This document shows positions 1-64,000 of a DNA stretch of 64,000 nt, piece after piece. Under the pieces are notes generated by a model. It was given only the letters and a program-made list of their open reading frames with translations, had not been told where the DNA came from and searched no databases. Position 1 is the first letter of the stretch; each line of letters opens with the position of its first letter. Both the position numbers and the translations under genes were made by a program. The DNA lies in contig CAMPDV010001255.1 in the NCBI GenBank assembly GCA_946699065.1, forward strand, positions 1-64,000, read 5' to 3'. Source of the stretch: Loxodes magnus. Taxonomy: Eukaryota > Ciliophora > Karyorelictea > Loxodida > Loxodidae.

Positions 1-1085
1 TTTCAAACTAAGGTTTTAAATTAAAAATTCTTCCTTTTATAGTTTGAATGAGGTTCTATTATAATCTTATAAAGCAATTTTATCTATTATCATTTTCTTT
101 TCTTTCCCCTCATCTCTTTAACCCTCGTTGACTACATTATCTTACTATTTTTATTCTTTATACATTTGAAGAAATTACTTAACTCTTTGATTCCAATACT
201 ATACGATTTATTACGAATATGTCTGCTAATGATAGCTAACGATTCTTCCTTTAATATATTCATTATATATTTAACTTAATTTCACAATACCTAAGTCTGA
301 TTAACTAAAATAAAGCAATTTGTTATAATTAACTAGCAGAATAATAATTATTAATATCTATCCTAAATGAAATTAGAAAGAAGCTAAATGCATCTTTGTT
401 TAAAGCTATAAATAGATTTCAATTATTATCCTAACTTTGTATTGCTAAACTATTTAAACTTTCTATGCTACACATGAATGATTTACTATTATGCTAGTCA
501 AGATAATTTAAGTATCTAGCTCAGATATTTTCTATTAATATTAAGAGATATTGCTTTACTCTATTTACCCCTGGATGTAATCTTTTAGGCTATTATTATC
601 TTTATCTTTTTAATTTTTAATCTTTGCATACAAATCTAAAGAGTAATAAAATTTGATATAGCTTAATCACTAATTTTATAAATTAAGTATGATACATACT
701 TCTTCTTTGGTCCTTATTCCTTTACTTAAGGAATAAAATAAAATTTATAAACAGTCTACACTATAAAATAAATAAGTAAATGTACTATCTAATAGTGAGT
801 AAAGTTAGATATACTAAGAACTCCATTTCTTGCTATAAATGATTGAAGCTTTTTATTTAATAAACTACATTTCGTTTCTTACAGCTATGAAGATATCCAT
901 CCTTTAGCTAATCATCTCTTACTATTAAATAAGATGTTTTTCACTTAAAAATATCGTGTTTCAAACATTTTAACTAACAAATAGTAGCTAAATTTTCCTT
1001 CTTAAACTGAGTATCTTTTCTAAGGCTTAGAATAAAAACCTTCTCTATACAAAGCTAATAACTATCTTTAATTGTGTTCAAATCA
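1..1085 (+). other. coding-like stretch, reading frame unresolved
   Basis: With TAR=Gln and TGA=Trp, parts of this stretch translate into protein-like sequence on the plus strand, for example a run SYEDIHPLANHLLLLNKMFF near 890-950. The best frame seems to change before the next block at 1086. No family is recognised. It may be the upstream part of the ORF ending at 1826, but this is inference from residue make-up only. Openness is not evidence in this code. Confidence 0.2.
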
Positions 1086-1826
1086 ATGTCTAATAATCTA
1101 ACAACTTTACATATAAACTGATTGTTTCTTACTAATCTTGTTAGATAACAATTAGAGATAATCATCCTTTATGCATATCATCAGAACGAAATTAATAGGT
1201 TGGTGCTTTATCATATGGAAGATCTTAAAGAGATATTAGTACTTACTTTATTTATTAAAGGCTTGATTAAATCTTGTCTATTGTGTTATGAGACTATTTT
1301 CGATGATTTAGAGTCTGAAACTCTTTGAGTTTTGCTTAAAATAATGATTTTTACTGCATTAAATAAAACTTGAAAAGAGTTTTTCTGGTAAATGAAATTA
1401 GATAATCTAGTTCTCTAAAAATATTATCTGCATTACCAAACATTCTCTTGATTATAAATAGCAAAGTTATTAATTAAGCCTATAAGGCAACATTGCTATG
1501 ATAGTAACTATCTGATTTTTATATTTGCATATCCAGTCATAAAACCGATTAACTATTATTTCTAAATATATAGCTTTATCTTATATTCTTTAACTATTTC
1601 ATATCTCTTTAATTTGCTAGCTATCTGGTCTCTTTAAATCTCATTAATTGCTAGAAAATGCAGAAATAACTAAAATCATATCACTAAAAGTCTTACTTAT
1701 TAAATAGTCGCTAATTAGTTATCTTTGCCGTATAGTTAGATATTATTGTTATATTAAAGCCTTACTATCTCATTATAGCATCGTACTATAAATAAAATAA
1801 ATTTAAATAGTCGGTTCATAAAATGA
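1086..1826 (+). CDS. C-terminal part of an unidentified ORF
   Basis: A single frame runs from an ATG at 1086 to a TGA at 1824-1826, 247 codons, with no frame change. The translation has a balanced residue mix (for example MEDLKEILVLTLFIKGLIKS) and long hydrophobic, probably membrane-associated helices. In-frame TGA codons occur earlier and would be Trp; the last lies 125 codons before the proposed terminal TGA, as expected if sense TGA is depleted near the end. I recognise no domain. The style (long hydrophobic helices, charged linkers) resembles the cytoplasmic tails of the giant genes at 10496 and 27233, so this may be the end of a related gene whose start lies outside the window. The ATG is only the first convenient start, not a supported one. 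Confidence 0.4.
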
Positions 1827-1904
1827 GTTTATACAAAGGTTAAATATAGCTTGTATTTTTTATTATATCACTAAATTAAAAAATCTTGCCTATCTAGGAA
1901 TTTA

Positions 1905-2446
1905 AATCTTTCAATACGGCCAGCCAGAGTTAGTTCCTGGTGGTTCATAGATATGTTCAGGACATCCAGTTTTTTAAGTTTTAGTACTCGCTGAAAAGAT
2001 GATCCTCTGTATATTCTTTCGTCCTTGCAAACATATAATCTTGTCAATTCCCTTCAGATTTCTTCACTGTTTTTCTTCATCTTATCCGTGCAAATTTTGT
2101 ATCTCTTGTTGTGTGGATTCTTGATTAGCACAGATAACATCTCTTGACAATCCTTCTAAGATTAGTTGCTTCTATTTATCTTTCTTCTTCTACTTCCATT
2201 TTAATTTCTCAGGTTTAAGATTCTATCCTTTTTTAGCCGAGATGCTTAGCTTTAATTTCTTATTTGATTATTCTTTCTTTAGTGTTTTAACTTTTCTCTA
2301 ACAATTTTTTGTTTTCTTACTTCAACATTTTAACTTCTTCCTGTAGATTACGTATATTTCATTAGTTGCTTTATTATTAGCTTTCCATCATTTTTCTATT
2401 TTACATAATTGTTTAATTTTCACTTTTAAAATAGTTTCTTGCTCAT
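1905..2446 (-). mobile_element. degenerate gag-like element (family B?)
   Basis: On the minus strand an ORF opens at 2446 with MSKKLFQKW, similar to the MASKKQQNF and MAPKKQQTS starts of two better copies (57451 and 58634). It continues with a strongly basic, Gln-rich region and ends with RLYVCKDERIYRGS, matching the conserved GxIYRK region of the family. The stretch is richer in G+C than its surroundings. I cannot find an intact CCHC knuckle (only remnants around KICTDKM) and no target-site duplication. I read it as an old, decayed copy; it could be an unrelated small gene. Confidence 0.4.
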
Positions 2447-2669
2447 GGTTTAGGAAAGGAAGTGTGAGTAGAAAGTGAGATTGGAGTAAATATATATTGT
2501 GGATGATTTGACTGATATAAAAGGTTTATTAAAGAGAAATAGAACTATAAATATTATACTTTTAATCTTTGCTAAATATTTATAATTTTATAATCAAAGC
2601 TCTTTACTTAAGAATGTATAATAAAAACTTAATATTCTATTTTAGTAGAATTTATACTATAAAAAATAA

Positions 2670-2738
2670 GGGCATCTAGCTCTAATGCTAGAGCGCTTAG
2701 CATGCGAGAGGCATTGGGATCGATACCCAAGTTCTCCA
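2670..2738 (+). pseudogene. tRNA-Ala(AGC) relic with deleted anticodon stem
   Basis: The D arm (TAGCTC..GAGCGC), the TTAGCATGCGAG anticodon region and a T arm (TTGGGATCGATACCCAA) are recognisable as tRNA-Ala with anticodon AGC. About four bases are missing from the 5' side of the anticodon stem, and the acceptor stem GGGCATC no longer pairs well with GTTCTCC. It is therefore unlikely to make a working tRNA. Confidence 0.75.
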
Positions 2739-3519
2739 TTTTTACAATTTAGCTAGCATCTTTTGATTCTATAGATATTTGTTGAAATCAGATACCTCTA
2801 GAATAACTATCTAAATTAACTATATTTAAGTAATTAAATTAAATTATGCTATCGAAACATGAAAGACCAATAGCTAAGGTATTATAAAATCAATAAAGAA
2901 CTAATTCAAAGAAGAGTTAACAAATCTATAAATAGTGGAAATTATACTATCAATATTTAAAAAGCCTTAAGAAGCATAATAATCCCAACTTTATAATTAA
3001 TCATACTATAAATGAGATTTTAGCAAGGGAAAAGTGAAAAATAAAGACTTGTTTAAAATAAATTTTTAGTTTGTCTATTATTAAATAAAAAGAATCATGC
3101 AAGCTATCTAATTGATACTGATAAAAATAAAAAAGAAAAAACTACTTACTAAGTCTAGCGAATAAAGTATTTTATCCTTCAATGAGAAAAATTAAATTAG
3201 TGAAGCATGAAATTAAGTGTTATAAGCTTATTTTAAGAAATATAATTAACTTATTTATAACTAATTTTTAATTAATAAGATATATAAATTACATTATAAT
3301 ATTAAACTAGAAAAATTGAGATTTTATTAACCATTCAAAAGCATGGAAAAGAAGAGCTTACTTTAAATATATTAGGTTATTAATAATTTCAGATAAAAGA
3401 GTCTATAAATATCTCTATTAGTAATCATTTATTTAAGCATAAAATATTGAAATATAAGGGTAAAACATAAGGTATTATATGCTTGAAAATTAAATAATGT
3501 ATGCAAATATTTATAAAAG
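2739..3519. other. AT-rich spacer, no gene recognised
   Basis: Very AT-rich sequence between two tRNA features. I see no convincing coding frame, repeat or conserved element. Confidence 0.4.
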
Positions 3520-3590
3520 TGCATCAGCCGGGAATCGAACCCGGGTCACTTCGATGGCAACGAAGTATTCTACCACTAGACCACTAATGC
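3520..3590 (-). tRNA. tRNA-Gly(GCC)
   Basis: Read on the minus strand this is a complete 71-nt tRNA. The acceptor pair is GCATTAG/CTGATGC, the D arm TGGTCTAGTGGTAGAAT, the anticodon stem-loop CTTCGTTGCCATCGAAG with anticodon GCC, and the T arm CCCGGGTTCGATTCCCGG. It is followed on its own strand by a TTTT run suitable as a Pol III terminator. Two identical intact copies lie at 37972-38042 and 42996-43066, and a damaged one at 57556-57626. Confidence 0.95.
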
Positions 3591-5159
3591 TCTTAATTAT
3601 CTAGAGAGCTAAATCTTAAATAATGAAATAAAGGAAAAATAAGGTTATTTCAATATATCTTTCAAATAAAATAAATAACTTAAGCAAATAAACTAAATTT
3701 TAAAGGATTAATATAGATATGAGTTATGTTTAATCTTATACAGGTGGTTAATAGGATAAGTCATGAATTCTTTTACTTTATACAATAAAATGATCCTAAA
3801 GAAAACTCAACTCATTTATAATGATATTCTTTCCTTGTAAGTTACAAAACATTTTAAATTTATTTCCATAATAAATAATAAAATAACCAAGAGATTTTCT
3901 TTTATTTAATATGAGAAATTAATTAAAATAATATTAATATTTTTATAGACAAATGCTAAGAAATAGGACTCCAAGAGTTAAAATAAGGGTTATTATTTAG
4001 AGATGAAGTTTATAAATATTAATTTAAAATGAAAACCTCTTAAAATAATCTAATCAATAGAAAAATTCATATGGTTTATGTAAAATCTAAATAAGAAAAA
4101 GCATAAATTAAAAAAGTAGAAAATAGTAATTACTTTAATTGAATATAAATCTCTATTAATTCCTTTTTAAAAGTTTTAAAGCTATGCTCATTAAATATTT
4201 TATGATTTCTCTTTTAAAAATGCTTTCCAAGAAAATAAATTAAGGTTTATAAAAGATTTCTAATCCTCTGTAGTTTCCTAATTTTTCATTTTTATCTTGA
4301 TAATTACCAGATTAAGTCTAGTTTATCTCAGAACTTAAGCAATTAAGCTTTAGATTATAGAAGATAGAGAATTTTATTTAAAATGTTTCTTTTTGAAGAA
4401 ACTTTTGAAAATTTAGGAATATAGATTCTTCTCAATGCTATTGTCTTTCTAAAGGGACTATATATTTTTTAAAGCAAAATTATAAAAATTAATTTTCTAG
4501 TACTACCTCTTTTATATTAAAAATACTTTAAGCTTGCTTGGATATAAAGAATTAACCTCAATTTTATAACGTCTATTGTAAAGATTTATTTATTTAGCAC
4601 TAGATAGTCTTTTTTAATCTCTTCAATGTTTCTTAACTTTTCGATAAACATTTAATTTAAAATTACTAAAGTTAAAGAGATTAAGTTTTTATTAATTTTT
4701 ATCTTGATAGAGTTTTAATTCTATTAGAGCAAATTTAGCAAGAAAGTTATTCCTTCTCCAGTGATTTAAAAAGTTAATTATTATTAAACTTCCTAGCTTT
4801 ATGCTTTAGCATATTGTCTTAGAATAATACTTAAATTTAATTATTTAATTTATATATATATAGAACTATTTAAATTAAAAGTAGCTAACTCTTAATTTAT
4901 AAGTAGTAGAATATGGTACCATTAGTGTTAAGTATTAGATAAGGATAAAATCTATTAGTGCTATTCTTTTATATTATTAACCCTTTTTTCTCTTACTATT
5001 TTTAGTGCTTTCATTATAATATACACTTGAATGTAAAAATCTTAATTACTAAAACTTAGCATATCCAGTTTTTTTAATTTGATATTTAGACTTATATAAG
5101 CTTCTTTATCAGTATTGTTACTTTTTTTAAAAGTATTTAATAGTAAGTTATATAGTAGT
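3591..5159. other. AT-rich region without recognised gene
   Basis: No gene could be supported. A perfect 7-bp inverted repeat with a 4-nt loop (GTTTCTT/AAGAAAC) lies at 4385-4402; at this base composition it may be chance. The last few hundred bases would contain the promoter of the tubulin-like gene at 5160. Confidence 0.35.
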
Positions 5160-6512
5160 ATGAGAGAAATAGTATAGGCTTAAGTCGGCCAGTGTGGAAA
5201 TTAAATAGGAACAAAATTCTGGGAATTTATTTTAGAAGAGCATTCAATTAATACTAATGGTACTTATTAGGGAAATTCTAATACTTAGCTTGATAGAATA
5301 AATTCTTATTTCAATTAAAATTAGGGATAAAGATATGTACCTAGAGCTATTCTTATTGATTTAGAGTCAGGTACAATGGATTCAGTTAAAGCAAGTCCTT
5401 ATGGATAATTATTTAAACCTGATAATTTTGTTTTTGGATAAACTGGTGCAGGCAATAATTGAGCAAAGGGACATTATACAGAAAGTGCGGAGTTGATTGA
5501 TGCAGTTTTAGATGTTGTAAGAAAAGAAACTGAAAACTGTGATAGTTTATAAGGGTTTTAGATATCTCACTCTCTTGGAGGTGGAACAGGTTCGGGAATG
5601 GGAACTCTTTTAGTTTATAAATTAAAAGAAGAATTTCCAGATAAAATAATTCAAACATTCTCAGTTTTACCTTATTCAACAGATACAGTAGTAGATTTTT
5701 ATAACACAACTTTAAGTGTTAATTAATTAATAGAGAATTCAGATTAAGTAATAGTGTTTGATAACGAAGCTTTGAATTAAATATGCTTTAGAGTTTTAAA
5801 GCTGGCAACTCTAACATATGGAGATTTAAATCATTTAATAGCTCATTCAATGAGTGGAGCTACAGCTAATTTTAGATTTCCAAGCTAATTAAATAGTGAC
5901 CTAAGAAGACTTGCCTATAATTTAGTTCCTTTTCCAAGACTACATTTTAATATAATAAGTTATGCTCCTTTAACTACTCGTGAAAATTGATAATCGAAAA
6001 CTTTAACTTCCTAAGATTTAATTTGGTAGATGTTTGATAGTAGAAACATGTTATGTGGATTTGATCCAAAAAAATGGAGTATATTTAACAGCAGCAGCAA
6101 TGTTTAGAGGAATAATATAAGGATAATAAATAGATGAGTATATGTATAGCGTATAGAGTAAAAGTTATAGTTAATGAGCAGAGTGAATTCCTAATAACAT
6201 AAAGCACTCGTTTTGTGATATTCCACCAAGAGGATTAAAAACGTCAGCTACTTTAATAGGAAATAATACTGCTATCTAAGAATATTTTAAACGATAAGAA
6301 GAATAATTTTATTGCATGTTCAAAAGAAAAGCTTTTTACACTGATACCTAGGAGAAGGAGTGGATGAATCAGAGTTTATAGAAGCAGATGCTAATATGAT
6401 GGATTTAGTATCGGAATATTAATAATATCAGGATGCTAGCGTGGAATAATAAAATGAAGTAGAAGATGAAGTTAGCATAGATGAAGAAAGTGAAGACGAA
6501 GAATTAATATGA
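5160..6512 (+). pseudogene. divergent beta-tubulin paralog with two 1-nt frameshifts
   Basis: From ATG 5160 the translation follows beta-tubulin from MREIVQAQVGQCGNQIG through GQTGAGNNWAKGHYTE and the nucleotide-binding signature [18 protein letters not shown] encodes Trp and TAR encodes Gln, as in the intact gene at 50069. Two single-base changes break it: an extra A in an A7 run at 6068-6074, and a missing T in the run at 6333-6337. Between them about 87 codons are out of frame; after the second the frame is restored through the acidic tail to a TGA at 6510-6512. Key GTP-binding residues survive, but many positions differ from the intact gene. If both homopolymer indels were assembly errors this would be a divergent working isotype; as it stands I call it a pseudogene. 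It ends just upstream of the ORF at 6513. Confidence 0.75.
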
Positions 6513-8909
6513 GTTATATATTAAATAAATTAGTTGCTATATTTTTAATTTGATTGAAAGTATATCTAAACTTAATTTATTAGTTATTTAAGCTAATTCA
6601 TCTATTAAAACTTTCAAAGTTAGTTATCAAAGCTTTAAGATATATATCATAATCTTAAGCTAGTCTAAGCTGGCTAATTTTTATGTAGCAATGTAAATTC
6701 TTTAACTGATTATTAGTTTGGAAAAGCGATATTCACAGCTGAAAATATTCAGATTTAACAAAAGACTAATTAGCTTTGATTGTATAAAGTTTGGCTTTAA
6801 TTAAAATTTACGTTAAACTTAGAGTTATCTATAAAAACTAATTTTCTAAAAGTCAATTTAACTATAAAAATTAGGGAAATCAAAAAGTTTTTCTATTAAT
6901 ATAGTGAAAAAGAAAGAAAATAACTTAGAAAGTTATTTAAGGAATAAGATGTTGCTGAAGATAAAAAACAGGAATATCAATTTTTTTAAAAGGATAAAGA
7001 ATTAATATTTCTAAAATAAAAGGAAGAACTTTTAGGGTAAATTAGGTCAATAATCTAATGGACTGATGAAATTAGAAAAGAGACCAAACTCATCTTAAAG
7101 GAAGCAAAGGGTTGTAATTTCCTTACTTGTAAAATGATTGTTTCAATAAACAGTTAATTAAGTTCATTAAGTTTTAGTTACAAGAATGGCCCTTTTCAAG
7201 TTACTAAGATCGTTCTAAATACTTTGCTAAAATTCTTAAAACTTCAAGTGTTAACTTATAAAAATTCCGAGTTTTACGATCAAAATGATTTTACTAAAAT
7301 TTTTGAATATAAAAAGATAAAATCTGAGCTAATAAGCACTAGTTTGAAGGTTATTTCTAAAGAAACTTCTATCTCATAAATTTGATTGGTCTAAAAATAT
7401 CTTACAGCAGCTTCTTGAATTTAAATTTTTCCCATTAATTATAAGGTTTTTTATAGAAAAGAAAGATTTAAAATAATTAATTAATCTTTAATTCATACGA
7501 CTGAATAAATTTTAAAAATAGAGGATGTATGAAGTTCTGCTAGGAATGTCTATTTGAATGTTAAGCATTAGATATATTTAGCATGCATATGCTAATTTAT
7601 TCAATAGATTTATTATTTTTCTTAGTTTACTCCTTTACTTTTCTTAATATGAAAAGCTTTGATCCAAATAAATAGTTTTGAATTGCTTTAAGAGCTTATT
7701 AAAGGTAAATGAACCTTTAATGTTTGATTAGATTTTCGGTTTGAAATAAGTTTGAAAATAGTTGAATATCAGTTCTCATTTAAGTTATAAAAAGGAGGTA
7801 GAGTTAAATAATAGAATAATAGTTCTAATCCTCTATATGATCCAAAGATTTGTAGATATAAACTTAAGTTTTAAAGTTATAAGCAAACAAATGAATTAAG
7901 TGTGAATATAAGAGCTAAGCTTATTTAATACACTTATTTAGCCTAGTGTATTTATATAAAAGGAAACTTATATCATAATTAGATTTTACATTTAATGCAA
8001 TTTGATGGAAATTTCCTTTAAAGACATCATTACAAAGGTTTCATAAAAAGCATTAATTCAAATCTATTAATTTGATTTAGAAGCTCTCTTAAGATATGTG
8101 GGAATTGCATTTATGTTGATTCATAATAAAGCATATACAATGATTTCTTTGAGGGAATTTAAATCTCAATGAACAAAGATAGGAAAGTTAGGGGGATATT
8201 TATAGAAGAACAAATTTTGGAACTTCTAGTGAATAGAGTACATTAAGAAGATGGAACTATCAAATTTTATTTTGATATACTTCAAAGATATATCCATTAT
8301 ATAGTTAGCCTTGAATATAAATTCCTATATCTAAGCTTTCTTTAGAACCCTAATTTATTAAAACTCTTAAAACAAATTAAGGAAAAATAAATATTATTTC
8401 ATAATAAACTGATTAATACTTTACTAAGTAACTAGCATAAAGCAAGAGGAATTCAATCTATTTGCAAGCTAAATGTGTAACAATTAAAAGGTTTTACTTT
8501 TAAGAAAAGTGACTATTTTGCTAGCTTGATTGTTATTATGAGATAAACTTGAAATAAATAATTAAATGATAACTAGATTGCTTATGATATAGTTATTATA
8601 AAGAAATTTAAAGGATAAAAGCATTTGGATTTAAACTATGTTCAAGGAGGTTTGTTCGTAAAGTTTTTAGAGAAAAACAAATCTTTAATTATATGAATGA
8701 AGAAGTAATTTAATCATCATCAATCTTTTAATCCTTTTATGCTTCAACATACTAAAGGTATTATCAAAAATGTCTAATTTTCCCAAATAAAGATAAAAAT
8801 AGAAACTCTAAATTAATAAGCAACAACAAAGAGATCTATTAAACAAAAAATTTATAACAACTAAGTCAAATCTAATAATGTAGGTCTCAATTCAAGATTC
8901 TAGAAATGA
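6513..8909 (+). CDS. unidentified large ORF downstream of tubulin-like gene
   Basis: A coherent frame runs directly after the tubulin-like tail to a TGA at 8907-8909 without a frame change. The first in-frame ATG is at 7134, which gives a 591-residue product; protein-like sequence extends well upstream of it, so the true start is unknown. The translation has a charged coiled-coil-like part (about 6890-7090, EKERKQLRKLFKEQD) and later segments of convincing make-up (RKVRGIFIEEQILELLVNRV, HQEDGTIKFYFDILQRY). No domain is recognised. Weak pattern similarity to the ORF at 23450-26803, which also follows a tubulin relic and precedes a giant gene, suggests the two are paralogs in equivalent positions. 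The frame happens to be the same as the final tubulin frame, so readthrough of the TGA at 6510 would fuse them; I regard separate genes as more likely. Confidence 0.45.
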
Positions 8910-8959
8910 GAAGTATCATAGCTTTCCCTAAAGTTAAATTAAATTAGAGCACACATTAT

Positions 8960-10140
8960 TTAACAGAACATTTGCATGCTTATAATTTCAAAGTATACAA
9001 TCTTCAAGAAGAAGAAATAACTTTAATAAAAATGCTAATGAAATGAAGTTACTAAATTCTTTAAAGAAAGGTAATTTAACTTAGGAAAATACATAAGGAA
9101 GATATAATTTTTCTCTAAATTGGAATATTATCTGGTAAATGTAAGGCCATTTGTAAGTTTCCTTTATTAATAACTTATTTATATCTATTTTATAAATTAT
9201 TCTTTTAAGTTAACTTTTTATAGATAGGTGATGTTACTTTCGATATTATCGTTCAGAAAGGAATAGTACCTTTAGTGAGAAAATATAGGAAAATTTAAGT
9301 TATCATAATTCTCCTTTTTAAGCTTTATTTTACGAAAGAGAACAAAACCATTTACCTCAAGCAATGCTACTATGTTATGCTAATTTCACTCAGCTTAATT
9401 AGGAACTTATGACTATTTAATTTTATTAGAGTAAGGATATATCACATCTCAGAGAACTAAAGCTTCATACTTTATCCTATAAGCTTTTACAGTGAAAACT
9501 AATTTAAAAGCAAAATAACTTAAATGACTAATATCATTATAATTATAAAGCCTAAGCTTTTCTTTGTTGATTTAATTAACGGAATTAAGAAATTAAATCT
9601 TTAATAAAAACAAAACGACAAGTAGCTTTTGAATACTGGAAGACATATCCGTTTTATTCATATAGTTCTAAATAATCAAACACTATTATTAAATAATAGC
9701 TTTCTCCTAATTCCTTCAAATCAAGGATACTTCTTAATTCCATTCATATTATCTTAATTTTAATTTAGTTTTATTTTAGATTCTATCTTTAAGCCTGAAT
9801 GTTCTTTTGGTTTTTACATACTTAAAAGAAGAAACTTTTTATGTAATAAATATACCTTTAATTTACAATTTGAATAAGCTTATAGTTAGAGATTAAAGAA
9901 ATTAGATTTATCTTATTTTTTCTTATTACTCTTTAAAACTTAGATTGTCATAGTTTAAAATGCTTTACAGAGAGAAACTGATAATGCTAAGCTTTTTAAA
10001 GAAATTATAGATCTATCTGAAAATTGGAAAATCCTAAACTAGCAAATTTTAAATTTCTCCTTTAGCTTATACTTTCTATCCTCAGCATTCAAAGATTTAT
10101 AAATAATAACTATTTGTAATATTTCTATAACTATAAAATG
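8960..10140 (+). pseudogene. possible importin-alpha/ARM-repeat relic, with candidate intron
   Basis: A basic stretch at about 9010-9130 (RRNNFNKNANEMKLLNSLKKG) resembles an importin-beta-binding segment. Later fragments read like armadillo repeats (VQKGIVPLVRKY near 9250 and QLGTYDYLILLEQGYI near 9400), but in different frames. A GTAAGT...TTTTATAG segment at 9153-9223 (71 nt) looks like an intron, yet removing it does not join the frames cleanly. The assignment is tentative; the stretch may instead be the decayed end of the preceding ORF. Confidence 0.2.
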
Positions 10141-10339
10141 AGATCATTATGATTTTATTTATAGCTTTTATTTAACTTTAACTTGAATGCAAAAACTCCT
10201 TACTAGAAATTCGCGGACTCGTAAATTATAATAGTTTTATATTAATTTTAACTATGCTATTTTCTTATACCTTTGTTAAGAGCATTTCCTCTTTAAGCAA
10301 AGCTTGATTTTAATTATAGTGCCTCTTTTAAAGTAATTT

Positions 10340-10495
10340 TATGATTATTAAATTAATTATACTTATACAACTTAAGCTTCTTTTAATAAAAGCCTATTTA
10401 ATACTGTTTACTCTTATTCTAAAGTAAAGTAGCTATTTACACTTCATTTAATTAATTAAGTTCAATTCTTTTATTTTATACCCTTATATTTTAAA
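10340..10495 (+). promoter_or_regulatory. 5' flank conserved between the two giant genes
   Basis: This flank is clearly similar to 27075-27232, upstream of the paralog at 27233. Shared blocks include ACACTTCATTTA (10439-10450; 27178-27189) and CAATTCTTTTATTT followed by TATACCCTTAT just before the ATG. The same last block is found inverted at 21010-21040. Conservation outside the coding region fits a shared promoter or leader, but recent duplication alone could explain it. Confidence 0.4.
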
Positions 10496-13400
10496 ATGAG
10501 GCTATCCCTTTAATCCTTTCTCTTTATAATCGCTATCTTTACCTTCTTTCCTGCTTTAAAAGCATAAGATTACTAAGTGTATGTCACTACACCTGAGATA
10601 TTCTAAGAGTTAAGAGTTTCTAAATAAACTGGAACTAAAGAATATCCTTTTACTGATTTATCAGCTGCTATTTACTACTCAAAGGAAAATCAATCAGTAT
10701 AAATTTGGCTATCTCCTCATAATCATAAACTAGACTGCTTAAATTAAGTTTATGATACAGATTCCTGTGATATTCTAAGAGGCGGATCTAATTGATAAGG
10801 TTCTAAAACTATTACAATATAAGCATATTAAGAGTGTGGAGATGATTAAGATTCAGTGATGTGTTACAAGAAGAATGATACAGCAGTAATATTAGTTTAA
10901 TATCCTGGTCTGGTTATAAGTCTATAGAAAGATACGCTCATAATGAAAAATCTTATTATTTCAGGAGAATAAATAATCTTCCTTGATTCGAATGCATAAT
11001 ATATTTAGAGCTAATTTCTTTATAGTAGCTTCATTTTAATGAACTAGTCCAGCCTAACCATTTACCATACAATTTTAAAAGACTTTGTAGTAGATTCTTA
11101 GATTTAAGAGGAAGATTAAGACTAAGCTGAAGAAGAAGAATCAGAATATAATAAAATATAAGAAGCTAGACATTTTATGTAGACAATAAATTCGAATTTA
11201 ACAATATTAAATAGCTAATTATCAGGCATTTAAGGAAATACTCTTTTTAGCAGTTAAAGTTGTTTGATAATAAGAAATTCAGTCTTTTAGAAAAGTAAGT
11301 CGAAGCAAAGCATGCTTTATTACTATAGTTCGTCTTTAATGCTATCAAACTCGTCATTTGTGGAAAATATCTGTGATTATGGAGTTTTATATTCTGAAGT
11401 TTCTAACTAATCGTTTGCTGAAGGCTTTTTCAAAAATAATTCCGCGCTTAAAAGTGGAGGAGCTGTTTATGCAAAAAAAACAAGAATTACCATATAAAAT
11501 TGTCAGTTTATTGGAAATTTAGCACTTGATGGAGGTGCAATTTATTTAGAGGATTCAATATGTGAGACTATAGAAAACAGCTAGTTTATTTAAAACGGAT
11601 ATGCTGAGAGTGGAGGAGCGATTTATTTTAAAAAAGTGAGAATAAATTTAATCAAAAATACTTAGTTTAAGAAGAATAACGCTGATTGGGGTGCTTCTAT
11701 TTATAGTGACTCTACAAATATAAGTTTAGTTTAAGATAGCTAATTTGAGGAAAATATGAGTTAATTTGGAGATTTTTTCTTATATAAATCACAAATTTAA
11801 TACGTTCAAAATATACTAGTTAAGGGAATTTAAATTTTCTCGTATGGAGGTTTTATGCATTTCCATTAATCTTCAGCTGATTATATCGATAACAGATATT
11901 TTTATGATAATAAGGCTTAATAAAATGGAGGAGTTCTATATTTTATTAAGAGTAATATAAGTATAGCAATAGAAAATAACACTTTTTATAATAATAGTGC
12001 TAAAGCAAATAACGGAGGTTGCATTTATATGGAATAATCAAAAGTAAATTTAATTTAAAATAATAAATTTGAACTAAATAAAGCTTAAAATGGAAGTGCT
12101 ATTTATAGTAAAGAGTAGTCAATTATTTATTTAATATTCAACTGCTCTTTTATAAGCAACAGTGCATAATAAGTAGGAGGTGCTATTTTTATATCTTAAG
12201 AGTCTAAGATTACTAATATCTCTAATAATCTAGTTTTTAGAAACTAAGGAATAGGTTAGCAATCAAAGGGAGGATTCTTGGCAACATAGAATTCAGAAAT
12301 CACACTAATAGAAAGGAACATCTTTTCTGAAAATAATGCTAAATAGCAAGGAGGAGTATTTTACTTTATGGAGAAGTCAAAAATAGAAACAATAGAAAAT
12401 AACTAGTTTATTAATAATGAAGCTAATAATGGAGGCTCCTTTTACATTGATGATTCATAAATCAATCTAATCTAAAGCAATCAATTTGGTTAAAATAAAG
12501 CTTACAATAGTGGAGGAGCTTTATTTTCTGGCTATTAAGCTGCTATATAAGAAATAAAAAATTGTTAATTTGATAATAATATAGCATAACAAAGAGGTGG
12601 AGCAATTACTTTGGAATCTTCTTTTGTAAGTAGAATAGTAAAATATTAGTGCATAGAGTAATAAAGCTAGCTCTGGTAAAGGTGGGTTTATATATTCACT
12701 AGATTCACAAATTTAGACAATAGAAGATAGTAATTATATCAATAATGAAGCATAGAAAGGAGGAGTCTTCTACTTTGAAAACTAAATGAACTAATATTTA
12801 ACGAAAATAGTAAATAGTTCATTCAATCATAATATAGCTTAGCAAGGAAGTGTTGGCTATTTTAAAACTTTGTCTTTAGAAATTTAAAAAATAGAAATTA
12901 AACATAACAAAGCAACTCAATCAGGGGGTCTGTTTATAGAATAAAGCAACGCTAATATTTTAGAAATTTAAGTATTCAATAATACAGCAGTCAAAGGAGC
13001 TTTCATTTATGCTATAAATTCCAAAATGGATTTACAAAATATTCAAAGTAATAAAAATTATGCTTAAGACAGTGGAGGCTTAATTTACTAAGAAGCTAGC
13101 ATTCTATCAATATCATACTTAAAAATATGAGAAAGCTATGCTAAATAGGGTTCTTGTCTTTTTTTGTCAGGTGGAGATTCAGTAGACATAAAATGAAGTG
13201 ATTTTGAAGATAATGAAGCTTATGATAGTGGAGTAATAATATTTGGAACTTCATCTAATATAAAGATTTAATAGAGTAAGATAAAAGCTAACTTAGCTAA
13301 AGCTGGTAACTTATTCTATTTATTTCAATCATCTTTATAATTATTCGATACTTAAGTCATTCAAAACTAAGCTAAGAAATCTATTTTTTACTTAAGCTCT

Positions 13401-16400
13401 TCCAATCTTAATCTAACATCCGTTATTTTGCTAAATAACAATGCTTCTTTAGGAAGTTTAATAGAAGTATTGGTAGGTGATAGTTCATAAATAAATAGAT
13501 GCATTATTTAGAATAATTCAGTAAGCTCAGTGATTTAAATAGTAGAGCTTAATTTAATGGCTATAAACAAAACAGATTTTAGGAATAATAAAATAAACTA
13601 ATGACTAATAGAAGCTAAAGATTCACAAATACAAATATAAGAAAGTTCCTTTATAATAAACTAAGTAGATAACGGAGGTTTAATTGAAATCACTAATAAG
13701 ATCCTTAAATTAGTTACCGTTATCTTATTATAAAACTAAATAAGAGAAGGCTCTTTAATTTCTCTTAAGAACTCTTAAGCTTACTTTTAAAACTCTACCT
13801 TTTAAGCAAACACTGCAACTAGAGGAACCTCAATTTAATCCTAGCTTTCTACTTATTAAATAATTGAATGCCAATTTTTAAATAATGAAGCTTATAAGCA
13901 AGGAGGAGTAATAGAAGCTAACTAAGACTAGATTTAAATAAGCAAATGTTAGTTCATTGAAAATAAAGCTAAGAATGGAGCAGTCTTTTAATTTACTTAA
14001 GTATAAGCTACTATACAATAAATTAACGGAAGCTATAATAAAGCAGAAATAGGAGGATTTCTTAAGGCAGACTAATCAAACATACAGTTTATTTAATCAA
14101 ATCTAAGTAACAATTAAGCTAACTAAGGAGGTGTGTTTTTCATTTAACAATCTACTTTAATTTTGTAAGAAGTAATTTGTTAATAAAATCAAGCTAAAGA
14201 TAAAGGAGGAGTTGGCTACATAATTGAAGATAATTTATTCAGAATGGAAAACTCAAATATTACTTAGAATAGCGCACTGGATGGAGCCTTCTTATTCGCT
14301 TAAAATTCTCAATTCATAATAATAAACTCAGAAGTTAGTAACAATACAGCTTATTCTATAGGAATTATTAATTTATGAGTTTCAAGCTTATAATAACCAA
14401 GCTAGCTAGAATAAGTAAGAATAAGTGATAATGATGGATATTCATCTATAGTATTTGTGTATTAAAGTTAGCTAAATATAAATAGGATAGTAGTAAGTAA
14501 AAATAAAGGACTTAAATAGACTTCAGGTATTTTAGGGTAATACTCGAAAATAAGTATAAATGGATCTACTTTTGAAGATCAAAAGGGATACACTGGAGCG
14601 TTTATTTATAGTGACCTTTATTCTGAAATAGAAATAAATAATAGTTGGTTTAGAAATGGAGAAGGAGAATATGAAGGAGGAGCAATTTATGTAAGATAAA
14701 GTTAGTTAAGTATGAATTAGGTTAGGTTTGAGAATATGAGAGGAGGTAAAGGAGGAGTAATTTATGGGTTTGAATCAAATATGAGTCTGGAGAAAATAGA
14801 TTTTGTTAATAGTACTTCTAGTTATGGAGCAGTAGTTTATGCATAAAAAAGTAGTAAATTATGAATTGAAGATAGTAGAATTGAAGACTTCTAAGATACT
14901 GGTTTAGTTATAGAAGAAAGTGAATTAAATTTAAGTGACGTAAAGTTTGAGAGAGGAGTAAGTAATAATAGTTATGGGTCTGCTATTTATGCATTGAATT
15001 CTTAGATGAATATGAGTAACTGTATTTGTTAAAATTAGAGATCAGTATAAGGTTCTTGTTTTGCTATAGTGAATGATGATCTGAAATATAATTACTTAAT
15101 TAAGAATAATATCTTTTAAGATTGTATAGCAACTGAACATGGAGGAGTTGGTTACTGCTTGAATGGTAATATAACTTTTAAGTAAAATGTATTTTAGAAT
15201 AATAAAATAGATGGTTAGAAGTAATTTGCTTCTAAAGGTGGAGCATTAAGATTAGTATGTGATAAGAAATAAATTTGTAACTATACATTACAAAATAATT
15301 CCTTTATCCATAATTCTGTTACTACTAATGTAGGGGAAGGAGGAGCTATTTCTTTTCAAGCTACTCTTCCTACTTTTATACCCCATCTCAATACCTCTTC
15401 CATATGCACGCTATTTATCAATAATTCTGCTTATTATGGAAATCATTTAGCTGCCTTTGGCTACCAATTAAGTAATACCTATATCTCTGATGTATTGGCT
15501 CATTGCTAATAGAATAAGTCTGAAAGATAATTAATAGACTAGTTACCTGGATTTCCTATAGAAGAAAGAAAACTATTCATTACTGATGTTTATGGTTAGC
15601 TAATCAAAAATGATAATAGCTCAATTATTTAAATAGAATCAGTAGATTCAAATTAAGTTACATTTGTTGGTAAAACAAGAATATAAGCAGAAATGGGAAT
15701 TTTTAGCATAAGAGATATAACAATATATGGAAAACCTGATAGCTATATAAGCTTAAAACTATAAACAAATGCAATAGATAAGAATAATTTACCTTAAGAT
15801 AAAAGCATAACAGATTAATAATAAGTTACCATATATCTAAAAAACTGTCTTATTGGATAGATTTTAGTAAATGGTCGTTAATGTTAAAATTGTTTCTTTG
15901 GATAATATTCTTTGAATTCATAGGAAAATTCCTGTAAAAAATGCTTTAATGGAGCAAAATGTTATGGGAGTAATCTAATTATGCCTAATGAAGGTTTTTG
16001 AAGAGCAAATTTTACTGATGAAAGAGTACATAAATGTCCTAACGCTAAAGCTTGCTTAGGAAGTTCTATTAGTTAAATACAAGTAACAAGCTATCTCTAA
16101 GCTACAGATATAAGTAAAAGAGATTAAATATTAAAAAATATAAATTGGTAAGGTAACTGCGCTGAAGGACATAAAGGGCCTTTATGTGATTTATGCGAAG
16201 AAGGTTGAAGTAAAAACGGTTTAAACACTTGTAAAAAATGCTAAAAAGATCAAAGTGTTATAATTTTTGGATTATGTATCATAATGATATTTATATTCTT
16301 CATTATTTATATAGTGAAGTCTACTTTATAGTCTGCTAGGAAATAGGATAAATACTATGGAGTTTATTTCAAAATTTTTTCTAACTATATGTAATTTTCA

Positions 16401-19400
16401 GCTTTAATGTAGAATTTTAAATTTAGTTGGCCAGATATTTTTAGTAAACTGTTTATATTAAATTAGGGTTATATATCAGCAACATCTAGCATCATTAAGT
16501 TTGATTGCTTTTATTAATAAGGAGAGTTGAAGTATTATGATTAAGTAACAAGTAAGATCTCACTTCCCTTTATAATATTGATTATTACTTTTATGTTTGT
16601 TTGAATAAAATCATTAATAACTCGAAAACCTTTTAATAAGCCTATCTTAATAACAGTAATGAGTGTTTCCTTTTTTCAAATATATACAGGCTTAATATTA
16701 ACTATATAAAGCGCTTTTAGTTGCTACAATATTTCTAATGAAGTTTATATTTTGAATGCTTATACAGAAATAGTATGTTGAAAAGGAAATCATCTTATAT
16801 ATATCCTAACATTCGCTTTACCAGCATTAATATTATATGGAATAATTATACCACTCATAATCATCCTTTATTTACACAAGAATCGAAAGATGATTTGTTC
16901 ATATAAAATTAAAGCTTAATTAGGATTCCTAACAATTGGATATAAAGAAGAGTTTTACTACTGAGAATTTGTAAAAATATACTAGAAGTTTATAATTTCA
17001 TCAGTTTTCATCTTTCTGTAAAACGCTAATATAATATTCTAATTCTGATGTCTAGTTTCTGTTGTAATTTTTTTCATAATGCTTTAGCTAAAGTGTCAGC
17101 CATATATTACATATGAGCTAAATTAGATGGAAAAGTATTACTTATTCATAGCTATTTTTATACTTTATATAGGTATTTATTTTGAATCAGGAGAACGCTA
17201 TAAAGTTATAGATATATTAGTATTTTGTATGCTAGTAATGACTAACCTCTTTTTCCTAGTTAATCTAAGCTACTACTTATTAACTGAATTCAGCTTTTAA
17301 ATTCTTAGGAAATCACTTAAATGGTTCTTCCTCCTTGGCTTCTTCTAACATAAGACTAAGATATTTGATATTATTGAAAATCTGGAAAATGTAAAAAATA
17401 CAAAGAAATAAGCTAAAAGTAAGGAAAATAAAACCTAAATTATTTAACCAGATTATTTATTATAGGACTAGCAATAATAATTGAAACTATAAGGCTGAAA
17501 AAAGTAAAAAAGCAAACGCTTATACCAACCATTTGATAGTTAAGAGGAAGTAGAATTTCTTAGTTATATAGAGCAAAGATTAATATCTGATTATAGTTTA
17601 GTCTAACTTTATTTATAGACTGTAAGGAATAAATATAATACTATAGATAATTACTGAAATGAAAGGATTCAAATGTTCTTTTCAGAATAATAGGAATAAG
17701 AAACAAATCTTGAGAGCAACTAAGAGGAAGAAAAAATTTAGAACCAGAACTAGAATTAGTACTAAGATATATTAGCACACTAAGAAAAAGGAAACAATTA
17801 TTTAAAAAGCTAATATTAGAATAAATAAAAAAATCTAAATTATTTTAATCTAAGGGTAATAGCAGAAGAAACTGAAGAGCAAGCAAAAGATAGTAATTAA
17901 TCTTTTAAGTGATAATAGGAAGATCAAGATTAAATATCTAATATTTCAGAAGTTTTTAATTCAAGTAAAAAAATTGAATTAGATAAAAAATTAAAATAAA
18001 CTAATAAAAATTAAGAATAAGAGCATCATCTATCATTAGAAATAACTAAGGATGAATAGAATTTTTATGATTAAAGTGAATAATTTTAAGAAAACTTTTT
18101 AAAAGAGGCTAATTGAGGACTATTTGTTCAAGTTTAATAGAAACATCAAAACACTTTAATTAGTTTAAAATTATTAATAATATTAAGATAAATAGAAGGA
18201 TATGATAAATCATATCAATATATCTTTAAATTTATATATAAATCACTCTTAATAGCATAATTAAAAAATCAGAAATACTTAAAATTCATAAGAGCTTAAA
18301 TTCTTAAGCTTCTCTTATAATACTATTATCTATAATTTTATAAAAATAAAGAAAATCTATTAATTTAATATTTTATCCTTTAATCACTAATTAAAGAAAT
18401 TTTAGTCTAAAAAATCAGAAATAGCTTATTTTAGGTCTATATGTATTTAGAAATTTAAGTTAAAGATAAGTTGCTCAATATTAATTACCAAGACCAAATT
18501 TAAAAATGTGTAATTTTGACTTAAAGTTAGAGAAGAGAAAATGACAATAAATGATTAAACTTAATTTATTCTAAAAATATATAAAATCTAAGATTTATTA
18601 ACTAATATAAAAATATCTAATACAATTGTATAGCTTTATTATTTCTTTATATAAGTACTTTTCAAGTTTATTTTTATATTAAACAACTATTTAATTTCAT
18701 TTTTATAGTAAATAGGTATTGGTTTATTCTTCAATTTAATATGATATACTTAGTTAATAATTTAAATCATTTATATACTTATCAGTCTTTAAAGGTTTGG
18801 TTCTTAGTTATATTTAAGCATGCTGTAGTTTTATTAAATAGTCTTTTGTTTGCTAGCTTCTAGTTAGTATCTAATTATGTAATAATAGATAACTTTATTT
18901 TAATTTTCCATATTAGTGGATAGTAAATTTCTTCCTGTTTAAGTTAATTACCTTACTTCTGCAACAATCTAAAGAGATAATTTCTCCATCACATTGTTTA
19001 TACTTAAGTTTATCATATTTTAAATGCAAACTGCTAGTAAAATGAAATACTAATAAAAATCTAAAAGCATACCTTTTATAATTTAAGAGAGTATAAATAA
19101 AATATGGTATTATATTAAATGCTTAATAGCTAAAGCTTATCCAGCATAATCCAAGTAATTCCTGATAATTTATTAACCATAATCTGAAAATTAATAAGCA
19201 AATAACTAAAGTATAACTATATTTCCTTTATAAATCATTATACTACTATCTATATACATTATTAACTAGATACTGAATAATTAGTTACATATCTTTTGTC
19301 TTTGCAAATACAAATATAACAAATAAAATCTCTAATGTAAGTGATAATAAATTATCCTTATTATTTAGACTAATTATCATATAAGCATGCTTTATAATAT

Positions 19401-20195
19401 TATCTTACAATATTTTCATTAAATACACTTACTCTTATACCAATATCATTATTAGAAGGCTATGAAGTCATTCAAAGTCTTAAATATTCTCATTATGCTT
19501 TTAAACATTCTGCTATATAATTTTAATACTCAACTTTATTATAATTTAGTCAAAAGTTTTATTACTAAAATCTAATTTAAAGCATTAGCAAATAAGTTAA
19601 TCATTCTTATACTCCTAAGTTAGAGTAAAAGGTTTCTTAAAGAAGTTTTCTATATTTTAGTCAATTATTTCTTATATTAACTTGCTACTATTTTGCTTAT
19701 AGAATTATTTATAGCAAAGCCTTTCATGTATTTGAAGCTTGTATCACATTAAAATAATTTATAATAAGAGAAAACTATCTTTAATATATTTTTTTCTGAG
19801 TCTTTTGTTTAAGGTAATGATTATACAAACCTTTTACAATATTTTATTATATTTAGTTGGACTATAAACATAAATCTCATCCAAATTATTTAAATGTCTT
19901 AATTCCAATTAATAGATATAACTACTTACTACGAAAAGAGAATAAAACATCCGCTTATAAATAATAGAAAGAAAAGTATTTTAGATATAAGTTAGAATGT
20001 TATTTGCAGGAATAATGCAAGATTAAATTATTCATAGACTAAACTTTAGATTTGAAGAATATGTTAGTACTACATTTATTAATAATAAAGTAATAATTAT
20101 AAGCAATAGAAGGAGACTTAAAGCAAGAGATTAAATTAAAAAACCTAGCTATTAATTATTTTGGATATAATTATATATAATACAAATTATAATGA
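10496..20195 (+). CDS. giant Pmp-repeat beta-helix / 7TM surface protein (copy 1, one frameshift)
   Basis: ATG 10496 starts a signal peptide (MRLSLQSFLFIIAIFTFFPA). Residues of about 290-1650 carry many repeats of roughly 20-40 residues with the two motifs of chlamydial Pmp repeats, FxxN and GGA[ILV] (for example FIGNLALDGGAIYLEDS, FINNEANNGGSFYIDDS), expected to form a right-handed beta-helix outside the cell. A Cys-rich stretch (CxxC pairs, about 15890-16250) follows, then seven membrane helices (about 16256-17285). The C-terminus is a cytoplasmic region of roughly 950 residues, first charged and Gln-rich, then hydrophobic-helical, ending YIQYKLQ at TGA 20193-20195. One extra A at 12640-12643, seen by comparison with copy 2, shifts the frame; the total length is consistent with that single change. 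The role is unknown: a receptor-like or adhesive surface protein is inferred. Tail boundary and stop are less certain than the N-terminal two thirds. Confidence 0.75.
14484..15601 (+). repeat. identical tract shared with 31224-32341
   Basis: By eye this 1.1 kb stretch of copy 1 is identical to 31224-32341 of copy 2 at a constant offset of 16740. The sequence before it is about 95% alike, while the sequence after it is only moderately similar. It encodes the last beta-helix repeats. The sharp edges point to gene conversion. Confidence 0.85.
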
Positions 20196-20379
20196 AGAAT
20201 TCTCTTTTAATCTAATTAAAATAATAATAAGCATATTTATTTATATCTTCTATAATTTATTCTCAGAACTCAGTTTCTTTTAAAATAAAGATAAAGATAG
20301 TATAATTAAGTCAGTTATAAACATAATTAATTCTAATGTATATTTAAAAAAATGATCTAAACTTAGAAAAGTAGAATAT
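20196..20379. other. short spacer after copy 1
   Basis: AT-rich sequence between the end of copy 1 and the inverted fragment. No gene or conserved element was seen. Unlike copy 2, copy 1 is not followed by a tRNA-Gly. Confidence 0.3.
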
Positions 20380-21009
20380 TATTACTTATTTTGCTTCTCT
20401 TAATTCAAACTTTGTATAAAATACAATTCTTTTAAACTTTTCATTCCATTTACTTAACTTATCATATTCAAATAACTTTTTTTTAATTTTCTTAGCTTCT
20501 CGTTAAAATCTATATGAGATATTTGAGTTGTCGTTTAATTAAATTTCTGTGGCTTTTTTAATAAAAACATCTTTCTATAGACTTACTTATAGGTCAGGAT
20601 ATTAAACTAATATTACTATATTATCATTCTTGTAATAATAGCGCATCACTGATTTTAATCATATCCGCGCTCTTAATATTGTTTATAATTCAATTGTTTT
20701 AGAACCTGATCAATTAGCTCCGTTTCTCATAATATCACAGGACTCTTTATCGTAAACTTAATTTAAGCAGTCTAGTTTATGATTATGAGGAGATAGGCAA
20801 ATTTAAACTGATTGATTTTCCTATGAGTAGTAAATAGCAGCTGATAAATCAGTAAAAGGATATTCTTTAGTTCCAGTTTATTTAGAAATATTTAACTCTT
20901 AGAATATTTCAGGTGTAGTGACATATATTTAAGAGTCTTATTCTTTTGGAGTAGGAAAGAAGGAAAAGATAGTGTTAATAAAGAAAAAGGATTAAAGGGA
21001 TAGCCTCAT
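20380..21009 (-). pseudogene. inverted N-terminal fragment of the giant-gene family
   Basis: On the minus strand from 21009 the translation repeats the start of copies 1 and 2: signal peptide MRLSLQSFFF, then YVTTPEIFQEL, GTKEYPFTDLSAAIYYS, LSPHNHKLDCLNQVYD and CDI.R.GANW. Similarity holds for about 150 codons to near 20540, then stops; the remaining sequence is unrelated. The 5' flank up to about 21040 also matches the flanks of copies 1 and 2. It is a truncated, inverted duplicate lying head-to-head with the tubulin relic at 21985. Confidence 0.85.
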
Positions 21010-21010
21010 T

Positions 21011-23000
21011 TTAAATGATAAGGGTATAAAATAAAAGAATTTAATTTTATTTAATAAATGAAAAACTTAAGTTACTTAGCCTTAAAAACCATATAAGCAT
21101 ATATTGTTTATTTGAGGCTTAGTATATATAAGTATATTAAATTTAATAATAATGTAAAATACTTTTTTAGTTTAAATTACATTTAAGTAGAATACAAATA
21201 ATAACAATACATATATAGAAAGAAAATATAAATAGAATGAAATAGTTTACTTTTATAAAACTTTGGAATATTTAAAGAAAATTAAATTATTTTATTAGAA
21301 ATATCTTTATAAGTTTAATCAAACTATGTTTACGTTTTTGGAACATAAAATGAATATATTAAACTTTATTTTTAGTTTTGACTGATTTAAAGATTTATTT
21401 AATTAATAAAAATTAAGCTAGATATTTAAAAACATGATATGCTCAATTGATTCCATAATTTCACCTTTTACAGTTTAATTCAAAATTTTAAGTTAGATAA
21501 GTTAAAATGAAAATATTTATAATTATTATAAAATGGCCTAGTCTATTATAATTTTTATAGTTCTTAGTTATAGATTTTTATCTAAGGATTATAGTAGAAA
21601 TTATAATATTATAAAACCAAAAAAATAGCTTATAAGCTTTGATTGTTAGCCTTTGAAATATATGAAAACAATTTTCAGTTAAATAAATATAATGATATAA
21701 GTATATTTTTTAATTGTAAGTATTGCTTGTTTACTATGAAGATAAATAATAAAGATATTATTTTATCCTTATTTATAGATATTTAGTTAGCTGCTTCATT
21801 CTTATATCTCATCTATTATGGCAAAACACATTCTTTTATAAATGTCTTTTCTTTTCAATTTAGCGTTACTATTATTTATATAATAACCTTTTTTCTATTT
21901 TTGCTTATTATTATTTCTTCTTTTAACTGTATTTTGCTATAGCTAAATTTAAATAATAATTTAAACTATATTAAGAGAAATAATAGAAGTCAACCTGGGT
22001 TAGAGTGGAAATTAAACAATAATTTATAAAAAAAATAAAAAGTTGAGCTTTAAATTGATTCTAACTGTATTTATCAGAAATTTCTTATTTATAAATTTAA
22101 AGAAAAAAACTTAATTTAGTGAAAATAAAGAATGAAGATATTCCTTATAGTTATACATTAATAACTATATTAATTATTAAATTAACACAGATAGTTGATT
22201 GGAGCCTAAAGAAGAACAATAAGAAAGCACAAGAAAAAACGGGGAAAAGTTGGAAGATGGAAAGAACAATGCTTGAACTTTTAAATATAATTAAAATGAA
22301 TTATCTGATTTATATCAGGAACTTCATTTCATTAACATTTTTATTAAAGTGATTTCTTCTAATTATTAAATTAGAATTTTTCCCTCTAAGTCAAATCTCA
22401 AATCTGATAACTTTAAATTTTATAATCAAGTTCTGGTAAAAATAAAGCTAGGAAATATATACGAAGATTCTGAACTAATAGGTTATTTTTAAATATTGAA
22501 AGATAATAAATTGAAAGATGTGATAATAAAGAGTCTTAAATATCCCATTCTTTGTAGATAGAACAAGTTTCATAATGGTAACTATTATAATTTCTAAAAT
22601 AAGAGAAATAATTCCAGATAAAGGAATTTAAATATTTTTAGATATTTCTCCAAAAGCATGAGATATTGTTGTAAAACCTTACAATGCAACTTTGAGGCCA
22701 TATAAAATAATAGAGAACTAATAAAATTTATGGGCTTATAATAATGAAGCTTTGTATGATATAATTGTAAGAGTTTAAACTGAAAAATCAGACATACGGA
22801 TATTAAAGTCAGGTAGTACTATAATTATTAAGTAGAAGGAAATTTTAACTAGATTGCATGAATGAAGACTTACTGATTATTTAATTAAACTTCCAAAATA
22901 AAATGTAATATGATAAGTTTTATTCTTTACTTACTCTTAGAAATGTAACAACTTCCAATCCACAAAATGAAATAATTAAATATTTGATGGACTCGATTTG
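21011..23000 (+). repeat. segmental duplication, also at 53250-54540
   Basis: From the flank next to the inverted fragment through the tubulin relic, this block closely matches 53250-54540. The second copy lacks about 500 bp (21484-21985 here) and part of the relic. The roughly 440-bp segment in front of the tubulin relic (21040-21480) is the best conserved part. Confidence 0.85.
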
Positions 23001-23340
23001 TCTTAAAATGGATGGTATTTAGTAGTAGTAAGATTTAGAGAAAAACAAAAGAGTAAGAAATAATCGAGAAAATATGAAATAATCAGAATAAAAAATGCAT
23101 TTAACAACATTAAATCCTAATTACTTTTGTGCTATTCCATTAAAGGCACTAAAATCGCATAAACTATAAAGGAAATAATTTTACCATTTAGAAGAAATTT
23201 TGAAGCAATTGGAGATTAATGTGTTCTAAGAAGAAAAATATTTTGCGCTGCTATTAAATACAACAAATGTGATTAACAAAGTTAACTAAAGCAGAATTAG
23301 ATAAGAATTTATTCCTATCAGAATATTAAAATAATAAGAA
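21985..23340 (+). pseudogene. decayed beta-tubulin relic
   Basis: Scattered but collinear similarity to beta-tubulin runs from the N-terminus (remnant of GNQIG near 22000, IDSNCIYQKFLIYKFKE for IDPTGTYHGDSDLQLERIN at about 22055) through IISKIREIIPDK (22580), VVKPYNATL, NNEALYDI (22740), a VRFREKQKSKK stretch and FRRNFEAIGDQ (about 23195), to the acidic tail. Frames change repeatedly and the catalytic GGGTGSG signature is gone. It is clearly non-functional. A closely related relic lies at 53720-54550, and the long ORF at 23450 follows. Confidence 0.8.
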
Positions 23341-23449
23341 TTTTTTAGGAAGAATAAAAGAGGGATTAAAATTAGCAAAGTTGAAGAAGCGAAGTTAAAG
23401 AATTATCATAAGTTAAAAATAAAGTTAAATAGCATAATTAAGCTTTTTA

Positions 23450-26400
23450 GTTTAAAAGATATAGAAGTTAAACTAAGTAGAAAGGAAGATAAGCAGACTA
23501 ACTAATATTAATTTGAGTATTTTAAATTAATACGAAGAAGTATCATTTTTAATAAAGCCAAAATAGTTATTTCTAAAGTCAAACATAAGTTTTAAAAGGA
23601 TAAAAGAAGGAAATCTAAGAGCAAATTGTATTTAGCAAAATTTTTATATATTTTTAAAATTGTTTAAAAACAGCCAGATTAAGGTAAATAATTTGTAGAA
23701 TAGACTCTCAAGTATATTAAAAGATCTAGCAGCAAAGATGTATTTCTATTTTTAAGGTGATATAAATATAATATAAAGCTATTTATAAAATTGATTTATG
23801 AAATTAACTTGCCAAGTATCTAAATCAGATAAATAAAATTTTAGGAAAATGATTAAAAATTTATTTAATTTAAGAGGGTTATCTTATAGAAATAAGAGAA
23901 AGAAGTTTATTATAAAGGATTCAATATGAAGCTATTGTTAAAAATAAGAAGCTTTAAAAAATAAGGATCTTAGAGTTTGAAAATTGTAAGCATTATCCCT
24001 TGAACATAATAAATTAGTTACATTTAAAAATAAATGTATAAGATAAACCTTTAATTTATTATTTTAAGATAAATGCATTCCTCTATTTTAATTAAAAGGT
24101 GATGTTTTAATTAATTTCATATGTATTTGAATATTTACTATTTATCCTTTTTAATTATGGTTTAAGCAAAGTCAAAACAACTACATTGATCTATTATCTC
24201 ATTAAATGCCAATCATTTGCAAAATATTTCAAAAGAAAAATTATTTTTTCTTTGTATATAATTGTATATACTTTCACTGTTTAGAAAAGGAAAACTAAAA
24301 TATATTAAAAGTTAAAAATTAATAAAAAAGGAAAAATTAATAGCAAATATTTTCTCAACTAATACGATAAAAAGAACCTTTTGCAGAAAATAGAAAATAT
24401 AACAATAAAACAAATTAAAAATTTCTAAAGATACATTTATTATTTTAAATTAAGCATTCTATTTAAAAGGATATAAGATTGATATATCCACTTTAATAAT
24501 TATCACACTCTATTTAATAATAAGACTTAAACTTATATAATAATAAATCTATAAGTGTTTGAATAATTAATTAAATAGCTTAAAATTAAGCTATTGTAAA
24601 ATTATTTAATTAGATTTTAGCCAAATTAGTAAGTCATTTATTTTAATAATACTAATAAGTTTGAAGGCTTTACTAATAATTGTTGCTTACTTTAGTATTC
24701 CAATTTATTTGAAAAAGAACAATCGCTTAACTAAAGTAAAAATTATAAAAGCTATAATAATGTTTAAATAAAGCTAAATAAGAAAATAATTTATTATGTA
24801 GCTTATGCTTTGTTTAAAGGCTAGAGATTATAAATAGTTTTAGGAATATCTAGCAAATTATATCTCATTTATTAACTTTCATTAGAAACAATTCAATGTA
24901 AACAAATATTGGTTATAGGATTAAAATATTATGCACTCAGCTCTTAAAATTTAGTTAATAAAAAGAAGGAAACAATAAATAAAGCTACAAGGTAAAGATA
25001 AATAAATGCTTAATTGTGATATTGTTTTATATTTCTAAGAAATTGATTGTCAAATATATCTTCTCCTTTAGATTACTTAAATCTGGATTTAATTTACAGA
25101 GTAATTATTTTATTGGAACTAAAGTTAAATAGTTGAATTAGAGTATCAATCTTCGATATCATAGTTTTTTTATTTAATCTAACCTTTAAGAATTAGCTGA
25201 AATATATGAAATAATTCTGAATATCTGGATCCAACCTTATTTAATAAATATTTAACTAAGCGTATTAATATATTAGGAACTCCTGGTATAATTATACTTT
25301 AAACTGAGAGCAATTTATTAGAATGAATTAGCATTATAAATTGGTTATCATTATACTAAGTAACAAAGATAAAGGAAAGGTATTAGAGTTATTTGTAGGT
25401 AAATTTTAGAAATGAAAAAGTTAAAGTTTAAAGAAGTGATTATTGTAATTTGATTTGCTTAATTGATATATTCCTATAATTAAAATTAAATGAATCACAT
25501 ACTTAGATTCTTTTTTATTACTCTTAGTTATTATAACCTAGTTTAAAGAATGTAGTTCTTTATTCTCAACTAAATTACTAAAAACTATTTTTCCTAAGAG
25601 ATATAGAGTAAAAAATTATCTTTATCTATATGCTAGAAGTAATCCTATTTTATCATAACTTATAAGCCTTTTATCTTTTGATATATTGCAACTTATTATC
25701 AAAAAATGCTTTATTTGCCTAATGAAGATAAATAGTCAGTTAATAAATAAAAGCAAATATATTAATGAAAGGTAAATTAGAATAAAGAATATAAAGCATT
25801 GTATGTCTATTATCTCAAAATATTGTAAAAGTTTTAAAAACCTACTTAAAAGAATAAAAGTAAGGAAGATAAGACTCTTCTCTAAATGAGAAAGTCATCT
25901 AATAAATGTATGTTCGTTAGAAAATTCCTTTATTGGCGATGTATTCAAATTTATCTTTAAATAAAGTTTTATAATTACCCTTTTATAGACATTGTTTCTT
26001 ATTACAATATTATCAAGCAATAAGGAAAAGTTCTTTAGGTGGAATATAACGTAAATTTGAAAAATAGAGATGCTCTTTATTTTAACTTTCCTTTTATATT
26101 AAAGAGAACATATTTATTAAGTTAAAGCAAAGCTAGTAGAGAAGTTATACTCATAAAGGATTAAATGAAATGCATAACAAAATACACTAAAGCAAGGATA
26201 ATTCAAAACTTAATAGACCAAAAGCTTAATAATTATTTTTAAAATTAGCGGTGCTAATTAGCTTTAATAACTAATATTGTTTAAAATAGTTGAATCTAAA
26301 GTCTCCTTATAAGTTTAGTAGAAAGTATTAAGAAATTAAATCTTAAATTAAATTAACTTTATATTGTTGGCTATTAATTACATTTAAGCTATTTAAGAAC

Positions 26401-26803
26401 TTTTATATTAATAAGCTTTGTTTATATATAGTAGTTTTTCAATACCTTCAAATAAAAGGATAATTCCTTATTTCATGTTTGCTTCCTTAAATCTGAACTT
26501 TTATAGTTTTAGAATAATACCTTTAAGCTTAAAAATGTTTCTTTATTTTAGCATTTTTTTAAGGATAGACGCTTAAGGTAAAAACTTTAGCTTTAATTAT
26601 CATAATAAGCTAAAATTTAGAGATGTATAGTAACCTTAATTGAATATGATATTAGCATAATAAAATTTTAGCTTTAAGTATTATAGCTTAAACTGCTTTT
26701 TATTTACAAAGGCAAATTAAATAAAGGTTAGGCTTTTAAGATTATAAAGACCTAACTGATTTTACAATGTTTTAAAATAATAAGCATTTTATCATTATTT
26801 TGA
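23450..26803 (+). CDS. unidentified large ORF upstream of giant gene copy 2
   Basis: One frame holds without a break from about 23600 to a TGA at 26801-26803 (checked by codon phase at 23738, 26165 and 26801). The translation has convincing stretches (ALKNKDLRVWKLQALSLEHN, LLTLVFQFIWKRTIAQLKQK, REVILIKDQMKCITKYTKAR, ALITNIVQNSW) and several hydrophobic helices. The last in-frame TGA before the end is at 26291, 170 codons upstream, which fits TGA depletion before a real stop. The start is unknown, as the frame emerges from the tubulin relic. I recognise no family. It sits between a tubulin relic and the promoter of copy 2, just as 6513-8909 precedes copy 1. Confidence 0.45.
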
Positions 26804-27074
26804 GATTAAGCGTTCTTTTCATTTGCAATCAAGAAGTTTATAAGAAACAAATAAAAAAATCCTCTACTATATATAAGTGTAATTAAACATTTTTGCTTGC
26901 TAATACTTGTAAAATTTAATTATTCAACTACTAAACTTTTTCCTTAATCTTCGTTAATAATTAAATTTATTAATTAAATTTACTATATAAGTGAACAATT
27001 TATACATTGTAGAATGTGTTTACTTTTGATAACTAGGATTTATTTATTGATTTGCATGTTTTCTATAAAATTAT

Positions 27075-27232
27075 TTATTGTTATTATTATTATGATTATA
27101 CTTATATAAACTAAACTTCTCTTAATACCAAATTAACTATTACTGTTTAAATCATTTTTTAACTTAGGTAGCTATTAACACTTCATTTAATAAAGTAATC
27201 CAATTCTTTTATTTATACCCTTATCATTTAAA
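27075..27232 (+). promoter_or_regulatory. 5' flank conserved with copy 1
   Basis: Collinear with 10340-10495. It shares ACACTTCATTTA, CAATTCTTTTATTT and the TATACCCTTAT block immediately before the ATG. It is the candidate promoter and leader of the giant gene at 27233. Confidence 0.4.
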
Positions 27233-30200
27233 ATGAGGCTATCCCTTTAATCCTTTTTCTTTATTAAAACTATCTTTGCTTTCTTTCCTGCTCTTTAAGC
27301 ATGAGATTAATAAGTGTATGTCACTACACCTGAGATATTCTAAGAGTTAAGAGTTTCTAAATAAACTGGAACTAAAGAATATCCTTTTACTGATTTATCA
27401 GCTGCTATTTACTACTCAAAGGAAAATCAATCAGTATAAATTTGGCTATCTCCTCATAATCATAAACTAGACTGCTTAAATTAAGTTTATGATACAGATT
27501 CCTGTGATATTCTAAGAGGCGGATCTAATTGATAAGGTTCTAAAACTATTACAGTCTAAACATATTAAGAGTGTGGAGATGATTAAGAATCAGTGATGTG
27601 TTACAAGAAGAATGACACAGCAGTAATATTAGTTTAATATCCTGGTCTGGTAATAAATCTATAGAAAGATGTTTTCATAATAAAAATCTCACTATTTCAG
27701 GATAATTAATGCCTTCTTTATATCCAGATTCGTATTATGCTTTTCCACCTTATCCTTATCATAATTTCATATAGACGAACTAATCAAGTCTAAACATTTA
27801 AGACACAATTTTAAGAGACTTTACAGTAGATTTCTATTATTAAGTAGATGAATCAGACTTACCTGAATAAGATGGTTGAGAATAAGAATACGATAAAGTA
27901 TATGAAATTAGACATCTTGTGTAGACAATAAATTCAAACTTAACAATATTAAATAGCCTATTTTCAAACATTAAAGGAAGCACATTCTTTAGTAGTTAAA
28001 GTAGCTTGATAATAAGAAACTCCACATTTGAATATAGTTTTTCATAGCAAAGCATGTTTTACTATTATAATTCCTCTTTAAGTGCATCAAACTCATCATT
28101 TATAAATAACTATTGTGATTTTGGAGTTTTATATTCCGAAGTTTCTAACGAAAATTTGGTTGAATGTCTTTTTTATCATAATTGAGCAATTTAAAAAGGT
28201 GTAGCTCTTTATGCAAATAAGACAAAAATTACAATATAAAATTGTAATTTTATTAGAAATCATGCACTTGATGGAGGGGCAATTTATTTAGAGGATTCAA
28301 TATGTGAAACCATAGAAAACAGTTAGTTTGCTGAAAATTTCTGTAATTAGTACGGAGGAGCAATTTTTTTATAGGAAGCAAGAATAAATTTAATCACAAA
28401 TACTTAGTTTAAAGAGAATAACGCTAATTGGGGTGCTTCTATTTACAGTAACTCTTCAACTATAAGTTTAGTTTAAGATAGTTAGTTTGAGGATAATAAG
28501 AGTGGGTGAGGAGATTTGTATTTAAATAACTCAAACATTCAGTACGTATAAAATATATTAGCTAAGGGAAATTAAGCCTACCAAGACGGAGGTTTCATGT
28601 ATTTTAATTAATCTTCAGCTGATTATATCCGAAACAGTTATTTCTCTAATAATAAGGCTTAATAAAATGGAGGAGTTCTAATCTTTAATTAGAGTAATAT
28701 TAGAATAGCAATAGAAAATAACACTTTTTACAATAATAGTGCTGAAGCAAATAACGGAGGTTGCATTTATTTGGAATAATCAAAAGTAAATTTAGTTTAA
28801 AATAATAAGTTCGAACTTAATAAAGCTGCAAATGGGAGTGCAATTTATAGTTAAAACTAGGCAAATATTAATTTAATATTCAACTGCTCTTTTATAAGTA
28901 ACAGTGCATAATAAGTAGGAGGTGCTATTTTTATATCTTAAGAGTCTAAGATAACTAATATCTCTAACAATCTAGTTTTTAAAAACTAAGGAATAGACTA
29001 GCAATCAAAAGGTGGATTCTTGGCAACATAAAATTCAGAAATCACACTGATAGAAAGGAATATCTTTTCTGAAAATGTTGCTAAATAGCAAGGAGGAGTA
29101 TTTTACTTTATGGAGAAGTCAAAAATAGAAACAATAGAAAATAACTAGTTTATTAAAAATGAAGCTAATAATGGAGGTTCCTTTTATGTCGATGATTCGT
29201 AAATCAATCTAATTTAAAGCAATCAATTTGGCTAAAATAAGGCATAAAGTAGTGGAGGAGCTTTATTTTCTGGCTATTAAGCTGTTATATAAGAAATAAA
29301 AAATTGTTAATTTGATAATAATATAGCATAACAAAGAGGTGGAGCAATTACTTTGGAATCTTCTTTTGTAAGCAGAATAGTAAATATTAGTGCATAGAGT
29401 AATAAAGCTAGCTCTGGTAAAGGTGGGTTTATATATTCACTAGATTCACAAATTTAGACAATAGAAAATAGTAATTATATCTATAATGAAGCATAGAAAG
29501 GAGGAGTCTTCTACTTTGAAAACTTAATGAACTAATATTTCACAAAAATAGTAAATAGTTCATTCCAATATAATATAGCTTAACAAGGAAGTGTTGGCTA
29601 TTTTAAAACTTTGTCTTTAGATATTTAAAAAATAGAAATTAAACATAACAAAGCAACTGAATCTGGAATTCTGTTTATAGAATAAAGCAACGCTAATATT
29701 TTAGAAGTTTAAGTGTACAATAATACAGCAGTCAAAGGAGCTTTCATCTATGCAATAAGTTCCAAAATGGATTTACAAAATATTCAAAGTAATAAAAATT
29801 ATGCTTAAGATAGTGGAGGCTTAATTTACTAAGAAGCTAGCATTCTATCATTATCATACTTAAAAATATGAGAAAGCTATGCTAAATAGGGTTCTTGTCT
29901 CTTTTTATCAGATGGAAGTTAAGCAGACATTAAGCAAAGTAATTTTGAAGGGAATGAAGCTTATGATAGTGGAGTAATAATATTTGGAACTTCTTCTAAT
30001 ATAAAGATTTAATAGAGTAAGATAAAAGCTAACTTAGCTAAAGCTGGTAACTTATTCTATTTATTTCAATCATCTTTATAATTATTCGATACTTAAGTCA
30101 TTCAAAACTAAGCTAAGAAATCTATTTTTTACTTAAGCTCTTCCAATCTTAATCTAACATCCGTTATTTTGTAAAATAACAACGCTTCTTTAGGAAGTTT

Positions 30201-33200
30201 AATAGAAGTATTGATAGGTGATAGTTCATAAATAAATAGATGCATTATTTAGAATAATTCAGTAAGCTCAGTGATGCAAATAGTAGAGCTTAATTTAATG
30301 GCTATAAACAAAACAGACTTTAGGAATAATAAAATAAACTAATGACTAATAGAAGCTAAAGATTCACAAATACAAATATAAGAAAGTTCCTTTATAATAA
30401 ACTAAGTAGATAACGGAGGTTTAATTGAAATCACTAATAAGATCCTTAAATTAGTTACCGTTATCTTATTATAAAACTAAATAAGAGAAGGCTCTTTAAT
30501 TTCTCTTAAGAACTCTTAAACTTACTTTTAAAACTCTACCTTTTAAGCAAACATAGCAACTAGAGGAGCTTCAATTTAATCCTAGCTTTCTACTTATTAA
30601 ATAATTGAATGCCAATTTTTAAATAATGAAGCCTTTAAACAAGGAGGAGTAATAGAAGCTAACTAAGACTAGATTTAAATAAGCAAATGCTAGTTTTTTG
30701 AAAATAAAGCTAAGAATGGAGCAGTCTTTTAATTTACTTAAGTATAAGCTACTATACAATAAATTAACGGAAGCTATAATAAAGCAGAAATAGGAGGATT
30801 TCTTAAAGCAGACTAATCAAACATACAGTTTATTTAATCAAATTTAAGTAACAATTAAGCTAACTAAGGAGGTGTGTTTTTCATCTAACAATCTACTTTA
30901 ATTTTTTAAGAAGTAATTTGTTAATAAAATCAAGCTAAAGATAAAGGAGGAGTTGGTTACATAATTGAAGATAGTTTATTTAAAATGGAAAACTCAAATA
31001 TTACTTAGAATAGCGCAATGGATGGAGCTTTCTTATTCGCTTAAAACTCTTAATTCATAATAATAAACTCAGAAGTTAGTAATAATACAGCTTATTCTAT
31101 GGGAATTATTAATTTATGAATTTCAAGCTTATAATAGCCAAGTATCCTAAAATAAGTAAGAATAATGATAATGATGGATAATCATCTATAGTATTTGTGT
31201 ATTAAAGTTAGCTAAAAATACAGAGGATAGTAGTAAGTAAAAATAAAGGACTTAAATAGACTTCAGGTATTTTAGGGTAATACTCGAAAATAAGTATAAA
31301 TGGATCTACTTTTGAAGATCAAAAGGGATACACTGGAGCGTTTATTTATAGTGACCTTTATTCTGAAATAGAAATAAATAATAGTTGGTTTAGAAATGGA
31401 GAAGGAGAATATGAAGGAGGAGCAATTTATGTAAGATAAAGTTAGTTAAGTATGAATTAGGTTAGGTTTGAGAATATGAGAGGAGGTAAAGGAGGAGTAA
31501 TTTATGGGTTTGAATCAAATATGAGTCTGGAGAAAATAGATTTTGTTAATAGTACTTCTAGTTATGGAGCAGTAGTTTATGCATAAAAAAGTAGTAAATT
31601 ATGAATTGAAGATAGTAGAATTGAAGACTTCTAAGATACTGGTTTAGTTATAGAAGAAAGTGAATTAAATTTAAGTGACGTAAAGTTTGAGAGAGGAGTA
31701 AGTAATAATAGTTATGGGTCTGCTATTTATGCATTGAATTCTTAGATGAATATGAGTAACTGTATTTGTTAAAATTAGAGATCAGTATAAGGTTCTTGTT
31801 TTGCTATAGTGAATGATGATCTGAAATATAATTACTTAATTAAGAATAATATCTTTTAAGATTGTATAGCAACTGAACATGGAGGAGTTGGTTACTGCTT
31901 GAATGGTAATATAACTTTTAAGTAAAATGTATTTTAGAATAATAAAATAGATGGTTAGAAGTAATTTGCTTCTAAAGGTGGAGCATTAAGATTAGTATGT
32001 GATAAGAAATAAATTTGTAACTATACATTACAAAATAATTCCTTTATCCATAATTCTGTTACTACTAATGTAGGGGAAGGAGGAGCTATTTCTTTTCAAG
32101 CTACTCTTCCTACTTTTATACCCCATCTCAATACCTCTTCCATATGCACGCTATTTATCAATAATTCTGCTTATTATGGAAATCATTTAGCTGCCTTTGG
32201 CTACCAATTAAGTAATACCTATATCTCTGATGTATTGGCTCATTGCTAATAGAATAAGTCTGAAAGATAATTAATAGACTAGTTACCTGGATTTCCTATA
32301 GAAGAAAGAAAACTATTCATTACTGATGTTTATGGTTAGCTAGTTAAAACTGATAATACTTCTAGTTTGAAGATTGAATCAGTAGATTCAAATTAGGTTT
32401 AGTTTGCAGGTAAAACATTAATATAAGCTGAGATGGGTGTTTTTGATATAAAAAATCTAACAATAAATACTAAGCCAGGAAGTAATGCAATTTTGTAGCT
32501 TAATTTTGACGCAGTAGATTTATAAAATTTACCTTCAAATATATAAAAGTTAAATAAAATTTAAATGAAAGTAAACTTTTCTAATTGTCTTGCAGGATAA
32601 ATATTAGTTAATGATAGATAATGCTAGAATTGCTTTTAAGGATAATATTCTTTAAATGAAAATCATGCTTATTGTAAAGAATGCTTTGAAGGGGCAACAT
32701 GTTATGGAAGTAACTTAATTGTTCCAAATAAAGGATATTGAAGGTATAATTTTATCACTGATAAAGTACATAAATGTTCTAATTCCGAAGCTTGTTTAGG
32801 AACTTCCTTAAATAGTTAATATGTAACAAATTACCTTGCAAAAACAAATGAAATTTCTAGATAATAAATGTTAAATGAAACCAATATATAAGGATATTGT
32901 GCTGAAGGATATAAAGGAATTTTATGTGATGTATGCAAAGAAGGATGATCTAAAGATGGACTCAATAAATGCTAGAAATGTTTGAAAAGGAAAGAGTCTA
33001 TAGTTTTTGCTTTATTTATTATAATAATATTTATATTTTTCATCATTTATATAGTCAAATCTACTTTAAAATCAGCTAGCAAGAAAGATACATATTATGG
33101 AGTTTATTTCAAGATTTTAACCAACTATATGTAATTTTCAGCTTTAATGCAAAGCTTTAAATTTAATTGACCAGGAGCATTTAATGATTTATTCTCAGTA

Positions 33201-36200
33201 AATTAAGGCTACATTGCAGTTACTACTTCAGTATTTAGATTTGACTGTTTGTATCAAGAAGGTGAAAGAAAGTATTATAGTAAAGTTACTATCAACATTC
33301 TATTACCTTTTATCATTTTAATAGCTACCTTAGTCTCTTTATCCTTCTGATCTATAGTTATGCGTAAACCTTTTAACAAATCAGTTTTTATAACTGTCCT
33401 AAGTGTTTCCTTCTTTTAAATTTATACCAGCTTAATGATTTCTATCTTTAGTACTTTCAGTTGCTACAACATTTCCAATAATATAGATGTATTAAACGCT
33501 TTTGTTGAAATAGAATGCTGGAAAGGAAGCCATTTAAACTTCGTTTTGGTTCTTGCCTCACCAGCTTTAATACTATATGGATTAATGGCTCCTTTAATAG
33601 TAACTCTCTACCTTTATAAGAATAGAAGTAAGATTTAGACTTATTAAATAAAGTCATAGTTTGGATTCCTTACAATAGGGTACAAATAGGAGTATTACTT
33701 TTGGGAATTTGTTAAGATCTACTAAAAGTTTATAATATCCTCTATCTTCATTTTTCTATAGAAGGCTTCTATCATTTTCTAGTTCTGAATTTTAATAGGA
33801 ATTTTACTAATCTTTATAGCAATCTAAGTTAGATGTTAGCCTTTTATAAAAGAAGAGCTAAATAAGCTGGAAGTTAACTATATGTACATTTCAGTTTTTA
33901 TACTTTATTTAGGCATTTACTATGAATCTGGAGAGCGTTACCTAGAGATAGACATGATTACCTTTATATCATTAGTTGCAGTAAATATCTATTTTGGTGC
34001 TATATGAAGCTAAAATTTAGTAATGGAGTTTGGTTTTTAAATATTAAGGAATTCATTAAAATGGTACTACTTTTTGGGATGCTTCAAATAAAAAATAGAC
34101 CTAGTAGAGATTTTTAATACCCTAGATAGAAATAAATAAAAAGAAAAAGCTAAAAAGAAAAAATCATAAAAAGAGAGCAAATCACTAAAAGACGAATCAG
34201 AAATATAGCAAGACTAAGATAATTAAAAAATTAACTTGCAAGACTACTAAACAAAAAGTAAAAAGCTTTATAAGCTATTTGATAAGAAAGAAGAAGTATA
34301 ATGCTTAAATTAAATTGAAACTTAACTTTTACCTGAAATCAGTTAGAGTGACCTGTATAAATTAATTTGTTGGAATAGTCACCTCTCTGTAGAGTAATAT
34401 TGAAATAATAGAGTCAAATAGTTTCTCTAAAAATATAGAGAAAAAGAACAAGAAAACTAGTAATTTAATGAGGAAAAAGGTGATTACCTGGAGAAGGAAA
34501 CTAAAGTAATGGAAGATCAGAGTATTTTCTAAAAGGATAAAGAATTCTCATTTCATTAAGATCAGGAAAAATTTTAAGGCGAAAATATATTAAATGTTGA
34601 ATCTGAATATTCAGACTCATTTACTTAGAGAAGTGATTAAGTTCTTCTAAAAGAAAAAATTTAGCTAAGAAAGTAGTTTATTAATATTAAAGGATTTCTT
34701 CCAATAATCAGCAAAAGAAGATCATAAAACTTAATGAATAAGATTGAGGGATTTAAAACAATTAATGGAGATCAAGATTTAAACTTTGAGCAATAGCAAA
34801 ATATTCTAGAGTTTACTCAGAATGAAATAGAGTTCTACAATCCAAGTGATTTTACGCAAAATTACTTATAGGAGAGCAAAGATTGAGTTGAAGTAAAAGG
34901 ATTTAACTCTATTCTTCATTGATTAATCATTCTATTTAATTACCATATAAAGAAAATTATTCTTCTATTCTTTTAATAAAGTTTAAAGTTAATCTATTAA
35001 TGCATCTAGTCTATTTCCCTTTAAATAACCTACTTTCTGAAAGATAAGCTTGTGAAAAAAACTAGCTTTTTCTAACTCTTTATTAAAGTAAAAATGAATA
35101 AAAATTGTATATAAGCTAAGCAAACTCATAGAGAAAATAGAATGATACCTTCTCTGTAATTAGAATGTTCTATGTATTGTATAATATTTAACTTATAGCT
35201 CTCTTTATAAATACTTCATTAATAGTTCCCTTTTAGTCTAATCAAGTTAACTATGAAATTATATTTAAAGCTTAATTAAAAAGTCTCTATCTATATAAAG
35301 GCTTTAAAGAGCAAATACTGAATCAAATCTGTATAATTTGTATGACTGAAGCATTCTGTTACTAGACTGTTGATACTCTTAGACTATTTTATTACTAAAT
35401 CTTAAATAAAAATCAAAAGAACAAAATTTTAAAAAATGTAACTGAAACTCTTAATAAATTTTTATAGGAACAGCAAGCATTAGAAATAGAAAAGATAAAA
35501 AAGAGAAAGTTGCTTGAAAGGAAAATTAGATATAGATTTATTATATAAAAGCTTAGAATAATTTTCTTTAGTGATAAACTAGCAAAGTAAGGAACTATAA
35601 ATCTATCCAAAGATATTTACTAAAAATGTCTTTGAAAAAGGAAATAAAAACTAATTAAAACGATTTAGTCAGACAAATAAATGCTATTTTCCTTAAACAG
35701 GTTGAAATTTTTCATTGATCAATTGTTTGAATTGCGAAATTTAAAAATAAAGAAAGAAGATTATAAAAATTATTTATCTTAATTGATTTATTTAACTAAA
35801 AACCTAAAAGTACACTTTGATTTAAATACTCATATACTAGCTTAAGATAGCTTTAAATTAGCTTTGATATAATAATCAGATATTTGGAGTAAATCATCCT
35901 TAAGTTTAGAAAAGGCTATTAAGATATAACAATATAAGGAAGCTTTCTTTATATGATTAAATTACTTTAATAAAAAAAGTATGTTAAATTAACCAAAAGC
36001 CTTAATTGAAAACTTTAAGTTTGTCTTTATAAGTACTTTTAATAAAAAATTGTTAGCTATAATTGTATTAGCTTGGTATTAATTATATTACAGAGAAATT
36101 ATTCTTCTAATGCAAGCAAATTAAATATAATGCTTTGTATAAGTAATATATTTTTATAAGGAAAAATCAAAAATTCTTTTAAATATACTTATATAATAAA

Positions 36201-37915
36201 TTGTAAACTTACTCAATTATTTGTTTTCTGGTTAGATCTTCTAAAAAATCGGAAGTATCATATAGCAAGTATTGCATTAAAGATTAGGCTCTTAAAAATA
36301 TTCCTACTTTTCTTATTATATAACTTAGATTTTTTATTATTTTCAAGAGATATCAATTCTTAAACTTTGGTCTCACTATTCTTTTATAAGGTCTTATTAA
36401 ATTTTAAGCATAATCCCTTCGTATTTTAATCAGCTACTTTCAAGTTATTTTTGCCTAAATAAAAAGAATTTAGACACTATATTTTTAATAGTGTTAGAAT
36501 TATCTATTTATAAACTTAAGTCTTATGAAAAATATTTCTAGAGCTTAAATTCACTTGATTGATCTTACCAATCATCTCTTGAATAAAATGATTTAAAAAT
36601 AAGTAGTGTATTGCTTTTCTATTTTGGCGTTTCTACATATAAGAATTAACTTTCTAATATAGTTTTAAAACTTACATATTCATATATATTAATCTCTTTC
36701 TTGACTATTTTCTAAAATCTTATTAAAATATGTACCTTAATTGTTTTATCCTGCTATTCTTCTGGAAAAGTAGTTTCATATCAGACCACAAGCTAATATC
36801 TAGTTAAAATATTTTAAACATTCGAGCTTATTTTGTAAAGATAGATTCGAAGAGTTGATAATTTATTAATCTATACTTCTAATTATTGATTTAGAAGTGA
36901 AAAATGATTAACTGTATTAAAGTGATAAACCTATTACTTGTAAGTCTATAGGATATTTTCTAGAATTTTATAAAGAAATCTAGTAAGGAAAGAGGAATTA
37001 GTCCTACTTTGTTTTGCTTCGATTATAGCAGGTTTCTTTCGACGTTTAAGTTCAACATTCGAGGAAGAGAAAATAAATAACTTAAGATAACTTAGTAACC
37101 TAAATCTTAATACCATTGTTGAGCGAATTATTTCTAAGCTCTAGCATTCCTTTTTTAATTTTAATGTTTAAATCTTAAGTTTAATTCAAAACTTCCCTTT
37201 ATTTAATAGAAGTCTATCAAACTAAAAAGGTCTAAATAATAAAGTCACTAAACTAATTAAGTTACAATGTGATTTAAACTTTAGAGGCTTAATAATAAAA
37301 ACTAAATTAAGTGTTATAATCCTTTATTTAAAATAAAGACTTAGAAACAGAGGAAATAAATTAAATAACTTGATTGACATCTTTATAAGGATAAAATAGA
37401 CACTCTTAGATAAATCAAACAAATCTGCTTAGACTAACTTTATATAATTCTAAAATTAGAGCTAGTTAAGTAAGATATCTTAGATAGCTACTTGCAATTA
37501 AATTATAAAACGCTTAGCAACTAAATGCAATAATAATAGAATTATAGTAATCATTAATAAGAAATTATTATATTTTAGTGGTTATAAACATGCTAAATCT
37601 TCTTTAATTTTACATTCCTCGTTTAGGTTAAAGATTTGCTATGGAGAAATAAGAAGCTAAGCTAAAAATTTATTTGCTTAAATGATTTAAACTTATGCTT
37701 GTAACAGACTTATATTCATTAGCTAAGAAAATGTATATTAATTAATTAATACAATTTTTGCAAGGCTCGGATTAAAGAATTAGGAGAATTAAAAAGAGGG
37801 AATAAAGAATTGCTAGTAGAGTTTAAATTATAGAGTCTAATAATATCTCATTAAAATACCTATTTAAATCTACAATTTATATAAAATAAGCTTGAGAGTT
37901 TAAAGCTTATAATGA
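27233..37915 (+). CDS. giant Pmp-repeat beta-helix / 7TM surface protein (copy 2, frameshifted)
   Basis: Paralog of 10496-20195 with the same order: signal peptide (MRLSLQSFFF), N-terminal domain with SPHNHKLDC and CDILRGGSNW, FxxN/GGA[ILV] beta-helix repeats (about 28200-32300), a Cys-rich stretch, seven membrane helices (about 32998-34010), and a tail of about 1300 residues ending ISLRVQSLQ at TGA 37913-37915, parallel to YIQYKLQ in copy 1. Three one-base losses break the frame: in an A run near 27682, near 31164 (compare 14427), and somewhere between 34900 and 34960. Their sum restores the phase of ATG and TGA. The third point could instead be a gene boundary (TGA 34919, new ATG 35000), but copy 1 reads through the equivalent place in one frame. 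A tRNA-Gly lies 57 bp downstream on the other strand. Function is unknown; a surface receptor or adhesin is inferred. Confidence 0.75.
31224..32341 (+). repeat. identical tract shared with 14484-15601
   Basis: Partner of the conversion tract in copy 1. Identity stops sharply at about 32341, where the codons after DVYGQL begin to differ. Confidence 0.85.
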
Positions 37916-37971
37916 GATATTAAAGAAGAATGAAATACTAAAGAAATAATATATTTAAGAATTTATAAAAA

Positions 37972-38042
37972 TGCATCAGCCGGGAATCGAACCCGGGTCA
38001 CTTCGATGGCAACGAAGTATTCTACCACTAGACCACTAATGC
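37972..38042 (-). tRNA. tRNA-Gly(GCC)
   Basis: Identical 71-nt minus-strand copy of the tRNA-Gly at 3520-3590, with full cloverleaf, anticodon GCC and a downstream T run on its own strand. It lies tail-to-tail with giant gene copy 2. The same gene-end/tRNA arrangement is preserved in decayed form at 54555-57626. Confidence 0.95.
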
Positions 38043-39739
38043 TGTTAAATAATAAATGAACTAAAGCTTAAATAATGAATTTAAAAGATAAGCTTAAAAG
38101 CTATATAAATATATCTTTAGATAAAAGTGTTATTTATCAATTTTATAAATAAGCATAAATAATGAAGTCTTAAGGTAGAAAATGGTTTCTATTTTTAAGT
38201 AATCTCTTTACTCAGTTTAATAGATTTTTTCTTTCTTGGGATTTATTAAAATATTATAAATGCTAAATTGAAGAAATATTCAGAAATAGAATAAATAGCC
38301 AAAACATAAATTGAGGAGTTAGAAGTATATACGAATTCATAATCTCTAAATCATAAGCAAAATATATCAAAAATCTTTAAAAAACAAGCTTATTAAATAA
38401 ACTATTATGAGTGATTAGGTTATAAGATAGAAATTAAAAATATAACTAAATAAATGATAACTAATTTTATCTCAATTGTGCATTTTTCTTTTTTATTCGA
38501 TCTAATAGATTATTAAGCTTCTTTTATAGTCCCTTGAAATATATTTAATCTAATTAATATTGATGCTTATTTTAATTAATGAATCCTCGAAAGGGATTTC
38601 TTTTTAAGTCTTAAGAAGTTATTTATTTAAGGGAGGGTTTATTCTAAGTGACCTATAAGCCTATTGATTTAGACTAAGTTTAAGATTTACTTCTAAAGAC
38701 TTATTTAAATGTTCTTATCACGTTTTCTTAATGAAAAAAGGAAAAATAATTTAAATGTGAAGCCTATAAAGCTATTTTAAAATTAAGAAATGAAGCAGAT
38801 ACATATAACTATAAACTCTATTTATGTTCTTTATTAAAATGAAAACGCTTCAAGTTTATGATTTAGAATTTTTAAGAATCTACTAGAATGAATCACTTTA
38901 GTTATAAAGTGTTATAAAATGCTAATATTTCAAAATAATAGGTACCTTATAACCTTCTTCAAAATTAAAAATTTTTATATTCAAATTTAATTAAATAACA
39001 CCTAAGAATTTTTATAATTAAAGTACATGCTAAAATTTATATTTAGATGGATCGAAATTAGCGTACCGCTTCTTAAATATCTTATGGTTGCATAGTTCTG
39101 AATCAAAATATACAAGAAATCTAAATGTTCTATTTGCACTTCAGATAATTATATCTTTTGATGATAATTGCTTAAATAAAAGAATTTTTTATAAAGTAAG
39201 AGTTAAATTCTAAAGAAAGTTAATGTGTTTTGATAGTGTATACTCCAAATCATAAATATCAGAAAGCCATAACTGGACATTTAAACTTGAGATGAGGCAT
39301 TCTCTATTCTTTAATAGAATTAAAAATTTTGTAGGTTAAATTAGATTTTAATCCAACAATACCATAACTAAAATCCTTCTAAATGTTTACAAACTGGAAA
39401 TGATTTAAATTTAAAACTTCAATCTAAATTTCCTTGCTTCCATTGATTCATCTTAAAAGTTCCTATTGTCTTTTAATAAGCAAATCTGATAAATCTTTGT
39501 AATTATTTTTCTTTTAGTTGAAAGAAATTTATTCATTTTATTTTTTCTCTTATATCATTTAAATTTAATTTCTTGCTGGTTCTTTATAATTTAACTGCAA
39601 TAAATTTAAGTCTATTATTTAAATTTAATCTTCAATTAGATAAAGTAAATCACTAATTTTGCTTATTTAGATTGGAACTTAATTTATTGATCCAGGCCTA
39701 TAAACTTTTAAGTTTTTATCTCTGCTTTCTTTTAAACCT
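38043..39739 (+). other. coding-like block, no family recognised
   Basis: From about 38600 to 39650 plus-strand frames give protein-like sequence (for example LWFRIFKNLLEWITLVIKCY, LKYLMVAQFWIKIYKKSKCS), but more than one frame looks plausible after 39250 and no start, stop or domain can be fixed. The first 500 bases after the tRNA look non-coding. Confidence 0.25.
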
Positions 39740-40390
39740 ACATATTGTTTCTAAAGATATCTATTGTATTTTTATTTCAAAATATGACAGCGAGTTAATA
39801 AAAATTGCTTATAGACTTATTCCTTTTCCAAGACAATTCTTTTATTTAGTTGCATTCCTTAAACTTAACATAGGAGTTATTATTCTCTTAAATAGGAAAA
39901 TAGTTAAAAAGTAAATTCAATGATATTTGACTCTCAAAATATAATATAGGGACTTATCAAGAAGTAGGTCGATCGGAAATGCCCATTAAAACACTCTTTG
40001 AAGAAAAAAAGATTTAGCATTAGATTTGAGTGATTGAAGTAAAAGCTTTCTTTTCTTTAGTAATGAAATCCTAGATATTCAAAATAATAACTCTATGAAA
40101 TTCCATAAAACTATTCATCACTCCAACTACATGATTAGGAAATAATATTGCTATTTAAGAGATATTTAACTAGATTGAATTCTGTTCTAAATTAAACTTA
40201 TAAGAAAAAGTTTTTAATTGCTCTACAAAAGAATATATGGATGATATGGAACTAAAGAGGCAGATTAAATTATAAATTATTTAGCTTCAGAGTATTAATT
40301 AATATCAAAAGGTAATAACAGAAGAAAATAAAAAACCTAAAACAGGAGAAAGATAAGTTGATTAAAGAGAGGATGAAGAAATATTGCTAG
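39740..40390 (+). pseudogene. beta-tubulin relic (C-terminal half)
   Basis: KIAYRLIPFPRQFFYLVAF (about 39800) matches the tubulin segment around [15 protein letters not shown]. Further on, remnants of GNNIAIQEIF (about 40140), YMDDMEL and LASEYQLIS (about 40235-40310) follow in the right order and end in a charged tail. Frames are broken and the N-terminal half is not visible. Confidence 0.7.
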
Positions 40391-41050
40391 CTATTCAATT
40401 AAAAAAATGAGAATATTAAACCTTTTTTATTCTAAGAAGCATTGAAACTTAAATTGAAATAAAAAAATGATCTATCTAGTCATAATATATTTGCTTTAAG
40501 CCTTGATTCAATCATTAAAATCATAATATTATTAATTTCAGAATAAAGAACGAAAATTAAATTACAGAGTAAAAGTATCAAATAATAAGTTTTATTGTCC
40601 CATTAACTTCTTTGAAAAATAAATAAAATGAATATAAAGCTTAAATAAAAAATCCTTCACTTAGAGTAAATTATCTATCCAACAAAACGATTGAATAAAT
40701 CCCATTCACTACCCCTATAAAATATTAATTTAAAATTATAAGGGAAATTTATACAAAATCCTTTTATTAGTTTGAGAAAAGTTGGAGTATATATCAAAAT
40801 CTATTTTTAATTAGTTATTTAAATTAAAAAAAAATTAGTAAGAACTTAGATACCTATTTATCATGTTAAATTAGCTTCGTATTATAGGTGGCATTCTAAA
40901 TGGGGACTTCTTAAATTTTTTTATAAGGGCTTTAATTCACTCAATCAAAAATGATCAAACTTATAAAATAAAAAAATTAGAAATATTTAATGCAATCCTT
41001 CAATTTTATATCTTTGTATACGAACTATATTAAAATTATTTTATTATCTA

Positions 41051-42020
41051 ATATATGACTATTATAGAAAAAATGGTAGAAGGGTTCAAGAAAGGCTTTT
41101 ATACCACCTCCTAAAAAGGGGAGAGAAAGTAAGAACCCTCATCTTTAACTCACACATCTTCTTCCTAGAAATAATCTTCTTCTCAAAACCTTCAAGAATA
41201 TTAGACTCAACTAGGAACTTCCAGGTCAACCTAAAAGATGGGACAAAAGCGCCAAAAGGCTACCCCGATCACACCAACTGAAGAGGAAGAATCTAGAAAG
41301 GTGCTGGAGACGCAAGAAGCAGCAGCTGTGCGAGAGTTTGCGATGCCACAGTTCCAAGAAGAACAGGCATAAATTTTAGTCGCATTCTCTAACCTGAAGG
41401 AGGAAGTAAAGAGCTATGATTAAAGAATAGAGCTCTAAAAAATCAAGTTGCTGAGCTCAAGGAATGGAAAGAAAGCTTCTGGGAAGTCTACAATCGAGAG
41501 CAAAGCACTTTCTTCAGGGAAATGGGATTGCTGCAGCAGAGAACAACTGTGCTTGAAGAGAACAGCAAGTAGCAACAGTAGTAGGAATTCAAAGTTAGGA
41601 CAATTCAAGATACAGTGGACATAGAAGGAGCTACTAATTTACCGAGGAGTCCAGACAAGAAATGAATTAAGAATAAACCAAGATGTTTTGTATGCAAACA
41701 AACTGGACATAAATATAGACAATGTTAGAAATTGAAATTAATTAAATAATAGTACAGGAATAGAAAATAATAAGAAAAATAATAGTACTAATATTAGGAT
41801 AAGATTAGACGAGAATTCTGTAACTAATTTTATCCGTCAGGAGGTCAAATCTACAAACCGAAGTGATACACAATCCAAGGCGACTGAAGAAAGAGTTCTG
41901 AAGGGAGCTGGTTCCAGCCAGGTTATCAAACTGGTCCTGTGTACACGAGGTTGAAAGTCCTCCAAGTTCACTAAACTCCAATTTAACTTTTTAATTTAGT
42001 AATATATATATGACTATTAT
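41051..42020 (+). mobile_element. gag-only retroposon A1 with 15-bp target duplication
   Basis: A 940-bp unit (41066-42005), much richer in G+C than its surroundings, is bounded by a perfect direct repeat ATATATGACTATTAT at 41051-41065 and 42006-42020. It starts with a short A-rich leader directly in front of an ATG (41073) and ends in an A/T-rich tail. There are no terminal repeats and no reverse transcriptase. Variable-length target duplications without terminal repeats are typical of target-primed retroposition, so a LINE machinery acting in trans is inferred. Confidence 0.75.
41073..42005 (+). CDS. Gag/ORF1-like protein with CCHC knuckle (A1, one frameshift)
   Basis: Starting MVEGFKKGFYTTSQKGER, the N-terminal part is rich in Ser, Gln and Glu, followed by a coiled-coil region (NLKEEVKSYDQRIE, then QVAELKEWKESFWEVY) and a basic segment. 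A canonical zinc knuckle CX2CX4HX4C (CFVCKQTGHKYRQC, about 41684-41725) is followed by a very basic Gln/Arg stretch and FYPSGGQIYKPKW, the family's C-terminal motif. TGA is Trp (KKWIK before the knuckle). One base is missing near 41432, so the first and second halves lie in different frames. Such knuckles bind nucleic acid; the product would act as an RNA-binding chaperone like Gag or LINE ORF1p. It is related to A2 at 52138. Confidence 0.65.
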
Positions 42021-42995
42021 GAATATGCCGAAATAAATCTACGAAATTATAAAATATAGAAACGATAGGACTTAATTTATAAACAGGTAATATTCTACTC
42101 TTTTAATAAATTTATAATTTAAGAAAATTAAGTCTTATTAGCTTCTATTGTAATTACTTCTATATGATTGCTTGCTAATAACTAATAAATTGAGAAATAA
42201 AAAAGTAGTGAATGATATAATTTTCAGTAAATTAAAGATTTGTTTATTATTTAGTTCCAAACTAGCAAAATTTAAAAAACTCTTTTAGCATTAAATTTTT
42301 GCACTAATTAAAACATCAATGAAAATATTAGAAGGTAGATATGTATAAAGATTAAATATTAGTGTGTAGTTAGCATCAAATAAGAAATTACTCTTTGGTA
42401 AATTTTGAAAATAACATCATTACTAAGAAGCTATGTGAATAAATCTAAAGCAAAATTTAAATTGAAATAATCTAATTCTTTTTAAACTTATTCATTTAGT
42501 AAATTAATAAAGGAAATAAATTAAAAATAAAAAGTTGAGAGAAAAGAAATCTCCTACATTTAAGAATCTAATCTGTTATAGTTTTTAGTTATTAGCTATA
42601 GTTCGAATTTAATAGCTAGGTTCTTAAAAATTTATAAATCTTTAAGAACTTAATATGGTTCTTCCTCTTGAGATATTTTAGCTAATATCTTTTAAGTTAA
42701 ACTGATAATTTTTTCTAACTTTTAAAATTATTTGATTAAGAAGTTTAAATTTTTTTTCTTTTTAATATATAATTAATGCTTTGAAGTAGAAAATCTTTAC
42801 ATTTAAACTTTTATTTTTTCTATTTATTTAAATTTTTTCAAAATAATTACTTTTAGATAAGCATTTTATCTTTTATCTTTTTTTGCTAATCTATAAAAGT
42901 TATCAAGTAGCATGATATAAAAGATTAATTTGTGAAGATTTTTATTTTTACTTTTAAATTCATTTTTTAAGCTTTAGTTCCTTTGACATTTAACG

Positions 42996-43066
42996 GCATT
43001 AGTGGTCTAGTGGTAGAATACTTCGTTGCCATCGAAGTGACCCGGGTTCGATTCCCGGCTGATGCA
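42996..43066 (+). tRNA. tRNA-Gly(GCC)
   Basis: Plus-strand copy identical to those at 3520 and 37972: 71 nt, anticodon GCC, followed at once by a TTTTTA terminator-like run. Confidence 0.95.
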
Positions 43067-43517
43067 TTTTTATAAATTATATATATCTATTAAAGATTTT
43101 TAAAATAACATCTTTCTAAAAGCTTATATAGTTTAAGGCTTTTCTTATCTTAATTAAAGCATAACTAGAGCAACATTTATAAGTAATAAATTTATACTTA
43201 CTCTTTGCTATTTTAGTTGCAAATATGATTTGAATTGCAAGAATTTTATTATTCTTTTTTGTTCTTTTTTTATATCTTAAATTTAAGATTGATTCTAAGT
43301 TCTTTTTTCATGTCCTTCATTATCTATTTGTAATGGGTCAATCTTTATTAATTTTGATAAGGATATTTGATTTTCCTTATCTTTTATGAAATCCTAGCTT
43401 ATTCTAAATAAATAATTACATTATTCAACTTAGTCAACTGCTTTGAAAGTTTAGAATAGTTAAAGAGTAATTATGCTTAAATAATTTTAAAAATTATCTT
43501 AGAAATAAATATCAAAA

Positions 43518-43589
43518 GGGCTGTTCCGGGAATTGAACCCGGGACCTCTCGCACCCTAAGCGAGAATCATACCACTAGACCAAACAACC
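43518..43589 (-). tRNA. tRNA-Pro(AGG)
   Basis: On the minus strand the cloverleaf is complete: acceptor GGTTGTT/AACAGCC, D arm TGGTCTAGTGGTAT, anticodon stem-loop CTCGCTTAGGGTGCGAG with anticodon AGG, and T arm CCCGGGTTCAATTCCCGG. A decayed copy lies at 60336-60397. Confidence 0.93.
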
Positions 43590-45163
43590 TGTTATAAGTT
43601 AATTAATTCATAGCTTAAATCTAACTCCACAATAATATAATTAGATATTAAGTTCTAATCCCTTGCTATTACTTGATTAAAGGCCTTCAGTTGCTTTCTT
43701 CTTGATATATTTAAAAAAGCTAATAACTCTTATAATTTAATCAATAAGCTACCTAAACAATTATATAACTATTTAATTAAAAGAACTAGAAATTAATTCT
43801 TAGTTGTAAGCACTTCGTTATTATTTAGCTTTAATAGCCAAGAGTATGCTAAATTATGTTGTTTACTGTTTTAATGTTTTTAGTCTTAAATGATATACTA
43901 AAGAGATCTTGCAGTTGCTTAAATGTATACAAGCAAATTAATTTCTTCTAGTCTTGGATTAACATTCTTTGAGCAACCTTAAAAGCATAAATAAAAGTAT
44001 AATCCCGAAACATCTATTCATTGAAGCTATTTACTTTATAGGTTAAACTTAAGATTCTTATTATTACGTTTTCTAAAACTTAAATTAATATTATCCAATT
44101 GCTTTTCTTAGCATCATCAATAACTCTTTTTATACCCTCTCATCTATCAAACGGAAACTAAATAATAAAATAATAAAGGAAAAATGAAAGCAGCAAATTA
44201 AACTAAGTAAGAATTGATATATCTTAGATTAAAGAAAATATAATATGATTCATATTAATAAAGATTAGCATCTTAATTGAAATTACTTAATTGAGTCTTT
44301 TATTTTAAAAAGAGTAAAATAATCATGAATTTGAATTAACACTAGCTAAGCTTATTAATTATTAATGTAAAAATTGTTATATAATCATATGTCTATCAGT
44401 AATAATATGGTCAATAATATCCTTAAAGAAAGGTTAAATTTATTATAATTATTTATTATATATTCATTTTAAATTCGTAAAGAGAGAAAGTAAGAAAAGG
44501 GCCAAATCATATTTGGTATATTAAACACTTTTCTTATAAATTGTTCTAAAGAAAAATATTTATGTTTACATAAACTCCTCAAATAAAACATTTTAGTATC
44601 ATCATCTAAAGTAAAAGAGTTAGTAGAAGGAGGCAATAACTAAGAAATTATTTAACTCATTAATAAAAAGTTAGTCTATTCATATCTTATAACTTTTATA
44701 AATTATTGGAGATTAAAATTCTAATTTAGAATTGCTTTAATAATAGACTCCTTTTTAGAAATTTTATACTAAAGGCCTAAAATTTATTTATGCCTAATTT
44801 ATTTCTTACTATTTTATCTATTTTTCACTTTAATTAAAATAACTTAACTTATATATTCAATCAGTGTTAGGTGTAGAATGAGCTTTTGCTTGCATTAATC
44901 AAGGAAAGTTTTATAAGAATCCTTATACTCAAAATGTATAATAAGATTTAAAGAATAAAATCTCATTTTAGTTACATTAATTTCTCATTTTGTGATTTTA
45001 CCATACACTATTCTCCCCTATTTTACTCTATCTCTTCATCACTTTTTAGTTAAGTTATTAAAAATAATTTTGATTAAAATTTAAGTTTAAGCATAGAGAT
45101 ATAGAATGTACTTACCTATTAAAGGAAAGCTAATACTTTTTTATTCAAAGTATTAAGATTGTT
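43590..45163. other. AT-rich spacer, no gene recognised
   Basis: Sequence between tRNA-Pro and the small ORF at 45164. I found no supported coding frame, repeat or RNA gene. Confidence 0.35.
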
Positions 45164-45403
45164 ATGGACTAAGATAAAATAGATGTAGTAATCGCAGCTA
45201 AAAATTTAATGAGTGCTTTTATTAATTTTGCTCTTAAAGCTTATATAAAAATATAAAGTAAAGATAAAAGAATCAAGGTTTTAGATAGTAATAATATAAG
45301 CTCCAATATCAAAACTTAATATACTTATGTACTGTTTTTGATAGATCTTATTTAAGATTACTTAAATTCCTAAGAGCAAAGGCATCCTAATTAAAATTAA
45401 TGA
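45164..45403 (+). CDS. small ORF, 79 aa, unknown
   Basis: ATG 45164 to TGA 45401-45403 with no internal TGA. The product starts MDQDKIDVVIAAKNLMSAFI and continues with a Lys-rich middle and a hydrophobic patch (YVLFLIDLIQDYL). Residue make-up is more protein-like than the flanks, and the combination of ATG and TGA without intervening TGA is mildly supportive. No homolog is recognised; it lies about 300 bp upstream of a tubulin relic. Confidence 0.3.
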
Positions 45404-45699
45404 TCTTCCATGAACATTTTAGTATAAAATTTATTTTTTACCTATTAACTTATTTTGTGGGATATTCAGGGAAGAATATATTTGCAACCATAAAATATTA
45501 AAAAATAATTGCATCCAGCTCCATAAAGAGGAGTATTTTTACTCTTTAATTAGACAGATAAATAAGAGAATTTGATATTTTTAACCTTTTAATTCTTGAT
45601 AGTAGCAAACTGATTCTTGGGTCTAAGAATCTATTTTTTAAAGCTTTTTTCTAGAATTATTTGCTTGGAATTATTTATATTAGTTCTATAAACTTTCTT

Positions 45700-46780
45700 A
45701 GTCAATTTCCCGGGTAATATGGAAACTAAATTGGTTGTTATCAATAACTTTTTAAGCTTTATAAGTTAATTGTTGGATAGATAATAACGTTAATAATAGA
45801 GATATAAATTTTAGTACTGAAAACAATATTTTAGTTGATTATATTTTAGATGCTGCTAGGAAAGAAACTGAATGTTGCGATGGTTTATAAGAATTTTAAA
45901 TAGTGCATTCATGTGAAAGCGAACAGGTTTGTAGATAGTAAGTCTTTTAATTTCTAAACTAAGAGAAGAAATTCCAATAAAATACAGAGAATAATTTATT
46001 TTTTCCTTTTTCTAAAGTATAAGATATAGTAGATGCTTATACTGCAATTTTAAGTGCAGCTTAATAATTTAGAATCAAGTAAAGTTAAATAACAGATAAT
46101 GAAGCTTTATTTAATATATGTTTAAAGCCTTTAAACTAATAACTCCAACATATTAAGTTTTAGTTGCTTTGAACAAAATTAATGAGCGGATTTACTAATA
46201 GTTTAAGGTTTCCTGAACTTCTAAATGTAATTTAAGAAAACTTTGCTATAACTAAGTTTCTTTTCCAAAAGTACGATTTTTACTCTTTATTTATCTCCAT
46301 TCAAAGTTAATCTAAGTTCTGCATACATAAATCAAACAGTTCCAGAGCATTTAATAAATTTTATAGGCTTTAAATTTTTTATGCATTACTATCCAAGACA
46401 GAGTTATTATTATCAGCAGCAACAACATTTTTAGAAAAAAAAGATTAAGCAAAATTTAGAAAATTGGATGTTTGGTATTTAGAGTAAAATAACTACTTAA
46501 TCTAAGAATGAATCCATAATAACTTAAAATTATCTGTTTGCAATATTCATCTTAATGAGTAAAAGCATCAGTTACTTTATTATTAAACAATACAAGCGAT
46601 TAAGAATATTTAAGCATAAAGTACTGATTTTTCAACAATATTAGTATATAGGAAAAGAATGAGTCAAACAGAATTAACAGAGAAAGAACTTAATATGAAA
46701 GATTTAATTCTAAATTTTGATAATATAAAGAAGGATCAGAAGATAGTGAAGTTAAAGAAAAGGAATGAAGATTTATTGCG
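45700..46780 (+). pseudogene. decayed beta-tubulin relic
   Basis: Remnants in order: GQYGNQIG (45710-45740), DYILDAARKETECCDGLQEF for the DVVRKEAEGCDCLQGF region (about 45840), NEALFNICL (about 46100), LRFPELLN (about 46205) and parts of the C-terminal half up to a charged tail near 46750. Several frameshifts and loss of the GGGTGSG signature make it non-functional. Confidence 0.75.
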
Positions 46781-47233
46781 AATAAAGATTAAATTAATAA
46801 AAAATAAAAAAATAAAGCAACATTAGCAAAAAAGAGCTTTGAATAACTTAAATATATCAATTTTAAAATCTTACGTTTTTAATTTTATCATTTTTGAAAT
46901 AATTTAGTAGTTTTTAATTATAGAAATTTTCTTAGATTAAATATAATAAGTTCATTTATTTTCAATTCCATATATAATTTGAGACTTTATTTATATAATA
47001 TAAATCTACTAATTAAATCCATATTTCTTTATAATTTAGAATATATTTGTTTAAAGCAAATTTAATTTTCAGCTTCTTATTATAAGTTAAAAAATTGTTT
47101 ACTAGTATAAAGTTTAATTTAGAGGTTAATAAAAATGCAAAGTTATCTGATTTCATGTGAAATACTTTTTTTTCGAATTATCGTGTTATAATAATAATAA
47201 TAGTAAACTAAAAGTAATTAAAGTTTAGCATTC

Positions 47234-47316
47234 CCTGGATTTTCAACCAGGTTTTTGCTACCATTTTTTTAGCGTGGATGGATACCACGCCATTTTTTTA
47301 TGTGGATGGAACCACA
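47234..47316 (-). repeat. three hairpins in the 3' part of B1, two in 29-nt tandem repeats
   Basis: Stems CCTGG/CCAGG (47234-47251), GCGTGG/CCACGC (47272-47290) and TGTGG/CCACA (47301-47316) follow each other. The last two belong to tandem units 29 nt apart, each beginning CCATTTTTTT. Between units the stem bases differ but remain complementary, as expected if the RNA fold matters. Confidence 0.55.
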
Positions 47317-48013
47317 GAGGATCTTCTGTCTTTTATGTGAATAGTTTTCTCTTGTAAATCCCTGTTTAGGTTATTCAGAGTCTGCTGAGTATGCTTAACG
47401 TTCTTTATTGTTCTTTTATCTAAATTTATCTTCACTAATCGCAATTTTGTAATAAGTGTCACTTTGATTTGCAATAATAGCATTGTTTGCCTTGTTTTTT
47501 CTTGAATCTCTTCAGAAATACTTTTTTTTCAAGTTAATCGATTCTTTTGATTAAATCTATATTAATCTTTTAGTCATTCTATTTTTCTTAAACGTTTGCT
47601 TATGTAGAAACATTTTCGATAATCATATTTTGTTCTTGCTTAAAATTCGATTGAGATTATTCATATAGTTACTATTCCGTGACTAGATTATTCTAAATCA
47701 ATTATCGTCTAATTATTAGTAGCTCGTTATTTTAATCTTCGATAGTATTCATTAGTTCTCTTATTTTTTCCCCTTGGTTGTAAATTGTTTCCTAATAATT
47801 TTGTATTATTGTTTTCATTTGGTCAAGCTATATTTATATTTCGGATTATTTTTATACCTTTACTGGATTCGATTCTATTGTTCCGATTATGATTTTTCCT
47901 TCAGAGGAGGAACTTGATTTATCTTCTTCTTGTTGTTGTCTCTGCATTTGTTTCGCAGCTTTCCTTTTTGCGTTCTTAATTTGGTTTTTGGAAAGGCGAA
48001 TAGATTATTCCAT
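47243..48013 (-). CDS. Gag/ORF1-like protein with CCHC knuckle (B1, intact, 256 aa)
   Basis: ATG 48013 to TGA 47243-47245 is one uninterrupted frame of 256 codons. Order: basic N-terminus (MEQSIRLSKNQIKNAKRKAA), acidic/Ser linker, a long Gln/Glu/Asn-rich coiled coil (about residues 55-145), and a zinc knuckle CX2CX4HX4C (CYYCKSKWHLLQNC, about residues 170-183). A basic C-terminus follows with RLWITQTGIYKRK, the family motif. Three in-frame TGA codons (in KSKWH, DQWRQ and RLWIT) must be Trp, so the ORF is only readable with the local code. The proposed stop lies inside the loop of a 3' hairpin. Nucleic-acid binding is expected; no enzymatic domain is present. It is the best-preserved member of the family in the window. 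Confidence 0.75.
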
Positions 48014-48036
48014 TTTTTTTTATATCGTGTTATAAT

Positions 48037-50068
48037 TGCAATCATTATCTTGTCTTATTAAGAGAAAACTAAATTTACTCATACAAATCAGGTAAATCTA
48101 TTTATTTATATGTTCAGGTTAATTTAATTACTTTATAGAGCATGCATTTATCAGTATATCCTTTCAGTTACTATATTTATTAATAATTTAAGAATAAATA
48201 TTGCTAAGTAAATTAATTTAAGTTATATAGCTTTTTAATGACTTAAATTTAGAATAAACAATCTAAATTTTTACTCTTGCAAATTAAATAAATACAATAA
48301 TAATAATTATCTCGATAAGCTAAATTAAACCACCTAATTAAGCTTATTTATTTATACTCTTTTAAGAAATATCATTTTTAAATGTAGTAACTACTAATTA
48401 TTTCTCTTTATACATAGCTTCTGCAAATTTAAATGATTGAATATTGTATATTAATCTCTCTTTTTTAAGACTATCATCATAATCAATTCTTCTATCTTAT
48501 ACTCAATTTAATTCGAAGAGTATACATTCAGATATGATATTTTTGGATTAAAGAATAGTAAATATTTATTATCTAGCATACCTTTATTTCTTAGTGTTTT
48601 TATACATTTATATTTATAGTAAAAAGCATAAAATAGCTAAAACTTCTCGTTAATTAATAAAAATTATTATTCCTTAATGCGAAAAACCTTATTTTTTACT
48701 TTTAGATACTTCTGATATGTAACAACCTTTATTATTTCATTAAACAATTTATATATAAAATACCTTAAAATAAATTTATATGCATATCATAGATAGTAAA
48801 ACAACCTTTTTCAGCTTGGTGAAACCTGACTTATCTCAATGATATATAGCTTATTTAACTAGCATTCTATTTGTATTAAACATAAATAGCTCACCATATC
48901 TCAATTATATTTAGGAATTTATTATTAATGCATTTACTAATGTACCTCCATTTATAATTAATAACCTTATATATAATAAGTTTATAGTACTTTATAGATT
49001 TTAAAATTCATAAAAATATTTATTCTGCTTTCTTAGCATGATAATCACTAAAAGCTATCAAAACTGAATCTATTAATAAATTCTGAATTAGCTTATTTAT
49101 TCTTTATAAATAGTACTCACTTTAATTAGTAAATACTAGAACTTGATACTTAAAAACGCTGCCTCCATTCTCAACTTTTTATTTTCTACTATCTAAAAAA
49201 TGTATACATAAGAAGCTTTATATCTTAAATATTCTCTTTAACGTCAATCTATGTAAACCTTTACTAAAGACTCTTTTCTCATATAACTAAATCTTTTATA
49301 TATTTTTTAAAACTATTTCTTATCTTTCATTTACAAATAAACTTAATCATAGAGTGCTTCTCTTATTTATACTTTAGACTAATTGGCTTGATTTTAAATA
49401 TTAGACATTTTATATGAAAAAACTAGTTTAAATCAGATTAAACTTAACTTTTAATATCAAAGCATTTTACTAATTTATCTTAAACATTTAAATTCTTTAC
49501 TCACTTTAAGACTTTAAATCAGTTATACCTTAACTATTAATAATCTTGATCTTTCTAGTATTTTTAAATATAACTACTTTCATACCTAAATTTATTTAAA
49601 AATGTTTATAATTGCTTTTAATTCTACCTTCTTAGTTTATTATCTTTGAAGTTGTCTAATACTAATATATCATATCTTAAATGTCTATATGTCTTATTTG
49701 TTTTTCTTTATTTAAATAAATCTAATTTACTCTTCCTGCTTACTAAACTAGTTTAATGTGACTAGTTTCTATTCATTTTAGACTATTGATGGATTCTCTG
49801 GAAATCTTATTTGATATAGAAATAAAGATAAAGCTATTAATTTCTAAAGCCTATTGAATGTAGACATTTTGGTGTTGATTCTAGTAAATTAATTATACTA
49901 AATTGTATATTTCAGTAAACTCACTTTTAACTATACCAAAATACATTAAATATATAAGAATACATTAAGAAACATTTACCTGTTTCATACATCTAGAACT
50001 TCTTTTCTTGACCAGTATTCTTTATCTCCTCTTTTAAAAGCTCAAAGGCATCTTAATTATATAATAGC
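48037..50068 (+). other. coding-like block upstream of beta-tubulin
   Basis: From about 48790 to 49900 one plus-strand frame gives protein-like sequence: SLVKPDLSQWYIAYLTSILF, FIINAFTNVPPFIINNLIYN, NQFNVTSFYSFQTIDGFSGN. It resembles the hydrophobic tails of the giant genes but no domain is recognised, and start and stop are unclear. The last 150 bases would hold the beta-tubulin promoter; TATATAATAG lies just before the ATG. Confidence 0.35.
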
Positions 50069-51406
<1,338 letters not shown>

Positions 51407-51587
51407 GTATAAAAACATTTTATTCATAAATCACTAAAAAGTTTCTCAAATATTAAAAAGTTAAAAACAATAAAATAAAGTAAAAAGAATATTATGAAAA
51501 ATAGATAGATAGAATGTTTATATTATTATTAAAATAGCTATAATTGTATATTTTTTAATAACAAAAGAAGCAAATAAAGTTTTACGA

Positions 51588-52137
51588 ATGATAACTTTTT
51601 AAGAGTTAAAAGTATTTTTAAGTAAATTTGAAAATATAGACTTAGAAGAATAAGACACTTAAGAAATTTAGATTTAAAATGGTAAAGAAATTAAACAGAT
51701 TAAGTTAGTGTATCTATGAAATTTTTTGTATAGAGAATTTTTAAATAAGGAAAGTTATTTAAAAAATTTAAAATATAAACATTTGAAAAAGAACTAAGAG
51801 TTCTACCTTTCTTAGATTTTATTTTATTAGATCTACGTTTTTATTTTTTTTGTAAAATCTTCGGCTTTCTGTACATAACATTTTTTGCCAATTATTTACT
51901 AAAGCTTCTAGTTGCTTATTACAAGTTTATTTTCTTCTATTTTTTTTCTTCTTTTTGGTGAAAAAAAGTTTCTAATTTTGATTCAGCTTTAAATGGGATA
52001 TTTATAGAAAAACGTTATTAAATTGATTTTTTTTAGATACTATGCATATTTTAGTTTTTTTAAATAGTAAGATAATAAAACAAAAGGAATTAATATTTTG
52101 AAAGCTATTTTTCTTTAAAATTCTATAATATTAAAAA
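51588..52137 (+). CDS. ORF of unknown function after beta-tubulin
   Basis: ATG 51588 opens a frame beginning MITFQELKVFLSKFENIDLE, acidic and then Lys-rich, with one in-frame TGA (as Trp) near 51717. It loses protein-like character after about 51850, where T-rich sequence follows, and no stop can be chosen. It may be a short gene or a truncated one cut by the element at 52138. No homolog is recognised. Confidence 0.25.
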
Positions 52138-53050
52138 ATAAAGTAAAAGGACTGCTTCAAGAAGAGTTCTTTTATCGCCTTTCAAAACAAGAGAGAAGAC
52201 CTGGAACTTCTCATATTAAGTCATATTCTAGCTAACCTTCTTAGTAATAATAAATATAATAACTAATAAAGTCAGGGAAATTACAAAAGTAGACTCCATA
52301 ATCTCCAACTACGGCTGAAAAGCCAATTAAATATTATGAAATTTCCATACATCAGACATTCCATAAATTCGACATTGGAAAAGAGAAGATAGTCATTACT
52401 CAACATGCTCTAATGATTGCTAACCTTCGGTAAGAGGTTTTAAAACCGAAAGTATTGAGCGAAAAATTTCTAAAATAATTGGAGCAAAAGAAGATCAAAA
52501 TGAATCAAGAATGACGAATTAAGAAAAAGATTCAAGTGTACTTAAACTTATAAAATTATTAAGCATAATAGACTGCAGAGTTACAATAAAACCTCCAAGA
52601 AAAGAAAAGGAAAATAAGAAGTATTTTAAAATAGACCAAATTAATGAAAGAAAATTCCTTAGATAGAATGGAGATTGAAAGGATCCACTAGAAGGAAAAA
52701 AATGAGGAAAAAATAGCCAAAGTTAAAAAAAATATGCTACTATTGTAATAGCAAATGGCATCTATGGTGAAAATGTTCTGCTTTAAGATTCAAGGAATAA
52801 TCATGAAAAAACAAGGTAAAAAGAAAAATAAAAAATACATAAAACTATATATGATGCAGGAAGAACGGAGAGGTATACAGGTTGAAAGTAAATTTGCATA
52901 CAATGGAGCTGGAAATTATAGTGAAAATAGATCAAGATGAGCTGAAAAGAATATAAGGAGAAATAAAATTTTAGAGTTCCAGAGCTCGATAAAAACTGGA
53001 TATTTTAAACTTGAAAAATTCATTTAAGCGGTGACCTGCAATGGCATTCA
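52138..53050 (+). mobile_element. gag-only retroposon A2 (decayed)
   Basis: Collinear with A1. FFYRLSKQERRPGTSHIKSY matches the FYTTSQKGER start of A1, then TPQSPTTAEKP and HALMIANLRQEV follow. A basic coiled region (about 52490-52720) and a canonical knuckle CX2CX4HX4C (CYYCNSKWHLWWKC, 52734-52775) come next, and then NGEVYRLKVNLH as C-terminal motif. The start codon is lost (AAA where A1 has ATG) and an extra A in the A8 run just before the knuckle shifts the frame. No target duplication could be found, so this is probably an older insertion. The end coordinate is approximate. Confidence 0.65.
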
Positions 53051-53249
53051 AAAATTTTGATTAATAATAACAATTTTATATCCTTTAAATATTTTAAATA
53101 TTTTATATATTTATTTAAAAAATTAGAACCAAAGAAATTAAAAATAATATATCTAAATTTTATAGCCAAAATCTATTTTATTTTTCATTCATTTTTTATT
53201 CTTAGTCAAAACTAAATAAAAATAGATGATGATTGTTTTATTTTAAATT

Positions 53250-54550
53250 ATAATGGTATAAAATAAAAAAGTTTAATTTAATTTAATAAATGAAAAACTT
53301 AAGTTACTTAGCCTTAAAAACCATATAAGCATATGTTGTTTATTTGAGGCTTAGTATATATCAGTATGTTAAATTTAATAATAATGTAAAATACTTTTTA
53401 GTTTAAGTTAAAAATTAAGTAAAATGCAAATAATAACAATACATATATAGAAAGTAAACATAAATAGAACGAAATAGTTTACTTTTATAAAACTTTGGAA
53501 TATTTAAAGAAAATTAAATTATTTTATTAGAAATATCTTTATAAGTTTAATCAAACTATGCTTAAGTTTTGGGAACATAAAATGAATGTATTAAACTTTA
53601 TTTTTAGTTTTGACTGATTTAAAGATTTATTTACTTAATAAAAATTAAGCTAGATATTTAAAAACATGAGTTGCTCAATTGATCCCATAATTTCACCTTT
53701 TACAGTTTAATAAAAGTCTATCATGGTTAGAGAGAAATTAAACAATAATTTGAAAAAAATAATAAAGTTGAACTTAAAATTGATTCTAACTGTATTTATC
53801 AGAAGATTGCTATTTATAAATTCAAAGACAAAAGTTTAATTTAGTGAAAATAAAGAATGAAGATATTCCTTATAGTTTTACATTAATAACTATATTAATT
53901 ATTAAATTAGAACTCTTCCCTCTAAGTAAAATCTAAAACCTGATAACTTTAATTTTTATGCTTAAGTTCTGGTAAAAATCAAGATAGGAAATATATATGA
54001 AGATTCTGAACTAATAGGCTAGTTTTAAATGTTGTAAGATAATAAATTGAAAGATGGGATAATAAAGAGTCTTAAATATCCCATTCTTTGTAGATAGAAC
54101 AAATTTCATAATGGTAACTATTATAATTTCTTAAATAAGAGAAATAATTCCAGATAAAGCAATTTAAATATTTTTAGCTTTTACTCAAAAAGCATGGGAT
54201 ACTGTAGTAAAACCTTACAATGTAACTTTGAGGGCAGATAAAATAATAGAGAACTAATAAAATTTATGGCTTCTAATAATGAAGCTTTTCATGATATAAT
54301 TTTTAGAGTTTAAACTGAAAAATCAGACATACGGAAGTAAAAGTCAGGTAGTACTATAATTAACGAATGTGATAAGTTTTATTCTTTACCTACTCTTAGA
54401 AATGTAAACCGCAAATTTCCAATCCGCAAAATTGAATAATTAAGTAATTAAATACTTGATGGACTCGTTTGATCTTAAAATGAACAATATTTAGTAGTAG
54501 CAAGATTCAAAGGAAAAATGAAAGATTAAGAATTAATTGAACAACAAAAA
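53250..54550 (+). repeat. second copy of the 21011-23000 duplication
   Basis: Begins with a remnant of the giant-gene 5' flank (TATAAAATAAAAAAGTTT at 53257), then repeats the 440-bp spacer and the tubulin relic of the first copy, lacking about 500 bp between 53710 and 53725. It ends abruptly at about 54550, where sequence matching the tail of giant gene copy 2 begins. Confidence 0.85.
53720..54550 (+). pseudogene. truncated beta-tubulin relic
   Basis: Closely similar to the relic at 21985-23340: IDSNCIYQ near 53790, IISQIREIIPDK near 54125, AWDTVVKPYN near 54200, NNEAFHDI near 54280 and VARFKGKMKDQELIE near 54500. It shares that relic's frameshifts, so it was already dead when duplicated, and it is cut off before the C-terminal third. 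Confidence 0.8.
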
Positions 54551-54554
54551 AAAT

Positions 54555-56590
54555 GTTAGAGTTTACTTAGAACGAAATAGAGTCCTAACATCCAAGTAAT
54601 TTGACTCAAAATTACTTATAGAAGAACAAAAATTGAGTTAAAGTAAAAGAATTTAAACATTATTCGAAGAAGATTTTACTTCTATTCTTTTTATAAATTT
54701 TATCTTTTTTTTTATAATTAATTCTTCATTTCTAGTCTCTTTTTCTTATTTATACTTATTTTCTGAAAGATAAGCTTGCAAAGAAAACTGTTATATTTTC
54801 ACTCTGAGTTAAAGTAATAAAAAGAAAGCAAAAGGAATTATTAGCTAAGCAAACTTATAATAAGCTTTAATAATTGAATAGAATAGCTCTTACTCTGTTT
54901 ATTAGGATTAATAATATTTAGCTTATAGAGTTCTATTTTTAAACCATAGGAGTTTCCATTTAGTCTATTTAAGCAAGGCTGAACTATGTAAAATTTAAGA
55001 AAGCTATCTATTTAAAAAGTATTGATTTATATAAAATTTTTAAAGTGCAATCACTTTAAGTAGACCTCTATATTTATAAGATAAAGAAGCGTTACATCAC
55101 TAGAATATTTATTTTCTTAATCTATCATTACTAAACCTTAAAAATTCACTAGAACTAACTTAAAGCAAATGTAACTATAATAGATAATAAGCATTTAATT
55201 AGTTAGCAAGTATAATAGAAAAGCCAAGAGAAGAAGGCTACTTGAAAGAAAAATAAGATATTTAATATTTGAATAAAGTTTAGAAAATCTCTCTCCTAGT
55301 AATAAATCACAAAGTAAAGAATTATAAATCTATCCTAATATACTTTATTCAGAAAGTTTTGGAAAAGGAAATTAATATCATATAAATCAAGCCAATTTAT
55401 TCTTTTTCTTGCTTATTTTCAAAACAACTAACTAATAAAGCTTACTTTAATTATTTAGATTTTGAATCTCTTCTGGCAAATTAGTTTAATGCCAGACTTT
55501 GAGATTATACTGATATCTAGCCAAAAGGTTTAAATCACTTAAATTTTATTATATTAGATAAGATTAATGGCTAGACAGACCTTATTGATAAATATTTATT
55601 TCTATTTATTAGTTAAGCATAAATGATTAACTGTGCTAAATTGACTAAGTTAATTATAAGTCTATTGGAACAACTTCTCTAAGTTTATAAATGAAAATAG
55701 TTAAAAAATTAACTTCTTCTTTATTTTTCTCTACTATAATAGAGGCATTTTGAAGTTTAAGATCTTCATTATTGAAAGATTAAATAAATAGCTTATGATT
55801 ACTTAATAACTAAATACTTGTTGATATGAAATAATCTAAGCTTTGAATATTCCTTTTTTAATAAATTTGATTAAATAATAATCTTGATTATAGCTTCCTT
55901 TTATTTAATAGGATTTAATCTAACTAAATGAAAGCAAAATCAATAAACTTATCTAAATGCAAGAGTTTTTAGTTTGAGAGATTTAATGTAGCATTCTAAT
56001 TAAAGTATGGTTTTGCTAATTTTAAATAAAGATTAAGAATTAAATGCAAGAAGCAAGATAAATATAATAGATATTTCTATAAGGATTAAATAGACTCTCT
56101 TAGATATCTTAAAATGCCCTACAACCTAACTTTGCAAACTTCAATAATTAGATCTAATTAAGTAAGTCTCTTAGGTAAATAACTACTTTTAATTAAGTTG
56201 TAAACATTAGTACCTGTACAATAATTATTTTAATGGTAAAATAATTAATAAGAAATTATTATAGTGTATGCTTATAAGCATGCCAAATCTTATTTAATCT
56301 AGCTATATTCCTTTAAGTTTACCATTTATTATTAAGAAACTGCAAGATAAGTTTAATGCTTAATCGCTTACAGCTTCTTACTTAAATTCATAATGCTTAT
56401 TGTATCATTACCTAGTAATACTTTTTATTAATAGATCCATAAATCTTTGCAAAAATTGTCTTAATGCATTGGGATAAATAAAAAGAGAGTTTATAAAAAT
56501 AAATTAGATGTTTAAAGAGCTTTAATTAGAGAATCTAATACCTTTTCTATTTTATCCAATTATTTAAACTTAAAATTCTAATAAAAAGTC
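54555..56590 (+). pseudogene. relic of giant-gene C-terminal tail (copy 2 type)
   Basis: From 54555 the sequence matches copy 2 from about 34813 onward (shared FTQNEIEF..PS.FTQNYLQ region), then follows its tail to near 37870 with many deletions and frameshifts. Blocks corresponding to LERKIRY (about 55240), the hydrophobic repeats (about 55450-56000) and KHAKS (about 56278) are recognisable. It has no N-terminal half. The matching tRNA-Gly relic lies at 57556, separated by inserted element B2. Confidence 0.8.
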
Positions 56591-56594
56591 AAAG

Positions 56595-57452
56595 TTAAAA
56601 AAGTTAAAAACCTTTGTTAAAGCCTTAGTAGTCAGCCATCTGACCTATTCTATCAGCTTGTCTCTATTTGTTTGTCTTGAATTCCTACTAGGCTTAGTTA
56701 GGCGGTGTAGCACTTCATTAGTACACCATCCTTTAATATTCGGAATAGTTTTGGTCTTGCACTTAGCGTTCCTAATTATTTATCCAAGGATTAAGATTTT
56801 AATTAAAGAATTTTTTCTATAAATGTTTCCGCTTTATGTTGGATATATCCTAAATAGTTTTCTAAAAATATCTTATTTATTCTTTCTTTAAATTTCGCTT
56901 AGTTAGTAGCAGTATTTTCATTGGTGTTATTTATTGCACACGTAGCATTTTATTTTTCTTTTAAACTATTATTCCTGTAACACTTATTTAATTTAAATTT
57001 ACTACTTATTTTAAATAAACGTTTACTGTTTATTTTAATTTGAGGCTTCATTTTCTATTTCCATAGGATCTGATTAATTCTGTTAAAACGAAAATGGCGT
57101 TACCTGAATTTATTATTAAATTTAAAGAATTCTTTGTTCCAGTTTGCTTTCTATTTCTTATGATTATTAATATTTTTTCTCAAGTAAAGACGTTATTAGT
57201 TTTTCTAATTTTTCTACTTTATCAGTGAGGTATCTATTTTTAAGCATAAACTCTTTTAATGACTTAGATAATATTTCTGTTTGAGTTTGTGTTGGAAGTT
57301 TTTTTAATTCTGTATTTCCAAGTGGTTAATGTTCGTCATATCAATCATATTTCTCACTTTCACTCATTGTAATTATTTCGCTTTTTTATTTTTTAGAGAA
57401 TTTTCCTGTTTAAATGTTTTGTTCAAAGTTCTGTTATTTCTTAGAAGCCATT
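56595..57452 (-). mobile_element. gag-only retroposon B2 inside the giant-gene relic
   Basis: A minus-strand unit inserted between the end of the tail relic and its tRNA-Gly. Copy 2 (37870-37972) represents the empty site: sequence left of 56590 and right of 57455 both align to about 37870-37890. The target duplication is eroded (AATTCTAATAAAAAG on the left, TATATAAATAAAG on the right). As in B1 and B3 the ATG sits at the very 5' edge (57451). Hairpins GTCAG/CTGAC (56631-56644) and GGTGTA/TACACC (about 56703-56726) lie in its 3' part. Confidence 0.7.
56633..57451 (-). CDS. Gag/ORF1-like protein with variant knuckle (B2)
   Basis: Reads in one frame from MASKKQQNFEQNIQTGKF through an acidic patch, a coiled coil (YLTDKVEKLEKLITSLLEKK) and a Gln-rich linker. 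A knuckle of unusual spacing, CX2CX3HX4C (CYVCNKQHQWKYC, about 57265-57305 on the plus coordinates reversed), is followed by LFRIYPTQSGNIYRKN and a basic end containing GWCTNEVLHRL. No frameshift is needed. The missing residue between the second Cys and His is shared with B3, so it is a subfamily trait rather than damage. A stop is not obvious, so the 3' end is approximate. Confidence 0.6.
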
Positions 57453-57555
57453 TTATATATATATAAATAAAGCATTAAGAGATAAGTAAGCTAATAATAC
57501 GTATATTAAAAAAGATGCATACTAAAGGGATTATTTATTTAAGAATTTATAGAAA

Positions 57556-57626
57556 TGCATCAGCCAGGAATCGAACCCGGGTCACTTCGATGGCAACGAA
57601 GTATTCTACCACTAGACCATAATCTC
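57556..57626 (-). pseudogene. tRNA-Gly(GCC) with damaged acceptor stem
   Basis: Anticodon arm and T arm match the intact copies (one C-to-T change in the T stem), but the 5' acceptor strand GCATTAG is replaced by a sequence that does not pair with CTGATGC. It is the duplicate partner of the tRNA at 37972, carried along with the giant-gene tail relic. Confidence 0.8.
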
Positions 57627-58614
57627 CTAGAGAACTAAATCTTAAATAAAGAATGAAATATAAAGCATAAAGTAATAAAATAATATCTCTTAAATAAAGA
57701 TGTAACAAATAAATCTTATAAATTAGCCTTAATAGAATAACTTGAATCTAGAAATTTATTATCTAATTATTAAGTTTTATCTTACTAAGTGTTATATGAA
57801 ATTACTATCACTTTAATACAATTATAGTAGCAAATCGCTATGAAATAGACAAGTTAAAATTTTAAAGGATAATTAAATAAAAAATAAATAAAGAATTATA
57901 TAATTATATAGTGATAAACTTATTATATATCAAACTTATTTATTCTTTTTTCTAGGATTTATATTAAGAATCAAATTATTAATTTTATTAAACAACTATA
58001 AATAAAATTAAAGATAAAAATAAATAGTCATAAATAATATCATTCCATATTTACCAAATTATAAAAGCAACCTTTCCAAAAACTTTTTTAAGAAATAAAA
58101 TGTTTGCTTAAATTAACTATAACGTATGGTAAGGCTCTAAGATAGAAATTAAATAAATGTAACATAATGGAAGATAATTAAATTTATCTAAATTGTATAT
58201 TTATTGTCTTTTTATTTTTATCTAATAATTCAGATTATTGCATTCAGCTACTTTCTTTATTTATTATTTATAAAGTTAATCTCCTATAAATCAAATAATT
58301 TAAATTTAATCTATTTAAGTATATTTCTTTATTTTATGTCTAATAAAAGCTTAGAAGCACTTTCTCTTTAATTCTTAAGATGCTATTTTATTTAAGTTAA
58401 GTTAAAAGTGCTCTTTAAAACTACAACCTTAGTAAACTAAATGAGATTAATTAAAAATATTTGAATCCTCTAAGAATCTTATATTTCTCAAAAGTATTAA
58501 GCAAATAGCAATATCTTCCTTTTATAGTTATCTAATTTAGTTAACTAGCCTACTTAAACTTATTACACTTTAGGCTAGTTTATCTAATAAGCAATTAGTT
58601 CTATTTATTAATCT
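57627..58614. other. AT-rich spacer, no gene recognised
   Basis: No supported gene. Some plus-strand frames near 58300-58600 are mildly protein-like, but nothing can be assigned. Confidence 0.3.
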
Positions 58615-59496
58615 TTATTAATTAGAAAATAAAATGGCACCTAAGAAATAATAGACCTCTATTAACGAATACTTGAAAAATAAGAATAGCCTAATTTAAT
58701 TGAAGAATAGCCTTAATAAGATAAAGATTAATAATCTAAGGAATCCTTTGCATAATCAGTTCAGCAAAGGATATCAAATATCCAATATGACTTGAAAAAG
58801 CAAAGATAAAAAATAGAAAATTTAGAAAAATTACTAGAAAAATTAATGGAATAATTAAACCTATAATTCCCATCCATAGATGAATCATTAAATAAAATCT
58901 AATCGTAAATAGTAATTAAATTGGAATAAATTGATAAATAATTTAACGAAGTCCCTCAAATGTTCCAATTTCATTTTTCTTAAATTGAATATCAAATAAA
59001 GCAACTTTAAGAAAAACAAGAATAATAGCAAGTAATAATTTAAAAATTATAAGATTAATAAGATTAATAATCAAATATCCCAATGGAAATCGAATCGGAA
59101 TTCTAATAATAAGAAATAAATAAGATCAATTATTATCGCAAATAGATTCGGTGCTATTTATGCTAGAAAAATCATTGTTGGAAAAAATGCTGGAAGAAAC
59201 AAGAAATTGAAAAAATTAACAAGTAATAAATATTAGACTAACTTTTCAGAATATGACCAACAAGAACAGGATAAATATACAGAAAAAAATTCAACAACTC
59301 AAGAAACAACGAGTTTTATAAAAATGGAAGAAGAAACTATAACGATAATTAGTGGATGAGGGAGAGACAAGGATGGCGGACTAATGTAGTCCTACGCAGT
59401 CCTTTAGTTCAGGAAAGAGCAGGAACAAAAACAAGTGAACCCTGGAGCTCTTTTCTAAAACTATAAACTTAATTTTATCCTTATTAATTAGAAAAT
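58615..59496 (+). mobile_element. gag-only retroposon B3 with 16-bp target duplication
   Basis: An 850-bp unit (58631-59480) lies between perfect direct repeats TTATTAATTAGAAAAT at 58615-58630 and 59481-59496. The ATG (58634) is only 3 nt inside the 5' edge. The 3' end has a hairpin (GACTA/TAGTC, about 59377-59390) and a tail with TAAACTTAATTTT, like the CTAAACT tails of A1 and B1. No terminal repeats and no reverse transcriptase. Confidence 0.8.
58634..59470 (+). CDS. Gag/ORF1-like protein with variant knuckle (B3, one frameshift)
   Basis: Starts MAPKKQQTSINEYLK; a base is missing near 58676 and the remainder reads in one shifted frame. It continues with an acidic/Gln-rich N-terminal part, a coiled coil (DLKKQRQKIENLEKLLEKL), a Gln-rich linker, and a knuckle CX2CX3HX4C (CYLCQKNHCWKKC, about 59150-59190). 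LFRIWPTRTGQIYRKKF and a basic tail with GWRTNVVLRSPL end the protein. It is closest to B2 in start, knuckle spacing and C-terminal motif. The early frameshift would silence it unless it is a sequencing error. Confidence 0.6.
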
Positions 59497-60335
59497 GGTT
59501 AAAGTTAATAGTAAAGCTACTATTAGGAATCTACTTTAAAAGATCGCTTTAATTATAAGCCTTTAGTTATTTAATAAGGTACCTTATTTATAATATCTTC
59601 ACTGTTTTAAAGCTTTTGATATATCTCAGTTATAATAGTTTTGTGATTATTTATCATTTCTTAATTTATATTTGAAGGAATCAAAATATTTACCTATGCT
59701 TTCTAGATAGATTGGGGCTGTAAAGTTCTGAATGGCACTTTGCATGAAAATAAGCCTATCACTAAATAAAGTTAAAGATTGCAATAGAGTATAAATAAGC
59801 AAATAACGAATGGGCTTTATATTATGCAGTTATAGCTTCATCTTATTTATAGTGCTTCAACTTATAAAAGTGAGAAAGATCTCCATAGTTAAGCTAGAAT
59901 TGGATAATTATTGACTTATTACTTAAATTAAATAAATGTGATTTGATTTAGATTCTAGTTAAGCAGTATCACCATTTATAGAATCTTAAAATAGTTACTA
60001 ACTAGAAATTATTTAAATTTAAGCCTTAAAATCTAATTATCATTGCTTCTATTTGTTCTTCTTAAAAGTTATATTATCTTTTGATAAATAAATCAGTTCA
60101 ATCCTAATTATTAATCTAGCTATCAAATGTAAGTATTTTAATAATTCCCTTCTAATTTTTAATATGTCTATTTAGATAGAATAGCATAAGGCATTTAATA
60201 AAAAGGTTTAATCTTAAAATATCTAAAGGAAAAATAAATAAACTTATTTAAGCAGTTAATAAGCAACGATTGCTAGCTTCATTTAATTAAACTATTATTA
60301 ACTTACATTTCCACTTATATTCAACTACCTTTTAA
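59497..60335 (+). other. coding-like block flanking B3
   Basis: Directly after B3 a plus-strand frame reads like protein (DRFNYKPLVIQQGTLFIISS, YAFQIDWGCKVLNGTLHENK), with one frame for about 500 bases. No family, start or stop can be given. B3 may have inserted into it. Confidence 0.22.
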
Positions 60336-60397
60336 TACGCTTCTAGTCGTATCATTCTCGCTTAGGGTGCCAGAGGGTTCAATTCCCAGAACAGCCC
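60336..60397 (+). pseudogene. tRNA-Pro relic
   Basis: Retains TCTCGCTTAGGGTG with the AGG anticodon, and GGGTTCAATTCCC with the AACAGCCC 3' end of the tRNA-Pro at 43518. The 5' half is degraded and several bases are missing between the anticodon stem and T arm. Confidence 0.75.
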
Positions 60398-60847
60398 TTT
60401 TTAGTTGTAATTGTTTATTATATATGTTAAATGGTAAAAAGTAAGTAAACATTATAGATAAAGGAACTACTTGATATCTAAGCTAATAAATTAAAGCATA
60501 AATGGTAAATTAAATAGATATAGCAGAAATAAAGAAACCATTTAAGTAACTTTTAAAATACTAATTAAGATAGTTATCTAACTAATATCATTATTAACTT
60601 TATTTTAAGATATAAAGCACTATCCTTAGATTAAACTCATCATTATATACAACATTTAAAACTAACCAATAAGTAAAGAGTTAATTAACTATCTATATTA
60701 AGAGTCTATATTCTACCTATTTTAGTTAATATCTAAACTTCTTTGCTTAGAAGCAGAATAAGATATATTATAAATAAGGAATATAATCAGATAAAGAAAA
60801 AATATAAAGAGTCATTATAAAGTATAAAGTATAGATGCTGTATAAAC
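60398..60847. other. AT-rich spacer
   Basis: Nothing recognised between two tRNA relics. Confidence 0.3.
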
Positions 60848-60920
60848 ATATATTATTTACCTGGTTAGAGCACAATACAATAACGCAGAGCTTGGGAGTT
60901 CGAGACTCACTGTGACTACT
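60848..60920 (+). pseudogene. tRNA-Ile-like relic
   Basis: GGTTAGAGCAC (D arm), AATAACGCAGAGC around a probable AAT anticodon, and a T arm GGGAGTTCGAGACTC with TGTGACTA 3' end resemble tRNA-Ile. The 5' acceptor strand and anticodon stem no longer pair. A tRNA-derived repeat is possible. Confidence 0.5.
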
Positions 60921-61739
60921 TTTATAAAGGTTCTAAGAAGAGAGGAAGAGCTGCTATCTTAATTCCTTAGTAACATTTAGGTTTACAATATCAAATTTAA
61001 AGCTCTGTTTGGAATACAGATAGTTATATCAATGAAGAATAATGATAAGATATTATAGTAAACATAAAGAATATTTGACTTAACCCATTTAGAAATAGAA
61101 CTTAAGGTATTTACTAAAATTATCTGATAGATTTATAGATTCACAAAAGAAACAAATTAAGTTGAGATCAGCAATTGCTACTAATACACAGGAATTATCT
61201 CGCTTTAGAAAAGTGAATTAAGGAAAATAATTTAATCAGCTACAAGAGATTTAAAAACTTAAATTAAGTTTAAAGCACATTATAATGTAACTTAACAAAC
61301 AGGAAAGCATATTAAAGAGAAATTTAGAAAATATACAAAAATAGTTTAAAGAGCAAGAGAGAGATTTTAGTAAAAGTGTAAAGAGGAGAATTTTTAAATA
61401 TATTTATGATTTAAACATAATAATTAAAATTATAGAGACATTAATAGAATATAGTAGCAACAACTATAAAACTATATTAGTATTTGTCCACTATAAATTA
61501 AAATATTTATCTTTGTTCTTAAATTGTATACTGCAAGCTAATAATAAAAATATTATAATATATGGAAGTTAAGAAAACGAAGATTAATAAATTAATATGT
61601 GCGTATGATTTATAATAAAAATTAGAAATATCTTTAAATTTATTGTGATATGTCTTTAGTATTTATCAACAAGATTATACGCAGTTTATTTATATTTTTC
61701 AGTATCATTATAGAAATAAATCAATTAACATTAATAAAA
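60921..61739 (+). other. coding-like block, frame unresolved
   Basis: Two plus-strand frames give plausible protein between 61010 and 61400 (for example NTDSYINEEQWQDIIVNIKN in one; KFRKYTKIVQRARERFQQK in another). No start, stop or family can be fixed. Confidence 0.2.
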
Positions 61740-62715
61740 ATAAATTATCTCAAAAGGAGTAAAAAGGTTTATATACATAGATAAAGAAAAATTATCAGGA
61801 AGATAATTTATTTTAAATGAATTCATTGATGGAGAGCGAGATTTATCTGAGTTTAAAATTGTATATAAAGATGTTAATTGGCTTTGAGCTAAGAAATTTT
61901 AAAACTTTTAAATTCTTAATTAAGATAAAAATTCATCAGACAAAATAAAAAATTCATATTAAGAACTATCTAAATCAACTTAAAGGATTTAAGTAAATAG
62001 TATGAGTAAGCTTATTATTATTGGTTTCCCATTGAAAAATATATTATGAGCAAACATTTAAAATAAAAGACTTTGCATACTTGAATTATATTTAAGCTAT
62101 TATTTAAAGAGAATTTTTACACAACAAATAGGCATTAAAACTTCCTCTTTAGTTGCTTCAGATAAATTTTCCAAATATAATAAATGATTGATTTTTTAAT
62201 TTTCTTTAAATTGAATTTCAGTATACTTTTGATTTAAAAGTCATGCAAGTTCATCATCATAATTTAAATTTTCATAAATTTCACCAAATTTCTTCTAATG
62301 TAATGCTTGAATAATTTGAAATGAAAATCCGCATAAATCTTAAAATGGTTTTCTATTACTCCAAGGAGATTTCTAACAATTTGATATTTTAAAGCTTTAT
62401 AGATATTAATTGTAATAATAGCCTTTTAATATTAATTATATATTAAGTTGGAATTCTATTCTTTAAGTAGTTTTTATTATTTAACTAAGCTTTCATTTGA
62501 TAGTCTTCAAATTTAAATTTTTAAAAGTTTCTATTTCATCAGAAATCTTGCTAGTCATATTCAATTATTAAAGGCTCTTTTAGAATTTATCTTAATTTGA
62601 AGGTAAATTAAATTTACTATTAAACTTTATTGAACAAATTGGAGGGGAAAGTAGGAAGCTAAATAGTTAGTACTTTATAAATGAATAGGGAAATAAGCTT
62701 AGCTAAATAAAAGAT
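61740..62715 (+). CDS. unidentified ORF before giant gene copy 3
   Basis: A single frame gives protein-like sequence for nearly 1 kb: DKEKLSGRQFILNEFIDGER, DLSEFKIVYKDVNWLWAKKF, IGIKTSSLVASDKFSKYNKW, QNGFLLLQGDFQQFDILKLY, FEGKLNLLLNFIEQIGGESR. In-frame TGAs read as Trp (for example in NWLWAKKF). No domain is recognised, and neither start nor stop is clear. By chance or not, its frame is the same as that of the gene starting at 62926, and no TGA separates them after about 62330. Position just upstream of a giant gene recalls the unidentified ORFs before copies 1 and 2. Confidence 0.4.
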
Positions 62716-62925
62716 TAAAGCTAAAATAAACTTAAAATAAGGCTAAACTCTAATTTTTAGTTAATTAGCTTAGGCTTGTTTTAAGTTTAATAGTAATAGC
62801 TATCTTTATCTTCTTCCTAAGCTAAGTTAAATGCTTATAATTTATAAAGTCATAAGTAGGTATAGGCTTAAAGCTAAATAAGTAACTTAAATACAACTTT
62901 TTTTAGCTATTATCAACTGATAAAA

Positions 62926-64000
62926 ATGTAAAGTAAACCACTTAAATTCTTTTTCTTTATTTAGCTATTATTTTTTTCGCTGTCCAGAGGAGAGATAAAG
63001 CAAGTCTTTGTAACAACTGAAGAAGTATTCAACAAGCTTTAACTTGCTGAATCAAACGGAACTAAGGAATATCCATTTACATCTATATCAGATACTGTCT
63101 ATCGATTATAGGAAAATCAATAGATAGAAATGTTTATTTCACCACATAACCATCAACTAGATTGCTTATCAAGTGTCTCTAGCTTAAAAAGATGTGAAAT
63201 TTTAAGAGGTGGATCTAAATGAAAAGGACCAAAAGTAATCACAATTTTGCCATTTTAAGAATGCATAGAAAATAGCGAATCAGCAATGTGTTACCAAAGA
63301 AATAAGGTAGCTTAAATTTGAGTTTAAACACCTGACTTGCAAATAAATCTAGTTAATGATACTTTAACATTAAAAGAGCTCATAATTAGTGGATAATAAA
63401 TGTTTACTAAGTATGAAAATAGTTATATAGATTTTGTCTGGCTTAGTAATAAGAACTTGATACAAGCTAATAATTCTAGCTTAAATATTTCTTGCACAGT
63501 GTTTTAAAATTTTATTATAGACTTGAATTTTTATCCTTATGAGAAGATATACTAAGACACTGATGGTTTAAAAGAAGATGAGGATTATTATGAATAAGAT
63601 TGAATGAGTTATGAAAGATACTTGATATAAATAGAAAATTCGGATTTGACCATAATAAATAGTAACTTCAGTATAATATAGGGAACTATTCTTTAGAGCA
63701 TCAAGAGCTACTTAAAAATACGTAATTCTACATTTTATTTAAACGAAGGAAACTAAGATGTGATGCTTTATCTAAATTCATCCTTATAACTGCATAATTG
63801 CTCGATTATATAAAATAAATACTAGAACTCAATTATTTATTTCCAAAGCTCAAACTCATCTCTAATATAAAGCTCTTTTTTAAACAATGTAATAAGCACA
63901 AATGGATTAATACTATTTTCACAAGGATCAAACACAACAATTTACAGTAGCACTTTTATAAAAAATAGCATAGAAAAGAGTATAATATACTTAAATAAAG
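62926..64000 (+). CDS. giant Pmp-repeat / 7TM family protein, copy 3 (5' part, cut by window edge)
   Basis: ATG 62926 opens MQSKPLKFFFFIQLLFFSLS, a signal peptide. The translation then follows copies 1 and 2: FVTTEEVFNKL, GTKEYPFTSISDTVY, MFISPHNHQLDCLS, CEILRGGSKWKG and SAMCYQRNKVAQIWVQTPDL. The start of the beta-helix part comes next (IIYFQSSNSSL, FIKNSIEKSIIYLNK). The frame is unbroken for all 358 visible codons, including TGA as Trp in GSKWKG. It is clearly more diverged from copies 1 and 2 than they are from each other, and its 5' flank is not shared with them. The rest lies beyond the window. Confidence 0.8.

Follow-up and report, generated by a model that had tools for sequence, protein, structure and literature searches.

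Dispersed families of short, Gag-only mobile units in the genome of Loxodes magnus

Three families of mobile units that encode Gag only, without pol or reverse transcriptase (RT), and that have boundaries of their own occur genome-wide in the ciliate Loxodes magnus. Copies of all three (A1, B1, and B3) lie within the window, the whole 64-kb stretch of DNA that was analyzed. Our preferred interpretation, to which we assign a probability of roughly 0.8, is that they represent several related non-LTR retroposon families with units of 0.8 to 0.95 kb, coding for one Gag-like protein alone and copied in trans with LINE machinery. The original prediction of a gag-only, RT-free family was confirmed, and the family is bigger than first noted, with many copies of A1, B1, and B3 across the genome.

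Units in the window and copies across the genome

A genome-wide copy search with the A1, B1, and B3 units was run on the L. magnus assembly that contains the window (705,730,643 bp; probably the published macronuclear genome), and copy identities were taken from the best 40 scored copies per family. Further copies, which were to be expected of a mobile family, were abundant, with 1099 first-look candidates for A1, 3131 for B1, and 2172 for B3. The best 40 of each were full length or nearly so, with identities of 95 to 100% (A1), shown as 100% (B1), and 98 to 100% (B3), and terminated at their own unit ends; neither an RT nor terminal repeats, which the original prediction had named as evidence against itself, were found on them. 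B1 copies were 99.88 to 100% identical in the 20 loci measured, and the B1 search also returned one partial match at 71%. B1, at least, is a very young family, largely unchanged.

The RT-less A1 unit (positions 41066 to 42005, plus strand; 940 bp) lies within a perfect 15-bp target duplication, ATATATGACTATTAT, at 41051 to 41065 upstream and again at 42006 to 42020; other copies carry other duplications. The window copy has a frameshift that is absent from 19 other aligned A1 copies. The B1 unit (47193 to 48022, minus strand; 830 bp) encodes a Gag-like protein of 256 aa (47246 to 48013, minus strand) with a presumed TGA stop at 47243 to 47245, which lies 50 bp from the unit end and is preceded by 29 codons free of TAA and TGA. 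The stop context published for L. magnus genes in PMC11441545 is the same as at this presumed stop. In S20, a diverged 830-bp relative of B1, we looked for an in-frame TGA after the IYK motif and saw none. The B3 unit (58631 to 59480, plus strand; 850 bp) is flanked by a 16-bp target duplication, TTATTAATTAGAAAAT (58615 to 58630 and 59481 to 59496), and the ATG and knuckle of this copy are in different frames.

Five clear units had been counted in the window. This holds for A1, B1, B3, and A2 but not for B2 (52150 to 53020, plus strand, limits approximate), a decayed B-type unit with its knuckle at 52735 to 52776; the sole exact repeat of at least 11 bp in its surroundings was an A/T 14-mer, with 1342 bp between occurrences. 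A2 (56581 to 57471, minus strand; Gag frame 57451 to 56702) had been grouped with A1 but belongs with B3 (one-to-one blastp, 3.7e-17). A relative of A2 in L009 matches it at 96.3% over 892 columns, and no target duplication of at least 11 bp was found at the flanks of either unit. The suspected relic near position 1905 is real: a gag-only unit with a decayed knuckle and approximate limits of 1862 to 2470 (minus strand), it matches a unit in L049 at 71% over 287 columns.

Target duplications and unit ends

The perfect duplications of 15, 14, and 16 bp claimed for A1, B1, and B3 are present in the window. When further copies were aligned with their flanks, variable-length duplications were borne out for A1, at 7 of 11 sites (13 to 16 bp; 8 sites counting an intact sister copy at one of them), and for B1, at 16 of 17 distinct sites (11 to 19 bp). 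For B3 they were confined to the copy in the window: the five other sites all gave 5 to 9 bp with ~45 bp searched on each side. Among mismatched flank pairs used as a control, the 11-bp threshold was reached by 0 of 110 pairs for A1 and 38 of 272 for B1 (maximum, 15 bp); ATT-rich tails and targets could inflate some B1 duplications. Contig L061 contains an empty B1 site, with flanks 98.6% and 98.9% identical, no insert, and one copy of the 14-bp target that is duplicated in the window (48023 to 48036 and 47179 to 47192). Attachment to chromosome ends was not seen in the 40 fetched A1 and B1 copies, which were flanked by sequence on both sides.

The predicted lack of terminal repeats was borne out for A1, B1, and B3, in which the longest end-to-end direct matches were 7, 10, and 7 bp and the longest inverted matches 7, 6, and 6 bp, respectively. 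A layout of coiled coil plus CCHC knuckle is also found in LTR Gag and could suggest that the units derive from an LTR retrotransposon or virus-like element of which only Gag was kept. However, LTR elements make short target duplications of fixed length, whereas those of the units vary from 11 to 19 bp, and with such short direct matches between unit ends we regard this derivation as extremely improbable.

A1 and B1 copies terminate in (AT)n or (ATT)n rather than poly(A). B-type units end in a predicted hairpin, a GCTAAACT-type stretch, and (ATT)n; in B1, predicted hairpins followed by (ATT)n occupy 47193 to 47338 (minus strand) and are common to S17 and S20. A model of the B-type 3′ end, searched against 45 of 62 sequence sources, matched three B-type units outside its training set (E of 5e-14 to 3e-10). 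Against the same model, the 3′ ends of A1, S12, and L019 gave E values of 0.07 to 0.9, with a slightly unfavorable covariation term. Since LINE machinery can copy host mRNAs, and the units begin at an ATG and have a length like that of a short-UTR ciliate mRNA, we also considered whether an ordinary host family of zinc-knuckle genes gave rise to them as processed retrocopies. The A1 and B1 tails, the likeness of the 3′ end in three B-type units, and the expansion of each of several diverged families argue against such an origin, which appears unlikely.

The Gag-like protein

With TAA and TAG translated as Q and TGA as W, the six frames of the window contained three CX2CX4HX4C motifs, one each in A1 (CFVCKQTGHKYRQC, 41684 to 41725, plus strand), B1, and B2, compared to a mean of 0.025 and a maximum of 1 in simulated windows (n = 40; order-2 Markov). 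One CCHC knuckle had been expected in every unit; A1, B1, and B2 conform, B3 has a variant spacing (CX2CX3HX4C), and the knuckle region of A2 reads CYVCNKQHQWKYC. The C-terminal GxIYRK-like motif is real and was read as LWITQTGIYKRK in B1, LWITPTGIYKQK in S20, RIWPTRTGQIYRKK in B3, and RIYPTQSGNIYRK in A2. Pfam and PDB searches of the Gag proteins returned no significant domain and only sub-threshold knuckle matches; the zf-CCHC profile gave an E of 0.067, below the cut-off, on an A1-family copy (L027).

The coiled coil was assessed in six Gag proteins with an ad hoc heptad score and 200 shuffles each. The observed score was reached by none of the 200 shuffles for the A1-family protein and B3 and by 7 for A2, and by 20, 21, and 15 for B1, S20, and S12, respectively, so that the predicted coiled coil is supported in some of these proteins and no more than suggestive in the rest. 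Between B1 and S20, pN/pS was 0.42 in the Gag frame, against 0.80 and 0.87 in the two alternative frames; among 20 A1 copies, it was 0.56 in the Gag frame versus 0.73 and 0.82 elsewhere. These ratios show frame-specific constraint on the Gag-like protein. Besides the window copy, 19 A1 copies were aligned, and 7 of them carry private indels in the Gag frame, which counts against our preferred interpretation. The protein is presumably RNA-binding, with a basic or Gln-rich head, a helical middle, one CCHC knuckle, and an IYK-type tail.

Candidate donor LINEs and known systems

Being without an RT, the units have to rely on other elements for their copying, with LINEs the likeliest source of the machinery. 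Candidate donors are numerous in the genome: the best 150 of 3403 candidates for PF00078 were all over the cut-off, and the best 150 of 2075 candidates for PF14529 were scored. The L011-type LINE has in common with A1 only ~61 bp of its 5′ end (41068 to 41128 in A1, plus strand; 79%) and the first ~20 residues, and its 3′ end is different; by-eye comparison showed no LINE 5′ end match in B1. Its ORF1 also differs from the unit Gag, with weak, sub-threshold DUF4283 and zf-CCHC_2 matches, and unit Gag had no match in the readable L011 and L015 ORF1 regions beyond ~20 N-terminal A1 residues (L011). The idea of LINE ORF1-only units, or half-LINEs, stands in that the units are RT-free and dispersed, but an ORF1 origin is not supported by the sampled L011-type LINE, with its different ORF1 and 3′ end.

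The shared 5′ end would fit pieces of truncated ordinary RT-bearing LINEs. LINE truncation leaves 3′ ends, however, whereas the units retain a complete start and have 3′ ends of their own, the scored copies (best 40 each) stop at the unit ends, and past the first ~20 residues the protein is unlike sampled LINE ORF1. We consider truncation very unlikely and retain the interpretation of Gag-only retroposons copied in trans.

A LINE family sharing a unit's 3′ end had been proposed as a check, and none was found among the LINE ends read, apart from one chimera. In this chimera (L013), a LINE ORF2 is fused to a unit 3′ end across about 9 shared bases, and it could be a deletion. Of 40 scored matches, one extends across the junction and 39 cover nothing but the unit part, so we took L013 to be a single chimera and not a partner family. 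The L011/L014-type LINE is a poor donor for A1 and B1 because no junction duplication of at least 11 bp was found in nine copies (longest, 10 bp; limits of L013 and L014 uncertain), and its L011-type 3′ end differs. A wider search in L009 gave 12- and 14-bp matches, but these were away from the 5′ junction and tail-like. The best donor candidate is a second abundant LINE clade, that of L017, in which one copy has a terminal hairpin and (ATT)n, an end type that is abundant (1280 candidates); in the L017 copy itself, however, the terminal repeat is (TTAA)n rather than (ATT)n.

From the tail repeats and the empty site, we infer that copying proceeds via RNA by target-primed reverse transcription. 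A unit would be transcribed into RNA, for which the A run ahead of the ATG may represent the 5′ end. For A-type units, the ~60-bp stretch in common with a LINE may include a promoter that is itself transcribed. Each unit's Gag would prefer its own RNA, and the particle would be copied with LINE RT and endonuclease supplied in trans; the unit 3′ end, with its hairpin and tail repeat, would be what the LINE recognizes. More tentatively, and with the odds somewhat against it, the units may be a self-standing Gag-encoding class that is not derived from LINE ORF1 and has diversified into several families, all with the knuckle and the IYK-type tail. The Gag of each family would then favor its own RNA, while all families compete for an RT that a single LINE clade provides. 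If so, selection on Gag would act on a parasite of a parasite.

The somatic genome of L. magnus is described as replete with retrotransposons, and 757,000 interspersed repeat copies in the macronuclear assembly are unclassified (PMC11441545). The main text of that paper, as distinct from its supplements, has no occurrence of "gag," "zinc," "nonautonomous," or "SINE," and these repeats may be among those catalogued there but left unnamed. The Gag-only families could name part of this unclassified fraction. With several such families present in large numbers, at least B1 being very young, in a retrotransposon-replete ciliate, the role of Gag in a polymerase-free element becomes directly testable.

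The closest known systems are Drosophila HeT-A and mammalian HAL1 (half-LINE-1); to our knowledge, dependent retroposons are mostly without a gene, and Gag-only ones such as these are rare exceptions. HeT-A, like A1, B1, and B3, has Gag and no pol, but it is several kilobases long and telomere-specific, whereas the units are <1 kb and dispersed, with target duplications in A1 and B1. It is described as a nonautonomous element and proposed user of TART Pol, with gag under selective constraint (PMC4467039). HAL1 insertions carry LINE-1 ORF1 sequence only (PMC4859970, citing Bao and Jurka 2010), much as the units carry a Gag-like protein only. HAL1 derives from LINE-1, however, whereas the unit protein is not the ORF1 of sampled LINEs (L011 and L015 regions readable), and only A-type units share a short 5′ end with a LINE. 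In trypanosomatids, a LINE and its dependent elements are described as sharing a 77-nt transcription-activating 5′ end (Pr77); in comparison, the 5′ end common to A1 and the LINE is 79% alike with a putative promoter role, and B1 has no such match by eye. A scan of A1, B1, and B3 with our own loose Pol III box patterns gave two box-B-like words in A1, one in B1, and no box-A-like word. SINEs are dependent and short, with a tail-repeat 3′ end and target duplications. The units are likewise short and dependent with tail repeats, and A1 and B1 have target duplications, but SINEs are non-coding, whereas the units encode a constrained protein.

Reverse transcriptase-less retroposon families and their insertion sites

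Searches of the whole assembly (705,730,643 bp in 7843 contigs) confirmed that Loxodes magnus carries families of Gag-encoding retroposons without a reverse transcriptase (RT). The bounds and perfect target duplications originally proposed for units A1 (15 bp), B1 (14 bp), and B3 (16 bp) were verified. The zinc-knuckle motif CX2CX4HX4C occurs three times in the six frames of the window, each time inside a claimed unit, against a simulated expectation of 0.025. Further copies of B1, a check suggested with the original prediction, were recovered: 40 of the 41 scored matches (best of 3131 candidates) span the whole or nearly whole unit at an identity printed as 100%, and the remaining match is a 71% partial. 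A1 yielded 40 matches spanning all or nearly all of the unit at 95 to 100% identity (best 40 of 1099 candidates), and B3 yielded 40 at 98 to 100% (best 40 of 2172), the window copy being counted in each total. These candidate totals are not counts of full copies, and young, intact copies are overrepresented because only the best candidates were scored; decayed units exist too, as B2 and the relic in the window illustrate. Duplicate contigs repeat some sites, with 20 A1 loci representing 11 sites and 20 B1 loci representing 17.

Inspection of the flanks bore out target duplication for B1 and A1 but not at most B3 sites. B1 has duplications of 11 to 19 bp at 16/17 sites; the exception (L045) has none, and an L011-type LINE, 5' end first, directly follows this copy. 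A1 duplications measure 13 to 16 bp at 7/11 sites and 7 to 9 bp at the other four, at one of which a sister copy has a perfect 18-bp duplication. When flanks were mismatched as a control, 0/110 A1 pairs and 38/272 B1 pairs (maximum, 15 bp) reached at least 11 bp; we put the B1 control matches down to ATT-rich tails and targets. For B3, the 16-bp duplication in the window and on contig C2046 represents one site, and the other five sites gave only 5 to 9 bp (~45 bp read per side), 5 to 8 bp being the chance level. Contig C1392 bears an empty B1 site, with flanks 98.6 and 98.9% identical, the target single, and the insert absent. Since this contig also bears A1 and B3 copies at 99% identity and in the same order as in the window, it was interpreted as either the second allele or a recently duplicated copy; under both readings, B1 inserted precisely and recently.

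Gag-like proteins and family relationships

According to excerpts of the published genome description (PMC11441545), the L. magnus macronuclear assembly comprises 706 Mbp and uses code table 27, in which UGA is the sole stop and can also encode Trp. Frames are nearly all open under this code, so an open frame is by itself no proof. S20, a solo unit in locus L020, is 830 bp long like B1, has its own 14-bp duplication, and encodes a protein 53% identical to that of B1. Between the two, pN/pS was 0.42 in the aligned frame versus 0.80 and 0.87 in the two wrong frames (dN/dS of 0.12, rough because dS is saturated). Among 20 A1 copies, pN/pS was 0.56 in the Gag frame versus 0.73 and 0.82 in the others, a weaker signal because the copies are related and represent few insertion sites. 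These substitution patterns show that the unit protein is kept under constraint. The frameshift in the window A1 is in none of the 19 other copies, 7 of which have other Gag-frame indels, leaving 12/20 free of frame breaks. In the window copy of B3, the ATG and knuckle are not in one frame.

The 29 codons before the presumed TGA stop of B1 contain no TAA or TGA and only one TAG, and 50 bp separate this stop from the unit end. The same excerpts (PMC11441545) describe a comparable depletion over about 20 codons and a mean 3' untranslated region of 53 bp. The roughly 118 bp between the A1-family TGA and the unit end exceeds that mean. No in-frame TGA was found 3' of the C-terminal IYK motif of S20.

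One-to-one blastp of unit proteins linked B1 to S20 (7e-76), A2 to B3 (4e-17), and A1 to S12, another unit (5e-6). B1/S20 and A2/B3 were connected by similarity in their knuckles and IYK regions (2e-4 to 1e-6); the B1-A1 match was weak (0.002). These links indicate at least three groups (B1, B3, and A) and move A2, initially classed as A-type, to the B3 group. Leaving aside the A1 and B1 copies through which loci were selected, gag-like matches occur in L002/L010, L009, L012, L017, L019, L020, L026, L034, L046, L049, and L059/L060; gag-like units are thus common, although these loci are no random sample.

Other repeats and genes in the window

A nearly complete gene at 50057-51420 (+) encodes what we take to be a beta-tubulin-like product, and four diverged, mostly partial copies lie at 5148-6452, 22404-22827, 45844-46611, and 54021-54335. 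A 7.1-kb direct duplication (10339-17418 and 27081-34155; 86% identical) has repeat-rich open frames, and about 0.6 kb of it recurs inverted at 20554-21170. Three tRNA-Gly(GCC) genes lie within longer repeated segments (3492-3671, 37944-38159, 42880-43092, and 57457-57796), as does a fourth stretch, near 57544-57623, matching one of the three at 96%.

Relation to LINEs

About 2,700 RVT_1 domains are given for the macronuclear assembly in the excerpted description (PMC11441545). In-frame TGA, TAG, and TAA are present in our scored RT matches. On contigs C5131 and C20 (both G000), RT matches are regularly spaced at ~2.5 kb, which suggests tandem arrays of a LINE piece.

The L011-type LINE is about 5.5 kb long, with an upstream knuckle, an RT with YADD, a 5' end of an A run and ATGG, and a 3' end in which (ATTT)n accompanies a GC-rich inverted repeat. 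The original reading of the units as ORF1-only derivatives of LINEs (half-LINEs) is not supported for B-type units and is partly supported for A-type units, A1 sharing about 61 bp (79%) with this LINE, including TTTTATACCACCTCCT. The L011-type ORF1 differs elsewhere and matches DUF4283 and zf-CCHC_2 only weakly; judged by ORF1 of the readable LINEs, the units do not belong to the half-LINE class. Junction duplications of at least 11 bp were found in 0/9 L011-type copies. Four 5'-truncated copies (L010, L012, L013, and L020) follow TTATTA or TATTATA, a possible site preference, and show no clear target duplication.

In L013 (1985-2430, minus strand), sequence comparison revealed a chimera in which an L011-type ORF2 runs to its end and then joins, across about 9 shared bases, a unit's 3' part, which carries the IYKRK motif and (ATT)n; 1/40 scored matches spans this junction. 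Template switching, with unit RNA copied first and LINE RNA second, would account for the chimera and, if true, would place both RNAs in one reaction; deletion or recombination would account for it as well.

Within a second LINE group, the L017 clade, the tail is (TTAA)n in the L017 copy itself and, in the L028 copy, a hairpin followed by (ATT)n like that of B1, S12, and S20. The L028-type end had 1280 candidates, and 40/41 rows reach the tail end of the query at 90 to 100%. Being abundant and B1-like in its tail, it is, on tail type alone, the best donor candidate. A covariance model built from the 3' ends of B1, S20, and S17 (a further unit) and run on 45/62 sources matched three more B-type ends strongly and the A1-family and S12 3' ends weakly (E of 0.26 to 0.9); as A1 copies are not independent, the latter count as a single weak indication that the 3' structure is shared. 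Two-sided changes occur at 7/27 consensus pairs among the three sequences, and the covariation term is slightly unfavorable (+0.67), so that the 3' fold stays a prediction. We infer that the units are copied in trans by a LINE; in how they work, their closest counterparts are HeT-A and HAL1.
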